Translations under genes and position numbers: made by a program
Notes under the pieces: generated by a model
Database searches by the model: none
The model's input: the letters and a program-made list of their open reading frames with translations, nothing else
What the model was told of the DNA's origin: nothing
Shown here: one piece after another, positions 1-64,000 of the stretch
Numbering within the stretch: position 1 is the first letter of the stretch
Layout: each line of letters opens with the position of its first letter
Assembly: GCA_903835255.1 (NCBI GenBank)
Contig: CAILMI010000046.1
Span: 1 to 64,000, forward strand
Direction: 5' to 3'
DNA: 64,000 bases
Source of the DNA: an uncultured Verrucomicrobia subdivision 3 bacterium
GTDB lineage: Bacteria; Verrucomicrobiota; Verrucomicrobiia; Limisphaerales; UBA11358

Positions 1-2
1 AT

Positions 3-314
3 GCCGACAGCTTCACCTACACGATCAATGACGGCCACGGCGGCAGCGCCACTAACACGGTGGCTGTCGGCATCCAGGTCGACAATGACCCGAGCCAGAA
101 CCTGACCATTGTGAGCCTGGACAATAATTCAGTTCTCATCCAAGGCAGCGGCATCCCCGGCCGCACGTACCGGATGCAATCCATCGGATCCCTGAGCTCA
201 GTAGACTGGCAAGACGTGACGGACGGCGCCTTGACGGCGGACTCTAACGGCCGGTTCCAGTACACCGATACCGCGGTTAGTTCGCAGCGGTATTATCGCA
301 CGGTCTATCCATAA
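3..314 (+). CDS. C-terminal fragment of a secreted protein (cadherin/Ig-like repeat end plus Verrucomicrobia-type C-terminal beta domain); 5' truncated by window edge
   Basis: Open frame from the window start (ADSFTYTINDGHGGSATNTVAV...) ending ...RYYRTVYP*; the 'SFTYTINDGHGGS' motif is typical of Ig/cadherin-like tandem repeats. Confidence 0.7.
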   Translation, partial: ADSFTYTINDGHGGSATNTVAVGIQVDNDPSQNLTIVSLDNNSVLIQGSGIPGRTYRMQSIGSLSSVDWQDVTDGALTADSNGRFQYTDTAVSSQRYYRTVYP

Positions 315-414
315 GAAAGGTTGCCGCTGTCTGCGGTTCGATCTGCGGGGCTTCATCGGCCAAAAGCTGATGGGGCCCCGCACTCTTTTTAGCCCGATCG
401 AGAAAGGGGGTAAA

Positions 415-545
415 GCCGTTCTTGGCAACTTTGGAACAGGTAGGGCGCGTTGCTCCGTGCGCGCTGTTGTGGTAGCCCCACGCGCGTAGAATGGCAACGG
501 CGGCGGGCAGGGGACTGCCCGCCCTCCCTGCCCGATGTGCCACGG
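415..545 (-). repeat. Dispersed intergenic repeat family A, copy 1
   Basis: Reverse complement reads ...GGGCGGGCAGTCCCCTGCCCGCCGCCGTTGCCATTCTACGCGCGTGGGG...GCGCACGGAGCAACGCGCCCTACCTGTTCCAAAGTTGCCAAGAACGGC, matching copies near 11.9, 18.0, 62.2 and 62.5 kb. Confidence 0.8.
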
Positions 546-550
546 TTAAG

Positions 551-690
551 CCCGAACGCAAAAGTGGGAAGGGGCATCGCGCTGCGATGACCCCGGGCCG
601 TATCGGGTGCAGAAAAGACTTGTGCGGGCGTCCGTTCCGGCACCCTTCCAGACGCCTTCTGAACGGGGACGAAATCAGCGCAGCACGCTG
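551..690 (+). repeat. Dispersed intergenic repeat family B, copy 1
   Basis: CCCGAACGC..AAGTGGGAAGGGGCATCGC..CCCCGGGCCGTATCGGGTGCAGAAAAGACTTGTGC.GGCGTCC..., similar to 8.63-8.77 kb and the reverse complement of 54.43-54.56 kb. Confidence 0.7.
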
Positions 691-813
691 TCGCTGCGAT
701 GAGGGCGAGACCCTGTTTCAGAATTAGGTTTAAGACCAAACCGGAAATCTATTTTATAGCAGCCATAGATGTCTGGTTGCTAATCACGTCTATTTTACCC
801 CAAACCGCTTACT

Positions 814-3800
814 CTATTTTAGGATGTAAAACTCAATCGGGTTGGTGGCACCGTTCGGCAGGTTCAAGGACAGAATGCCTGCGCCATCGCAGGTGCCGAT
901 GCAGTTGGTTTGCCATTGGCTGAATGGCAGCGCCACGTTAGTGCTCTGCAACAACGTCCACACGCCGTCTGGCCCTCCGTTAGTTGCCTGCAAGGTCAAC
1001 GTCGTGCCATTCACGCTGATGCCCTTAAAAACCGCTTTATAGATACCGGTGACATTCAATTGGAGCGTTTTTCCCACGACGCTCAAATTGCCCGTGATAT
1101 GCGGCGGCAGCGTGGCGGTCGAGGGAGGCGTGCCGGAGAGAGTGCCCGTCCAGGTCATCAGCGGATAGGTGCCGGTGCCGGCCGGAAATTGTTCGCCTTC
1201 GATGGTCACCGTCGGGGTGCCATTGAAGTTCACATCGCCAGCGACTACTCCATTACTGCTGACTTGGAGTGGTGCCGCGGTGGTGCTGGGCGCGACGGAT
1301 CCAAAGTTAAAATCCAGCGTCGCATTCGTTCCAGAAAAAGTCATACCGGCACTGGTCCAGCCTAGGGTGTTGTCTGTAATCAATACCCCGAAGACACAGC
1401 CGGCGGTGTTGGCGACCGTCACCACACTGTTGGAGCAACTCGCGCCCGTCACCCCCACCAGCTTGCCAGCCGTGACCGCAGTCGGGCCCGTGTAGGTGCT
1501 GTCGCCGGTCAGCTGAGTCGTGCCGCTGCCTAATTGGTTCACCGCGCCGTTGCCGGTGATTTCAGCCGACAGCGTAATGGCATTGCTCTGGTTGAAATTG
1601 ATCGCGCCCGTGCCTAAGCCGAAGGTGATGGTCGGGCTGATAATCGTTCCCGCCCTGTCGCTGCCACCGAGTGAACCGATGTTCAGTGTGCCCGCAGAGG
1701 TGTTGGTGAGATTGGCGATCTTGATTTCGGTCACCGCGAGGGTTCCGCCATTGGCCACCGTGACCACACCATTCCCTCCGTCCCTAGCGCCAATAGCCAG
1801 CACGCCGTTGTTGGTCCAGAGGGAGCCAGCTCCCGTGATCAAGGCCTCAGTATCTCCGGACTGTTCGACGCATCCGATACCACTCTCCCCAGTGGAGTAG
1901 ACCCTGCCCCCGTCCGAAACCACCATACAGTTGTTGGAGCTTCCGTCGCTGTCGCCGATCCAGATTCCATAGAGACTCAGGGCACCTGCATTGACCGTGA
2001 GCGTCGAAGCGCTGGTCACGGTGAGTGTGTTGGAGGACCCACTATTCTCTCCTAGGGAAAGATAGTCGCCGTTGCCCAAGCAGGTAACCGTGACGCTCGC
2101 GCCGTTGGAGATGGTGAGGGTATTGCCGCCCCCACCGTATCCCACAAAGAGGGCTTTGGTGATACTCAGAGAGGCATTGGATCCCGTCACCAGCACCGAG
2201 TTGTTCGAGGAGTCGGCGCTGAAGCCGACCACTGTGCCATTGGTGCTACCCCCCACCGCCACAGTCGCTCCGTTGGCAACAGCAAGACTGTTGCCGCTCC
2301 CGTCCATGCCGACATACAAAGCGCCTGAATTCGTCCAGAAGGATCCGGCTCCCGCAACGGTCACACTATTACCAAAGGAGTTCGTTGTGGCTCCGATCAT
2401 TGCCGAGTCACTGAAAAGACCTGACCCATTGGTCACAAGCAGCCTATTGGCGGTGGCGGCATAACTTTGGCTGTAGGTTCCCACGGTAAGGGATCCCGCG
2501 TTAGTAAACAGGCACCCGGCGCCGGTGACTGTCACGCTGTTGCTGGACCCGGAGATACCAATGCTCGAGGAAAGTGCCGAGGAGACCGTCGCCCCGTTGC
2601 TGATGACGAGACGGTTGCCACTGCTGACGTTGCCGATCTGGAGTTCCCCCGCTATGAGTTTACTTCCGGGCCCGGTGATGAGCGCCCAGTTATTCGAGGA
2701 AGTGGTCAGCACATCTGAGTTCTTTTTCAAATCCGTTCCGATGATTGTAACAAAGGAGTGTAACTCTCCCTTATTTGTCACTACCAAGGAGTTGCCGCTA
2801 TTCTTATTTCCGACGGTGACAGTTCTGGGGCCGCCCAACTCGTCGGGCGCGAGACCGTCGATCAGGTAAATATCAAAGATTCCACCATTCACCATCAGCT
2901 GCCCCCCATCGACACGATAACCCAAACCGGTATGGCTGATCCCGGTCAAAATCGTGGTGCCGCTTCCATACTGCTGGATCATGGCATAGGAATTCGTGGC
3001 CATCGCCCCTTGGATCGTGCCCGAAATCGTCAGCGTGTCGGACTGGTTCAAGCCCAGGCTGCCTGTTCCCTCGCCGAAGGTAATCAGCGGAATATTAAGG
3101 GTCATGTTAGAGTCGGAGCCGCCCTTGAGTCCGACTTCCACCGTGCCACTGGAGTCGGTTGATCCTGAAATGATAAGGTTGGAGGCGGCGATCATGCCGC
3201 CTGAAGTCATCGTCAATGTTCCCGATCCCGCGACCCCGGCAATCGGGGAAGCTCCAACCCAAATCGAATCGCTGTCGGATAAGGCAGATCCTGCGCCTGA
3301 AACCTGCACAGAGTTAGTGGATCCGCCAAATGAACTGATATACGTTTTGGATGCAAATATTTTGGCGCCGTTCGTAATGAGGAGTCTATTATTGCTTCCG
3401 CTGTAACCCACATAGAGATTCGCGCTGTTACTCCAGACTGAGTTGCTTCCCGTAACCTGAACCAAGTTATTCGAGGAGTATGAATCGTATCCGATGAACC
3501 CGGAACTGCCGGCCACCATGGCACCGCTGGCAATGACCAGGGTGTTGTCCGATCCAAAATTTCCCAAATATAAATTCTGTGAGTTTGTCAGCAGGGTGTT
3601 TGCATTCGTGATTGTGAGGAAATTATTGGAATCATTGGCTGCGTTTCCGACATAGGTATAGGCGTAACTGTTAATGCCGTTAGTCAGGGAGAGCGTGGCT
3701 CCGTTGGTGACATTGAGATTGGCAATCGATCCGGGGATCATCTCGGCGGTGGCAGCCGGAGATCCGGATGCAACGCCATTCGTCGTGTAAGTGTTCAAGG

Positions 3801-4605
3801 ACATTAAGGAGTTGCTGGCATTGCCGGTGATATCACCAAAGAGACTCGTCTCCACTCCTGTCTGGGTGTTGAGAAGTCCTAGGATCAGATTTCCCTCAGG
3901 AGTCACGGAGCCGATGAGGGTGAACGCCCCATTTGTCGTACCGCTCCCAGCACCCCAAAAATAACCGTTATTGTAGATGCTGACCGAGAAAGTGCCGCTT
4001 CCATTCGCGCCAAAAAGACTGGGATCTAAAAGATTCCATGTTGTCCCCTGAATCCATTCCCAGTTGGTTGATAGGAGTGACGCATTCGTTGGGGTGTTCG
4101 TGGGGTAGGCGGCATTCGTATAGGAGGCCATATAGGCCCAATGAGTGATATTCTGTGCCGAGGCGGTTTTAGAGATCATTTGCATCTCGATGAAATCAGT
4201 CCCGCCGACATTGCGGTAGTTGCCCAGTGCAATGGTGATATCCCCATTTGTCTGGTAAAAATTTATGAGAACCTCTCCGGCCGTATTGATCACTCCATTC
4301 ATCGCTGTGTTGGAGGCCATTAAAGGAGGATTCATCCCGGAGATGGGAATGGTGAGTGATTGCGAAGAAGTCCCTGTAAAAATCCCATTTACACAATGAG
4401 TGATATTCCAAAGTGTTTGATCCCCTACCTGAACGTTTTCTGTCAAATTCGAGGTGGAGGTGATGTACGCCAGCATATTCTGAGTGGGAACAAACCATTG
4501 GGAACCGGTGAGCAGGCCGTCCCAATTGGTGGATTGGGAGAATCCCCGGCTGTCCAGCAGCATCAGGAGAATAATAAGAATTGGAGGAAATGATCTGTGT
4601 TTCAA
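814..4605 (-). CDS. Large secreted beta-helix / autotransporter-associated beta-strand repeat protein
   Basis: 1263 aa; signal-peptide-like N-terminus (TTG start in ORF track); tandem repeats of type VTGAGSxWTNSGxLYVGxxGSxNxLxVxNGAxV; 'GNGAVNQLGSGTTQLTGDSTYTGPTAVTAGKL' resembles the autotransporter-associated beta-strand repeat. Confidence 0.8.
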   Translation of the reverse strand: MKHRSFPPILIILLMLLDSRGFSQSTNWDGLLTGSQWFVPTQNMLAYITSTSNLTENVQVGDQTLWNITHCVNGIFTGTSSQSLTIPISGMNPPLMASNTAMNGVINTAGEVLINFYQTNGDITIALGNYRNVGGTDFIEMQMISKTASAQNITHWAYMASYTNAAYPTNTPTNASLLSTNWEWIQGTTWNLLDPSLFGANGSGTFSVSIYNNGYFWGAGSGTTNGAFTLIGSVTPEGNLILGLLNTQTGVETSLFGDITGNASNSLMSLNTYTTNGVASGSPAATAEMIPGSIANLNVTNGATLSLTNGINSYAYTYVGNAANDSNNFLTITNANTLLTNSQNLYLGNFGSDNTLVIASGAMVAGSSGFIGYDSYSSNNLVQVTGSNSVWSNSANLYVGYSGSNNRLLITNGAKIFASKTYISSFGGSTNSVQVSGAGSALSDSDSIWVGASPIAGVAGSGTLTMTSGGMIAASNLIISGSTDSSGTVEVGLKGGSDSNMTLNIPLITFGEGTGSLGLNQSDTLTISGTIQGAMATNSYAMIQQYGSGTTILTGISHTGLGYRVDGGQLMVNGGIFDIYLIDGLAPDELGGPRTVTVGNKNSGNSLVVTNKGELHSFVTIIGTDLKKNSDVLTTSSNNWALITGPGSKLIAGELQIGNVSSGNRLVISNGATVSSALSSSIGISGSSNSVTVTGAGCLFTNAGSLTVGTYSQSYAATANRLLVTNGSGLFSDSAMIGATTNSFGNSVTVAGAGSFWTNSGALYVGMDGSGNSLAVANGATVAVGGSTNGTVVGFSADSSNNSVLVTGSNASLSITKALFVGYGGGGNTLTISNGASVTVTCLGNGDYLSLGENSGSSNTLTVTSASTLTVNAGALSLYGIWIGDSDGSSNNCMVVSDGGRVYSTGESGIGCVEQSGDTEALITGAGSLWTNNGVLAIGARDGGNGVVTVANGGTLAVTEIKIANLTNTSAGTLNIGSLGGSDRAGTIISPTITFGLGTGAINFNQSNAITLSAEITGNGAVNQLGSGTTQLTGDSTYTGPTAVTAGKLVGVTGASCSNSVVTVANTAGCVFGVLITDNTLGWTSAGMTFSGTNATLDFNFGSVAPSTTAAPLQVSSNGVVAGDVNFNGTPTVTIEGEQFPAGTGTYPLMTWTGTLSGTPPSTATLPPHITGNLSVVGKTLQLNVTGIYKAVFKGISVNGTTLTLQATNGGPDGVWTLLQSTNVALPFSQWQTNCIGTCDGAGILSLNLPNGATNPIEFYILK

Positions 4606-4757
4606 ATTTTTTCGGGTTGCCTTAAGGGGATTTATTTTAGCACGTAGGGATCTTAAAAGATCAGTCTTCTGTAACCACGCGCTCCCCTAATGCCTGTTCC
4701 AGAACATCCGGGTCAGTGGATGAGTCATCGGTTTGATAAAATAGAGTGGGTTTTAGG

Positions 4758-7388
4758 CTACTTCCGCTTGCCTGCCGGATTAATTTGAAACGTGTTTCGG
4801 AAGTAGTCATTGACGATTTGAGTAGATCCGTTCGCCGTCAGCACGAGATCCCGGGTCAGCCGGCGCGCCGCATAAGTCCAGCCCGACGGCAGGTAATCCC
4901 ATGGGCCAAGGAACTCCAGGTTGTTAAGGGTGATCGAGGGTTCAATCTGCTGCGAATAGGACTGCATCACGTAGACATTGCCTTCCGGGTCGGTCAGTTC
5001 ATAAACCAGCAGGCCCTTGTGGAACGTGTACTGAGTATTCCGCTGCACCGTGTTGACCACGTAGGGATCACTGCCGATGGTTGGGTTCCCCACCGCGGTC
5101 TGCAACTGGCCCGCGAGCCCAAATTGAATGTCGCCCACTGTCAATTCGTCACCCGACGCCGTCAGACCCCCGAGCGTGGTGAGGTTGTCCAGCACCCAGT
5201 GGCGCGGCCCGTTGACCGTGGCGCCGACGCAGTTGCTTCCGTAGGCCAAGTTGTAGGCGTTAATGACTTGCTGTTCCGTGATCTGGGCGAAATCTTTGGG
5301 GACAATGGGCCCGTAGGGAAGAGAGTTGAAGATATGCTCGGTCAAGATACCCTCGGAAACGGTGTCGGGAATGACCTCGCCATAGGGATAATCACGGAGC
5401 TCCTGCTGGGGAGGGGTCACTTGGGTTATATAGCTGTTTTCAAGCGAGAGATTTCCAGTGATACAAAAAATGCCGAGCGCATAGTCCTGGTAAACCGTGT
5501 TGCCGGTCGTGATAAAGCTGCCGGGATAATCCAGCGGCGTCCAGGTGGCCGGGCCGAATCCATTGCTGGTCCGGTCAACCGAGACAAATGCAGCCCCGTT
5601 TGCGGTTGTGGCAATCAAATTATAGCCGCCGTCCCGACCCGTAATGCCCTCAAAATGGGTAAAGCCCGATGCGTTGGTGTCAGTCAAAAAGGTGAGGTTC
5701 GTAAACTGGCCGCTGTCGCTGAAATAATCGACCAGAAACGCGGTGTTGGTTCCGTATGCGGTGGCCCCGCCCGCAATGGTGTACGAGGGGCTGTTGCTGC
5801 CGTTTTGCCAGATACCATAGGCGGTGGTGCCGGCGGGCGCGGTTCCCGAATTAGTGGGTCCAAAAATTGTCCAGGTGGCGGTCGCAATATTATAAAGAAA
5901 GGCGTTCCCGGTATCAGCCAAGGGAATGGGTGAAACGGCATTGGTGGTAAGGTCAAAATTGCCCACAACCAGATTGCCCATGGTGCTGTGGGGAATGGTG
6001 TTGGCCACGGTGGCGCCGACCTCCGTCAGGTTGGTGGCGGGAACGTCTATCTGCGTCCAGGTTCCATTTTTGCCGTTCAGCGGACCCGTGTAGATCAACC
6101 CATGGTTCAGGATGTTAGCCTGACTCTGGGCATATTGATAACTGCCCACGATCCGGATTTTCCCGGCACCCAAACTGCTATCGAACAAGGCGGTGTTGGG
6201 GCCGTAATAGAGCGAGCTGGTCACCGTCTGCCCGCTGAATTTGGGTTCGACCCTAAAATATTTCCCCTTGCCACTGTCCAGGGAACCGAGCCACCACATG
6301 CCCTGGACCGCAGCGTTCCTGAGATAACTTCCTGTGAGCACTACCTGCTTGTCGTTATACCCGCGAACACCCGTGACCGATTCATTTTTTTTCAAAATCG
6401 TGCTGTAGATATTTTGGGTGACGGGATTGGTCTGGATGAGCGTGGCGTAGCTGAAATCCGCAAGACCATTGCTGCCTCGGGGATAGGCGGCATAGACCAT
6501 GCGCCATGCGCTCCCCGGTTGGGCTTTCGCCACGGATCCGCAACGGTTATAGATTGTCCCATCCATGCCAGTAAATACGATATAAAGGCTGCCATCGGCT
6601 GCAATCGTGCCACTCACCCAGAAATCGTTTGTACCGGTGCTCGATCCGAAGAAATAGCCCGCCACCACATCGTGGATTTGAAAAGTTTGCGCCGGGTCAT
6701 CTTGGACGGACCATTCGGTGTTTAACACCCAGGACCATTTCCCCGACCGCAGATCAAAGCCGGCGACGGCCGGATCAAAGGCCGGAAGCTGTTTCCCGGG
6801 TGCCAGCTTGGTCATGTTGGCCCATTGCAGCAGGTAGGGGGCTTTTTCAAGGTTGATGGGATTTTCCGGCAGGATGGTTTGCATCGTCATGCGCCATTGC
6901 CCGGCGAGAAAAATCATATGGCCCCTCGCATAATTGGTCATTGCCGCGATGGCGTTGGTGATTCCTCCCACCACAAAATTCTGGGCCGGGGTATCGATGG
7001 TCATGTCAATTACGCCTGCAGGGCTGATGGTGCCGCTCATGGTCGAGCCGACGGGCTCGGGGAGCGGTGCCCAGCCATCGGGGGTGAGCTTAGCCACGTT
7101 CACCACCGTCGGGCCCTGAAAAGCCCCATTCACACAGGTGAATTGATAATAATTCCGGAAAGCAACCCGGGAATGATCCGCACTATCCCGGCCCGTAATG
7201 TAGGCGGTCATCTGCAACGGCGGAACATACCAGGTGGCCGACTGTCCGCCCGGTCCGCCCACGATGGGATCCCAAAAACTGGCCTCCCCCGTAACCGGCT
7301 GCGCTAACAGCGTCATGGCCATCGGGGAGCCTATATTAAGAACCAGCAGCAGCGCTCCGAGGATGAGGCGGGGGAATTTGGTTTTCAT
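4758..7388 (-). CDS. Large secreted protein of unknown function; N-terminal module shared with the adjacent 814..4605 protein
   Basis: Start at internal ATG (MKTKFPRLILGALLLVLNIGSPMAMTLLAQP, signal peptide); 'WYVPPLQMTAYIT...FTCVNGAFQG' parallels 'WFVPTQNMLAYIT...ITHCVNGIFTG' in the neighbour. Confidence 0.75.
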   Translation of the reverse strand: MKTKFPRLILGALLLVLNIGSPMAMTLLAQPVTGEASFWDPIVGGPGGQSATWYVPPLQMTAYITGRDSADHSRVAFRNYYQFTCVNGAFQGPTVVNVAKLTPDGWAPLPEPVGSTMSGTISPAGVIDMTIDTPAQNFVVGGITNAIAAMTNYARGHMIFLAGQWRMTMQTILPENPINLEKAPYLLQWANMTKLAPGKQLPAFDPAVAGFDLRSGKWSWVLNTEWSVQDDPAQTFQIHDVVAGYFFGSSTGTNDFWVSGTIAADGSLYIVFTGMDGTIYNRCGSVAKAQPGSAWRMVYAAYPRGSNGLADFSYATLIQTNPVTQNIYSTILKKNESVTGVRGYNDKQVVLTGSYLRNAAVQGMWWLGSLDSGKGKYFRVEPKFSGQTVTSSLYYGPNTALFDSSLGAGKIRIVGSYQYAQSQANILNHGLIYTGPLNGKNGTWTQIDVPATNLTEVGATVANTIPHSTMGNLVVGNFDLTTNAVSPIPLADTGNAFLYNIATATWTIFGPTNSGTAPAGTTAYGIWQNGSNSPSYTIAGGATAYGTNTAFLVDYFSDSGQFTNLTFLTDTNASGFTHFEGITGRDGGYNLIATTANGAAFVSVDRTSNGFGPATWTPLDYPGSFITTGNTVYQDYALGIFCITGNLSLENSYITQVTPPQQELRDYPYGEVIPDTVSEGILTEHIFNSLPYGPIVPKDFAQITEQQVINAYNLAYGSNCVGATVNGPRHWVLDNLTTLGGLTASGDELTVGDIQFGLAGQLQTAVGNPTIGSDPYVVNTVQRNTQYTFHKGLLVYELTDPEGNVYVMQSYSQQIEPSITLNNLEFLGPWDYLPSGWTYAARRLTRDLVLTANGSTQIVNDYFRNTFQINPAGKRK

Positions 7389-7572
7389 GGATTTTATATT
7401 TTCCGCTATTCTGCACCGGGCTGGCGGTGACATCGATATGCCCTTTCAACCGATTTTTTTGTTAATCTTATAAACTGGATTATTTTTTCAAACTGTAAAC
7501 AAAAAACCCGCCCGGTAGCGATGGGGACGGATTCAAACGGAGGGCTTCCCTGGAGGTTTTTTCCCCCGGCTT

Positions 7573-8613
7573 TCAGCGGGGTTCAGCGGTGTCAGAAAAC
7601 CGGCTGGCCTGCTGCAGCAGCACCGCGACTTTCTCGGCGATGATTTTCTCGCAGCGGTCCACCTCCTCGCGGCGGAGATTCAGGTAGCCGTCGGCAATCC
7701 CCTGCAGGTCGTCCACGTTGTAGAGATAGACGTTGTCGAGAGCGCCCACCGCAGGATCGATGTCGCGCGGCACGGCGATGTCAATGAGCAGCAGGGGCCG
7801 GCGCTTGCGACGTCGCATCAAGGGCTCTAGCCGGGCGCGGTCGAGCAGGTGATGGTCCGCGGCAGTGCTACTGATGGCGATGTCCACCTGCTCTAGCGCC
7901 TCGGTCCAGTGTTCAAAGGGGACGGCGCGACCGCCCAGGGCGGCGGCGAGGGCGGCAGCGCGTTCAGGCGAGCGGTTGGAGACCACCACGCCGCGCGCGC
8001 CGCGCGACAGGAGGGCGCGAGCGGTTTTCTCCCCTGTCTCCCCGGCCCCGATCACCAGCACCTCATGATCGGCGAGCGAGCTGAAGATCTTCTCCGCGAG
8101 CTCCACGGCGGCGGACATGACGGACACGCTGCCGCGCTGGATGTTTGTGGTGGTGCGGATGTGCTTGGCCACATTGAAGGCGCGCTGGAAGGCTCGGTTC
8201 AGGCGCGCGCCGGTGTGCTGGTGCGCGCTGGCCATTTCGTAGGCTTGCTTGAGCTGGCCGAAAATCTCCGTTTCCCCAAGGACCATGGAATCCAGCCCGC
8301 TGGCGACCTTGAACAGATGATGAAGGCTGTGCGGTTCGGCCAGAGCGTAGAGTTCATCGCCGAGCGCCTCGCCGTAGGCATGGTACGCGACCAGGAATTT
8401 CTTAAATTCCCCAAAGGCCTCCGCCGGGGGCAGCGGGGTGGCGGCGTAAATCTCCACCCGGTTACAGGTGGAGAGAATGGCGGCCTCGGTGGCCAGTCCC
8501 GAGGTGCGCAGGGCTTGTAGGGCGCCGGGAATGGCATGGCTGGCAAAGGCGAAGCGTTCCCGGAGCGCTACGGGCGCGGAGCGATGGCTCAAACCGATGA
8601 CAACAACGCTCAT
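7573..8613 (-). CDS. hemA: Glutamyl-tRNA reductase
   Basis: MSVVVIGLSHRSAPVALRERFAF..., STCNRVEIYA, GLDSMVLGETEIFGQLKQAY, VIGAGETGEKTARALLSRGARGVVVSNRS. Confidence 0.95.
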   Translation of the reverse strand: MSVVVIGLSHRSAPVALRERFAFASHAIPGALQALRTSGLATEAAILSTCNRVEIYAATPLPPAEAFGEFKKFLVAYHAYGEALGDELYALAEPHSLHHLFKVASGLDSMVLGETEIFGQLKQAYEMASAHQHTGARLNRAFQRAFNVAKHIRTTTNIQRGSVSVMSAAVELAEKIFSSLADHEVLVIGAGETGEKTARALLSRGARGVVVSNRSPERAAALAAALGGRAVPFEHWTEALEQVDIAISSTAADHHLLDRARLEPLMRRRKRRPLLLIDIAVPRDIDPAVGALDNVYLYNVDDLQGIADGYLNLRREEVDRCEKIIAEKVAVLLQQASRFSDTAEPR

Positions 8614-8628
8614 GCGGGAAAAAATTTG

Positions 8629-8770
8629 AATCCGAACGCCGAAGAGGGTAGAGGCATCGCTCCACAATGCCCCCGAGCCGTATCTGGCGCGGAAGGGACT
8701 TGTGCCGGCGTCCAACCCCTTCCTGACGCCCGCGGAATGCGGGCGAGGTCAGCGCAGGGCTCTGCCCCAT
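8629..8770 (+). repeat. Dispersed intergenic repeat family B, copy 2 (immediately upstream of hemA)
   Basis: TCCGAACGCCGAAGAGGGTAGAGGCATCGC...CCCGAGCCGTATCTGGCGCGGAAGGGACTTGTGCCGGCGTCC...CCTGACGCCCGCGGAATGCGGGCGAGGTCAGCGCAGGGC. Confidence 0.75.
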
Positions 8771-8794
8771 ATTCTGGCTGTATACGGTGGTTCA

Positions 8795-9643
8795 TCACGG
8801 TGAGGCAGGGTCACCGGAAACTCCCGGCTGGTGCAGGGCAGAAACGAGGTTGGTCAGCCAGAAGGTCAGCAGCAGGGCGGAAAACAGGATGATGATCCCA
8901 AGCGCAAATCGGCGGCCCGTCCGCCCAAAAAAACGATAGGCCACCAGCGACTCCAGGTAGGCCAGCCAGAGCAGCGCGGACCAGACGACTTTGGCGTCGG
9001 AGAAATAGGGTCTGCCGTGCGGCCGCGGCAGCTGCCATCCGGCCACTAGTCCGAGGGTCAGCAATAAAAAACCTGCCGCCACCAGCCGGAACGTGATGAG
9101 TTCCACCCGCTGGATGGAGGGGAGCAGCGACAGCATGGCGCGGAGCTTGTGGAAACGAAGGTCATGCCGCTGCATCAGGAACATCCCGGCGGCCACCGCG
9201 GCCAGGCCGAAGGCCCCGTAGGATTGCAGGATGGTGGCCGCGTGCAGGCTGCGGAGCGCGCCGGAGAACTCCGGCTTGGCCCCGTGCGGCGGGTCAAGCG
9301 AAGGCATCAGCGCAAACACGCCCACAGTGAAGAGCACTGGAGCGGTGAAGGCGGCCAGGAACTTGAAGCGGGGCAGCAGGGAATAAACCAGGCAGGCCAG
9401 CCCCAGCGCCCAGAGCAGGAAAGTCGTGGCCTCATAGAGGTTGTTGATAGGGCAGACCTCCAAAGTCATTCCCCGCCGGGTAATGGACAAAGTATGAAAG
9501 GCCACCCCCGTCGCGAGCAGGAAGTAGTTCACCCACTCGTCCCGGCGAAATCCCCGGCGCCATAGAAAGACCGAGTACAGGGTGCTCAAGCCGTATAACA
9601 TCACAGCGAGCAGAAAACAGTGGCGGTCAGTGAATCCAAACAC
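8795..9643 (-). CDS. Cytochrome c assembly / HemX-CcsA-like membrane protein
   Basis: Multiple TM segments; CPINNLYEATTFLLWALG; 'LGLVAGWQLPRPHGRPYFSDAKVVWSALLWLAYLESLVAYRF' typical of the cytochrome c assembly family; adjacent to hemA. Confidence 0.8.
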   Translation of the reverse strand: MFGFTDRHCFLLAVMLYGLSTLYSVFLWRRGFRRDEWVNYFLLATGVAFHTLSITRRGMTLEVCPINNLYEATTFLLWALGLACLVYSLLPRFKFLAAFTAPVLFTVGVFALMPSLDPPHGAKPEFSGALRSLHAATILQSYGAFGLAAVAAGMFLMQRHDLRFHKLRAMLSLLPSIQRVELITFRLVAAGFLLLTLGLVAGWQLPRPHGRPYFSDAKVVWSALLWLAYLESLVAYRFFGRTGRRFALGIIILFSALLLTFWLTNLVSALHQPGVSGDPASP

Positions 9644-9747
9644 GGCGACAGATTAAACCACGAGGCAAAACCGGCAAGCGGCAAGTTCCCGGGTATTTCT
9701 AGCGGCAGGTAAGGAGGCCTGGCGCTACGACGGCAGATTGCACCGCC

Positions 9748-9837
9748 GGCGCCGTTTTATGAGCGGGTTTCACTTAATGACAGCAGTATCCCGGCTCAGT
9801 TTTTCTCCTTGGCGTCCTTAGCGCCTTGGCGGTTCAA
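9748..9837 (+). repeat. Dispersed intergenic repeat family C, copy 1
   Basis: GGCGCCGTTTTATGAGCGGGTTTC...CCTTGGCGTCCTTAGCGCCTTGGCGGTTC; matches reverse complement at 17.86-17.95 kb and direct at 62.86-62.95 kb. Confidence 0.75.
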
Positions 9838-10100
9838 TCTCCCCAAATTGGTTTTGATTCCTGGAATTCGTCTCTGGTTTTAATAATGGGATCCAGCGAC
9901 CCGCTGGCTTTGCGGTTCATGCGGACGGCACGGTTCCAGTTTGTTGTGTCCGAGTCGTTATGCCAGCTGCGGAGCGGGTGCGCGGTGCCAATGGTGAGCC
10001 TCTCGAACACCACGGCAAACGATAGGGAGCGGGTGATTCAGAGATCAGTAATTACGCCGTCAAAAATTACGCCGTCAAAAGAGGTGCGAGGTGCCGCAAA

Positions 10101-11711
10101 TCACCCCGCCGTGAGGGCGGCGCGGGCGTCGTCGGCCGCCCCTGTTTTCTCGAGGAAATATTCGTAGCCGCCCACGTAGGGGGTGACGGTGCCGGCGCTC
10201 ACATGGAGCACTTTGGTGGCGAGATGCCGGATGAAATGCACATCGTGCGAAATGAACACCAGCGTGCCCTCGTAGCGCTCCAGCGCCAGCGTGAGCGACT
10301 CGACGGTGTGGATGTCCAGATGAGTCGTCGGTTCGTCCATGAGCAGCAGGTTCGGCGGATCGACAAGAAATTTCACCAGGTTCAGGCGGCTCTTTTCGCC
10401 CCCGCTCAACACCGCCGTCTTTTTAAAGATGTCGTCCTTGCGGAACATGAACGATCCGAGCACGCCCCGGGCCTCGTCCTCCCGCATGGCCGGAGCGCTG
10501 GCCAGCACCTCCTCCAGCACATTCTTCTCCGGGTCAAGGGTGTCGGCGCGATGCTGGCTGAAGTAGCCGATCTTTGCGTTGTGGCCGAGGTCGCGCGTCC
10601 CTTGTTGGAACGGCACCACGCCGGCCAGAATTTTCAGCAGCGTGGATTTGCCCGCTCCGTTGGGTCCCACCAGCACGGTGCGCTCGCCGCGCTCGACGGA
10701 GAGATCGAGTCCCCGGTAGACGGAGTGCGCGCCGTAGGCCATGTGGATGCCCTCCAGCGAAATGGCGCGCTGGCCGCCGCGCGGAGGGGGCGGAATCTGG
10801 AACCGGAACGGCTTGCGCGGCGCGAGCGGCTTCTCAATGAGTTCCAGCCGCTCAATCTGCTTGAGCTTGCTTTGCGCCTGGGATGCCTTGGAAGGGATGG
10901 ACCGGAACCGGTCGGCGAACGCCTGCAAATCGCTGATCTCTTTCTGCTGATTTTTGTAGGCTGACAGGTGCTGCTCGTAGCGCTCCTCGCGCTGGCGCAG
11001 GTAGTCGGCATAGTTGCCGGTGTAGGCGATCAGCTTCTTCTCGGAAATTTCGTGCACCTGCGTGATGACCTCGTCCATGAACTGCCGGTCGTGGGAAATC
11101 AGCAGCAGCGCGCCGGAATAGTTCTTCAGGTAATTTTGGAGCCAAAGCAGCGAAAGCAGGTCCAGGTGATTGGTCGGTTCATCCAGCAGCAGCAGGTCCG
11201 GCTCCATCACCAGCAGCCGGGCTAGCCGGGCGCGCATGATCCAGCCGCCGCTCATCTCCCGGGCCTTGCGGTTGAAATCGGCATCGCGATAGCCCAGGCC
11301 CCGCAGCATCTTTTTTGCCCGGGTTTCCACATCGGGATCGTTCAGCTTGTCATGCTTGGCGTGGGCCTCGAGATATTCCGGGGTGGAGACGGCGCCAGCG
11401 GCCTCCAAGGTGTGGAGGAGCTTCTCCAGCTGGGGCAGCTCATCCACCCGCCCGGTGGCGACATCCAAAACCGTTTCATCCCCGTGCGCCTCGGCTTCCT
11501 GGGGCAGATGGCCAACCGTGGTCCATTCGTCCCGCTCTACCACGCCGGAGTCCGCCTCGCGCTGCTTGAGGATGATGGAGAAGAGCGTGGTTTTGCCCGC
11601 GCCGTTCGGTCCGACGAGCGCCACGCGTTCGCCGTAATTCACTTGAAAGGACGCGTTCTCGAACAGCGTCCGCGCCCCGAGCGTTATTTTTAAATCGCGA
11701 ATGATGAGCAT
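10101..11711 (-). CDS. ABC-F family ATP-binding protein
   Basis: Two ABC domains: GPNGAGKTTLF/GPNGAGKSTLL Walker A, MSGGW and LSGGEKSRL signatures, LLLLDEPTNHLD and LLLMDEPTTHLD Walker B; no TM segments; start at internal ATG MLIIRDLKITLGARTLFENAS. Confidence 0.95.
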   Translation of the reverse strand: MLIIRDLKITLGARTLFENASFQVNYGERVALVGPNGAGKTTLFSIILKQREADSGVVERDEWTTVGHLPQEAEAHGDETVLDVATGRVDELPQLEKLLHTLEAAGAVSTPEYLEAHAKHDKLNDPDVETRAKKMLRGLGYRDADFNRKAREMSGGWIMRARLARLLVMEPDLLLLDEPTNHLDLLSLLWLQNYLKNYSGALLLISHDRQFMDEVITQVHEISEKKLIAYTGNYADYLRQREERYEQHLSAYKNQQKEISDLQAFADRFRSIPSKASQAQSKLKQIERLELIEKPLAPRKPFRFQIPPPPRGGQRAISLEGIHMAYGAHSVYRGLDLSVERGERTVLVGPNGAGKSTLLKILAGVVPFQQGTRDLGHNAKIGYFSQHRADTLDPEKNVLEEVLASAPAMREDEARGVLGSFMFRKDDIFKKTAVLSGGEKSRLNLVKFLVDPPNLLLMDEPTTHLDIHTVESLTLALERYEGTLVFISHDVHFIRHLATKVLHVSAGTVTPYVGGYEYFLEKTGAADDARAALTAG

Positions 11712-11919
11712 GAAAATAGTCGTAGCCGGCGGATTCTGCCCCCAGCCACAAGCCTGATAGGGTATGCGGGAAAAACACGGCGTCAATCGCCCTTTTGGCC
11801 CCATTTGGATGGAGCAAGCATTTCATTGGGAGGTAGCGGACATCGCGCTGCGATGTCCCCGTCGCCGAGCGCAGCGTCAGGCGGCGGAATCGTGCGCCAG
11901 CCCGAACGCGTGCGTTCAT

Positions 11920-12067
11920 CTATGGCAGTTCAACTTAACCTTGGGACATCGGCGGGCAGGGCGGGCAATCCTCTGCCCGCCGTCATTGCTAATCTACGGG
12001 TGCGGGTTTAACACGACGGCGCGCACGGAGTGTCGTGCTCTCCCTGTCCCAAAGTTGCCAAGATCGG
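11920..12067 (+). repeat. Dispersed intergenic repeat family A, copy 2
   Basis: CTATGGCAGTTCAACTTAACCTTGGGACATCGGCGGGCAGGGCGGGCAATCC...ACGACGGCGCGCACGGAGTGTCG...CCTGTCCCAAAGTTGCCAAGATCGGCTC. Confidence 0.85.
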
Positions 12068-12132
12068 CTCTATTGCGCCCGCACCGACGCGGGCGCTGAC
12101 GTGTCGCAGCGCGACAAATTTTACCTACCGGA

Positions 12133-12444
12133 TCAATCGAGATGAAACACTTCTTTGAGCGGCGTGGCGATGGGGGAATGATCGGGATGCACTTCCATGA
12201 GGGGCGCCATGGCGTCCCACCATTTCTGGACGACGGGCGAGCGGGGCAGGGCGGCGGCGGTGTTCCCCGGAGCTAGTTTTTGGACGGCGAACAGAGTCCC
12301 GGTTTCCTCATCGAGAAAAATCGAGTAGTCCGAAATGCCCGCCGCCTTCAATTCAGCCGCCAGCGCGGGCCAGAGCTCGTCGTGGCGCTTTTTGTATTCC
12401 GCCGCCACCCCCGGCTTCAGCTGCATTTTGAAGGCGTGCCGCAT
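12133..12444 (-). CDS. rhaM: L-rhamnose mutarotase
   Basis: 103 aa, MRHAFKMQLKPGVAAEYKKRHDELWPALAAELKAAGISDYSIFLDEETGTLFAV...WWDAMAPLM; next to rhaT/rhaA. Confidence 0.93.
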   Translation of the reverse strand: MRHAFKMQLKPGVAAEYKKRHDELWPALAAELKAAGISDYSIFLDEETGTLFAVQKLAPGNTAAALPRSPVVQKWWDAMAPLMEVHPDHSPIATPLKEVFHLD

Positions 12445-12454
12445 CTAATAGCAG

Positions 12455-13621
12455 TTATTGCTGGCTCTTCAAATACGTGCCGAATCCAATCACGATGGTT
12501 GAAAGAATAAGTGTGACGATGCCGCCGGCGATGAGCAGGTGGGCTTTTTTGCTGGATCCCTTCCACTCATGCAAAATCCAGCCCCACATGGTGCTGAAGA
12601 TGATGATGCTGGCCATGTGCAGCGTCCACGAGGCGAAGCTGAACTTGCCCATCTGCGTCTCCCCCATCGTGTAGAAGAAGAATTGGAAATACCAGCAGGT
12701 GCCGGCCAGGGCCGAAAACAGATAGTTGGCGAATGCGGGAATCTTTAAGTCGGACACAATGCCCCCGCTGGCCCGTGCCTCCGCGCCATGTTCGCTGCCG
12801 CCCAATCCTCCGTGGTGCGCGTGCTCCTCCCGGACGTGCGCCGCAAGGTATTGATAGCCGGTGCGGTTCTTGATGTTCAACAGCACGCACCAGATGAAGT
12901 TGGTCGTAAAGCCGCCGGCCAGCACCACGACCAGCTTCGGCAGACCCGTCCACAGCGTGGAAGTCCCCGCCGCCTTGGCGGCATCCCCGATGGGATTTCC
13001 CGCCGTCAGGGCGAACGAAAAACACGCGCTCATCACGCCGGAGAACGTCGCGACCATCAGGCCTTTTTTGAAATTGAAGTCCTTGATGAACTTTTTCTTC
13101 TGTTCCGCCGGCATTTCCCGCTCCTTGGTGAAGCCGGCCATCGCGGCGATGGCGATTCCCAGCAAGCAAACCCCCACGCCGGCAAGAGTGACCTGGCCGG
13201 GCCGGGAACTGGCGATTTCCATGATGCTCGCCCCCACCGGGAGGCTCGGCATGAATTGTTTGAAGATCGGCGGGACCAGCGTCCCAAATGCCGCGCAGTA
13301 GCCTAGCGCCACCCCCATGCCCAGCGACATCCCGAGATAACGCATGGTCAAGCCGAAGGTGAGCCCGCCAAAGCCCCACAGCGCGCCGAAGAAATACGTC
13401 CAGAAGAGCGTGCTGCCGGATTGCTGTTTTAACACGCCCATGAGGTCGTTGGTCATGAAATAGGCAAAAGCCCAGGGGCAAATCACCCATGAAAAGAAAC
13501 CGCCCACCAGCCAGTAAGTTTCCCAGGACCATTTTTTAACCCCGCGATAGGGAACATAAAAGCTTCCGGAAGCGAGACCGCCCAGCCAGTGAAAAAGAAC
13601 GCCGAGAATAGGATTACCCAT
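12455..13621 (-). CDS. rhaT: L-rhamnose/H+ symporter
   Basis: GVLFHWLGGLASGSFYVPYRGVKKWSWETYWLVGGFFSWVICPWAFA..., 10-TM pattern characteristic of RhaT. Confidence 0.93.
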   Translation of the reverse strand: MGNPILGVLFHWLGGLASGSFYVPYRGVKKWSWETYWLVGGFFSWVICPWAFAYFMTNDLMGVLKQQSGSTLFWTYFFGALWGFGGLTFGLTMRYLGMSLGMGVALGYCAAFGTLVPPIFKQFMPSLPVGASIMEIASSRPGQVTLAGVGVCLLGIAIAAMAGFTKEREMPAEQKKKFIKDFNFKKGLMVATFSGVMSACFSFALTAGNPIGDAAKAAGTSTLWTGLPKLVVVLAGGFTTNFIWCVLLNIKNRTGYQYLAAHVREEHAHHGGLGGSEHGAEARASGGIVSDLKIPAFANYLFSALAGTCWYFQFFFYTMGETQMGKFSFASWTLHMASIIIFSTMWGWILHEWKGSSKKAHLLIAGGIVTLILSTIVIGFGTYLKSQQ

Positions 13622-13658
13622 AATTTTTTGGTGATGGTTGTGATTTCAGACTGCGCCG

Positions 13659-14927
13659 TTATCCGCGTTTGGACAAGACATTCTTTTCGTGGTCCTTCAC
13701 TTCTGCCAGCCAGGCATCGCCCGCCGGGACGCCCTGCTGTTCGCAGTAATGATCCCAGATGGCGCCGAAGGGCAGGGACTTGGCCTCCTCCTGCAGCGCG
13801 AGGCGCGTGGTGTAATCGCCCGCCGCTTCCGCGGTCCGGATCAGCGGGGTTTCGAGCAGCCCGATCAGCAGCGCGCGGATCATATTGCGCGTGCCGATAG
13901 TCCACGCGGCAATCCGGTTGATGCTCGCGTCGAAATAATCCAGGCCGATGTGGACCCGCTTTTCATATCCGTTCGCCACGATCTCGCGGGCGATGGCCAG
14001 CAGGTCGTCGTTCAGCGTCACGACGTGGTCGCTGTCCCAGCGCACGCCGCGGCTGACGTGCAGCAGAATCTCCGGCAGGTATTGCATCACGCTGGAAATC
14101 TTGTCCGCGATGCCTTCGGTGGGGTGATAGTGACCGGCGTCCAAGCACAGCAGCTTCTTCCGGCTGATCGCGTAGCCAAGATAAAATTCATGCGACCCGA
14201 CCACGTAGCTTTCGCTGCCGATGCCGAACAGCTTCGGCTCGACCGCGTCGAGGTTCAGCCCGGGGGAAATGGCTTTCTTGAAGATGGCGTCGAGGGATTC
14301 CGCGAGCCGGGCGCGCGGGGTGTTGCGGTCGGCGGGCGTGTCCTTGTAGCCGTCGGGAATCCAGACGTTGGTCACGCAGGTCTTGCCGAGCGCTTTCCCC
14401 ATGGCCGCGCCAATTTCGCGGGAGCGGATGCAGTGCTCAATCCAGAACTGGCGGATGCCCTTGTTCGCATGCGACAGCGTGAAGCCGTCCGCGGATTTGG
14501 GGTGCGAGAAGCAGGTGGGATTGAAATCCAGCCCCAGCCCATTCTGCTTTGCCCACGCGATCCAGTTCTTAAAATGCACCGGAGCAATGGCGTCGCGGTC
14601 CACTTTCCGTCCACCGAACTCGCCGTAGAAGGCATGGAGATTGAGGCGGTGTTTCCCGGGGATCAGGGACAATGCCACGTCGAGGTCGGCGCGGAGCTCG
14701 TCGGGAGTCCGGGCTTTGCCGGGATAATTGCCGGTGGACACGATGCCGCCGGTAAGGGAGCTGCCGGAATTTTCAAAGCCGCCCACGTCATCGCCCTGCC
14801 AGCAGTGCAGGGAGACGGGAATCGTGGCGAGAGTTTTCAGGGCATGGTCCACATCCACCCCGAGGGCGGCGTAGCGTTCCTGGGCGAGGGTAAAAGCTGT
14901 GATGCCAGTGTCTTTGCGGATATTCAT
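13659..14927 (-). CDS. rhaA: L-rhamnose isomerase
   Basis: [15 protein letters not shown]..., [64 protein letters not shown]. Confidence 0.96.
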
Positions 14928-15381
14928 TCGGTGACTGATGCTGACGATAATTCATTTGTCGGTCAATGAAATCAAACGCCGAAGCGCCTGTGGTTGGCTC
15001 GTTTATTGATTGGGAGTTGTTGCGGATATGCCTTGCTCATCCAGCCCGACTGTTCCAGAGACGGCGGGGGCGTCGATGAGCCGCGTAGTCTAACGGATGG
15101 GGTGGGAGCCAATATCCTTTCAGCGGCGCAGGGCAATTATGCCGACTCTATTTGCGGCGAGGTCGCCCGCGTGGCCGAATCGCAGCCCTTAGTCCCTAAA
15201 AGGGGATACACCGGATGATCGCCCGCGCACCATTCCGACCATCTTCAGGATTAATTGCAGCGAGGCGTGGCCTGGGCTTTTGGTCAGCCCGTCAAGGATA
15301 TCCCATAAAACGGTTTACTTCTGATGCCGATTTTTTCGTGGACATCCCGCCCGACTGCGGCAATGGTGCTGCAGCCAGGCT

Positions 15382-16614
15382 ATGAAAAAATTCACCCCAG
15401 AACATTTGGCATCGGCTGCCAGGAATGCGGCGGCTCCCCTTTCTCTTTTTCGTCAGGTCCTCACCAGCGTTCAGGAAGGCATCTATTTGGATTCCTGGTC
15501 CCTCGATCAGGACACATTCCCTTTAAACACCCAGGCCGCCTGGAGTGTTAAAAAATACAGGTTGCACGGCGGCAAACAGGAGGGAGTGGAAGTCATAGAA
15601 GTGGATAATGGCCGCCTTCGTTTTACGGTCGTTCCCACGCGCGGCATGAGTGTTTTGAAAGTGACTTCCGGCGATGTGCGCCTGGGCTGGGATTCTCCGG
15701 TCAAAGAAGTGGTTCATCCCCAGTTCATCAATCTGGAAAGCCGGGGCGGGCTCGGTTGGCTGGAGGGCTTCAACGAATGGATGGTCCGTTGCGGGCTGGA
15801 ATGGTCGGGTCATCCTGGGTCGGACAGGTTTTGCACTCCCCGGGGCGATGAAGTCCGGAGGGATCTCACGTTGCACGGCCGGATTGGCAACGTGCCCGCC
15901 TCGCACGTCGAAGTGGTGATTGAGCCGGGATCGACGCCCCGGATTCACATTCGCGGACGGGTAGAGGAGCGGATGTTTCACGGGCCGAAGCTGTCACTGT
16001 GGACGGACATCTCCACGGAGCTCGGATCCGACTCGGTGCGGTTTGATGATGCCATCACCAACGGCGATGTGCATGAGCAGGAATTCCAAATTCTCTACCA
16101 CGTCAATTTTGGCCCGCCCCTATTGGAAGCAGGATCTCTTTTTTTTGGCGCCATCCAGCGGGTGGAGTCTTTCAATCCCCATTCCGCCCGCAGTGCGATG
16201 GATTATCGGAACTACGCAGGGCCGCAAGCCGGATTTGTCGAACAGGTGTATTGCCTGCACCCGCTGGCGGGGGCCGATGGGCGGACTGAGTGCATGCTGC
16301 AAAATGCCCAGGGAGACCGCGGTGTCTCGCTGGCATTTCCCGTTGCCCAGTTTCCCTATGTGACCCTGTGGAAAAATCTCGCGGCTCCAGCGGAGGGTTA
16401 TGTGACAGGAATCGAGCCCGGGACGGGGTTTCCTTATACCCGGCAAGACGAACGCAAAAGCGGTCGGGTGCCAAAATTGGCCCCGAACGAAACACGCTCT
16501 TTTAGCCTCGACGTTAGCATCCATCCAGACCGACAAGGGGTTCAGGCGGCCTCCCGGCGCATTCAAACTATTCAGGGGCCTCTCCAGCCCGTGATAGACC
16601 CCGCCCCCCTTTGA
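15382..16614 (+). CDS. DUF4432-like / galactose-mutarotase-fold protein
   Basis: VEVIEVDNGRLRFTVVPTRGMSVLKVTSGDVRLGWDSPVKEVVHPQFIN...GEFN-like and 'ILYHVNFGPPLLEAGS' patterns. Confidence 0.75.
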   Translation: MKKFTPEHLASAARNAAAPLSLFRQVLTSVQEGIYLDSWSLDQDTFPLNTQAAWSVKKYRLHGGKQEGVEVIEVDNGRLRFTVVPTRGMSVLKVTSGDVRLGWDSPVKEVVHPQFINLESRGGLGWLEGFNEWMVRCGLEWSGHPGSDRFCTPRGDEVRRDLTLHGRIGNVPASHVEVVIEPGSTPRIHIRGRVEERMFHGPKLSLWTDISTELGSDSVRFDDAITNGDVHEQEFQILYHVNFGPPLLEAGSLFFGAIQRVESFNPHSARSAMDYRNYAGPQAGFVEQVYCLHPLAGADGRTECMLQNAQGDRGVSLAFPVAQFPYVTLWKNLAAPAEGYVTGIEPGTGFPYTRQDERKSGRVPKLAPNETRSFSLDVSIHPDRQGVQAASRRIQTIQGPLQPVIDPAPL

Positions 16615-16619
16615 AAATT

Positions 16620-17819
16620 ATGAAACCGGCCATAACCACCCCGTTGCTTTTAACGGCGTTGCTTTGGATAAACGCTCCTTCTTTAAAGGGTCAATCGGCG
16701 GCGGCTGTCACGAATAAGTCCCCATGGAATTTCACCTGCACCGTGCAGGCGGCGCCAGAATGGAGCGATCTTTTCAAGCGGGAAAAAGGGTGGTTTGGTG
16801 GCGATGGCATTTTTTCAATCCCGCTGAGCGGCGTGGATAAAAAAAACAATCAGGGCAACGATTCCACATTGCTCCTTTTCAGCGACACCTTCATCGGTGA
16901 GGTTAAGGATGGCAAGCCACTGCCCGGGTATGTCATGGTTAATAATTCCATAGCCTATTTAAAGGGGAAGGATGCTTTGCCCCAAAATATCGAATTTTAC
17001 CATAAAAAGGGCGACCGCGAGCAGCCGGAAACAATCTTTGTTCCTCGAACCTCGACGGCCGTCAAGCCGCAGCTCTTTTGGTTGGGCGACGGCTTTGTGA
17101 ATCGAGAGAAAAATGGGACGCTTTATATTTTCGGTTACAAAGTTGAAAGGACCGGTCCGGGTGCTTTTGATTTCATTACGCCGGAAGTCTCCCTGATCGC
17201 CATCCCCCACGGCAGCGCTCCTCCCTTCAGGGATCAAAAACAGATCCCTATGGCGCTTCATATCACGAGTGATCGCTGGGGCGAGGGTAATTTTGGCGGC
17301 GGCATTTTAGTGAATACGAAATGGGCTGGTGCCCCGGTGCCCGACGGCTATGTCTATGTTTACGGGTGCATCGGCAAGTCAAAAAACCTCGTCGTGGCCC
17401 GCGTGAAACCCAAATATTTTGACGTCCAGGAGAGCTGGCGCTACTGGGATGGAACAGGCTGGCAAAAACAGAAAGAAGCCCTGAAACCGTTGGTGGATTC
17501 GGTCTCTGATGAACTGAGCATGACCCCTTTGCCCGACGGGCGTTTTCTGCTCATATTCCAAGTGGGGGGATTATCGGATAAAGTGGGAATGCGCATCGCT
17601 GATAGCCCAGTTGGCCCCTTCAGTGATATTAAAGTAATATGGACGGCACCTGAATGGAAAGAGGGCATGTGGACGTACAATGCCAAAGCCCATTTCAACC
17701 TTTCCCAACCCGATGAGCTGCTTATCAGTTACAACACCATTGCCGATGACTTTTGGAACGCGATCCAAAAAGACGCCACCCTCTACCATCCCCGATTTAT
17801 TAAGCTGAAGCTGAAATGA
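16620..17819 (+). CDS. Secreted DUF4185-like beta-propeller protein (putative glycosidase-like)
   Basis: Signal peptide; 'LLLFSDTFIGEV...MVNNSIAYL', repeated propeller-like blades; resembles 24874..26166. Confidence 0.6.
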   Translation: MKPAITTPLLLTALLWINAPSLKGQSAAAVTNKSPWNFTCTVQAAPEWSDLFKREKGWFGGDGIFSIPLSGVDKKNNQGNDSTLLLFSDTFIGEVKDGKPLPGYVMVNNSIAYLKGKDALPQNIEFYHKKGDREQPETIFVPRTSTAVKPQLFWLGDGFVNREKNGTLYIFGYKVERTGPGAFDFITPEVSLIAIPHGSAPPFRDQKQIPMALHITSDRWGEGNFGGGILVNTKWAGAPVPDGYVYVYGCIGKSKNLVVARVKPKYFDVQESWRYWDGTGWQKQKEALKPLVDSVSDELSMTPLPDGRFLLIFQVGGLSDKVGMRIADSPVGPFSDIKVIWTAPEWKEGMWTYNAKAHFNLSQPDELLISYNTIADDFWNAIQKDATLYHPRFIKLKLK

Positions 17820-17860
17820 AAACGGTTGGGCAGTTTTAGCCGGGACCATCCCGTTCGAAT

Positions 17861-17953
17861 GAACCGCCAAAGGCGCTAAGGACGCCAAGGGGAAAGACCG
17901 GGTCTGGATTCATGAAGGAATCGAAGGAAACCCGCTCGCAAAACGCACCGACT
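17861..17953 (-). repeat. Dispersed intergenic repeat family C, copy 2
   Basis: GAACCGCCAAAGGCGCTAAGGACGCCAAGGGG...GAAACCCGCTCGCAAAACGCACC, reverse complement of copies at 9.75 and 62.86 kb. Confidence 0.75.
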
Positions 17954-18012
17954 CTTTTTTTATGCTCCCGGTTGAGCCGAGCCGGCTGGGAAGGAAGGGG
18001 GAATCTTTAAAA

Positions 18013-18167
18013 TCTATGGCAGTTCACCTTGGGACATCGGCGGGCAGGGCGGGCAGTCCTTTGTCTGCCGCCGTTACCAATCCACGCGTGCTTGCTGGTT
18101 GACCACGACGGCGCGCACGGGAGTGACGCGCCCTACCTGTCCCAAAGTTGTTACTGAGAACGGCTCT
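18013..18167 (+). repeat. Dispersed intergenic repeat family A, copy 3
   Basis: CTATGGCAGTTCACCTTGGGACATCGGCGGGCAGGGCGGGCAGTCC...ACGACGGCGCGCACGGGAGTGACGCGCCCTACCTGTCCCAAAGTTG...GAACGGCTCT; right edge reaches the lnt stop codon. Confidence 0.85.
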
Positions 18168-19869
18168 AAGAGCGATCTGTCGGATTGGTTTTCGAGCTGC
18201 GGCGTCCATCTGATCCTGTCTGGGTTGGGTTTTTATGCCGTCGAAGAACGCACTGTTTGATTCCAAAAAAAACAGTCAATCCCGCGCATCCCCAGCCGAA
18301 CACATCGCCGTATTGGCGATAGAAGGTGGGATTCTGGCCCGCTTGGGCCCCCGCCAGCGGCACGGTGATCAGCTTGTATCCCGACTGATATTCATTGAGG
18401 GAACCCGGGAAATAGACATCGTGTAAACGGCCGCAGGTATCGATCCAGCAAGTGATGCCGTTATTGCAACAACGGACGAGCGGCAGGTGGAGTTCTACCG
18501 ATCGAAACAGCGCATTCACGGCGTGGAGCCATTGTGCACCACTATTCCCGAACCATCCGTCATTGGTGAGATTGAGGAGATAATCCGTCTGCGCGTCCAG
18601 AGCGGTGCGAACTTCTTGGGGAAACAGGTCCTCGTAGCAGATGAGGACGGAGAATTGGGCCGCCGGATCGGTCATGTGGAGCAAGCCGGGCCGGTCGCCC
18701 GAGGTGAGGCCAGCCCCCGCTTTGCGCAATTTGGCGAGAATCGGAAACCAGCGGGCCCCGGGCATAAACTCGCCGAAAGGCACCAGATGACGCTTGTGAT
18801 AGCGCCCCGCCATTTGTCCATCCGGACTGATTAAGAAGGCGCTGTTAAAGAACTGAGTGCGATCCGATCCATCGGCCCCAGCCATGTTTTCATAATCCGA
18901 GGCCCCCATCACCATCCACGAATGATAAGGCTGCAGGAGTTCGGCAATCGCGTCCTGGGTGTATTGATTCCGGGTGATCATTTGGGGCAGGGCCGCCTCC
19001 GGCCATACCAAGAGGTCGGGCTTTTCAGCCAAGGCAGTGCGGGAGATTTGAAGCAACTTCAGGAAACGGTTGGTGCCCTCGCTGGGGTCCCAAATCGTCG
19101 ATTGGGGGATTGCGGGCTGCACGAGGGCGATTTTGAGCTGTCGGGTTGAATCCCCGGCCAGGGACAATTGGTGGTGGCCAAACGCAAGAAGGGCCGCAAG
19201 TACTAAGAGGGGCGGTAGGAGCGGGAGTCCAAAGACCCGGAAACGACGGGGATTACCCTTCAGGGCCATGGCCCCGCAGAAGCCGGCGATGGATACCCAC
19301 ACGATCACAAAAGAAACACCATACACGCCGGTCCAGGAGCAGATCTGGATCAGTCCCAGCCAATGAAATTGCGAGGCGCCCAAATACCCTGGAAAACCGG
19401 TGAATAAACGGCCGAAGGCCATTTCGGTCGCCACCCAGGCCACCGCACACATCAGCGGCCAACCCAGGCGCTGCCAGTCATTCAAGGCAGACCACCGCTG
19501 TGGCAAGTTGACGTGGATCGGATTCGTGGACGAGGCCATTTTCGGGTCAGGCCATAAACCCCAACACAGCCAGCACCAAAGACCCATATAGGCTGATCCC
19601 ACAAAAACCTGACCCAGATAAGCCGCCAGCCCGTATCCATGAAACGGAATTAAAAGCAACCAGGCCACCATGATGAGCCAGCAACCCAAGCCCGAAAGAA
19701 AACCTGAAAGAAAAATCGACCTGCCCGAAGTGCGCCCCGCCAGCCACAGCACCAACCCCGGGGTGATCCAAGCCAGTCCAAATAGATTGAATTTGGGAAA
19801 GGCAAAAGCGAACAGAGTTCCGGCAAGAAATGAAAATAACCAATGAAATTTAAACTTTGGGGTTTGCAT
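18166..19869 (-). CDS. lnt: Apolipoprotein N-acyltransferase
   Basis: Multi-TM N-terminus, FTGFPGYLGASQF, LVWPEAALP, GRYHKRHLVPFGEFMP, VLICYEDLFPQEVR, LLNLTNDGWFG. Confidence 0.95.
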   Translation of the reverse strand: MQTPKFKFHWLFSFLAGTLFAFAFPKFNLFGLAWITPGLVLWLAGRTSGRSIFLSGFLSGLGCWLIMVAWLLLIPFHGYGLAAYLGQVFVGSAYMGLWCWLCWGLWPDPKMASSTNPIHVNLPQRWSALNDWQRLGWPLMCAVAWVATEMAFGRLFTGFPGYLGASQFHWLGLIQICSWTGVYGVSFVIVWVSIAGFCGAMALKGNPRRFRVFGLPLLPPLLVLAALLAFGHHQLSLAGDSTRQLKIALVQPAIPQSTIWDPSEGTNRFLKLLQISRTALAEKPDLLVWPEAALPQMITRNQYTQDAIAELLQPYHSWMVMGASDYENMAGADGSDRTQFFNSAFLISPDGQMAGRYHKRHLVPFGEFMPGARWFPILAKLRKAGAGLTSGDRPGLLHMTDPAAQFSVLICYEDLFPQEVRTALDAQTDYLLNLTNDGWFGNSGAQWLHAVNALFRSVELHLPLVRCCNNGITCWIDTCGRLHDVYFPGSLNEYQSGYKLITVPLAGAQAGQNPTFYRQYGDVFGWGCAGLTVFFGIKQCVLRRHKNPTQTGSDGRRSSKTNPTDRS

Positions 19870-20031
19870 TGAGTGAACGGATTTTTCACAAAAAAAAACA
19901 CTGGTGCAAGAGATATACCTCCTCAAATCGCAATTCTTTTTTTAAAAAATCTGCAAGTGCTTTAAATTAAACAAATTAACTTTTTCTCTAAACTGCATTT
20001 TTCACTTGCTCAAAATAAAAACTATGTCAAT

Positions 20032-20059
20032 GTTTGTTTGAACATTAGCACAAACAAAC
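20032..20059. promoter_or_regulatory. Perfect inverted repeat GTTTGTTTG-N10-CAAACAAAC upstream of 20095 CDS
   Basis: tGTTTGTTTGaacattagcaCAAACAAACc read directly from sequence. Confidence 0.5.
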
Positions 20060-20094
20060 CCCAACCCACCATACTTGTTTTAAAAGGATTGAAT

Positions 20095-21381
20095 ATGAAA
20101 AGCGTTCTTCGTCTCAGTATTGCGCTGGCATTTGTATGCCTGACATTAAGCGTGCAGGCGGTTGCCTACTGGAACTGCAGCTCCCCCACCGGTCCCGCTT
20201 CCGGGACTTGGAATAATAATTCAACTAATTTGACTTGGGATCAACCGGGGTCCGATCCTGGCATATCGTCCACGGGTGGACCGGTAACATCCTCTCCTTA
20301 TAGTTGGCTTGGCACTTGGGGCGCTGCTTATTCTTCAACCCCTTTGGCGGCGGCATTTAGTTTGGGGTCTGCCACCAACGGTGTGCCAGGGGCATTCACC
20401 ATCACGGTGGATAATGGATCCGGTCAGGTTGAGGCTGCCGATCTCCTCGTGTACAACGGACCCATGACATTGACGGGCGGGCGGTTGGATTTTACAGCTG
20501 TTATAAACAACACTCCCAGTTACCAATCTGAAGAGGGGCTGGTGTTCACCATCCACCCCAATCAAACTGCCTATTTTAATGTCATCATGACGAACACCGT
20601 CGGTCCGACGTATACCGAGTCGATCGGCCGCAACGTGTTTGTCAATAAACAATTGACGGGAACTCTTTACTTCGGGGCCACCAACACGTTTGTCGGGGAT
20701 GTTGCTGTCAAATCAGGCATTCTGGGTATTACATGCGACCAAAGCATCCCCAGCGCGAGCTCTTTGATTTTATTGAACGGCACTGACATTGGCGGCGCCG
20801 GCGATCATCTTCAAGACACCCCTCCTGTGTTCAATACGGGCGGTCACAACCAGACTTTTGACCAGTTGGTTTTAGCCGGTCCGAATAGTTTGATTCCCCG
20901 CACTATTAACTTTGGCAATGGCAACGGATCGCTCGTTTTTGCGGGTAATAGCAGCACCAATGCATGGGCTTCAACCGCGAGTCTTGTTTTTGGAGATTCG
21001 AATCCGGGCAACCTCTCCTTGGTCATCACGAACTATCAGATTGGCATAAGCCTTTTGCGATTTGGGACCACTTCCAGCGGCTTGACTGCCACTCAATTGT
21101 CACAGATCAAATTTGCCAATTACACAAACTCCCCGGCCGTGATTGATAGCTTGGGATATGTGTCTCCTACGGTCACGGGCATCCCTATTGTTTCAATCAC
21201 AAAAGGGTATAACCTAATCTGGAATGCCATCGTCGGGACCACCTACATCGTTCAGTATTCGTCTAATGTAAGTGGACCCTGGCTCAATCTGGCAACAGTG
21301 ACTGCTGTATCCAACCCGGCGTCTTACTTTGATGCCGAGAATCTTAATAACGCGAGATTTTACAGGGTGATACTTCAATAA
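20095..21381 (+). CDS. Secreted protein, autotransporter-like repeats, C-terminal W-x-n-Y-R-type beta domain
   Basis: ATG with AAAGGA upstream; signal peptide MKSVLRLSIALAFVCLTLSVQAVA; C-terminus 'YIVQYSSNVSGPWLNLATVTAVSNPASYFDAENLNNARFYRVILQ'. Confidence 0.75.
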   Translation: MKSVLRLSIALAFVCLTLSVQAVAYWNCSSPTGPASGTWNNNSTNLTWDQPGSDPGISSTGGPVTSSPYSWLGTWGAAYSSTPLAAAFSLGSATNGVPGAFTITVDNGSGQVEAADLLVYNGPMTLTGGRLDFTAVINNTPSYQSEEGLVFTIHPNQTAYFNVIMTNTVGPTYTESIGRNVFVNKQLTGTLYFGATNTFVGDVAVKSGILGITCDQSIPSASSLILLNGTDIGGAGDHLQDTPPVFNTGGHNQTFDQLVLAGPNSLIPRTINFGNGNGSLVFAGNSSTNAWASTASLVFGDSNPGNLSLVITNYQIGISLLRFGTTSSGLTATQLSQIKFANYTNSPAVIDSLGYVSPTVTGIPIVSITKGYNLIWNAIVGTTYIVQYSSNVSGPWLNLATVTAVSNPASYFDAENLNNARFYRVILQ

Positions 21382-21416
21382 GACTTCATTAGTGAAGTAT
21401 TTTTCTAACTGACATG

Positions 21417-21455
21417 GCGGACCGGAAGAATCCAATCTTCCGGTCCGCTTTTTTT
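21417..21455 (+). terminator. Rho-independent terminator of 20095..21381
   Basis: GCGGACCGGAAGA-atccaa-TCTTCCGGTCCGC perfect 13-bp stem followed by TTTTTTT. Confidence 0.93.
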
Positions 21456-21634
21456 ATTTTCCTGCGCCTCATTTTGCCTCTGCCCCGCCGAGGTGGTGAG
21501 AGCTCTGAATTACGATTCCTAAGCCATCGTCCCGACAATGAGTTTCCAGACTAAAACGGTACAATATTTTTTTTCTTGCCTTCAAAAAAAACTTGCTTAG
21601 CTTATTAGTATAAACATTTAAACAAATAATCTTC

Positions 21635-22510
21635 ATGAATTTTTTTCATTTAAATCGGATGCGTTCCCAGTTTCGGAACGGGTTCACGTTGATTGAATTG
21701 CTGGTGGTCATCGCCATCATTGCCATTCTGGCCGCAATGCTCTTGCCGGCCTTGGGAGTGGCTAAGAAAAAGGCTTACATGGCCTCCTGTTTGAATAATC
21801 AAAAGCAGCTGATTTTGGGGTACATCATGTATGCGGATGATAATCAGGACCGGCTTATCGGAAACGGGACCAAAACCACTTACGACGTCGGCAATGGCTA
21901 TTGGCGCTTGGGTTACACTGTCTCGGGACCGCCGGGGACGCCGCCGACATTGACCAAGGCAACGCCGGCCGGCCTTACCGGGACCGATCTCTGTGAATGG
22001 TATACCCAGCAAGGGTATGCCGAGGGGCCTTTATTTCCCTACGCAAAAAGTACATCCGTCATTCATTGTCCGGGTGATACCCGGTCGCGGAATAATCTGC
22101 CCGGTTACGACAGCTATTCCATCGGGTGGAATGTCGGGGACAGCGCGTCCTTCTACGCGAGCCAGGGAGGGCCGCCGTTGACGAAGATGTCAGCCATTTC
22201 GCACTCCAGTGAACGGATCATCTGGGTGGAAGAAAATGATTCGCGAGGTGATAACTTTGGCTCCTGGGCGTTCTTTTATTCCGCGGCGGCCCCCGTTTGG
22301 GGTGACAACCTCGCTAATTTTCACGGCACCGGAAGCTCTTTCGCCTTTGCCGACGGTCATTCGGAAAATCACCGCTGGATGTTGCCGTCCACCATCAGTA
22401 TGGCCAATTCTACAACCTATAAATGGCCCTGGCCGACGAGTCCGTCGGGTCTGGCCAATGCGGATTTGGCTTGGATTAATCAGCGCTGGCCTTGTAAAGA
22501 AAACCCTTAA
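21635..22510 (+). CDS. Type II secretion-like pseudopilin (prepilin N-terminal cleavage/methylation domain)
   Basis: [45 protein letters not shown]-terminal '[20 protein letters not shown]'. Confidence 0.92.
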
Positions 22511-22800
22511 TTTGGAAGCGGGTCTTCATTTTTTAAAAGCATCTTTTTCCGCCTCAATTGCAACACTGTCGAATCCGATGGGTTGGGTTATGGATTGAAG
22601 ACCTTCGATCGATTTTCTGAAAAGATTCTAATGGGATGCTGGAAAAACCTGCTGCTTCGGGTGAGAATTGAAGCGCTGATGCCGGCTCATTTACAAAAAG
22701 GCGCCTTTTACTCTATTCCATATCCGCCTTACCTGATTAGTTCTCTTTGGTTTTAAACTTTCTTAAATGAGTAGGAATCCAACGGCTTGAAATTGCCGAC

Positions 22801-23541
22801 TTATTTTTCCTCGCTCTGCAACTCCATTGTCAGTGTAAAGCGCGAGCTGACATAAAGGATTTCTGTATATTCAAACGGGCGGCTGCCGGAGTCATAGACC
22901 GTGTGCCGGCGGAGTTGGAGGGGCGTTCCGGGGGTGACATGAAGTCGCTGTGCGTTGTGGGCTTCGGCGGTAGTGGCTAGAAACTCCTCCCTCGCTCGGA
23001 ACGGCTGGACACCGGTTTCCGCATTGAGGGTCTCATAGAGAGGCTTTGTGAAATCCTCGTTGCCTTTCAAGTTTAACCGGGGGTGGAACCAAGAGGTAGA
23101 CATTAGAATAGGTTTGCCTTCCCAGCCGCGGACCCGGTCCAGCCTCCAAATCGGATCTTTTGAATTGAGCTGAAGAGTTCGAAGGGTCTCAATGCAGGGA
23201 GCGGCCTGGATGTATTCCATTTGGAAGTTTTGAACGGTAATTCCTTTAGCTGCCATTTCGCTGGTAAAACTATGCCAAGCACTGATGCCCGAATCGAGAT
23301 GCTTGTCGGAGGCGCGGGTCCCCACCCCGGCCTTGCGTTCCAGTACCCCTTCATAAACTAATCGGCTGATGCCGGCACGCACCGTGCCCCGGCTGACGCC
23401 CAGTTTCGCGGCCAGCAATTCCTCATTGGGCAAAAGTTTTCCCGCCTGATATTCAGGGAGATTCACCATCTTGCGCAACAGCTGCTCCACTTGGGCGCGA
23501 AGCGGAATCGAATTCCGACGGTTCAACTTTAACATGGTCAC
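22801..23541 (-). CDS. GntR-family transcriptional regulator with UTRA-like effector domain
   Basis: LLRKMVNLPEYQAGKLLPNEELLAAKLGVSRGTVRAGISRLVYEGVLERKAGVGTRAS wHTH; C-terminal UTRA-like domain ...FEYTEILYVSSRFTLTMEL. Confidence 0.92.
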   Translation of the reverse strand: MTMLKLNRRNSIPLRAQVEQLLRKMVNLPEYQAGKLLPNEELLAAKLGVSRGTVRAGISRLVYEGVLERKAGVGTRASDKHLDSGISAWHSFTSEMAAKGITVQNFQMEYIQAAPCIETLRTLQLNSKDPIWRLDRVRGWEGKPILMSTSWFHPRLNLKGNEDFTKPLYETLNAETGVQPFRAREEFLATTAEAHNAQRLHVTPGTPLQLRRHTVYDSGSRPFEYTEILYVSSRFTLTMELQSEEK

Positions 23542-23913
23542 ATGCTAAATATATCCCGATGATTGTCAATAATTCTCGGCATGAGAGAAACGGGTCTAAC
23601 TAGCTTAATATGAGCGTGATAAGAACCTGTTAAACATGGAATTATTGGGAAATCTGCCTTAAAAAGGAGCGGTGAGTGAGCGTCCGTCCCCCCCAAGTCG
23701 GATTCACTAACCATTTAAGAGTATATGTATGTACATAATGCTTGACCGAAAGGGTCGCTGCCGTTCCAATGATGGCAAATGGCATGAGTTCAAGTCACCA
23801 ATTCTATCCTCTCGCAATGCCCCCGCTCAGCGGACACGGCGGTGAGTTGCCCATCCTGCTAGTGCGCTAAAATTTTTTAGGTTGAAATCCAGAGAGATCT
23901 TTTGAAATCGGGT

Positions 23914-24849
23914 ATGAAGACAATTGCGATTGGAACGGATATAGGGGGCAGCCATATCAGCTGTGCCGCCGTGGATTTTCAAAAGCAATGCATCCTGCCA
24001 AAAAGTTTTGTCGCATATCGGGTAAACCCCCAGGCGCCGGCTGACGAAATACTCACAATCTGGAGCAGGGCGTTGGGCCAATCCATGGCAGCGGTGGATG
24101 GAGCAAAATTAGCGGGAATCGGCTTTGCAATGCCGGGGCCATTTGACTACGTCCATGGCATTGCCCAATTTACAGCGGCGGTGCAAAAATACCAAAATTT
24201 GCGGGGCATCCCTGTTTCTCAGCGCCTCAAAGAGATGATGGCGTTGCCAGCCGAATTCGAATTGCGGTATATCAACGATGCCACTGCATTCGGAGTCGGT
24301 GAAGCGTGGATGGGCAAGGCGTCTGCGGCGAATCGGTCGATTGCAATCACACTGGGCACCGGTTTGGGGGCGGCCTTTATGGACCGGGGAATTCCGGTCG
24401 TCTCGGGCCAGGAGGTTCCTCCAATGGGGTCCATGTGGCATTTACCGTTTCATGACGACACCGCTGAGGATTCCTTCTCGACGCGTTGGTTTATCAAACG
24501 ATATGCCCAAAAAACCGGCAATTCACTGGAGGGGGTAAAGCAATTAGTCGACCGGGCAGCAACAGAGTCTTCCGCAAAAGAAGTTTTTTCCGAGTTCGGC
24601 TGTAATTTAGGTGAATTTTTGAGTCCGTGGGTCAAAAAATTCACGGCCGACATAGTTGTTATAGGAGGCAATATCTCCGCCGCCTACCCTCTATTCGGTC
24701 CTGATTTGGAGAAAACTATGAGCCAGCACTCGGCATCTGCGGCAATCGTGGTTTCCGAACTCAAGGAGGATGCTGCCGCGATTGGAAGCGCGCGATTATT
24801 CGAGGCGAACTTTTGGAGCCAAATCCAAGAATTACTCAAGAAAATGTGA
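23914..24849 (+). CDS. ROK-family protein (putative sugar kinase)
   Basis: MKTIAIGTDIGGSHISCAAVDF; GIGFAMPGPFDY; INDATAFGVGEAW; ITLGTGLGAAF; lacks an obvious CxCGxxGC motif. Confidence 0.85.
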   Translation: MKTIAIGTDIGGSHISCAAVDFQKQCILPKSFVAYRVNPQAPADEILTIWSRALGQSMAAVDGAKLAGIGFAMPGPFDYVHGIAQFTAAVQKYQNLRGIPVSQRLKEMMALPAEFELRYINDATAFGVGEAWMGKASAANRSIAITLGTGLGAAFMDRGIPVVSGQEVPPMGSMWHLPFHDDTAEDSFSTRWFIKRYAQKTGNSLEGVKQLVDRAATESSAKEVFSEFGCNLGEFLSPWVKKFTADIVVIGGNISAAYPLFGPDLEKTMSQHSASAAIVVSELKEDAAAIGSARLFEANFWSQIQELLKKM

Positions 24850-24873
24850 GTTGGACACTCATTCAATTCAAAT

Positions 24874-26166
24874 ATGAAATTCCTTTGTGAGATTGCTGTC
24901 CGCTGTTTTTGGGCTGGCCCTAGTGGGTGGCGCCCCGCATTGCTTGGGTTACTAGTGGTCGCATTGTCTGGGTGTGTGCACCCGATGCGGGAGGGGAAAA
25001 CAATTCCGCCGGCGCAGCGGGAGAGTGGTGGGGCAGGGGAGCGCCAGGCTGGAAATCAAACTCCGCAGGGAAAAGTTTTTGAACTGCCAGACAAGCGGAT
25101 GCTCCGGCTGACATCGGTCACGGCGGATCCAGTTTATGCGCATCTGTTGGACATGAGCACCAACGGATGGCTTGGGTCTGACGTGGGAGACTCCATCGTT
25201 TTATCCGACACGAAAACGCTCTGGCTGTTCGGCGACACATTCATCGGCGCTCTCTCCAACGGAGCGCGAGTTGGAGGCGCTCCCATGATCAACAGCACCA
25301 TCGGGATCCAAAACCGGCACAGTGCTCCGACATCGAGTATGGAATTTTTTTGGAAAGAGAAGGAGGGCAAGCCTGTAAGTTTTTTCCAGCACCAGACCAA
25401 TACGGCGGGTTCCTATTATTGGGTGACCAAAGGGGTGATGCTGCGGGGGGAGCTTTTTCTTTTCGCCTATTGCATTGAAGGCAACGATCAGGATGCCTCG
25501 GATTGGAAAATAGCGGGCAGCGCTCTCATCCGTGTGCCCAATCCACTTGACCCGCCCCATCAGTGGGTGCAGAAAGCCTATCCACTCAGTCTGGAAATCG
25601 GGGATACATTTCACGCCGGACTCTTTGTGTCCGAGCCGTATCTCTACCTTTATGGGATCGTTAAACCCAGGAAAATGGCATTGGCCCGGGTGAAGATTGA
25701 TGACTTATGCAGCGGAAAACTTGTGGAAGCCTATGAGTTTTGGGTTAAAGGGCCAGGAGGTGAGCATTGGGGGGCGGCTCCGGTCAATTGTGTGTCACAG
25801 TTTCAGCCAGTCACCAGCGAGTGCGCCATTCACTATGAAGCCGCATGGGGTGTTTTCACCTGTTTTACGTATTCCCCCTCCGAGCCGGAAATCTATCTGA
25901 CAACCGCCAAGCAGCTCACAGGTCCGTGGACCCGGCCGGAGGTGATTTATCGGGTGCCGGAGCATGCCGCTTATTCTTTTCCGATCATTTCCTATGCGGT
26001 GCGCCAGCATCCGGAACTGGCAGTCAAACCGGGCGAAGTCATTCTTAGCTATGTCACCAATGTGCCCGGGTCCATCAAGGAGCTTTTTTCTGAAGAGGGA
26101 AAAATGATTTATGTTCCGCAGTTTTTGCGTCTGGAACTGGAGATAGATGAAAATTCTGGAAATTGA
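24874..26166 (+). CDS. DUF4185-like lipoprotein, putative beta-propeller glycosidase-like
   Basis: Lipobox LSGC; 'TKTLWLFGDTFIGAL...PMINSTIGIQ'; 'GPWTRPEVIYRVPEH' blade-like motifs. Confidence 0.65.
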   Translation: MKFLCEIAVRCFWAGPSGWRPALLGLLVVALSGCVHPMREGKTIPPAQRESGGAGERQAGNQTPQGKVFELPDKRMLRLTSVTADPVYAHLLDMSTNGWLGSDVGDSIVLSDTKTLWLFGDTFIGALSNGARVGGAPMINSTIGIQNRHSAPTSSMEFFWKEKEGKPVSFFQHQTNTAGSYYWVTKGVMLRGELFLFAYCIEGNDQDASDWKIAGSALIRVPNPLDPPHQWVQKAYPLSLEIGDTFHAGLFVSEPYLYLYGIVKPRKMALARVKIDDLCSGKLVEAYEFWVKGPGGEHWGAAPVNCVSQFQPVTSECAIHYEAAWGVFTCFTYSPSEPEIYLTTAKQLTGPWTRPEVIYRVPEHAAYSFPIISYAVRQHPELAVKPGEVILSYVTNVPGSIKELFSEEGKMIYVPQFLRLELEIDENSGN

Positions 26167-26215
26167 AATCCCAAATCTTTATTGCAACCATCATTCGATT
26201 CAAGGAGAGCACCCT

Positions 26216-28567
26216 ATGAGAAAAAACGCGTTGGATAAAATATTGAGCGCTGTCCTGGTTTTTGGCGCCGCACTGGCGGCCCCCTGCCGTGAACCCGTGG
26301 ATATGATTAATCCTTTCATTGGGGCGGGCAGCTTGGAGGGCAGCCTCAGTGGATTTCATGGTAAAAATTTTCCGGGGGCGGCTACGCCTTCGGGAATGGT
26401 TCAGCTGAGTCCCGATACCATCACTGGGGGAGACAATGGCGGGGGTTATTCTTATGTTCACACGACCCTAGAAGGGTTCAGTATCAACCACCTGAGCGGC
26501 GTGGGCTGGTACGGTGATTTGGGCAACTTTCTGGTCATGCCTACGACTGGCCCCCTCAAGACTTATTGGGGTGAAACCGACAAGCCTGGTACCGGCTATT
26601 TATCCACTTATACTAAAGAAAGTGAAATCGCCCGGGCGGGCTATTATGCGGTGACCCTCAGCGATTATCAGATTCGGGCAGAAATGACGGCGGCTCCACA
26701 CAGCGGGATGCTCCGTTTCACTTTCCCGGAAAGCCCGCAATCCCGAATCCAGATTGATCTGGCCCGCCGCATCGGAGGCACCTCCCTCCATCAGACAGTA
26801 AAAGTCGTGGGCACTAATACGATTGAGGGACAGATTGATTGTACTCCCGCCGGCGGTGGCTGGGGGCATGGAGAAGGGAAAGCCGAATTTACGGTTTATT
26901 ATCACGCGGAGTTTGATCAGGAATTAAAAAATTTCGGCGTCTGGAGCGCCACCCTGCCGAGCGGGCCTTACAATGACATCCTGGGTCAAACTAATTTCAT
27001 CCAGGCGTGTGAATCGGCGTCGGTTCTTCCGGGGTGTCGGGACAAGGAGGGAATGCATCTTGGTTTTTTCACCGAATTTCCCACCCCGAAAGGCAAGGTG
27101 GTGATTTTAAAAATCGGCATTTCCTATGTGAGTCTTGAAGGTGCGCGCGCGAATATTAATTCAGAAATTCCGGATTGGGATTTTGACGCGGTCCAGAAAA
27201 AAGCCCGATTGGCTTGGGCAAAAGAATTAAATCGAATCACTGTCAAAGGGGGAACGGAGGCGCAGCAGACCATTTTTTACACGGCAATGTATCATGCCAT
27301 GATAGATCCCCGGATTTTTGCCGATGTGAACGGCGATTATCCGGGCGGCGACCATCAAGTGCATCACAGCCAGAATTTTACGAAACGCACCATCTTCAGC
27401 GGCTGGGATGTGTACCGCAGCGAGTTTCCTCTGCTCACCCTGATTGCCCCTGATATCATCAATGATGAGATTAATAGCTGGATTGAGTTAGCCGCTCAAA
27501 ACGGAACTCATTATTTTGATCGCTGGGAAATTTTGAATGCTTACTCGGGTTGTATGAACGGAAATCCCGCCCTAACCGTTATCAATGACGCCTATCAAAA
27601 GGGTATACGCGGCTACGATGTGGCTCGGGCCTATGAGTATGGCGTGAACACGGCGCTCAGATACGATAATGGGCCTTTGGGATATCAACCCGGTGATCTT
27701 TCCGCGACGTTTGAAAATGGATTTCATGCCTGGAACTTATCCCAATTGGCCAACAGCCTGGGTAAGTCAGCGGATGCCGCCCACTTTCAGAAGAGTTCAG
27801 AGGCATACAAGCTGCTGTTCGATCCTGAAGCTCCATGGACTTACGATTTAGAGGGGAAAGATTCGCATCCCGAGTGGAAAGGGTGGTTCCGGCCCCGCGA
27901 TAAAAATAGTCAATGGTTGCCATGGCTTGGGCTGCGCTCCCCGCAGGGCGTGGTGGAGGGTTCGGTTTATCAGCAAGGTTGGAACGTGCCTCACGACATT
28001 CCAGGATTGATCAGGCTCTTGGGTGGCAACGCTGCATTTATAAAAAAACTGAGTGATTTTTTTGACCGGGTTCCGCATTTTGCCCGCTGGAACGACTACG
28101 ATAACCCGTCCAACGAGCCCAGCCATTTGATACCTTTTATGTTCAACCGCGCTGGCGCGCCATGGTTGACGCAGAAATGGGTCCGGCGTATCTGCGCTGA
28201 GGCCTACGGCGCTGATTACAAGGGGTTGTGTGGCGATGAAGATGAAGGACAGATGTCAGCTTGGTTTGTTTTAGCGGCCAGCGGACTCCATCAATCCTGC
28301 CCTGGAGACACCCGCTTTGAAATTTTCACCCCGCTTTTCGACCAAGTGACCTTGAAACTCGATCCAAAATATACTGGGGGCGGAACTTTCACTGTGAACG
28401 CTATAAACAATTCCCCCGATAATGTTTATATCCAGTCAGCCACTTTGAATGGTCATCCGATTAATCGCTGCTGGCTCGATTACAAGGAGATTGTAGCGGG
28501 GGTAACGCTCCAGCTGATTCTGGGTCCTAAGCCCAATATAAAGTGGGGCGCTTCTCTTGAGCGTTAA
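26216..28567 (+). CDS. GH92-family alpha-mannosidase-like glycoside hydrolase
   Basis: ATG with AAGGAG RBS; VDMINPFIGAG...HGKNFPGAATPSGMVQLSPDT, GFSINHLSGVGW, FSGWDVYRSEFPLLTL, GDEDEGQMSAWFVLAASGLHQSCPGD. Confidence 0.93.
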   Translation: MRKNALDKILSAVLVFGAALAAPCREPVDMINPFIGAGSLEGSLSGFHGKNFPGAATPSGMVQLSPDTITGGDNGGGYSYVHTTLEGFSINHLSGVGWYGDLGNFLVMPTTGPLKTYWGETDKPGTGYLSTYTKESEIARAGYYAVTLSDYQIRAEMTAAPHSGMLRFTFPESPQSRIQIDLARRIGGTSLHQTVKVVGTNTIEGQIDCTPAGGGWGHGEGKAEFTVYYHAEFDQELKNFGVWSATLPSGPYNDILGQTNFIQACESASVLPGCRDKEGMHLGFFTEFPTPKGKVVILKIGISYVSLEGARANINSEIPDWDFDAVQKKARLAWAKELNRITVKGGTEAQQTIFYTAMYHAMIDPRIFADVNGDYPGGDHQVHHSQNFTKRTIFSGWDVYRSEFPLLTLIAPDIINDEINSWIELAAQNGTHYFDRWEILNAYSGCMNGNPALTVINDAYQKGIRGYDVARAYEYGVNTALRYDNGPLGYQPGDLSATFENGFHAWNLSQLANSLGKSADAAHFQKSSEAYKLLFDPEAPWTYDLEGKDSHPEWKGWFRPRDKNSQWLPWLGLRSPQGVVEGSVYQQGWNVPHDIPGLIRLLGGNAAFIKKLSDFFDRVPHFARWNDYDNPSNEPSHLIPFMFNRAGAPWLTQKWVRRICAEAYGADYKGLCGDEDEGQMSAWFVLAASGLHQSCPGDTRFEIFTPLFDQVTLKLDPKYTGGGTFTVNAINNSPDNVYIQSATLNGHPINRCWLDYKEIVAGVTLQLILGPKPNIKWGASLER

Positions 28568-28658
28568 GAATAAAGCCGAGCTCTCTGGTTTGCCCTACCC
28601 TATCCGGGTTCTCTGGGTGTATTAGTTTTTTGAAAGCCTTGCTGGTCTAAACAAAGAA

Positions 28659-30617
28659 CTATTTGAGCTCTATGGATTTAATTGAGCCGGGCTCAATGCC
28701 CACGCTCAACACCGCGCCGGTGAGAGTGTTGGTGACTGATTCAAAACCGCTCACCTCCAGAATTGCACTGCCCCGTATGAGAGCAGCTTTACCGTCGCGA
28801 ATCGAAACTGGAGGCTGGACATGGGGGGAAAGAGCAAGCTGGAATTTAACCGTTTCCTTGCCGTGGTTCGTGATTTTCCACTGCAGGGAATTATCCAAAA
28901 ATATCATTTGTAGAGTGACTTCATTATCAGCACAGCTGAGACGATTCGGTCCGATTTCCTGTATCTGCGTGAGCATTCGCTGACCCCAGAATCCGGGAAT
29001 GCTGCTGCCACCCGCCGTGCCCGGTTCGTTGGACAAGAATTGAGCGCCTTTCATGAGTAAACTCGTCACCGTCCCATTAGCGTCGATGATTGCCTCGTAG
29101 GACGGAGTTGCGACTCGACGGTTGACCCGCTGCTTCTGGAGTTCCACGTTGGAGCAGGCAAGGGAGTCAGTCCTAAAAGGCGCGGTTGGCAGGCCGGATC
29201 TGTTGACTAAATTGGCTTGCGGCATTCCGCCCCAAGCATAGCGCACCGTCTGTGGTTGAGCGATGTCTTCACTGCTGACTAATACTGTGGCACCTTCAAT
29301 GACAGCTTTGGCAAAATGGTAATCGCCATCCGCCCCGGCTACAGCAAACCCATTGACTTGGCCTGATCCGGAAACCGCAAGCCCGTCTGAGGTGTCAAAT
29401 TTGACCCGGATGGCAGAGTGTTCAACCGCTGCCGTTTCAAATTTCGGTCCGGAGGCGACGATATTCTCACCGTAAGCAACCCGGCGGGCTTGCAATGACG
29501 TGCGACGGCCAATTTCCTGTTTTTCTTGAGGGTGCAGATTAAATCCATCGGTTGTCTGGAGGCTCACGACGAGGGTTGTGTTGGGAATCAAATCTACCGC
29601 TTTGGCCTGTTGCTCACGAATCCACGGCCAGTAATATCCCTCCCATAAATTGGCGTACTCAGGTAGCTGGATAATAAAAAAAGGCAACTGGGGCTGGTCA
29701 AATTGCTTCCGCCATTCAGAAATCAGGGTCGCCAACAAAGCCGGATAGGTGGATGGGTGGGCCGAGTTGCTTTCGCCCTGATACCACAGAACACCCTTGA
29801 ATTTAGTCGGACCCAAAGGGGCGATCATACCATTGAAAAGTTGGGAGGGCTTGATTCCAAACATCGATTCATGCAATTCCCCAGGCGCAAATTTGGCGAG
29901 TGCCGGTTGTGGAATCCAGCCCTCGCAGGTCGTGCCGCCAAATGAACTGTCCACCAGTCCAATCGGAATGTGAGCCAATGCAGGATCTTTCAAGAGTTCA
30001 TTGGCAAAGAATACGGCAACGGCGGAAAAATTGCTCGCTGCGCTCGGTGTAAAGGTCTGCCAGGAAATGTCGGCCTGGGACTGCGGATCCCCGCTTGATT
30101 TTTTTGCAACGCTGCATAAACGAAGATGGGGGTTCTCCCGCACAACCGACTTCTGCTCCGTCGGGCTCACATCCTTCACCGGCCACTGCATGTTGGATTG
30201 TCCCGAACAAAGCCAGAGGTCGCCGCACATCACGTTGGTTATAACCACGGAAGAATCACCGTCATTGACAGTCAGCGTGTAGGGTCCCCCTGCCGAAAGG
30301 GGTTTTAAAGCAACCTGCCAAGTGCCATTAGGCCCGGTCCCAGCAATGACCCTCTGCTTTCCCATGGAAAGGCTAACTTTGGAATCTGCCTTGCCTGTGC
30401 CCCAGACTCGGACGGATTCGCCGCGCTGAATCACCATATTATTCCCGAAAATATTCGGCAGATGGACCTCGGCTACTGCCAGCCCACCCGAGAAAAGCAT
30501 CCCTACGAATAGGCGAAGCGCGTGAAGTATCAGAAGCGATAGGTGTCTGGACTCAACCGAGGCAGTCGATCTATTGAAATGAAGCCCGGCAGGCGGCAAT
30601 GGGGATGCGTTTTTCAT
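28659..30617 (-). CDS. Sialate O-acetylesterase-like SGNH protein
   Basis: LPNIFGNNMVIQRGESVRVWGTG, GDLWLCSGQSNMQWPV, GLVDSSFGGTTCEGWIP, GVLWYQGESNS. Confidence 0.92.
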   Translation of the reverse strand: MKNASPLPPAGLHFNRSTASVESRHLSLLILHALRLFVGMLFSGGLAVAEVHLPNIFGNNMVIQRGESVRVWGTGKADSKVSLSMGKQRVIAGTGPNGTWQVALKPLSAGGPYTLTVNDGDSSVVITNVMCGDLWLCSGQSNMQWPVKDVSPTEQKSVVRENPHLRLCSVAKKSSGDPQSQADISWQTFTPSAASNFSAVAVFFANELLKDPALAHIPIGLVDSSFGGTTCEGWIPQPALAKFAPGELHESMFGIKPSQLFNGMIAPLGPTKFKGVLWYQGESNSAHPSTYPALLATLISEWRKQFDQPQLPFFIIQLPEYANLWEGYYWPWIREQQAKAVDLIPNTTLVVSLQTTDGFNLHPQEKQEIGRRTSLQARRVAYGENIVASGPKFETAAVEHSAIRVKFDTSDGLAVSGSGQVNGFAVAGADGDYHFAKAVIEGATVLVSSEDIAQPQTVRYAWGGMPQANLVNRSGLPTAPFRTDSLACSNVELQKQRVNRRVATPSYEAIIDANGTVTSLLMKGAQFLSNEPGTAGGSSIPGFWGQRMLTQIQEIGPNRLSCADNEVTLQMIFLDNSLQWKITNHGKETVKFQLALSPHVQPPVSIRDGKAALIRGSAILEVSGFESVTNTLTGAVLSVGIEPGSIKSIELK

Positions 30618-31093
30618 AAATCTATTGTTTGACCGGGCACTTGTTTTTAACAAAAAAACTTTTCAAGCCTTCCCATCGCGTCTCAAACCAAATTCAAGAA
30701 ACCTCAGGAACCGTTACAATCGTGAATAGGATGTGTAAGGGTTGCGTTTAATTTTTTTGGCGGTCTCCCAACGCTATGTTTGCCCCATGGCTTCGAATCA
30801 ATTCGCAATATGTATATACAATTCAATCTTCGCGTCAAATATAATTTTATTGGTTGGAAACGAGGTGGGAACGGGGTTGGAGTTTAAGCCTTAATTAACC
30901 TGATTTAAGTCGCAAGGCATTGAGTTTATAAACCTTGATCAACCCGATCTGATTGACGTCTTTTAAAAATGCAAGAATGGCGGCGTCACATTTTCAGATG
31001 CGCAGTTCCGACCAGTCCCCGCACTATTCCTGCAAGCAATTGGGTCGGCATTTTTTGTTGCATTGAAAAAATATTTTCGCAAATATCCTCATT

Positions 31094-32044
31094 GTGCATA
31101 CAAATACACAAATAATTTCCCCGAGCCGTTTCAGATTGGCCCGGGCTGGTGACTGCCGGGCCCGCTTGATTTTTTTGGATTTCGCTTCACAGCAATCTGG
31201 ATCGCTGAGCCGCAAGGGCAAGGCATTCACGCTGATCGAATTACTGGTGGTGATTGCCATTATTGCGATCTTGGCGGCAATGTTATTGCCGGCGCTGAGT
31301 CGGGCAAAACTTAAGGCGACTCAATCCGTCTGCCTCAGCAATCAAAAACAGCTGGCTCTGGCTTGGAAAATGTATGCTTCGGACAACAATGACAAGATTG
31401 TGGGCCTGGAGCCGTCTGCGCGGGATGGCGGGGCATGGCGAATCGAAAGCAATGATCCAAAAGTCGTCAATGACGGGTCATTGCAGGGCTTATCGGGTGA
31501 GCTTCTTTACACCAAAGTGATTCAACTCACTTACCAATACGGAGCGTTGTACCAGTATGCCCCCAGTCCGGGTCTGGTTCACTGCCCCGGGGACTTGCGA
31601 TATAAGCTTACGGGCAATAAATTTGCCTACGACAGCTACTCTGGAACCGGGTACCTCAATGGTTCTTTTCGATTGATGGGTGGTCCCCAGTTTCTCGCGA
31701 ACGTCATTTATAAGGAAAGCCAAATTATGAACCCCTCGTCCCGGATCATCTGGACAGAGGAAGCGGACAATCGGCTCAATTTATTTACGTCTCCTTTCTC
31801 TGAAAATCTGGGTGGCTTTATAATGATTATTGGAAATCCCCCGGACTTTTTGTATGCGATGTGGGCTGATTATCCGGCGGTAAACCATGGTGATATCAGC
31901 ACCATGAATTTCCCGGATGGGCATGCCGAAAGTCATAGATGGGTGACCCCTAAAGGTTACACTGCCCGTTCAGGTCCCACAACTCCTTGCGCGGATTCGC
32001 AGTGGATGGCGCAGCGTTATCCGGCTTTAATATTGAATCCCTAA
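31094..32044 (+). CDS. Type II secretion-like pseudopilin
   Basis: [53 protein letters not shown]-terminal '[13 protein letters not shown]'; exact start uncertain. Confidence 0.9.
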
Positions 32045-32167
32045 GCCCAGCCGCCCCCAATCCAAATCCCCGGCTGATTGTGTGGGATTGATTGTACTTG
32101 CTCAATGAGAGATTGGGGGATAGCCTCCAAAAAACAGATTGTACATATATTAAAACAAATTAATACA

Positions 32168-33595
32168 ATGCGCACTACAGAGGGTTTAAAGCCGCTTCCA
32201 CCCAGCACCAATGGAGTTCCTGCTGCCCCGACCGCCGTCCACGATCACGGATCTATTTTATTTGTTCTGTTTGCTTCAGCGGTCACGGCGATAGGGGGGT
32301 TCCTTTTCGGATACGACACCGCCGTCATCAACGGTGCCAACACCTATTTGCAAAGTCATTTTGCTCTGGATCCTGAAAAAGACTCCCTGTGGATTGGGAT
32401 GGCCACGGCTTCTGCCATCTATGGTTGTGTGCCGGGGGCCATGTTCGCCGGTTTTTTTAGCGATAAATTCGGACGCCGCCGGGTGCTGTTTTTTTGTGCA
32501 ATCCTTTTCACCCTCTCGGCCATTCTCTCCGCCATTCCTCAAAATTTCAGCCAATTTATAATCGCCCGCGTGTTAAGCGGCATCGCCATCGGCATTTCAT
32601 CCATGATTTGCCCGGTGTACATCGCAGAGATTGCGCCGGCAAAATGGCGGGGGCGTTTAGGCGCGCTATTCCAACTGGGTATAGTGACCGGTATTTTCTT
32701 CACCTTGTTTATCAACCAATGGATTCAAAAAACCGGCGATACCAATTGGAACACCGTTTATGGGTGGCGCTGGATGCTGGCTGGGGAAGCCGTGCCGGCC
32801 GTCGTTTTTCTAGCCCTGCTGTTCACCATTCCCGAAAGCCCCCGATGGCTCATCCAGGTCGGCCGGGAAGCAAAAGCCCGGCAGATCCTCAACCGGATCG
32901 GTGGTGCGAATCATGCGGAGGTGGAAATTGCCGCGGTGAAAAATGTTCTCCTGCAGGAAAAGGGGACACTGTCAGAACTATTTTCCCGGCATTACCGCCT
33001 GCCATTGTTGATTGGTCTCGTGTTGACGATGGGGGCGCAGTTTAGCGGGATTAACTCCATCATGTATTATTCCACAGAAATTTTCAAGAATGCAACCGGC
33101 AACGCCAATGCTGCTTTCACGTCTTCGGTCTGGATTGGTCTGATTAATTTTCTAGCCACGTTTGGGGCGATCCTCTTAGTGGACAAAGCCGGTCGCAAGC
33201 CTTTGTTGCTCATTGGCAATGCGGTGCAAGTGGTCGCTCTGGTGATTGTGGGATGGATTTTTGCCTACAATCCGCATTCTCCGGCGCTGCTCGGGTTTGT
33301 GTTGCTTTATATCGTAGCGTTTGCATTAGCGATGGGCCCATTGCCCTGGATTATTTGCTCGGAAATTTTTCCCGCTAAGCTGCGCGGGCGCGCCATGTCC
33401 CTTTCTGCCGGGTCAGTCTGGATCGCCTGCTTGGTTGTGGCCCAGACCTTCCCCGTTCTGTTAAAAGAGATTGGCTCCGCGAAAACTTTTTGGATTTTTG
33501 CCATATTTTCAGGCCTCACATTCTTTTTTGTCCTGTTTCGTTTTCCCGAAACAAAGGGCCGGACTTTGGAGGAAATTGAGCTTTCTTGGAAGTAA
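32168..33595 (+). CDS. Sugar porter (MFS) family transporter
   Basis: FLFGYDTAVINGA, DKFGRRRVLF, PVYIAEIAPAKWRGRLGALFQLGIVTGI, PESPRWL, GINSIMYYSTEIF, VDKAGRKPLL, PWIICSEIFPAKLRGRAMS, FPETKGRTLEEIE. Confidence 0.96.
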   Translation: MRTTEGLKPLPPSTNGVPAAPTAVHDHGSILFVLFASAVTAIGGFLFGYDTAVINGANTYLQSHFALDPEKDSLWIGMATASAIYGCVPGAMFAGFFSDKFGRRRVLFFCAILFTLSAILSAIPQNFSQFIIARVLSGIAIGISSMICPVYIAEIAPAKWRGRLGALFQLGIVTGIFFTLFINQWIQKTGDTNWNTVYGWRWMLAGEAVPAVVFLALLFTIPESPRWLIQVGREAKARQILNRIGGANHAEVEIAAVKNVLLQEKGTLSELFSRHYRLPLLIGLVLTMGAQFSGINSIMYYSTEIFKNATGNANAAFTSSVWIGLINFLATFGAILLVDKAGRKPLLLIGNAVQVVALVIVGWIFAYNPHSPALLGFVLLYIVAFALAMGPLPWIICSEIFPAKLRGRAMSLSAGSVWIACLVVAQTFPVLLKEIGSAKTFWIFAIFSGLTFFFVLFRFPETKGRTLEEIELSWK

Positions 33596-33629
33596 CAACG
33601 TAAACCAGAATTATACTGAACCAAAACAT

Positions 33630-35903
33630 ATGAAATTGAACCTCTGTCTTTGGCTGTCTTTAACTTTACTTGCGCCTTTCGCCCACGCGGGTGCCTCGGT
33701 CCCGACGCCAGCGACTCAATCCAAGCAACAGAAATATCCTTTGCCTGCCGGAGTGCCCACGCTGGATGAAATGGCCGGCGATTGGAAAAACCGGACGGAT
33801 CTTGAACAATTCCCCTCGATTCATAATTTCAATGCAGAATTACTGGTGAATAAGGATTTTTCCAGCGTGAGCTGGCTGGCTTCTCCGCCCTTTTCCCAGG
33901 CATTTCACAGCGGTGTTCTAAAACTCAACGGCAAAATTCCAGTCGCTGATAAATTCCGGTGGTATCCGTATCAGTCGGTCCGTTTTGGAGTAGCAGAGGG
34001 GCTGGCTATTGAAACTGTCAATCGCATGGTTTTTGATGACCGCGGCGTGCTCTGGCATATCACTTTGTCCAATACGCTACCGAATAGCGTGAGGGGAACA
34101 GTTTCCATAGATCTCATAGGCGCTATCAGCAAACTCACCGCAACCAATGCGTGGGATTGGGCCTTTGCCCAGCCCGGCGCCGGCGGGCCGAAGAGGCGTT
34201 ACGAGGAAACAGAGGCTATTCGCGCTCTGGTGGACCGGATCCCATCGCAACGACCGGATAACGCCAGCGAATATTCAGCCAGCATAGAATCCCCCAAAAT
34301 TCTGTTGATCAAAGACACCACCACGCCGGCCAAAACCGTTTTTAGTTTTTCAAAAAAACCGGACGATCTGGTTTCCGACGGGAACCAAGGTGTGGCTACG
34401 TGGAAGTATCAGCTGGCCCCCGGCCAAACTAAGACCATTGATTTTGTGATGGCTTATGGCGAGGGTGATCAGGTGCAGTCCAAGGCCAGCCAGTGGGGGG
34501 GTGGTTTTGATGTTGTTTTTGCGTCTGCCCGGAGTCTTTGGGAGCAACGGTATGCAGAGGTTTTTACCCCCCATAACAAATTTTTCGAAGGAAACCTGCC
34601 AGTGCTACAGACGGATGATCCAGCTCTGCGTCGGAATTATTACATGGGCGTGGTGACGATGTTGCTGATGTTGCGGGATCAGCTGCCATATAGTTCGCGC
34701 GTATTCCTGTCCGGCGGTCCACGCTATGGCGCCTCCGTTGAATTTATCTGGGATACCGGCATGATGGACACAATGTTTGCCCTGCTGGAACCGAAGGCCA
34801 TGCGCGCCTATGTAATCAAGACGTTGCAATGGGATTTGGAAAAATATCTAGCTTTTGATTACTTTGGTAACCGGGCCTTCGGTTATCGGTATGTGGCCAA
34901 TTACCCGATGCTTTTCCGGATTGCAGCCAACTATATCCGAATCACCGGAGACCGTGCCTTCCTTGAACAAAAACTCGGGAACGAAACCGTATTACAAAGA
35001 CTGGATGAGCTGGCGTTGCACTATGGTCAATACCTCATGACCGATGGCAGCGGGTTGGCTGATTTTGGAGATGATCCCTGGCATTTCTTGGAATGCGTCC
35101 CCACATATATCCATGCCACTGCCGGGTTTAATGCAGCTTATGTCTCGATGCTGAGGGAAATGGGAGAACTTTACGATTTCCTAGGCAAACCCGAAATGGC
35201 GGGGCAAAGACGCCTGGCTGCGAAAAAACTGGTCAGTGCCATCTACCCACAATTGTATGTTTCGGGCAAAGGTTTTTGGCAGAGTCGTTATCCGGACGGC
35301 CGCCAATTCGACATGAGGCATTGCTTGGATTTTCAATTCGTGGCGCAGGGGATTGGAGATGATCTGCCCCCAGCCGTGCGCGGGGAAATGCGAAAATTTG
35401 TCAACCAGGAGTTATTAATGAAAAACTGGATGCGGGCGCAGTCCCTGCAGGACCCGGCAGCAGATAAGTCCGACCGACCTGACCACGGTCCTATGGGCGC
35501 TTACTCTGGCTGGCCGCCGGAGACCGCTGACGGACTTTGTCACTTAGGCTATTGGCAAGACGCATTCGATTTTTATCGCCGATGCGAGGCGGCAACTCGT
35601 GAAGGAGCATTTTCTCAAGGCGCTGAGTTTTATGGCCCCAAAAAAAGGGATTATGACGCGCCGGTACGCATTGCTAATGAGGGAACGATTTGTCGGGAGG
35701 CAGTATGTGGCGCAGGTTTTACCGATGTTGTCATCAGGACTTTCTTTGGATTTCATCCCAGCTTGAATCTGGATGCTCCGAATCCTCTTTGGAGGGCAAA
35801 GGAACCTCGGGGTTTTAACGGAACACTGAACCATGTTCGATGGGCGGGTGGCAGTTATACAATTGTTTCCGGCCCCGATGGCCTGACTCTTATAAAAGAG
35901 TAA
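33630..35903 (+). CDS. Secreted six-hairpin (alpha/alpha)6-type glycosidase-like protein
   Basis: Signal peptide MKLNLCLWLSLTLLAPFAHAGA; 'SGGPRYGASVEFIWDTGMMDTMFALLEPKAM', 'YPQLYVSGKGFWQSRYPDGRQFDMRHCLDF', 'PMGAYSGWPPETADGLCHLGYW'. Confidence 0.7.
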   Translation: MKLNLCLWLSLTLLAPFAHAGASVPTPATQSKQQKYPLPAGVPTLDEMAGDWKNRTDLEQFPSIHNFNAELLVNKDFSSVSWLASPPFSQAFHSGVLKLNGKIPVADKFRWYPYQSVRFGVAEGLAIETVNRMVFDDRGVLWHITLSNTLPNSVRGTVSIDLIGAISKLTATNAWDWAFAQPGAGGPKRRYEETEAIRALVDRIPSQRPDNASEYSASIESPKILLIKDTTTPAKTVFSFSKKPDDLVSDGNQGVATWKYQLAPGQTKTIDFVMAYGEGDQVQSKASQWGGGFDVVFASARSLWEQRYAEVFTPHNKFFEGNLPVLQTDDPALRRNYYMGVVTMLLMLRDQLPYSSRVFLSGGPRYGASVEFIWDTGMMDTMFALLEPKAMRAYVIKTLQWDLEKYLAFDYFGNRAFGYRYVANYPMLFRIAANYIRITGDRAFLEQKLGNETVLQRLDELALHYGQYLMTDGSGLADFGDDPWHFLECVPTYIHATAGFNAAYVSMLREMGELYDFLGKPEMAGQRRLAAKKLVSAIYPQLYVSGKGFWQSRYPDGRQFDMRHCLDFQFVAQGIGDDLPPAVRGEMRKFVNQELLMKNWMRAQSLQDPAADKSDRPDHGPMGAYSGWPPETADGLCHLGYWQDAFDFYRRCEAATREGAFSQGAEFYGPKKRDYDAPVRIANEGTICREAVCGAGFTDVVIRTFFGFHPSLNLDAPNPLWRAKEPRGFNGTLNHVRWAGGSYTIVSGPDGLTLIKE

Positions 35904-36049
35904 AGTCCGGTTGTGATAAATCACTGCGATCGGTCGACTCTATTTTTAAAAAATAATATGTTTTTTTTGAAAAACAAAAGAATAAGTTTCTACCTGCCAG
36001 TAAATCGACCCCAGGCGATGCAGGATTTAATGGATAAGGAGTTGGCCTG

Positions 36050-37843
36050 ATGTCTCCTGTAAAAAAAAATGACGGGCAAAAAATCCTGCTCGGAGCAGGC
36101 AATTATGACAGGTATCCAGTGGTGGAAGTCCCTGACAGTGGTGGTCGCTGCAGCATTGGGTGGAAAGCAATTGCAGAAAATTTAAATTTTTTTGTTCGTC
36201 AAAAAGTTTTAAAAAAAACTGTATTGGTGGTGGAGTGTTATCCTGGGGTGAATGAACACGAGATTATCAATCAACTCCAATTACATTTTTCGGCGGATTT
36301 GATATTGAAGTCGTCGGAAGCCTTGCTGCCTCCTGATGCTATTCGCGTCCTCACGGAGCCTTTTTCTGGGGGGGACGACCCCATTTTTGGATTCCTCTCC
36401 GGCCTGACACTTCCTCAGTTCTTTGATGAAGATGCAGTGCGGCGGTTTCAAGACAATGTTGCGAATCTAAAACAGGGGCTGGTGATCATAGTCGGGGTCG
36501 GGGCACGGATCATTGCCGATGGAGATGTTTTCGTCTATGCCAACCTGACACGGTGGGAGGCGCAAAATCGGTTTCGGCGGCATGAGGTCGGTAATCTCGG
36601 TGCCGATAATCGGCAAATGCCAGCCAGCATCCTTTATAAGAACGCTTATTTCATTGATTGGCGTGCGGCGGACCGTTGGAAAAAACCGCTGATTGCCCAA
36701 TGGGATTTTGTTTTGGATACCAACAATCCTGCCGAACCCAAGATGGCAGAGGGTGAAGCCGTGCGCCAGGGACTGAGGCATGCCGTAAATCGTCCTTTCC
36801 GGGTAGTCCCATTTTTTGACCCGGCTCCATGGGGTGGACAATGGATGAAGGAGGTTTGTGATCTTGACCGGAAAACCAAAAATTTTGGATGGTGCTTTGA
36901 TTGTGTGCCAGAGGAAAATAGCCTAATGCTTGGCTTAGGGGGAGTTTCTTTTGAAATACCGGCCTCCGACCTTGTTTTTTACCAGCCGCGAGCATTGCTG
37001 GGTGAACAAGTTCATGCCCGTTTCGGCGACGAATTTCCAATCCGTTTTGATCTGCTGGATACCATGGGCGGGGGTAATCTTTCCTTTCAGGTTCATCCGC
37101 TCACCGAGTACATTCAGCAGGCATTTGGAATGCACTACACACAGGATGAAAGTTATTATCTGCTGGATGCAGCTCCCGGTGCGGGTGTTTACCTAGGTTT
37201 CCGCGATGGAGTGGATGCTGCGGCAATGGCAGGCAATCTCAAAGAAGCCCATGAAAAATCTTTGCCATTTGAGGTGGATCAGTACGTCAATAAGTGGCCA
37301 GCAAAAAAGCACGATCATTTTCTAATTCCAGCTGGAACCGTTCATTGTTCCGGAGACAATTCAGTTGTCCTTGAGATTAGTGCCACTCCTTATATATTCA
37401 CATTCAAGCTGTGGGATTGGGGTCGTCTGGGTCTGGATGGGAAGCCGCGGCCGATTAACTTAAAACATGGTCTTGCCAATATCCAATGGGACCAAACAAC
37501 TTCGTGGGTTGAAAAAAACCTAATAAATCGCATTTGTCCTTTGGGTGAGGGGGATGGTTGGCGCGAGGAGCAGACCGGATTGCATCAGCGCGAGTACATT
37601 GATACCCGCCGCCATTGGTTCACAAAAGCGGTTCTTCATAACACCCAAGGGGGCGTCAATGTTCTGAACTTGGTGGAAGGCGAAGAGGTCGTTGTCTCAA
37701 GCCCGCACGGATCCTTCGCCCCATTCGTCGTCCATTATGCCGAGACTTTTATTGTCCCCGCCGCCGTTGGAGAGTATGTGATCGAGCCCACTGGAAAGTC
37801 GGCAGGTCAGAAGTGCGCTACGATGAAAGCGTTTGTCCGTTAG
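36050..37843 (+). CDS. Class I mannose-6-phosphate isomerase-like protein with additional N-terminal domain
   Basis: C-terminal PMI core: DTMGGGNLSFQVHPLTEYIQQ, DESYYLLDAAPGAGVYLGF, HDHFLIPAGTVHCSGDNSVVLEIS, TFKLWDWGRLG; about 250 aa extra N-terminus. Confidence 0.8.
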   Translation: MSPVKKNDGQKILLGAGNYDRYPVVEVPDSGGRCSIGWKAIAENLNFFVRQKVLKKTVLVVECYPGVNEHEIINQLQLHFSADLILKSSEALLPPDAIRVLTEPFSGGDDPIFGFLSGLTLPQFFDEDAVRRFQDNVANLKQGLVIIVGVGARIIADGDVFVYANLTRWEAQNRFRRHEVGNLGADNRQMPASILYKNAYFIDWRAADRWKKPLIAQWDFVLDTNNPAEPKMAEGEAVRQGLRHAVNRPFRVVPFFDPAPWGGQWMKEVCDLDRKTKNFGWCFDCVPEENSLMLGLGGVSFEIPASDLVFYQPRALLGEQVHARFGDEFPIRFDLLDTMGGGNLSFQVHPLTEYIQQAFGMHYTQDESYYLLDAAPGAGVYLGFRDGVDAAAMAGNLKEAHEKSLPFEVDQYVNKWPAKKHDHFLIPAGTVHCSGDNSVVLEISATPYIFTFKLWDWGRLGLDGKPRPINLKHGLANIQWDQTTSWVEKNLINRICPLGEGDGWREEQTGLHQREYIDTRRHWFTKAVLHNTQGGVNVLNLVEGEEVVVSSPHGSFAPFVVHYAETFIVPAAVGEYVIEPTGKSAGQKCATMKAFVR

Positions 37844-37978
37844 CATCCATGATTCCTATTTGGCTTAGAAAACATGTCAAATTTTACCTAGGATGAAGAG
37901 GGCGATTTTTTTTAGTACATTAGGAAGTGTAGCGTCGTTACGGAGAAGTTTAATTTGAATTAATAGACTCATTTTACC

Positions 37979-39814
37979 ATGCCACTGTACGAATATAGGA
38001 AAAACGCAAATAACTCTGTGCCTCTCCCTCCCGAGGCGCAGAAATCAATTCTGGTTGGAACAGCGGCCGTTCTTGCTGAAATCGCAACTCTGCTAAAGAA
38101 ATTAAGCCAAAAAAAAGGGTGCGTTACGGCTGCTTTGGACGGTTGGTACGGTGTTAATTGGGCCTTATTAAAGGAGGAATTGACCTTAGCTGCCAAGGCG
38201 CAAGGGCTGTCACTTCATCTTGTATTTACTGGGGAGCTATTCAAAACAGAAGCCGAAATAGAAATATATAGAAAGCCCTATGTCACGGATGACCCTTCCT
38301 TTGGACGTGTCAATAATAATGGCATTTTAGAAGATATTTTTGATGTGCAGAAAATTGCCGATTTGAAAAATCGGCTTCAAAATCGAGCGGAGACAGATCT
38401 GAATGTAATTCTGGTGATAGGTCCCGGTGCAGACATGGAAGAATTGATAAGTTTTTTTGATGTCAGGTTCTACGCAGACTTTACAATGCAGCCGCTGCTA
38501 TGGCAGATGTGGGATAGCAAGCTGGTGCCATTTGGCTGTGAGGAACCTGACCGTGATTATCACTGGAAAAAATACTACTATTGCGATTTCTATTTACTGC
38601 TGAAGCAAAAGAAAAAAGCTTTTTCCAGAATGGACTATTATTTAGACGCGGTAGATCCGACTGCTCTTAAAATGATGTCCGCGTCAGTTTATAATTTGAT
38701 AATTGACGAACTGGTTCAGCGGCCAATTAAACAAGTCAAGATAACGCAGCCGGGTCCCTGGGGGTCTTACCGCTTCAAGGAGATCTATGAAGAGATTCCC
38801 GGTTTGGAAAATATGGCATGGAATGAACTGGCTGGAATTGAATTGAGTATTCTGGTTGATGTTGGATGCGCAATTTTGACCATGCCTTGCCAAAACATAA
38901 TGCAGCGTCCTGTGCAAATGGTCGGAGAATATGTGCATCAGAAATTCCCAGATCTTCTGCCGCTTCAAGTCTGGCTGGACGACGGTTACTTCAAAGATCC
39001 GGTGCCTTACGAACGGGGCAGCATGCCCATTCACAACCACCCTGACACGGACTATGTGAAGCGCAATTTTAATGAACCCCTAGGACGCTACGAAACATAT
39101 TATATCGTTGAGGCTTATAAAGATGCGGGAACAATGATGGGCTTCAAGGAGAGTGCAGACCTGGAAGAGTATGAGCGCCTCTGTCGCGATTCTAAAAATC
39201 TCAAAACTTTTGATTGGCAGAAATTCGTTTGCCGGTGGCCCACGAACGTAGGCGACCTTTTTCTGATTCCCCCGGGAACGGAACATGGACACGGCGGAAA
39301 TCAAATGATTTTGGAAATGGATACCGGTCCGAGTGTGGCGGGCACGGAATATTCTTTTTTCACTTATGATTTTGCGAGGAACACGTGGGACGACAAGGCG
39401 AAAAGCATGACAGCGCCGCCAATGAAAATGCATATTGAGCATTCCTTTCGAAACAACAAGTGGCGGAGAGAAAAATATGTGCAGGAGCATCTCCGCGCGC
39501 GCCCCGTAGTTGTCAGGGGGGATGGGGATACTCGCATGGACCGATTTACTTCGGTCGATGAAATGCCTTTTGAAATTGAGCGTTTTGTCTTCTCAAAGCC
39601 AATGTCCCATAGCACCGAGGGTCGTTTTCTCCAAATACCCACTTTGACGGTGGGCAAAACGGCAATCATACGTTCCAAGAAGAATCCCCATATACAGACA
39701 ACTATCGAGTTTCTACAGGCCTGCCTCATCCCAGCTGGCTTTGGTGATTATGAATTCATCAGTCCTGATGGATCCCAGTGTACAATTGTCATGATTCGGT
39801 TAAAACAGTCATAA
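37979..39814 (+). CDS. Class I mannose-6-phosphate isomerase-like protein (divergent paralog) with N-terminal kinase-like domain
   Basis: YERGSMPIHNHPDTDYVKRNFNEP, RYETYYIVEAYKDAGTMMGF, GDLFLIPPGTEHGHGGNQMILEMD; N-terminus 'GCVTAALDGWYGVNWALLKEELTLAAKAQG'. Confidence 0.75.
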   Translation: MPLYEYRKNANNSVPLPPEAQKSILVGTAAVLAEIATLLKKLSQKKGCVTAALDGWYGVNWALLKEELTLAAKAQGLSLHLVFTGELFKTEAEIEIYRKPYVTDDPSFGRVNNNGILEDIFDVQKIADLKNRLQNRAETDLNVILVIGPGADMEELISFFDVRFYADFTMQPLLWQMWDSKLVPFGCEEPDRDYHWKKYYYCDFYLLLKQKKKAFSRMDYYLDAVDPTALKMMSASVYNLIIDELVQRPIKQVKITQPGPWGSYRFKEIYEEIPGLENMAWNELAGIELSILVDVGCAILTMPCQNIMQRPVQMVGEYVHQKFPDLLPLQVWLDDGYFKDPVPYERGSMPIHNHPDTDYVKRNFNEPLGRYETYYIVEAYKDAGTMMGFKESADLEEYERLCRDSKNLKTFDWQKFVCRWPTNVGDLFLIPPGTEHGHGGNQMILEMDTGPSVAGTEYSFFTYDFARNTWDDKAKSMTAPPMKMHIEHSFRNNKWRREKYVQEHLRARPVVVRGDGDTRMDRFTSVDEMPFEIERFVFSKPMSHSTEGRFLQIPTLTVGKTAIIRSKKNPHIQTTIEFLQACLIPAGFGDYEFISPDGSQCTIVMIRLKQS

Positions 39815-39831
39815 AAACTACTTTTTAAAAC

Positions 39832-40674
39832 ATGAAATCCGCACGTTTGAACCGCCTTTTTAATTCCAAGTCAAAACGATGTTTTGACGTCGCTGTAGAT
39901 CATGGTTTTTTTAATGAACATGATTTTTTGGCCGGCATTGAAAATATGCGCAAGGCTATAGATGTGCTCATCGCTGCGGCACCGGATGCCATACAATTGA
40001 CCGTCGGCTTGGCTCCTCTCCTTCAGGAGATTCCGGGACGTAATAAGCCGTCGTTGGTATTACGGACGGATGTGGCCAATGTTTACGGTAAAGATTTGCC
40101 CCGAACTTTATTCAGCCGGATGATTCAGAGTCCTGTGGAGCAGGCGTTGCGCCTGGACGCCACGTGTGTGGTGGTAAACCTATTTCAAATTCCTAACCAG
40201 CCCGAAGTTGCCGATCAGTGCGTGCAAAATATTCTCGCGATCAAGCCCGAGTGCGACCGCTATGGCATGCCTCTGATGATTGAACCCCTTGTTTTTCAGC
40301 CAAATACAATTGCAGGTGGTTACATGGTTGACGGGGATTTAAAAAAAATACTACCGCTGGTCCGCCAGGCTGTTGAAATGGGGGCGGACATTATTAAAGC
40401 CGATCCTACCGATGACGTGAGCACCTTCCATCGAGTTGTTGAAATTTCAGGTCGCATTCCTGTGTTGGTTCGGGGCGGCGGTCGGGCTCCGGATAATATT
40501 ATCCTCCAGCGCACGGAGGCGCTCATAAAGCAGGGTGTGTCCGGCATTGTCTATGGGCGCAATGTCATACAGCACGCCAATCCTGCGGGGATGACAAAAG
40601 CGCTCATGGCTATTGTTCATGATGGGGCGGACGCTGTTTCGGCTTCACATTTTATTAACTCTTTGAATGCATGA
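39832..40674 (+). CDS. DhnA/LsrF-type class I aldolase family protein
   Basis: CFDVAVDHGFFNE, MPLMIEPLVFQ, AVEMGADIIKADPTDD, GRIPVLVRGGGRAPD, GVSGIVYGRNVIQHANP. Confidence 0.85.
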   Translation: MKSARLNRLFNSKSKRCFDVAVDHGFFNEHDFLAGIENMRKAIDVLIAAAPDAIQLTVGLAPLLQEIPGRNKPSLVLRTDVANVYGKDLPRTLFSRMIQSPVEQALRLDATCVVVNLFQIPNQPEVADQCVQNILAIKPECDRYGMPLMIEPLVFQPNTIAGGYMVDGDLKKILPLVRQAVEMGADIIKADPTDDVSTFHRVVEISGRIPVLVRGGGRAPDNIILQRTEALIKQGVSGIVYGRNVIQHANPAGMTKALMAIVHDGADAVSASHFINSLNA

Positions 40675-41804
40675 GCATGAAGGTAAAGATAGGCATCATT
40701 GGGTGCGGACTGATGGGGCGCGAAGTGGCGAGCGCATTAAGCCGTTGGTTTGTCCTGGAAGATCACCCTTGCCACCCAGAATTGGTTGCTGTTTGCGATC
40801 CGGTAGCCAGCCGGCGAGATTGGTTCCGTCGAGTGCCAACGGTGAGATTATTCGCCGCCGACCATCATGAACTGCTGAATTCATCCGAAATTGATGTCGT
40901 TTACGTCGCTGTCCCGCATAACCTCCACGAAAAAATCTACCTTGATGTTTTAAATTCGGGGAAAGATTTATTTGCAGAAAAACCTTTCGGTGTTGATCTT
41001 AGAGCGGCAAAAAATATTTCCTCTGATGCAACAAGATTAAAGCGGTTTGTTCGTTGCAGTTCTGAATTTCCATTCTTACCGGGCGGGCAGCGCGCTTTCG
41101 AAATTGCCAGAGGTGGCGGCTTGGGCCGCTTATTGGAGGTGCGCGCTGGCTTTCTTCATAGCAGTGATCTAGATCCTAACAAGCCCGCGAACTGGAAGCG
41201 GCGGAATGAAACCTGTGGCGAAATCGGAGTCATGGGCGATTTAGGTATGCACGTGGTTCATATCCCCTTCCGCCTTGGTTGGAAGCCTAAAACTGTTTAT
41301 GCCCAGTTGCAAAAATTTTATCCCCAGCGTCCCGGTGGAGCGGGTGGAAACGTGATCTGTGATACCTGGGATAATGCCACCCTCCATACCGGGGTAGATG
41401 TTGATGGTCATGAGATCCCAATGAGGCTCGAGATGAAACGGCTTGCCCCGGGAGAAACAAATACTTGGTTCGTTGAGATTCTTGGAACTGAGGGCGGGGT
41501 AAAATACAGCACCAAAGAGCCCAAGACACTCTGGACGTTTAAACGCGACAGGGAACAATGCTGGTTGCGCACCGACCTCGGTTTCAATGGACCCTTCACC
41601 ACAATTACAGGTGGTATTTTCGAACCCGGTTTCCCCGATTGCTTCCTCCAGATGTGGGCGTCATTTTTAGCTGAGCGCTGCGGCAAGCTAGGAGGGCGAT
41701 TCGGATGCGTGACTCCAGATGAAGCCACGATGAGTCATCAGCTTTTCGAATCGGCGCTAAAATCTCAAATTGAGAAAAATGCCATCCAAATCAACTGGGC
41801 TTAG
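40671..41804 (+). CDS. Gfo/Idh/MocA family oxidoreductase-like protein
   Basis: KIGIIGCGLMGREVASAL, DVVYVAVPHNLHEKIYLDVLNSGKDLFAEKPFGVDL, GVMGDLGMHVVHIPFRLG. Confidence 0.92.
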   Translation: MSMKVKIGIIGCGLMGREVASALSRWFVLEDHPCHPELVAVCDPVASRRDWFRRVPTVRLFAADHHELLNSSEIDVVYVAVPHNLHEKIYLDVLNSGKDLFAEKPFGVDLRAAKNISSDATRLKRFVRCSSEFPFLPGGQRAFEIARGGGLGRLLEVRAGFLHSSDLDPNKPANWKRRNETCGEIGVMGDLGMHVVHIPFRLGWKPKTVYAQLQKFYPQRPGGAGGNVICDTWDNATLHTGVDVDGHEIPMRLEMKRLAPGETNTWFVEILGTEGGVKYSTKEPKTLWTFKRDREQCWLRTDLGFNGPFTTITGGIFEPGFPDCFLQMWASFLAERCGKLGGRFGCVTPDEATMSHQLFESALKSQIEKNAIQINWA

Positions 41805-41822
41805 TAGGGCAAAATAATTTCT

Positions 41823-42398
41823 ATGAAACGGAGTGTTATAAACGGTCTGGTCCGATCCGCGGAAAAATGCTTTCGAGCCCACAGTTGGAGTCTTCCCCCT
41901 AAACCGCGATGGGACGTTACAGATTTTGGGCTCGGGGACTGGCAGCATTTTGGATTAGTTTTGGTCAACTTGGCAGAAGAGCAGGAATATTGTGAAAAAA
42001 TAATGTATGCCAAGGAAAAGATGCAGACTCCGGCTCATTGTCATTGGAAAAAAAAAGAAGATATAATCTGTCGTTGGGGAAAGCTGGCGGTGCAAGTTTG
42101 GGCTGGAATTCCTCATGAAAACCCTGTCAGCAATTTTATAATTTCTATTAATCACTCCCCGATGCCAATCATGTCCGGAAGAGTCGTCGAGTTGACCGCT
42201 GGTTCCCGAATCACCCTCCTGCCTGGAACGTTTCACGCGTTCTACCCCCTTTCTAAGGAATGTATTATTGGGGAGGTTTCCACAGCAAACGATGACCGAA
42301 ATGATAATTTCTTTTTTAACCCGGAAGTGGGTCGGTATCCCGGCATTGAGGAGGACGAAGCTGCCTATGTTCCTCTTATAAGCGACAAAAGCTTTTAA
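41823..42398 (+). CDS. D-lyxose/D-mannose ketol-isomerase-like cupin protein
   Basis: MKRSVINGLVRSAEKCFRAHSWSLPP, YCEKIMYAKEKMQTPAHCHWKKKEDIICRWGKLAVQVW, LTAGSRITLLPGTFHAFYPL, GEVSTANDDRNDNFF. Confidence 0.85.
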   Translation: MKRSVINGLVRSAEKCFRAHSWSLPPKPRWDVTDFGLGDWQHFGLVLVNLAEEQEYCEKIMYAKEKMQTPAHCHWKKKEDIICRWGKLAVQVWAGIPHENPVSNFIISINHSPMPIMSGRVVELTAGSRITLLPGTFHAFYPLSKECIIGEVSTANDDRNDNFFFNPEVGRYPGIEEDEAAYVPLISDKSF

Positions 42399-42399
42399 G

Positions 42400-43419
42400 A
42401 TGACACACCGTTCCGGCATTCTTGCGGGTGGAAATTGGATCGTGGATAAGCTGAAGCTGATTGACACCTATCCCCAACAAGATGCCCTGGCAAACATACT
42501 TGATGAAAAAGTTGGAAATGGCGGCAGCCCGTTCAACATACTACTGGATTTGGCAAATTTAGGCGCAAAATTTCCTTTAGCGGCAGTCGGATTAATTGGA
42601 AATGATGCGGATGGACAATGGGTTGTTAATCAATGTGTTCAAAAAAACGTTAATACCGATCAATTAACCAAATCCTCATTGTCCCATACATCTTACACCT
42701 ATGTGATGATGGCTCAAAAAACGGCGCGGCGAACTTTTTTTCATCAACGAGGTGTAAACGCCCTTCTGGACGACCCCCATTTTAACTTTGAGTCTAGTTC
42801 GGCTCGCATTTTTCATCTGGGATACTTGCTTTTGCTCGACCGATTAGATCAACCAGATGACGATTTTGGAACAGTAGCAGCCAGGGTGTTGCAGCGGGCA
42901 ACGCTTGCAGGTTTAAAGACGAGTATTGATTTGGTTAGCGAAGACAGTGACCGATTCAAAAAAATTGTACTGCCTGCACTGCCCCATGTTGATTATTGTT
43001 TTCTTAACGAATTCGAAATTGAACGCACGACTGGAATTCTCGTGCGGCAAAATGATAAAATAGATCATGTTGCCTTGAAAGCTGCTGCCGAAATCCTTAT
43101 TCAGGCAGGCGTCAGGGAATGGGTTGTAGTTCATTTTCCTGAAGGGGCTTGCGCGGTAGGCCGAAATGGACAGCTGCGAATGCAGGGCAGTCTTTGTGTG
43201 CCTCTGTCTAGAATTCGTGGAACGGTAGGTGCTGGCGATGCTTTTGCCGCCGGGGTGCTTTATGGTTTGCATGAAGGGTGCGATATGGAATCCGCCCTTA
43301 TTTACGGAGTTTGTGTGGCTGCTGCTTGTCTCTGTGAAGCCGGCTGTTCTGATGGCGTCCGCCCTCTCGAAGAATGCCTGATGCTAAAAAATGAGTTTGG
43401 CGTCCGTTCAGGTTTTTGA
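42400..43419 (+). CDS. PfkB-family carbohydrate kinase
   Basis: LAGGNWIVDKLK..., GGSPFNILLDLANLGAKFPLAAVGLIGNDADGQWV, RGTVGAGDAFAAGVLYGLHEG. Confidence 0.94.
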   Translation: MTHRSGILAGGNWIVDKLKLIDTYPQQDALANILDEKVGNGGSPFNILLDLANLGAKFPLAAVGLIGNDADGQWVVNQCVQKNVNTDQLTKSSLSHTSYTYVMMAQKTARRTFFHQRGVNALLDDPHFNFESSSARIFHLGYLLLLDRLDQPDDDFGTVAARVLQRATLAGLKTSIDLVSEDSDRFKKIVLPALPHVDYCFLNEFEIERTTGILVRQNDKIDHVALKAAAEILIQAGVREWVVVHFPEGACAVGRNGQLRMQGSLCVPLSRIRGTVGAGDAFAAGVLYGLHEGCDMESALIYGVCVAAACLCEAGCSDGVRPLEECLMLKNEFGVRSGF

Positions 43420-43548
43420 AACAAACATATATTGTATTTTTCATTTCCCGGTTTCCCTTTTTTAATACTTAATATTCGCTTAGATAAACGACGCTTTCAA
43501 CGCCGACAAAGTCACGGAATCGTTTTTTGGCCAGCGCGGATGGGATTC

Positions 43549-44778
43549 TCACGCCGGAAATTGCAGGTAGATCACCTTCAGATATTCCGCCTCTTTGAAT
43601 CCGGCCGGATGATCCGGCGGATGCTGGAGGGTTTTTAGTTCCCTGAATTGCCGGCCTGATTTAAGGGCCGCGCGACGCACGGCGTCAAAAAAATCCCCGG
43701 CCGGGACGTGGGCCGAGCAGGAACCGGCTACCAGGATTCCGTCCGGCGCCAGCTTGGCGATGCCCAGGGAGTTGAGTCGTTCGTAGGCGCGCACGGCGCC
43801 GTCGCGTTCGGTCGCGCGTTTGGCCAGTGAAGGGGGGTCCAGCACAATCAGATCAAATAGGGTGCCGCCGGTCCCGAGCCATTCGAAGGCATCCGCCTGC
43901 ACTGTTTCATGGCGGCACGACGCCACGCCCGGAAAGTGTGTGTTCAGAGCAAAGTTCCGCTTTGCCGAGTCCAAGGCGTGCGCGCTGATGTCGAGGTCGG
44001 TCACCGAGAGGGCGCCGCCGCGGGCGGCATAGACCGAGAACCCCCCGGAGAAACTGAACGCATTGAGCATCCGCCGCCCGCGTGCCAGGGATTCCACCTC
44101 GCGCCGGTTCTCGCGCTGATCCAGGAAAAAACCGGTCTTTTGTCCCTGCAACACTTCGGCCTCAAAGCGCACGCGGTTCTCCAGGAAAACGACGGATCCG
44201 GACGGGGGCTCGCCCAAAAGAATCTGGCCATCGCGCCGCTGAAATGATTTTTCCGCCACCGCCCGGATGTTCCGGCTCAGTCGCAGGACGATTCGATCTG
44301 CCGGGATTTTCTCCCGGAACAGGGCCGTGATCTCCGCGAGTCGGGGGAGCCAGGCTGCCGTGTAGATTTTCAGAACGAGCGTGGTGTCGTAGCGGTCCAG
44401 CACCAGCCCGGGCCAGCCATCGCTCTCGCCGTGGATCAGCCGGTAGCCGGTGGTGCCGGCGTCAAACCCCTCCCGGCGACGGTCGAGCGCCTGCTCGAGG
44501 CGCGTCTGCCACCAGGCCGCATCGATGGTAGCGGGCTTGCCCGCGTGCAGGATGCGGACGCGGATCGGCGAATCGGGGTCGAACAATCCCACGGCCAGGA
44601 ATTTGTCTTTGCGGTCGAAGATCACAGCCAGTTCGCCCGACTGCCCGGCCCGGTTCAATTCGTGGATGCTGTCGGCGAACAGCCAGGGGTGGCCGCCGCG
44701 CACGATGGATTCCGCGGCGGCGGTGATGCGCAGACGCAGGCGGGTGACCGCCGGGGGATTCGCCGCGGGCGGATTCAT
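43549..44778 (-). CDS. Class I SAM-dependent rRNA methyltransferase (RlmI-like)
   Basis: PUA-like N-terminus ([16 protein letters not shown]), [56 protein letters not shown]. Confidence 0.92.
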
Positions 44779-45743
44779 TATTCCAGCCCGCAGTTTTTAC
44801 GGGCGCGCTTCAAAACGGGCTGCGCAACGGCGCGGGCTTTGGCGGCGCCCGCGGCGAGCACGCCGTGGACGTAATCCAAGTTGCCCGCCAGCTCCGCACG
44901 CTTCTTCCGCGCATCGGAAAAATGCTCCCAGTAGTGCTCGAACAGCCCCTTCTTCAGATCGCCGTACCCGAGTCCTCCGGCGCGCAGGCGGGTTTCGAAA
45001 TCCAGGCAGACGTCCGCAGGCGCCACGAGTTTCAGAAGTTGGATGGCGAGGTTTTGGTCGGCGTCCGGCTTGGGTTCCTCGGGCGTGCGCGAGTCCATCC
45101 GGATCCCCATGACCTTTTTCCGAAGCAGCTTTTCCTCGCCGAAAATCTCCAGCGTGTTGCCGTAGCTCTTGCTCATCTTCTCGCCGTCCAGGCCGGGCAC
45201 CTTGGCCGTCTCCCCCCGGATCTGCGGCTCAGGAATCACAAAGGTCGGGCCGTACTGCTCGTTGAATTTGATGGCGATATCGCGCGTCACTTCCACGTGC
45301 TGCTTCTGGTCCTGACCGACCGGGACGATGTGGGAATCGTAGATGAGGATGTCGGCCGCCATCAGCACTGGGTAGGCGAAGAGCCCGTGGTTCACCGGCA
45401 GCCCCTTGGCGGACTTGTCTTTGAAGGAATGACACTTCTCCAGCAGGCTCATGGGCGTGAGCGTGGAGAGAATCCAGGCCAGCTCGGTGACTTCGGGGAC
45501 GTCGGACTGCCGGAAAAAAACCGACTTCTGGGGGTCGAGGCCGCAGGCGAGGAAATCCAGCGCCACGTCGAGCGTGTTCCTGCGGCGCGCGTCGGCATCA
45601 AACAGCGAGGTCATGGAGTGGTAATCCGCGATGAAATAAAACGCCTCGCCCCGGGCCTGCAATTCGATGGCGGGGCGCATCATCCCGAAATAGTTTCCCA
45701 GGTGCAGCGCGCCGCTGGGCTGGATGCCGGATAGGATTCGCAT
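44778..45743 (-). CDS. trpS: Tryptophanyl-tRNA synthetase
   Basis: [66 protein letters not shown]. Confidence 0.97.
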
Positions 45744-45892
45744 GGGAGCAGGCTAATGGATAATCCTCTGGGAGCCAACCTTGAACCGTCTTGAACCGTC
45801 TCACCGTCGTCTAGGTCTCTATCGTCCAGGTTGCGTTCTGATTTGCGTCTTGCAAACGGGGTGTATTATCGTTTCAATGTTCGACCGCGGTT

Positions 45893-45968
<76 letters not shown>

Positions 45969-46143
45969 CGTTTCAAATACCCTCACAGCTTCCGTTTCTT
46001 AGTTGCTTCCCTCTCAATAATCAAAAGTAGATTGAAATCATTCTCCGCCATCGCCTGATTGCAGATCCTTTTTTTAAAAAATACCTTGGCGGTCCCGGGG
46101 CGTTTCGTCCTTCCGGGCGGGCCTTGAGTTTGTAAGCAAAAAA

Positions 46144-46170
46144 ACTGGGAGCCGGAGGGCGGCTCCCGGT
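46144..46170 (-). terminator. Intrinsic terminator downstream of 46188..46736
   Basis: On minus strand ACCGGGAGCCG-ccctc-CGGCTCCCAGT followed by TTTTT. Confidence 0.8.
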
Positions 46171-46187
46171 GGGGAAGGGGGGCTGGA

Positions 46188-46736
46188 TCAGAACGACCAG
46201 TTGACGATGGGAAAACCGGTCGCGAGTTTGTCCGGGAATTCCTTGAACCAGGGATTGTTCCGAGCAATGTTCGCGAGGCCGATTTGCACGCCGTGTAGGT
46301 TTTCGGCGTAGTTCACCAGCCCCACTTGAAGGCCGTGAAATTCTTGGGCAGAGTTGAAAATCCAAGCAGATTGCAATCCCGTGAACGTGCCCTTGGACAG
46401 GTTGACCAGGGGAAGATAAAAGCCCCCCTGCCACCCCACAAAACTGACCCCGCTGTAGTTGACTAATCCCCACGAGACGCCGGTGTAGGAATCGGCATAG
46501 TTGAAAAGGCCCCAGCTGAAGCCGGCGCTGTCGCCGGTGCTGCCGTTGACGAGGCCCAGGGCGACGCCCTGTTGCGGGTTTTCACCCCAGAGACTCAAGG
46601 ACAAGCCGCGGATTTCAGCGGTCTTGGAATGAAGGGCGATTTCCGGGGTCAGCGAAGCCTGGAAGGGGTGCGACTCCTCGGCCGATGCCGCAGCAACGCA
46701 GAAGCAGAGGAAGGCGAAAGAGAGTGTTTTTTTCAT
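46188..46736 (-). CDS. Secreted repeat protein (LA_2272-type surface-repeat-like)
   Basis: Signal peptide; repeats GVSWGLVNYSG, GLQSAWIFNSAQ, GLQVGLVNYAENLHGVQIGLANIARNN. Confidence 0.7.
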   Translation of the reverse strand: MKKTLSFAFLCFCVAAASAEESHPFQASLTPEIALHSKTAEIRGLSLSLWGENPQQGVALGLVNGSTGDSAGFSWGLFNYADSYTGVSWGLVNYSGVSFVGWQGGFYLPLVNLSKGTFTGLQSAWIFNSAQEFHGLQVGLVNYAENLHGVQIGLANIARNNPWFKEFPDKLATGFPIVNWSF

Positions 46737-46806
46737 AGAAAAAGTGTTTAAAGAGCATGGCGTTTTCAGGGGCTAAAACGCAAGCGTTGTCGGCAAAAAT
46801 GTCGGC

Positions 46807-46838
46807 AAAAAAACCGGGAGCCGGCGAGCGGCTCCCGG
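46807..46838 (-). terminator. Intrinsic terminator downstream of 46857..47351
   Basis: On minus strand CCGGGAGCCGctcgCCGGCTCCCGG + TTTTTTT. Confidence 0.93.
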
Positions 46839-46856
46839 TGGGGAAGGCGGGCTGGA

Positions 46857-47351
46857 TTAGAACGACCAGTTGACGATAGGGAAACCGGTCGCGAGTTTGT
46901 CCGGGAATTCCTTGAACCAGGGATTGTTCCGAGCAATGTTGGCGAAGCCGATTTGCACGCCGTGCAGGTTTTCGGCGTAGTTCACGAAGCCCATTTGCAG
47001 GCCCGTGCATTTACCGGTCGAATAGTTCACCAGCCCCGCCTGCCAGCCCAGGAAGTCGGTCTTGCTCAGGTTCACCATGGACCATTGGACGCCCTTGTAC
47101 GAATCCGCGTAATTGACAAAGAACGCCCAGCTGAACCCGCTGCTCTCGCCGGTGCTGCCGTTGACAAAGCCGAAGTTAAAGCTGTGCTGCGGGTTTTCGC
47201 CCCAGACATCCAGCGCGATGCCGCGGATTTCAGTGGTCTTGGGTTGGACGGCGATGTCCGGGGTCAGCGAGGCCTGGAAGAACGGGGCGTCTTCCGCCTT
47301 TAAGCCGACGGTGCCAAGGACGAGAACTGCGAGGAGGAGTGTTTTTTTCAT
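46857..47351 (-). CDS. Secreted repeat protein, tandem paralog of 46188..46736
   Basis: Start MKKTLLLAVLVLGTVGLKAED; shares the C-terminus NYAENLHGVQIG(L/F)ANIARNNPWFKEFPDKLATGFPIVNWSF with its neighbour. Confidence 0.75.
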   Translation of the reverse strand: MKKTLLLAVLVLGTVGLKAEDAPFFQASLTPDIAVQPKTTEIRGIALDVWGENPQHSFNFGFVNGSTGESSGFSWAFFVNYADSYKGVQWSMVNLSKTDFLGWQAGLVNYSTGKCTGLQMGFVNYAENLHGVQIGFANIARNNPWFKEFPDKLATGFPIVNWSF

Positions 47352-47424
47352 GGTTGTATTGATGGTTAAGGTGGACCGACTCCGACACGCCCACCCTAAT
47401 CTTAAAAAATGCCGGTGCAACAAG

Positions 47425-47462
47425 AAAAAAACCGGCGGCCCATGACAGGTCGCCGGTTTTTT
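47425..47462. terminator. Bidirectional intrinsic terminator downstream of eno
   Basis: AAAAAACCGGCG-gcccatgacaggt-CGCCGGTTTTTT. Confidence 0.85.
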
Positions 47463-47474
47463 AGGATTCCAGAA

Positions 47475-48866
<1,392 letters not shown>

Positions 48867-49095
48867 TCAGAGGGCGGATTCATCCCTAAAGGCAGTGGGC
48901 AGATGAAACGGCTAAGGCGATTCGATGGATTGCCGGTGTATGGTTCGGGGGCGTGATGATTCAGGCGGGCTGGGCTGGATTGCACTGGTGGCTGGGTTGC
49001 GATCGCGGGTTGTGGGCTCGACTCATGAACCGAGTCATTATCAAATTCACGTTGCCTCAGGCTCCCGTTTGAAATAAGTTGGCAGCTGTCTTTGT

Positions 49096-49968
49096 ATGAA
49101 AATCTTTATTGATGGGAAATATTTTGATGAACGGACCGCCAAGGTTTCCGTGTTCGACCACGGGCTGCTTTACGGCGACGGTATTTTTGAGGGCATCCGT
49201 ATTTACAACGGCCGCGTCTTCAAGCTGAGGGAGCACATTGACCGGCTGTTTTATTCGGCCAAGGCAATCTTGCTTGAGATTCCCATGACGCGGGCGGCGC
49301 TGATCAAGGCGACGGTGGAAACGTGCCGGAAAAACAAGCTCCGCGCCGGGTACATCCGCCTGATTGTGACGCGGGGCCGTGGCACGCTGGGCCTGAACCC
49401 GCGCAGCTGCAAGAACCCGTCGGTCATCATCATCGCCGACAAGATTCAGGTTTATCCGCAGGGGCTGTACGCGCGCGGGATGGAGATTGTGACGGTGCCG
49501 ACCGTGCGCAACCTGCACAGCGCGGTGAATCCGGCCATCAAGTCGCTGAATTACCTAAACAACATCCTGGCCAAGATCGAGGCGAACAACGCGGGCGTGG
49601 AGGAGGCGGTGATGCTCAACGCGGAGGGGTTCGTGGCCGAGTGCACGGCGGACAATCTGTTCATTATTAAGAACGGCGAGGTGTTCACGCCGCCGAACTC
49701 AGCGGGCGCCCTATACGGCATCACCCGCCAGACGGTGATCGATTTGGCGCACGCCGCCGGCCTTAAGGTTTCGGAGCCGAACCTCACGCGCTATGATCTG
49801 TTCAATGCGGACGAGTGTTTTCTGACCGGCACGGGCGCCGAGATCATGCCGGTGGTGAAGATCGACGGGCGTGTGATCGGAAACGGCAAGCCGGGGAAAC
49901 TCACGCGCGCGCTGGTTGAGAAATACCACGGGTTGACGAAGGTCACCGGCGAGCCGATATACAGTTAG
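49096..49968 (+). CDS. ilvE: Branched-chain amino acid aminotransferase (class IV PLP)
   Basis: VSVFDHGLLYGDGIFEGIRIYNGRVFKLREHIDRL, SLNYLNNILAKIEAN, EAVMLNAEGFVAECTADNLFII, ECFLTGTGAEIMPVVKIDGRVIG. Confidence 0.92.
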   Translation: MKIFIDGKYFDERTAKVSVFDHGLLYGDGIFEGIRIYNGRVFKLREHIDRLFYSAKAILLEIPMTRAALIKATVETCRKNKLRAGYIRLIVTRGRGTLGLNPRSCKNPSVIIIADKIQVYPQGLYARGMEIVTVPTVRNLHSAVNPAIKSLNYLNNILAKIEANNAGVEEAVMLNAEGFVAECTADNLFIIKNGEVFTPPNSAGALYGITRQTVIDLAHAAGLKVSEPNLTRYDLFNADECFLTGTGAEIMPVVKIDGRVIGNGKPGKLTRALVEKYHGLTKVTGEPIYS

Positions 49969-49992
49969 GATTTCGGGTCCGCACCAGATTTT

Positions 49993-50514
49993 ATGCAATG
50001 TTCCGTCTGCAAAGAAAAACCGGCGACCGTCTTTCTCACCCACATTGAGAATGACAAGATGCACAAGGTGAACCTGTGCGAGGACTGCGCCAAGACCAAG
50101 GGGGTGGATAATCCCACGACCTTCTCGCTGGCGGATGCGGATCTGTTGCTGGGGCTGGGGGCGTCGCAGGAAATCACGCAGACCCCGGGCGGGGCGGATT
50201 TGAAATGTCCGCGATGCGGTTTTTCGCAGGCGGACTTCAAAAAAACGGGGCGGCTGGGGTGCCCGGAATGTTATCAGGTTTTTGCCGGGGGGCTGGAAGG
50301 TCTGCTCAAGACGATGCACAAGGGAACCCGGCACACCGGCAAGGCGCCGGAAGCGCTCCGTCAGCTGCGTGACACGACCGAACGACTCAAGTCGCTCCAA
50401 AAGAAGCTGGCCAAGGCCATTGAATCAGAAGATTTCGAGCAGGCCGCGCAGCTGCGGGATGAACTGAAGCAGCTGAACGAGTCTCCACCCCCCTCGGCCA
50501 AGTCGGCGCCATGA
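49993..50514 (+). CDS. mcsA: McsA-like protein (UvrB/UvrC motif, Cys-pair zinc motifs)
   Basis: MQCSVCKEKPATVFLTHIENDKMHKVNLCEDCAK; CPRCGFSQADFKKTGRLGCPECYQVF; AIESEDFEQAAQLRDELKQL; upstream of mcsB. Confidence 0.88.
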   Translation: MQCSVCKEKPATVFLTHIENDKMHKVNLCEDCAKTKGVDNPTTFSLADADLLLGLGASQEITQTPGGADLKCPRCGFSQADFKKTGRLGCPECYQVFAGGLEGLLKTMHKGTRHTGKAPEALRQLRDTTERLKSLQKKLAKAIESEDFEQAAQLRDELKQLNESPPPSAKSAP

Positions 50515-50602
50515 ACGGTACCCCATTTAGAGCCCTCGTTATTTACGGGCTAGCCTTAAAAAATCCGAAAATTTTTCGCACTCAATCGGACGACAACACA
50601 CC

Positions 50603-51691
50603 ATGGACATCCACGAATTTTTGATCACGCCGGCAGAGGCGGCTCGGCTCAGCGGCCCGCATGACCGCATCGTGATGTCCAGCCGGGTGCGGCTGGCTCG
50701 CAATCTCAAGGGCGCCGCGTTTCCTGGCTGGGCCAAAAAGCCCGAGCGCATCAAGGTGCTGGAGACGGTCCGGCCCGCCGTGGAAAGCCTGACGGAAATG
50801 AAGGGCGCCTTTTCCGAGGTGATGGACAATCTGGGCCCGCTCGACAAGCAGATCCTAGTCGAGCGCCATCTCATCAGCCGCGAGCACGCCGCCAAAAGTT
50901 CCGGCAGCGGGCTGGTTCTCAACCGGGAGGAGACCTTCTGTGTGCTAATCAACGAGGAAGATCACCTGCGGATGCAGGCGTTACGGCCAGGGCTGCAGCT
51001 GCGCCAGGCCTGGAGCGCGATTGACCGCCTGGATTCCGCCCTGGAAAAGAAGCTGGAATACGCCTTCAGCAACGAGCTGGGCTATCTGACGGCCTGCCCG
51101 ACGAATTTGGGCACGGGCATCCGCGTCAGCGCCATGCTGCATCTGCCGGGTCTGGTGCTGGCCGAGCAGATCAACCCCATCATTCAGTCCGTCAATAAGC
51201 TCGGCCTGGCGGTGCGCGGGCTTTACGGCGAGGGCACCGAGGCCCTGGGCAACGTGTTCCAGGTTTCCAACCAGATGACTTTAGGTGAAAGCGAGACCAC
51301 CATTGTCGAGCGGCTGGACAAGGTGCTGCTGCAGATCATCGAGCACGAGGAGAATGCGCGGCAGACCTTGCTGGAGAAAAAGACCAAGTCGGTTTACAAC
51401 CATATCGGGCGCGCCTACGGGATTCTGGCCAATGCCCACAGCATTTCCTCCAAGGAGACCATGAACCTGCTGTCGCTGATGCGGCTGGGCGTGGAATTGG
51501 GGCTGTTTCCGGAGGTGGACCGGGCGCTGGTGGATGAGCTGTTCATCCTCACGCAGCCGGCGCATTTACAGAAGCAGTTCTCCGATAAGCTGTCCGCCGA
51601 GGAGCGCGACCTGCTGCGTTCGGACATGGTGCGCGACCGCCTGAAAAATGTCAGCCGCCCCAGCGTGAAACCCCCGAAGCCGGGGAATTGA
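50603..51691 (+). CDS. mcsB: Protein-arginine kinase
   Basis: IVMSSRVRLARNLKGAAFPGWA, LVERHLISREHA, CVLINEEDHLRMQAL, LGYLTACPTNLGTGIRVSAMLHLPGL, RGLYGEGTEALGNVFQVSNQ. Confidence 0.95.
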   Translation: MDIHEFLITPAEAARLSGPHDRIVMSSRVRLARNLKGAAFPGWAKKPERIKVLETVRPAVESLTEMKGAFSEVMDNLGPLDKQILVERHLISREHAAKSSGSGLVLNREETFCVLINEEDHLRMQALRPGLQLRQAWSAIDRLDSALEKKLEYAFSNELGYLTACPTNLGTGIRVSAMLHLPGLVLAEQINPIIQSVNKLGLAVRGLYGEGTEALGNVFQVSNQMTLGESETTIVERLDKVLLQIIEHEENARQTLLEKKTKSVYNHIGRAYGILANAHSISSKETMNLLSLMRLGVELGLFPEVDRALVDELFILTQPAHLQKQFSDKLSAEERDLLRSDMVRDRLKNVSRPSVKPPKPGN

Positions 51692-51802
51692 GCTGGCGCG
51701 CCGGGGCGGGGTGCCAGGTGATGTCGTCGTATTTTTTTGGCGGCGCTCCCTTATTCAAACGCATTGGACAAACGATTCGATTCGTAGCATCCTTTTCTTA
51801 CT

Positions 51803-54313
51803 ATGAGCGATGAATCCATGAGTAATTTCACCCCGCGTGCGCAGCAGGTGCTCGCGCTGGCGCGCAAGGAGGCCGACCGTTTCAATCACAACTTCCTCGG
51901 CACGGAGCATTTGTTGCTGGGCCTGATCAAGCTGGGGCAGGGTGTGGCGGTCAACGTCATCCAGAAGATGGGGCTCGATCTGGAAACCGTCCGCATGGAA
52001 GTTGAGAAACAGGTCGGCACCGGCCCCGACCAGAAGATGATGGGCAATATTCCCTACACGCCGCGCGTCAAAAAAGTTCTCGCCCTCGCCTCCAAGGAAG
52101 CCAAGGCCCTCAATCATACCTACGTCGGCACAGAGCACATCCTGCTCGGCCTCCTGCGGGAGGGCGACGGTGTGGCGGCCAAGGTCCTAAAAAATCTCGA
52201 GGTGGACATCGAGCAATGCCGCCAGGAGATTCTGAAGGAGCTGGACCCGAATTTTGCCGGCGAGGAATCATCCGTCCCCACGGAAGAGGCGGCGGCGGGT
52301 GACAAGGCGGCGGCCGGTCCGGAGAAAAAAGGCGACGTTAAAACCCCGGCGCTGAAGGCCTTTGGCCGCGATCTCACGGAAATTGCGCGCAAGGGTGAGA
52401 TGGACCCGGTCATTGGGCGCAAGAATGAGATCGAGCGCGTCATTCAGATTCTCTGTCGCCGTTCGAAGAACAATCCGGTGCTGCTCGGCGAGGCGGGCGT
52501 CGGCAAGACGGCCATCGTGGAAGGGCTCGCCCAGGAAATCGCGGCGGGCAACGTGCCAGAGATTTTGCGGAGCAAGCGGGTCGTCACCCTGGACCTCGCC
52601 TTGATGGTGGCCGGCACAAAATACCGCGGCCAGTTTGAGGAGCGCATCAAGGCGGTCATGGACGAAATCCGCCGCGCCAAGAACGTCATCCTCTTCATCG
52701 ACGAGCTGCACACCATCGTCGGCGCAGGCTCGGCCGAGGGCACCATGGACGCATCCAATATCATCAAGCCGGCGCTTTCCCGCGGCGAGATGCAATGCGT
52801 GGGAGCCACCACGCTCAACGAATACCGCAAATATATCGAGAAGGACGCCGCGCTCGAGCGCCGGTTCCAGTCCGTCAAGGTGGAGGCGCCCTCCATCGAG
52901 GACGCCATCACCATCCTCAAGGGAGTCCGCCATAAATATGAGGAGCATCACAAGGCTGAATTTACGGACAAAGCCGTCGAGGCGTCCGTCAAGCTGTCCG
53001 ACCGCTACATCACCGACCGGTTTTTGCCGGACAAGGCGATTGACGTCTTGGACGAGGCGGGTTCGCGGGCGCGCATCAGCACGATGACCCGTCCGCCAGA
53101 AAGCAAGGTGCTTGAGGCCGAAGTCGAGGAAATCCGGCTCCAGAAGGAAAAGGCCATCAAGGACCAGGATTTTGAGGGGGCGGCCCGGATGCGCGACCAG
53201 GAAAAGCAGGCGAAGGAAAAACTGGAGACGCTGCTGCTGGAATGGCGCAAGGCGGGCGAGGAGAAACGCATCGTCGTGGACGAAGACGACATTTTACACA
53301 TTGTCGCAAAATGGACGGGCATCCCGCTCAAGCGCATGGGCCAGGATGAGACCCAGCGGCTGCTCACGGTGGAGACCGAGATGGAGAAAATCGTGGTCGG
53401 CCAGCGCGAGGGGGTTTCGGCCCTGTGCAAGGCGCTGCGCCGGTCGCGGGCGGACCTCAAGGATCCCAAGCGCCCGATTGGAACTTTTCTGCTGCTGGGT
53501 CCGACCGGGGTCGGGAAAACCCTGCTGGCCAAGACGCTGGCTGAACAGATGTTCGGCGATGCTAAATCGCTCATTCATTTGGACATGAGCGAGTACATGG
53601 AGAAATTCAATGTCTCGCGGCTGATCGGTTCGCCCCCCGGCTACGTCGGCTACGAGGAGGGCGGTCAGCTGACGGAAAAGGTCCGGCGCAATCCCTATTC
53701 GGTGGTCTTGTTCGACGAGATTGAAAAGGCGCATCCGGATGTTTGGAACCTGCTGTTACAGATACTGGAGGACGGCAAGCTCACCGATAATACGGGTCGT
53801 GTGGTCAATTTTCGCAACACCATCATCCTGATGACGTCCAATGTCGGATCGGACACCATCAAGAAGCAGTCCACGCTGGGCTTCTCCCCCATCACGGACG
53901 AGAGCACCTATGAAAAGATGCGCGAGCGGATCCTGGACGAGGCCAAGCGCACGTTCCGTCCGGAATTCCTCAACCGCCTGGACGATGTGGTGGTGTTCCG
54001 TTCGTTCACTAAGCCGGACCTGATCCAGATTTTGACGCTGGAGGCGGACAAGGTGGTGGAACGGTTGCGACACAAAAACATCCGGCTGCAGCTGGATGAG
54101 TTGGCGAAGGACTTTCTGGTGGAGAAAGGGTACGACCCGCAATACGGAGCGCGGCCGATGCGCCGGGCGGTGGAGCGTTTTCTGGAAGACCCGCTGGCTG
54201 AGGAGATTCTCAAAGGCAGCCTGCAGCCGGGCGAGCCCATTCTGGTCACCAGCGACAAGGAAAAGCTACTGTTCAAGCAGAAAGCCGCGGCGCCGGGCGC
54301 GGTGGCGGGGTGA
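51803..54313 (+). CDS. clpC: ATP-dependent Clp protease ATP-binding subunit ClpC
   Basis: Clp-N repeats ([24 protein letters not shown]), two AAA Walker A ([30 protein letters not shown]), UVR motif between. Confidence 0.97.
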
Positions 54314-54427
54314 TGGAGAGCCATACAGACTTTTCAACGGAAGCCATTTTACACCCTCGTTTTCGCCTTTGAATTTGAGGTAAATCCGAACTCCGAAAGA
54401 GGAGTTCGCCCATTCGTCGTTGGGTGA

Positions 54428-54560
54428 GCGCGCTGCGCTGGCTTCGCCCGCGTTCAGTGGGCGTCAGAAAGGGTTCCGAAACGGATCACTCGCAAAAGTC
54501 CCATTCGCGCCGGATTCTCCGCTGGGGGGCTTCGCAGCGCGATGCCTCTACCCACTTCGG
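54428..54560 (-). repeat. Dispersed intergenic repeat family B, copy 3
   Basis: GCGCTGCGCTGGCTTCGCCCGCGTTCAGTGGGCGTCAGAAAGGGTT...AAAAGTCCCATTCGCGCCGGAT...GCGATGCCTCTACCCACTTCGG matches the reverse complement of 8.64-8.76 kb. Confidence 0.75.
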
Positions 54561-54596
54561 TGTCCAGGATAAAAGTGTTAAGCGAACCGATGGCGC

Positions 54597-55127
54597 TTAG
54601 CGCTTTCCCTCCGGCGTCCGATGGGTGAGCTTGTCAATCCACGCCAGAATCAGGGCTGACAACACGAAAGCCATATGGATGATCACCTGCCAGAACAGTG
54701 TCTTGCCGTCAAGCCGGTCGGCATTGATGAAGCTCTTGAGCAGATGAATTGAGGAGATGCCGATCAATGCCGTGGCCAGTTTTACCTTGAGGACGCCAGC
54801 GTTTACATGGGACAACCATTCGGGTTCGTCGGGGTGCCCCTCGAGTCGCAGGCGGGAAACAAAAGTTTCATAACCGCCCACGATGACCATGATCAGGAGG
54901 TTTGCGATCATCACCACATCAATCAATCCCAAGACCACCAGCATGATTTCTGTCTCGCCGATGGTGGTGGTTTCCAGGATGAGATGCCACAGCTCCATCA
55001 TGAAGTGATACACGTACACGCATTGGGCGACGATCAGTCCGAGGTAAAGCGGGGCTTGGAGCCAGCGGCTTAAAAAAATAAAACTGCTCATGGCGTTTTT
55101 AAAAGGACTGTTCGTGATTGGCTTCAT
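54597..55127 (-). CDS. YqhA/UPF0114-like membrane protein
   Basis: MKPITNSPFK..., LIDVVMIANLLIMVIVGGYETFVSRL, KVKLATALIGISSIHLLKSFI. Confidence 0.85.
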   Translation of the reverse strand: MKPITNSPFKNAMSSFIFLSRWLQAPLYLGLIVAQCVYVYHFMMELWHLILETTTIGETEIMLVVLGLIDVVMIANLLIMVIVGGYETFVSRLRLEGHPDEPEWLSHVNAGVLKVKLATALIGISSIHLLKSFINADRLDGKTLFWQVIIHMAFVLSALILAWIDKLTHRTPEGKR

Positions 55128-55294
55128 TTTTCGGGCTTTCATTGATAGCAAATTCTTCTCAAAATAAAAGCAGATTTCACAATTTGCTTCCGGTCGGGTT
55201 TTCCTTTTTTGAAGAATCCGGCGGATGCCCCGCGCGCGCCCGCTGCTGAAGATTGGTGTTTTCATTTCTCTCAGACTGAATATTCTTGTCGGGC

Positions 55295-56191
55295 ATGAAA
55301 GGAATCATTCTTGCGGGGGGGGCCGGTTCGCGGTTGTATCCGCTCACGCTGGTGGCCAGCAAGCAGCTCCAGCCGGTTTATGATAAACCGATGGTTTATT
55401 ATCCCCTGACGACCCTGATTGAGGGGGGTATCCGCGAGTTCTGCCTGATTTCCACGCCGCACGATCTGCCCCGCTTTCAACAGTTGCTGGGCGATGGCAG
55501 CGCGTGGGGATTGACGATTGAGTATCGCGAGCAGGCCAAGCCCGCCGGCATCGCCCAGGCGTTTCTCATTGCCGAGTCCTTCATCGGTTCGGACGCAGTG
55601 ACGCTGATTCTAGGGGACAATATTTTCTATGGCGGGGACACGTTCCAGCGCGCCTTTGCCGACTTCAAAACGGGCGCGACTATTTTCGGCTATCACGTCA
55701 ATGACCCGGAACGCTACGGCGTGGTGGAGTTTGACGCCGGGGGTCGGGCCGTTTCCATTGAGGAAAAACCGAAGCTCCCCAAGAGCAATTATGCCGTGCC
55801 CGGACTTTATATTTACGACAACGAGGTGGTGGCCATTGCCAAGGCCTTGAAGCCTTCGGCCCGGGGCGAGCTGGAAATCACCGCCGTCAACGTCGAGTAT
55901 TTGCGGCGCGGTGCCTTGCGCGTGCATCGCCTGAACCGCGGGTTCGCATGGCTGGACGCCGGCACCAGTAGCAGTCTGCACGACGCGTCAGCCTATGTGC
56001 AGACGATCGAAAAACGCGCCGGCATCAAGATCGGCTGTCCGGAGGAGTCCGCGTTCCGGCAGAGCTTCGTCTCGCTTCCGCAATTGTCAGCTCTGGTCGG
56101 GAAAATTCCGGGCTGCGAATATCGGGATTATCTTGCCGAAGTGGTGGCAGAGGCGGCGCGGCTGAAAACTCTGAAGCCGGGGGGGAGCTAA
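55295..56191 (+). CDS. rfbA: Glucose-1-phosphate thymidylyltransferase
   Basis: MKGIILAGGAGSRLYPLTLVASKQLQPVYDKPMVYYPLTTLIEGGIREFCLIS, ALILGDNIFYG-like, EEKPKLPKSNYAVPGLYIYDN, GFAWLDAGTSSSLHDAS. Confidence 0.96.
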   Translation: MKGIILAGGAGSRLYPLTLVASKQLQPVYDKPMVYYPLTTLIEGGIREFCLISTPHDLPRFQQLLGDGSAWGLTIEYREQAKPAGIAQAFLIAESFIGSDAVTLILGDNIFYGGDTFQRAFADFKTGATIFGYHVNDPERYGVVEFDAGGRAVSIEEKPKLPKSNYAVPGLYIYDNEVVAIAKALKPSARGELEITAVNVEYLRRGALRVHRLNRGFAWLDAGTSSSLHDASAYVQTIEKRAGIKIGCPEESAFRQSFVSLPQLSALVGKIPGCEYRDYLAEVVAEAARLKTLKPGGS

Positions 56192-56294
56192 GGCCGCGCC
56201 CAGCCACAGGGGGTCGGGCGTAGGAAGAAACAAAGAGGCTGCGGGGATTGTAACGAACCATCGGTCCGGCGGGGCGGCCCATCCAATTGGAATC

Positions 56295-57242
56295 ATGATT
56301 TTACTTTTAGGTGCTACGGGATATATCGGCGAGGCCTTTGCCTCGGAATTACGGCGGCGCGGGGCGGATTTCCTTCCGCTCTCACGCGGCCAGGTGGACT
56401 ACACCCGTTTCGAGGTGCTATTGGAGCAGCTCCGGCTCCGGAAGCCGTCGTTTCTCATCAATGCCGCCGGCTATACCGGGAAGCCGAATGTGGACGCCTG
56501 CGAAGCCCACAAAGCCGACACGCTTCAGGGCAACACGCTGTTCCCCCAGACCGTCGCCCAGGCCTGCGCCGCCGCCGGGATTCCGTGGGGCCATGTCTCT
56601 TCCGGCTGCATCTATTCCGGGGCTAAAGTGATCGTAAACGGACAGGCTCGGGTGGAAAAAGACTTCACCACACCGGCACTGCGCGCCCTGGTCGAAAAGT
56701 CTCCCGAATCCGTCCGCGGTTTCACGGAGACGGACGTGCCTAATTTTTCCTTTCGCGACCTGCCGTGCAGTTTTTACAGTGGGACCAAGGCGCTGTGCGA
56801 GGAGGCGATTGCCGGAATGGGGCAGAGCTATATCTGGCGCCTGCGGATCCCGTTTGACGAGTATGACGGCGCGCGGAATTACTTGAGCAAGGTGCAGCGC
56901 TATTCCAAGGTCTACGACAACGTGAATTCGATTTCGCATCGCGCCGATTTCGTCAAGGCGTGTTTGGATCTCTGGGAGCTCCGCGCCCCCTATGGAACCT
57001 ACAACGTCACCAATCCCGGCTTTGTCACCACCCGGCACGTGGTGGAGCTGATCCAGCAGCGGTTGAAGCCGGCCCGAAAATTCGAGTTCTGGGCGAGCGA
57101 TGAGGAATTTTATCGGGTCGCCGCCCAGACGCCGCGCTCCAACTGCGTCATGGATACCACCAAGCTTCTGGCGGCCGGTGTGAAAATTCGTCCGGTCGAG
57201 GAGGCGCTGGAGGCCTCGCTGAAACATTGGAAGCCGGAGTAA
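56295..57242 (+). CDS. RmlD-superfamily SDR; resembles plant NRS/ER-type nucleotide-rhamnose epimerase/reductase
   Basis: LLGATGYIGEAFASEL, INAAGYTGKPNVDACEAHK, SSGCIY, ETDVPNFS..CSFYSGTKALCEEAI, LRIPFDEYDGARNYLSKVQRYSKVYDNVNSISH, YNVTNPGFV, RSNCVMDTTKL. Confidence 0.8.
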   Translation: MILLLGATGYIGEAFASELRRRGADFLPLSRGQVDYTRFEVLLEQLRLRKPSFLINAAGYTGKPNVDACEAHKADTLQGNTLFPQTVAQACAAAGIPWGHVSSGCIYSGAKVIVNGQARVEKDFTTPALRALVEKSPESVRGFTETDVPNFSFRDLPCSFYSGTKALCEEAIAGMGQSYIWRLRIPFDEYDGARNYLSKVQRYSKVYDNVNSISHRADFVKACLDLWELRAPYGTYNVTNPGFVTTRHVVELIQQRLKPARKFEFWASDEEFYRVAAQTPRSNCVMDTTKLLAAGVKIRPVEEALEASLKHWKPE

Positions 57243-57254
57243 CCCTTTTTAAAA

Positions 57255-58265
<1,011 letters not shown>

Positions 58266-58302
58266 TTTAACCGGACGCGCGTGTCGGGCGTCTTGGAAAG
58301 CA

Positions 58303-59664
58303 ATGAAACGGCTTTTTTTTTTCGCGGTATGTCTGGTCTGCCTCGGGTGGGCGCCGGAAGGAGCCGCCGCGCCAGTTCACACCAATTCGATCGCCTGGCA
58401 CAAGGCCGCCGATCAGGTCGATGCCGATGTTCAGCGCCTTCCTCTCTGGCCGCTGCTGGAGAAAATTGCCGCTGCGGCCGAATGGAATATTTTTGTGGAG
58501 CCCGGTGCGGAACGGAATGCCTCGGCTAAATTCAGGGGGCTGCCCTCCGGTGACGCCCTCAAGCGTCTCTTGGGCGATCTGAATTTCGCGCTCGTGCCGC
58601 GGACCAATGCGCCGTCGCAGCTCTATGTTTTCCGGACCACGCTCCAGGCCGCCACGCGGCGGGTGGCGGTGGCCAAGCCGGCCAAGCGCATTGCCCGCGA
58701 ACTGCTGTTGAGGGTCAAACCGGGCACGGACATCGAGACGCTGGCGAAGTTGCTGGGCGCCCGGATCATCGGCCGGCTCGACAAACAGGGGGTCTACCGC
58801 CTGCAATGGGATGATCCGGCATCCGCCGATGCGGCGCTCGCCCAGTTGCAAGCCAACAGCGACGTGCTTCAGGTGGATTATAACTACGCCTTCGACCCGC
58901 CTGTGCCGTCGGTTCCGCTGGACTCGCCGTCGGGCAAGCCCATATCGCTGTCCCTGAATCCGCCGGGGGATTCCGGGCGGGTGGTGGTGGGGTTGATTGA
59001 CATGAACGTGCAATCGCTGGGGGCGTCGCTCGACAAGTTCATCCTGCCGCAACTGTCCGTGGCCGGCGACATTCCCGCTAACGGAAAAGATCTGACGCAC
59101 GGCACCGCCATGGCCTATGCCATTCTTGAATCGGTTGCCCAGCAATCGCCGGGCGGATCGAGTTCGGTGCAGATTCAGCCCGTGGATGTCTACGGGGGGA
59201 ACGAGACGACCACCTCGTGGTTTGTGGCGCTGGGCATTCAGAAGGCCGTGGACAGCGGCGCGAATGTTTTGAACATGAGCCTGGGCAGCACCGGGGACAG
59301 TTCGGTGCTGGAGGGCATCATCAAGCTGGCTGTGGCGAACAACATCGTGATGTTTGGCGCGGCGGGGAATGTTCCGGTGGCCACGCCAACATATCCCGCT
59401 GCCATTCCCGGAGTCTATGACGTGACGGCCCTCAGCAGGCCGGGGCAGCTCGCGCCGTATGCGAATTATTGGCCGGGAAACAGCCTGGCGCTCCCGGGCA
59501 GCAGCGTTGTTTATTTTGGCAACCAGGCTTACGGGGTTCAGGGGACATCCACCGCCACGGCTTATGCCTCGGGGATGTTCGCGGGATCGTGGGCCGCCAC
59601 CGGCGCCAGTGCCCCGCAGATTCTCTCCGCCATGAAATCAAAGTTTCCGGTGCCGGCCCCGTAA
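58303..59664 (+). CDS. Subtilase-like (S8) serine peptidase with STN-like N-terminal domain and propeptide-like segment
   Basis: Signal peptide; candidate D in VVVGLIDMNV, H in THGTAMAYAI, S in GTSTATAYASGMFAG; 'ANVLNMSLGS', 'MFGAAGN'. Confidence 0.75.
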   Translation: MKRLFFFAVCLVCLGWAPEGAAAPVHTNSIAWHKAADQVDADVQRLPLWPLLEKIAAAAEWNIFVEPGAERNASAKFRGLPSGDALKRLLGDLNFALVPRTNAPSQLYVFRTTLQAATRRVAVAKPAKRIARELLLRVKPGTDIETLAKLLGARIIGRLDKQGVYRLQWDDPASADAALAQLQANSDVLQVDYNYAFDPPVPSVPLDSPSGKPISLSLNPPGDSGRVVVGLIDMNVQSLGASLDKFILPQLSVAGDIPANGKDLTHGTAMAYAILESVAQQSPGGSSSVQIQPVDVYGGNETTTSWFVALGIQKAVDSGANVLNMSLGSTGDSSVLEGIIKLAVANNIVMFGAAGNVPVATPTYPAAIPGVYDVTALSRPGQLAPYANYWPGNSLALPGSSVVYFGNQAYGVQGTSTATAYASGMFAGSWAATGASAPQILSAMKSKFPVPAP

Positions 59665-59757
59665 AGTAGAGCGGGAACGGGCAAGAAATAAAAAGCCGCA
59701 CCCCGCAGATGTCCCGCGCCCGTCCGCCGGACCGGGTTCCCCAAAAAGTCAGTGCGA

Positions 59758-59913
59758 TCAGTGCGACTTGCAGCCGATCCGGGCGAAGGCCAGCAGGAAT
59801 CCCGTTCCGCCCACGATGAGCAGCCACGGCTTACCGTGCACCACCTGCAGAATTCCCAAGCCGAGGATTAAAGCGATGATCAGATAAACCAGAATTGAAA
59901 GTGCGAATTTCAT
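59758..59913 (-). CDS. Small two-TM hypothetical membrane protein
   Basis: 51 aa MKFALSILVYLIIALILGLGILQVVHGKPWLLIVGGTGFLLAFARIGCKSH; plausible ATG start upstream of acs 3' end. Confidence 0.55.
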   Translation of the reverse strand: MKFALSILVYLIIALILGLGILQVVHGKPWLLIVGGTGFLLAFARIGCKSH

Positions 59914-59953
59914 TTTGACCAGTGTAGTGTTTTTGGGATCGGGCGCAACCTCT

Positions 59954-61930
59954 TCACTGCTTTCCTTTGACCAGGGCCTCGACGACGTGCGGATCGGCCA
60001 GAGTGGAGACGTCGCCAATCTGGTCGGTCTGATTCTCGGCGATCTTGCGGAGGATGCGGCGCATAATCTTGCCCGAACGCGTCTTGGGCAAGCCCGGCGC
60101 AAACTGGATTTTGTCCGGGACGGCAATGGCCCCGATTTCCTTGCGGACATGATTGGCCAGAGCCTTTTTTAAGTCGTCGCTTTCGGCCACGCCATCCTTG
60201 AGCGTGACGAACGCATAGAGCGCCTGGCCCTTGATATCATGAGGCATGGGCGCCACCGCGGCCTCCGCCACCTGCGGATGGCTCACCAGCGCGCTCTCCA
60301 CTTCCGCCGTGCCAATCCGATGACCGGAGACGTTCACCACGTCATCCACCCGGCCCAGCAGCCAGAAATCCCCGTCCTCGTCCACGCGGCAGCCGTCGCC
60401 GGTGAAATACAGGTCTTTGTACGTTGAAAAATACGTGTTGATGAAACGATCATGGTCGCCCCAGGTGGTGCGCATCATGCCCGGCCAGGGAGTCTTGATG
60501 CACAGCTTGCCGCCTTCGTTCGGACGGCATTCGGTCCCGTCATCCCGCAGAATCACCGGTTCCAGGCCCAGAAAAGGCCTGCCGGCGCTCCCGGGCTTGA
60601 GCGTGTGGGCGCCCGGCAGATGTGTGATCAGGTGCCCGCCTGTCTCTGTCTGCCACCAAGTGTCCACGATCGGACAACGCTCCTTGCCGATGTGCCGGTG
60701 ATACCACATCCACGCCTCGGGATTGATCGGTTCCCCCACCGTGCCCAGGACGCGCAGCGAGCTCAAATCAAATCGGGCCGGCCACTCATCCCCGAGCCGG
60801 ATGAGCGCGCGGATGGCCGTCGGCGCCGTGTAGAAGGAATTGACCTTGAATTTTTCGATGATTTTCCAGAAGCGTCCGGCGTCGGGATACGTCGGCACCC
60901 CCTCGAACATCACCGTCGTTCCCCCGTTGCAGAGCGGGGCATAAACCCCGTAGCTGTGCCCCGTCACCCAGCCGATGTCTGCCGTGCAGAAATAAACATC
61001 GTCCTCGTGGATGTCGAAAACGTATTGATGCGTGAGGGCGCACCAGAGCAGATAGCCCGCCGTGCTGTGCACGACCCCCTTGGGTTTGCCCGTGGAACCG
61101 GAGGTGTAGAGGATGAAGAGATGGTCCTCCGCGCTGAGCCGGGTCGGCGGGCAGTCCTCCGAGGCCGTCGCCATCGCCTCATGATACCAGACGTCGCGGC
61201 CGGCGGTGAGGTCGCACGGGGCATCGGTGCGCCGGATGACGATGACGTTTTCAATGCTGGCCGTGTGCTTGAGGGCGGTATCCGCCAGAGCCTTGAGCGC
61301 AATGGTTTTTCCCGCCCGCAACGAGACGTTGGCAGTGATGAGCAGTTTGCATCCGGAATCATTGATGCGGTCGGCGAGCGCCTCCGAGCTGAACCCGCCG
61401 AAGACCACCGAATGAATCGCGCCCAGGCGCGCGCAGGCGAGCATGGCCACCGCCGCCTCGGGGATCATGGGCATGTAAATGGCCACGCGATCGCCTTTCT
61501 GAATGCCGCGCTCCTTGAGGACATTCGCGAGCCGGCATACGTCGGCATGCAGTTCCGCGTAGGTGATGCGCCGCACGTCTTCCTCGGGTTCGCCCTGCCA
61601 GAGAATGGCCACCTTGTCGCGCGTCCGCGTCTGGAGATGCCGGTCCAGGCAGTTGACCGTCAGATTGAGTTCGCCGTCCTCGAACCAAGTGTGCTCGATC
61701 TTCCGCGCGTCGGTGCGCCAGTCATATTTGCAGGCGACGGTGGGCGGCTTGAACCAAGCGAGCGACTGCGCCTGCTCCAGCCAGAACGCGTCGGGTTCCC
61801 GGAGGGAGCGCTGGTGCAGCGCCGCGTACTGTTCGGCGTTGAGGTGGGCGCGCTTCACGACCTCGGGCGAGGGCGGGAAAGTGCGACCGGCCGATTGCAG
61901 GGATTCAGTGGAGAGAGTGGGGGAGGACAT
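59954..61930 (-). CDS. acs: Acetyl-CoA synthetase
   Basis: YAELHADVCRLANVLKERGIQKGDRVAIYMPMIPEAAVAMLACARLGAIHSVVFGGFSSEALADRI, LFILYTSGSTGKPKGVVHSTAGYL, DTWWQTETGGHLITHLPG, KTRSGKIMRRILRKIAE. Confidence 0.97.
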   Translation of the reverse strand: MSSPTLSTESLQSAGRTFPPSPEVVKRAHLNAEQYAALHQRSLREPDAFWLEQAQSLAWFKPPTVACKYDWRTDARKIEHTWFEDGELNLTVNCLDRHLQTRTRDKVAILWQGEPEEDVRRITYAELHADVCRLANVLKERGIQKGDRVAIYMPMIPEAAVAMLACARLGAIHSVVFGGFSSEALADRINDSGCKLLITANVSLRAGKTIALKALADTALKHTASIENVIVIRRTDAPCDLTAGRDVWYHEAMATASEDCPPTRLSAEDHLFILYTSGSTGKPKGVVHSTAGYLLWCALTHQYVFDIHEDDVYFCTADIGWVTGHSYGVYAPLCNGGTTVMFEGVPTYPDAGRFWKIIEKFKVNSFYTAPTAIRALIRLGDEWPARFDLSSLRVLGTVGEPINPEAWMWYHRHIGKERCPIVDTWWQTETGGHLITHLPGAHTLKPGSAGRPFLGLEPVILRDDGTECRPNEGGKLCIKTPWPGMMRTTWGDHDRFINTYFSTYKDLYFTGDGCRVDEDGDFWLLGRVDDVVNVSGHRIGTAEVESALVSHPQVAEAAVAPMPHDIKGQALYAFVTLKDGVAESDDLKKALANHVRKEIGAIAVPDKIQFAPGLPKTRSGKIMRRILRKIAENQTDQIGDVSTLADPHVVEALVKGKQ

Positions 61931-62201
61931 TGTATTTGTTTAGAGGGTAAAACCGTTTTCAGTAGTAACACAAAAAGGCAGGCGCATGTCAATTCGCCGG
62001 GGAATAAATAGCGCACATAAAGCGCAGATAAACCCGAATTCCAAATCGGGCCTGACTCTCGCAGCCCTTCGAACGTCCGCCCCGCGCCTCCTCCATTTCA
62101 TGGAAGTGAGGGGGTGGCAGTCGAATTATTTCATTCCAAGCTCAACTTCAGAATCGAGTTTGAAATGAACACCTTACACTCGCCGATCGAGGCGGGCCAG
62201 A

Positions 62202-62340
62202 CTCTATGGCAGTTTATGGCAGTTCAACTTAACCTTGCGATATCGGCAGGTAGGGCGTGCAGTCCCCGGCCCGCCGCGATTGCTAACCCGCGTCACCTTA
62301 AGCCCCGGGGCGGCGCGCACGGAGTGTCGCGCCCTCCCAC
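62202..62340 (+). repeat. Dispersed intergenic repeat family A, copy 4
   Basis: CTATGGCAGTTtatggcagTTCAACTTAACCTTGCGATATCGGCAGGTAGGGCG...GGCGCGCACGGAGTGTCGCGCCCTCCC. Confidence 0.8.
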
Positions 62341-62458
62341 CACGACGCCACCAGCGTGACGCTAGACCCCATTATCAAGACACAGACTGAGACACGAATT
62401 ACACGAATTAACGCGAATGAGGGAAATGTGCAAAAACATGCTTTGACCCGTTTACGCG

Positions 62459-62574
62459 GGTAGGGCGTGCAGTCCCCGGCCCGCCGCGGTTGCCAACCCG
62501 CGCGTGCTGGTTTAGCACGCCGGCGCGCACGGAGTGTCGCGCCCTACCTGTCCCACGGTGCCAAGAACGGCTCT
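62459..62574 (+). repeat. Dispersed intergenic repeat family A, copy 5 (cleanest inverted-repeat ends)
   Basis: GGTAGGGCGTGCAGTCCCC...CGGCGCGCACGGAGTGTCGCGCCCTACCTGTCCC..GTGCCAAGAACGGCTCT; GGTAGGGCG/CGCCCTACC ends are inverted. Confidence 0.85.
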
Positions 62575-62613
62575 GCCACGCTGGCCCGAACGCCGAAGTA
62601 GGCCACGATCGCA

Positions 62614-62670
62614 GGTCCTCTCCCTCGCCCCGCGAAGCATGAGCGGGGCGAGGGAGAGGGAGAGAGGACC
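62614..62670. repeat. Long imperfect hairpin, 17-20 bp arms
   Basis: GGTCCTCTCCCTCGCCCCGC-gaagcatga-GCGGGGCGAGGGAGAGGgagagaGGACC. Confidence 0.9.
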
Positions 62671-62793
62671 AAAATCCTCTTTTAGGTGGGGGCCGGTCGG
62701 CGCAGGTCCGATAAGCCGGAATCCTGCCGTTGAGTTGCAACGCCGGCCGAATTCAACAAGACAACCATCAATGTGTGAACCCCTAACAGAAAT

Positions 62794-62820
62794 CAATCCC
62801 ACTGCCTGGCAGTGGGATTG
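62794..62820. repeat. Perfect palindrome, 13-bp arms, 1-nt centre
   Basis: CAATCCCACTGCC-T-GGCAGTGGGATTG. Confidence 0.95.
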
Positions 62821-62860
62821 CCTCACGGTTGGGTGATCCAATTGAAGGGGGCATAAATTA

Positions 62861-62953
62861 GCGCCGGGTTCGTTTTGTGAGCGGACTTTCTTCAAGGACG
62901 GCATGAATCCGGCTGAGGTCTTGTCCTTTGGCGTCCTTGGCGCCTTACCGCTT
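62861..62953 (+). repeat. Dispersed intergenic repeat family C, copy 3
   Basis: GCGCCGGGTTCGTTTTGTGAGCGGACTTTCTTC...GGCATGAATCCGGCTGAGGTCTTGTCCTTTGGCGTCCTTGGCGCCTTACCGCTTC. Confidence 0.75.
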
Positions 62954-63048
62954 CATTTGGAAGACATGCTTCCGAAAAGCCTTCGAAAACAGTTGTTCCA
63001 GCGGAGTTTGCGCTTTGAACCCGCGCCGGAGCCGACTATAAATGGCGC

Positions 63049-63912
63049 GTGTCACAACCGGTTCAACCTCCCATCACCGCCGCCACGCGCCTGTGCGCCG
63101 TCTACGGTTCGCCCATCCGGCATTCCGCGTCGCCAGCCATGCATAACGCCGCCTTCGCCGCGCTCGGTTTGGACTGGCGCTACCTCGCCTTCGAGGTCGA
63201 TCCGCTGCATCTGCGCGCGGCCATCGACGGGGCGCGGGCGATGGGGTTTGCCGGGCTGAATCTGACCGTGCCGCACAAGTTGCTCGCCGTGGACATGGTG
63301 GATGCATTGGATGAATCCGCCCGACGCTGGGGGGCGGTCAATACCATCCGCTTCGGACCGGAAGGGGCGACCGGTTTTAACACGGACGCCGACGCCATTG
63401 TGACGGCGCTGCGCCAGGATTTGGATCTGGAGTTGCGCGGCGCCCGGGTGGTGCTGCTCGGGGCCGGCGGGGCAGGGCGGACGGCGGCGTTGCGGCTGGC
63501 CGCCGAGGGGGTTTCAGAATTGTTTCTGGTCAACCGCACCGCCGCCAAGGCGGCCAGCCTCGCGGATGAAATGAAGCAACTTTTCCCCGCCGTCCCGGTT
63601 GCCGTGGGATATCCCCGGACCGACGTGGATCTCGTCATCAACGCCACGTCGCTCGGTCTCCGGCCGGAGGATGGCTCGCCGCTGGATGCGGAACAATTCC
63701 CGCTGCCGCGGGCGCGGTGTGTGTATGACATGATTTATCGGCCGGCGGCGACGGCGTTGCTGCGCGCGGCTGGGGCGGCAGGATGCCGCACGGCGAATGG
63801 TTTGGGGATGCTGCTGCATCAGGGCGCCCGGGCGTTTGAGATCTGGACGGGTCAGCCGGCGCCGCTGGGGGTGATGCGCCGCGCTCTGGAGGAAACCATT
63901 TATGGCCGTTGA
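63049..63912 (+). CDS. aroE: Shikimate dehydrogenase
   Basis: AVYGSPIRHSASPAMHNAAFAALGLDWRYLAFEV, GFAGLNLTVPHKLLAVDMVD, GAVNTIRF, VLLGAGGAGRTAALRLA, NGLGMLLHQGARAFEIWTG. Confidence 0.96.
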   Translation: MSQPVQPPITAATRLCAVYGSPIRHSASPAMHNAAFAALGLDWRYLAFEVDPLHLRAAIDGARAMGFAGLNLTVPHKLLAVDMVDALDESARRWGAVNTIRFGPEGATGFNTDADAIVTALRQDLDLELRGARVVLLGAGGAGRTAALRLAAEGVSELFLVNRTAAKAASLADEMKQLFPAVPVAVGYPRTDVDLVINATSLGLRPEDGSPLDAEQFPLPRARCVYDMIYRPAATALLRAAGAAGCRTANGLGMLLHQGARAFEIWTGQPAPLGVMRRALEETIYGR

Positions 63913-64000
63913 CGGGATCTTCAGCACGCACAGCTGGTCGCTGATGCCGTTCCATTTCTGGTCGCTGGTTTTTTTTACCTTCGGCTGCCTGATCGGCAGT
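63902..64000 (+). CDS. N-terminus of a prepilin peptidase (A24), truncated by window end
   Basis: MAVDGIFSTHSWSLMPFHFWSLVFFTFGCLIGS; 'F.FG..IGS' is the start of the PilD family; overlaps the aroE stop. Confidence 0.7.
   Translation, partial: MAVDGIFSTHSWSLMPFHFWSLVFFTFGCLIGS

Follow-up and report, generated by a model that had tools for sequence, protein, structure and literature searches.

The window, i.e. the whole stretch of 64,000 nucleotides that was analysed, belongs to a 97%-complete genome of 3.17 Mb in 70 contigs, which its relatives place in the Verrucomicrobiota. It contains six open reading frames on the + strand that were already proposed in the initial annotation and were all found there intact, each with an ATG start. 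The first, designated PMI1 (36050-37843), has the fold of type I phosphomannose isomerases, preceded by an additional N-terminal domain of ~240 aa, and it is followed by its distant paralogue PMI2 (37979-39814) which keeps the H/E/H pattern. Next come ALD (39832-40674), a class I aldolase of the DhnA/LsrF type (PF01791, 5e-36), GFO (40671-41804), a Gfo/Idh/MocA oxidoreductase (PF01408/PF22725), LYX (41823-42398), a short cupin of the D-lyxose/D-mannose isomerase family (PF07385, 1.3e-45), and PFKB (42400-43419), a ketose kinase of the PfkB family (PF00294, 4.7e-29). The earlier family readings were borne out by Pfam for the latter four and for the PMI-like pair by the match of both proteins to the solved mannose-6-phosphate isomerase of B. 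subtilis (1qwr).

From PMI2 via ALD, GFO and LYX to PFKB the intergenic distances are 17, -4, 18 and 1 bp. PMI1 is separated from PMI2 by 135 bp and from the preceding gene by 146 bp, so the tight packing first described for all six genes holds for the five from PMI2 to PFKB and not for PMI1. A scan for promoters and terminators gave nothing above chance; we therefore infer co-transcription from spacing and conservation.

The surrounding low-GC region

All six genes are located within a region of low GC content (20001-44000, edges approximate) with values of 0.47-0.52 vs 0.54-0.62 on the flanks. It also encodes a GntR-family regulator (22801-23541, - strand) with 43-65% identity to regulators adjoining PMI1 orthologues and, on the + strand, a sugar kinase of the ROK glucokinase family (23902-24849, below cut-offs), a GH92 alpha-mannosidase (26147-28567; PF07971 with 2e-136, TIGR01180 above cut-off) and an MFS sugar porter of the SP family (32078-33595, TIGR00879 above cut-off). 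A SASA esterase is encoded there as well. The porter is syntenic in the uncultured Verrucomicrobium L165 and adjoins many PMI1 orthologues. As a distant ROK protein also adjoins PMI1 orthologues, the ROK kinase is a candidate hexokinase of the PMI1 branch. Between porter and PMI1 lies the gene of a 757-aa protein (GHx, 33630-35903, + strand) that is probably secreted and has no match in Pfam or NCBIfam. It is syntenic with PMI1 and 72-79% conserved in G170 and L165; its AF2 model is unreliable (pLDDT 44.5). This protein is possibly a glycosidase and could represent a candidate new family. ALD, GFO, LYX and PFKB are absent from most other genomes of the genus, and this patchy distribution together with the low-GC composition suggests a horizontally acquired mannoside island.

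Two further features of the window were recorded outside this region. An L-rhamnose isomerase RhaA (13659-14927, above the NCBIfam cut-off) is found beside a predicted membrane transporter (together 12455-14927), and at 46188-47423 two small repeat-containing proteins with near-identical C-terminal parts are encoded in tandem, likely due to a local duplication.

The PMI-like proteins and the conserved four-gene unit

The PMI fold of PMI1 constitutes the C-terminal part of the protein, behind the extra domain. Its AF2 model (pLDDT 89.8) superimposes on 1qwr with a target-normalised TM of 0.85, and H349, E367 and H432 are invariant across 25 homologues. PMI1 thus resembles type I ManA in fold and in the H/E/H residues but differs by the additional N-terminal domain and an identity of about 16%. 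PMI2, with about 22-25% identity to PMI1, shares the ~240-aa domain ahead of the fold. Canonical ManA was rejected as an assignment for both since PMI1 remains under the cut-off of PF20511 (16.6 bits vs 22) and PMI2 matches no Pfam family. A second PMI-like protein of canonical size is encoded in the same genome (at C34).

It was proposed initially that the six genes constitute one pathway, and this does not agree with their distribution. Orthologues of PMI1 (60-72%) occur in about 20/196 genomes of the order, where they adjoin ROK, MFS and GntR genes and not ALD, GFO, LYX or PFKB; the few orthologues of PMI2 are likewise sited away from these four genes. The genome of L165 retains the entire order MFS-GHx-PMI1-PMI2-ALD-GFO-LYX-PFKB over eight genes, in line with a six-step route in which both PMI-like proteins are required, but as PMI1, PMI2 and the block ALD-GFO-LYX-PFKB are found independently of one another we regard such a route as improbable.

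The conserved unit is ALD-GFO-LYX-PFKB. This order is kept in the window, in other Verrucomicrobiota (L165, L162, L125, L166, L173 and L176) and, among Bacteroidota, in Pedobacter deserti (L236), with one extra gene before LYX in L162 and L176, and it is found on two Rhizobium plasmids and on a plasmid in Thioclava. The Thioclava record annotates an aldolase, a Gfo/Idh/MocA protein, a D-lyxose/D-mannose isomerase and a carbohydrate kinase; a sugar ABC transporter comes next. Conservation of the neighbourhood in relatives and other phyla is thus above chance for these four genes. A protein of about 380 aa that has no Pfam match and is a possible mutarotase recurs either in the interval from GFO to LYX or close to MtlD-like genes (L176:8284-9426, L162:8293-9435, L399, L403, L408, L409 and L059:12521-13660).

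With 155.8 bits LYX clearly exceeds the cut-off of PF07385 (20.8). Its metal ligands H72, H74, E79 and H138 (HxH-x4-E ... H) are invariant in 14 sequences and align with those of E. coli D-lyxose isomerase 3kmh. It stays under the cut-off of the NCBIfam equivalog NF051472 (106 vs 350 bits) and represents a short (190 aa), divergent subfamily. A search of the phylum with LYX only, combined with earlier matches at the level of the order, yielded 24 genomes with this short subfamily; next to LYX a PfkB-family kinase occurs in 13/24 of them, an aldolase candidate in 11/24 and at least one of the two in 17/24.

The kinase itself is less informative. PFKB is near-universal in the order (152/196 genomes), and at 61/80 of its loci all partner genes are missing; it was therefore abandoned as an operon marker, and only operon-linked copies, for the most part separated from the solitary copies in the tree, can be considered. 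Ribokinase, adenosine kinase, YdjH and ketohexokinase are its top PDB matches, and neither the sugar nor the phosphorylation site is settled by its sequence.

Three candidate solutions for the aldolase position

ALD scores 124.9 bits against PF01791 and is by sequence nearest to LsrF and MJ0400. With 110-115 bits it does not reach the NCBIfam equivalog cut-offs (297-430) for LsrF, ADH synthase and archaeal FBP aldolase. Its invariant K189 aligns with the Schiff-base lysine of MJ0400 and LsrF; in LsrF chain 4p2v, which we take to be an active-site mutant, the aligned residue is alanine. GFO has a Rossmann profile and conserves the EKP lysine, D190 and H194. It reaches no characterised Gfo/Idh/MocA equivalog among levoglucosan dehydrogenase, IolG and others (best 82.9 vs 650 bits).

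ALD is present in 48/196 and GFO in 41/196 genomes of the order, 38 of which have both (Fisher p = 1e-27, a value inflated by shared ancestry). Within one genome the two are often not neighbours, and the genes around solitary copies of GFO and ALD are mostly housekeeping with no pathway gene in common. This co-occurrence could point to a two-enzyme cleavage unit in which GFO would oxidise, or transiently oxidise, the ketose-1-phosphate or process the aldehyde and so enable a DhnA-type enzyme to achieve what takes a single aldolase in sister operons. Such a reading, which we consider doubtful, predicts that ALD and GFO are paired across genomes and that GFO is missing from the mapped loci which combine LYX with a second protein, ALD2; the latter would then be a further, undescribed aldolase family. 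GFO is indeed absent from those loci.

ALD2, a protein of 345 aa, represents a conserved family of 334-348 aa whose members take the place of the aldolase next to LYX, an LmuK-like kinase or both (L369:2176-3216, L365, L366, L372, L375, L419:3961-4989 and L422:3984-4988). In Shinella and Aureimonas, too, it adjoins a kinase of the PFKB type. Where scanned it has no match in Pfam or NCBIfam, and a PDB search gave nothing meaningful. Profile comparison with ALD produced a short C-terminal match only, at a probability of 8%, too little to relate the two. From its position and from motifs judged by eye only, ALD2 is a candidate new aldolase family.

Near LYX or PFKB there are thus class I ALD with GFO, ALD2, and a class II ketose-bisphosphate aldolase. 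The last is found in Persicobacter and Citrobacter, and the enzyme of the Citrobacter-type operon does not match ALD. That one and the same position is occupied by non-homologous aldolase candidates speaks for a route from isomerase via kinase to aldolase. The logic suggested at the outset (isomerase, PfkB kinase, class I aldolase) is upheld by these exchanges among relatives and by the frequencies of kinase and aldolase candidates beside LYX.

Known routes, the probable sugar and the proposed pathway

The initial annotation had found no matching pathway, but a homologous isomerase and kinase occur in the lmuKAIZYX route of E. coli O157 (PMC10128022). In O157:H7 this system supports growth of a manA mutant on mannose if its regulator is overexpressed; LmuI of EHEC turns mannose into fructose and LmuK has fructose-kinase activity (PMC10128022). 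In both systems a PF07385 cupin acting on a free aldose to give the ketose is combined with a PfkB-family kinase and then an aldolase, and the LmuI-family isomerase is located beside the LmuK-family kinase in the window too. With respect to a Citrobacter lmu-like operon, PFKB shares 42% identity with the kinase in the LmuK position and LYX 34% with the isomerase. The aldolase of lmu is a class II enzyme of the LmuA type whereas the window has the PF01791 class I ALD plus GFO. Moreover, lmu has the ABC transporter LmuXYZ and the regulators LmvKR; the mapped region of the window has an MFS porter and a GntR protein, no two-component system was seen in it, and the locus adds PMI-like genes and GH92.

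The sulfo-EMP pathway (YihS, YihV, YihT and YihU; PMC9594981) likewise joins an isomerase, a PfkB kinase, a PF01791 class I aldolase and an oxidoreductase for the aldehyde. Its isomerase YihS belongs to the unrelated family PF07221, in contrast to PF07385 in the window, and the mapped region showed no genes for sulfosugars. The window operon works like lmu and sulfo-EMP and belongs to neither. It is a known kind of route, in which the class I DhnA-type aldolase with its GFO partner is the new part. No paper linking D-lyxose isomerase to mannose and Verrucomicrobia came up in a literature search. In vertebrate fructolysis ketohexokinase and then aldolase B convert fructose via fructose-1-phosphate to DHAP and glyceraldehyde. 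This is the chemistry proposed here, and ketohexokinase is found among the structural matches of PFKB; the differences are another aldolase subfamily and a start from mannose in the window.

As to the sugar, mannosidases adjoin LYX operons in several relatives. L395 has the order DeoR-ALD2-LYX-PFKB-GH38, one genome (L411/L382) has GH38-LYX-PFKB, L389 has GH38-LYX, and in L149 GH38 is near a divergent LYX. L394 and L401 have GH2 next to PFKB, the one of L401 with an Ig_mannosidase domain, and an MtlD-like gene adjoins several of these loci. Gene order, protein families, catalytic residues, conservation and this linkage to mannosidases are supported directly. Judged from gene families and neighbours, a hexose ranks ahead of a pentose for the window locus and D-mannose is most likely the substrate of LYX.

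With a pentose, LYX would convert D-lyxose (or a XylA-like enzyme in relatives D-xylose) to D-xylulose, PFKB would form xylulose-1-phosphate and ALD would release DHAP and glycolaldehyde, the latter leading via glycolate to GlcDF. A XylA-like gene is indeed found directly upstream of ALD in L170, L158, G093 and G057, GlcD and GlcF lie beside the operon in L176 (GlcF also in L170), and lmu mutants of E. coli are impaired on lyxose (PMC10128022). The mannosidases beside LYX operons, GH92 in the window and the absence of the XylA-like gene from the window genome speak against a pentose, which we judge rather unlikely for this locus and possible in some relatives. Enzymes of both the LYX and the XylA family act on hexoses too, and the exchange of the isomerase therefore does not discriminate between pentose and hexose. 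If true, the pentose version would mean that the xylulose-1-phosphate route, which PMC5029101 and related papers present as synthetic, also exists in nature. Starting from xylose or glucose, the XylA-like isomerases (e.g., L170:6876-7922 and L158:9772-10836) may supply this same kinase-aldolase pair.

A 6-deoxyhexose route of the L-rhamnose or L-fucose type, yielding L-lactaldehyde, has some points in its favour: the mutarotase RhaM (PF05336) beside L230 and L147, LutAB-like lactate-oxidation genes in L227 and a rhamnosidase near L395. It is nevertheless hardly probable as the window encodes a true L-rhamnose isomerase elsewhere (13659-14927) and both metal site and homology of LYX are those of D-lyxose/D-mannose isomerases. 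Even further from the evidence is a scheme resembling myo-inositol catabolism, with GFO as IolG, PFKB as IolC, the cupin as IolB and ALD as IolJ. In NCBIfam PFKB scores best against the IolC model (70.8 bits vs a cut-off of 300), and IolG is among the matches of GFO, but all these matches are far under the cut-offs and LYX belongs to PF07385. No IolE above cut-off exists in the 97%-complete genome (best 38 bits vs 290); the scheme was rejected and we assign it a very low probability.

The reading we favour, with some reservation, is that the operon represents the intracellular part of an acquired mannoside island. GH92 and partner enzymes would release D-mannose, the MFS porter would import it and LYX would isomerise the free sugar to D-fructose. 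PFKB would then phosphorylate D-fructose at C1, and the resulting fructose-1-phosphate would be split by the lysine-dependent ALD to DHAP and D-glyceraldehyde. GFO would contribute an ALD-linked redox reaction, perhaps with the aldehyde as its substrate, and the ROK kinase together with PMI1 would provide a second entry from mannose via mannose-6-phosphate to fructose-6-phosphate. We infer all substrates, the phosphorylation at C1, the reaction of GFO and the role of PMI2. Several observations count against the mannose route. With a PMI route already in the island a second route for mannose looks redundant, and lmuK and lmuA of EHEC are dispensable for growth on lyxose (PMC10128022). In part of the ALD-GFO-PFKB clusters there is a XylA-like isomerase, GlcD/GlcF or LutAB-like genes, and such neighbours fit glycolaldehyde or lactaldehyde rather than glyceraldehyde.

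A route of this kind would provide a testable function for several unassigned families that recur in Verrucomicrobiota, Bacteroidota and plasmids of Alphaproteobacteria. It would be a free-sugar route for mannose (or a pentose) that bypasses the hexose-6-phosphates and has three interchangeable aldolase solutions, and it would account for the tight pairing of ALD and GFO and give ALD2 its first role. Finally, it would connect the breakdown of mannan and N-glycans by Verrucomicrobiota to a ketose-1-phosphate route.
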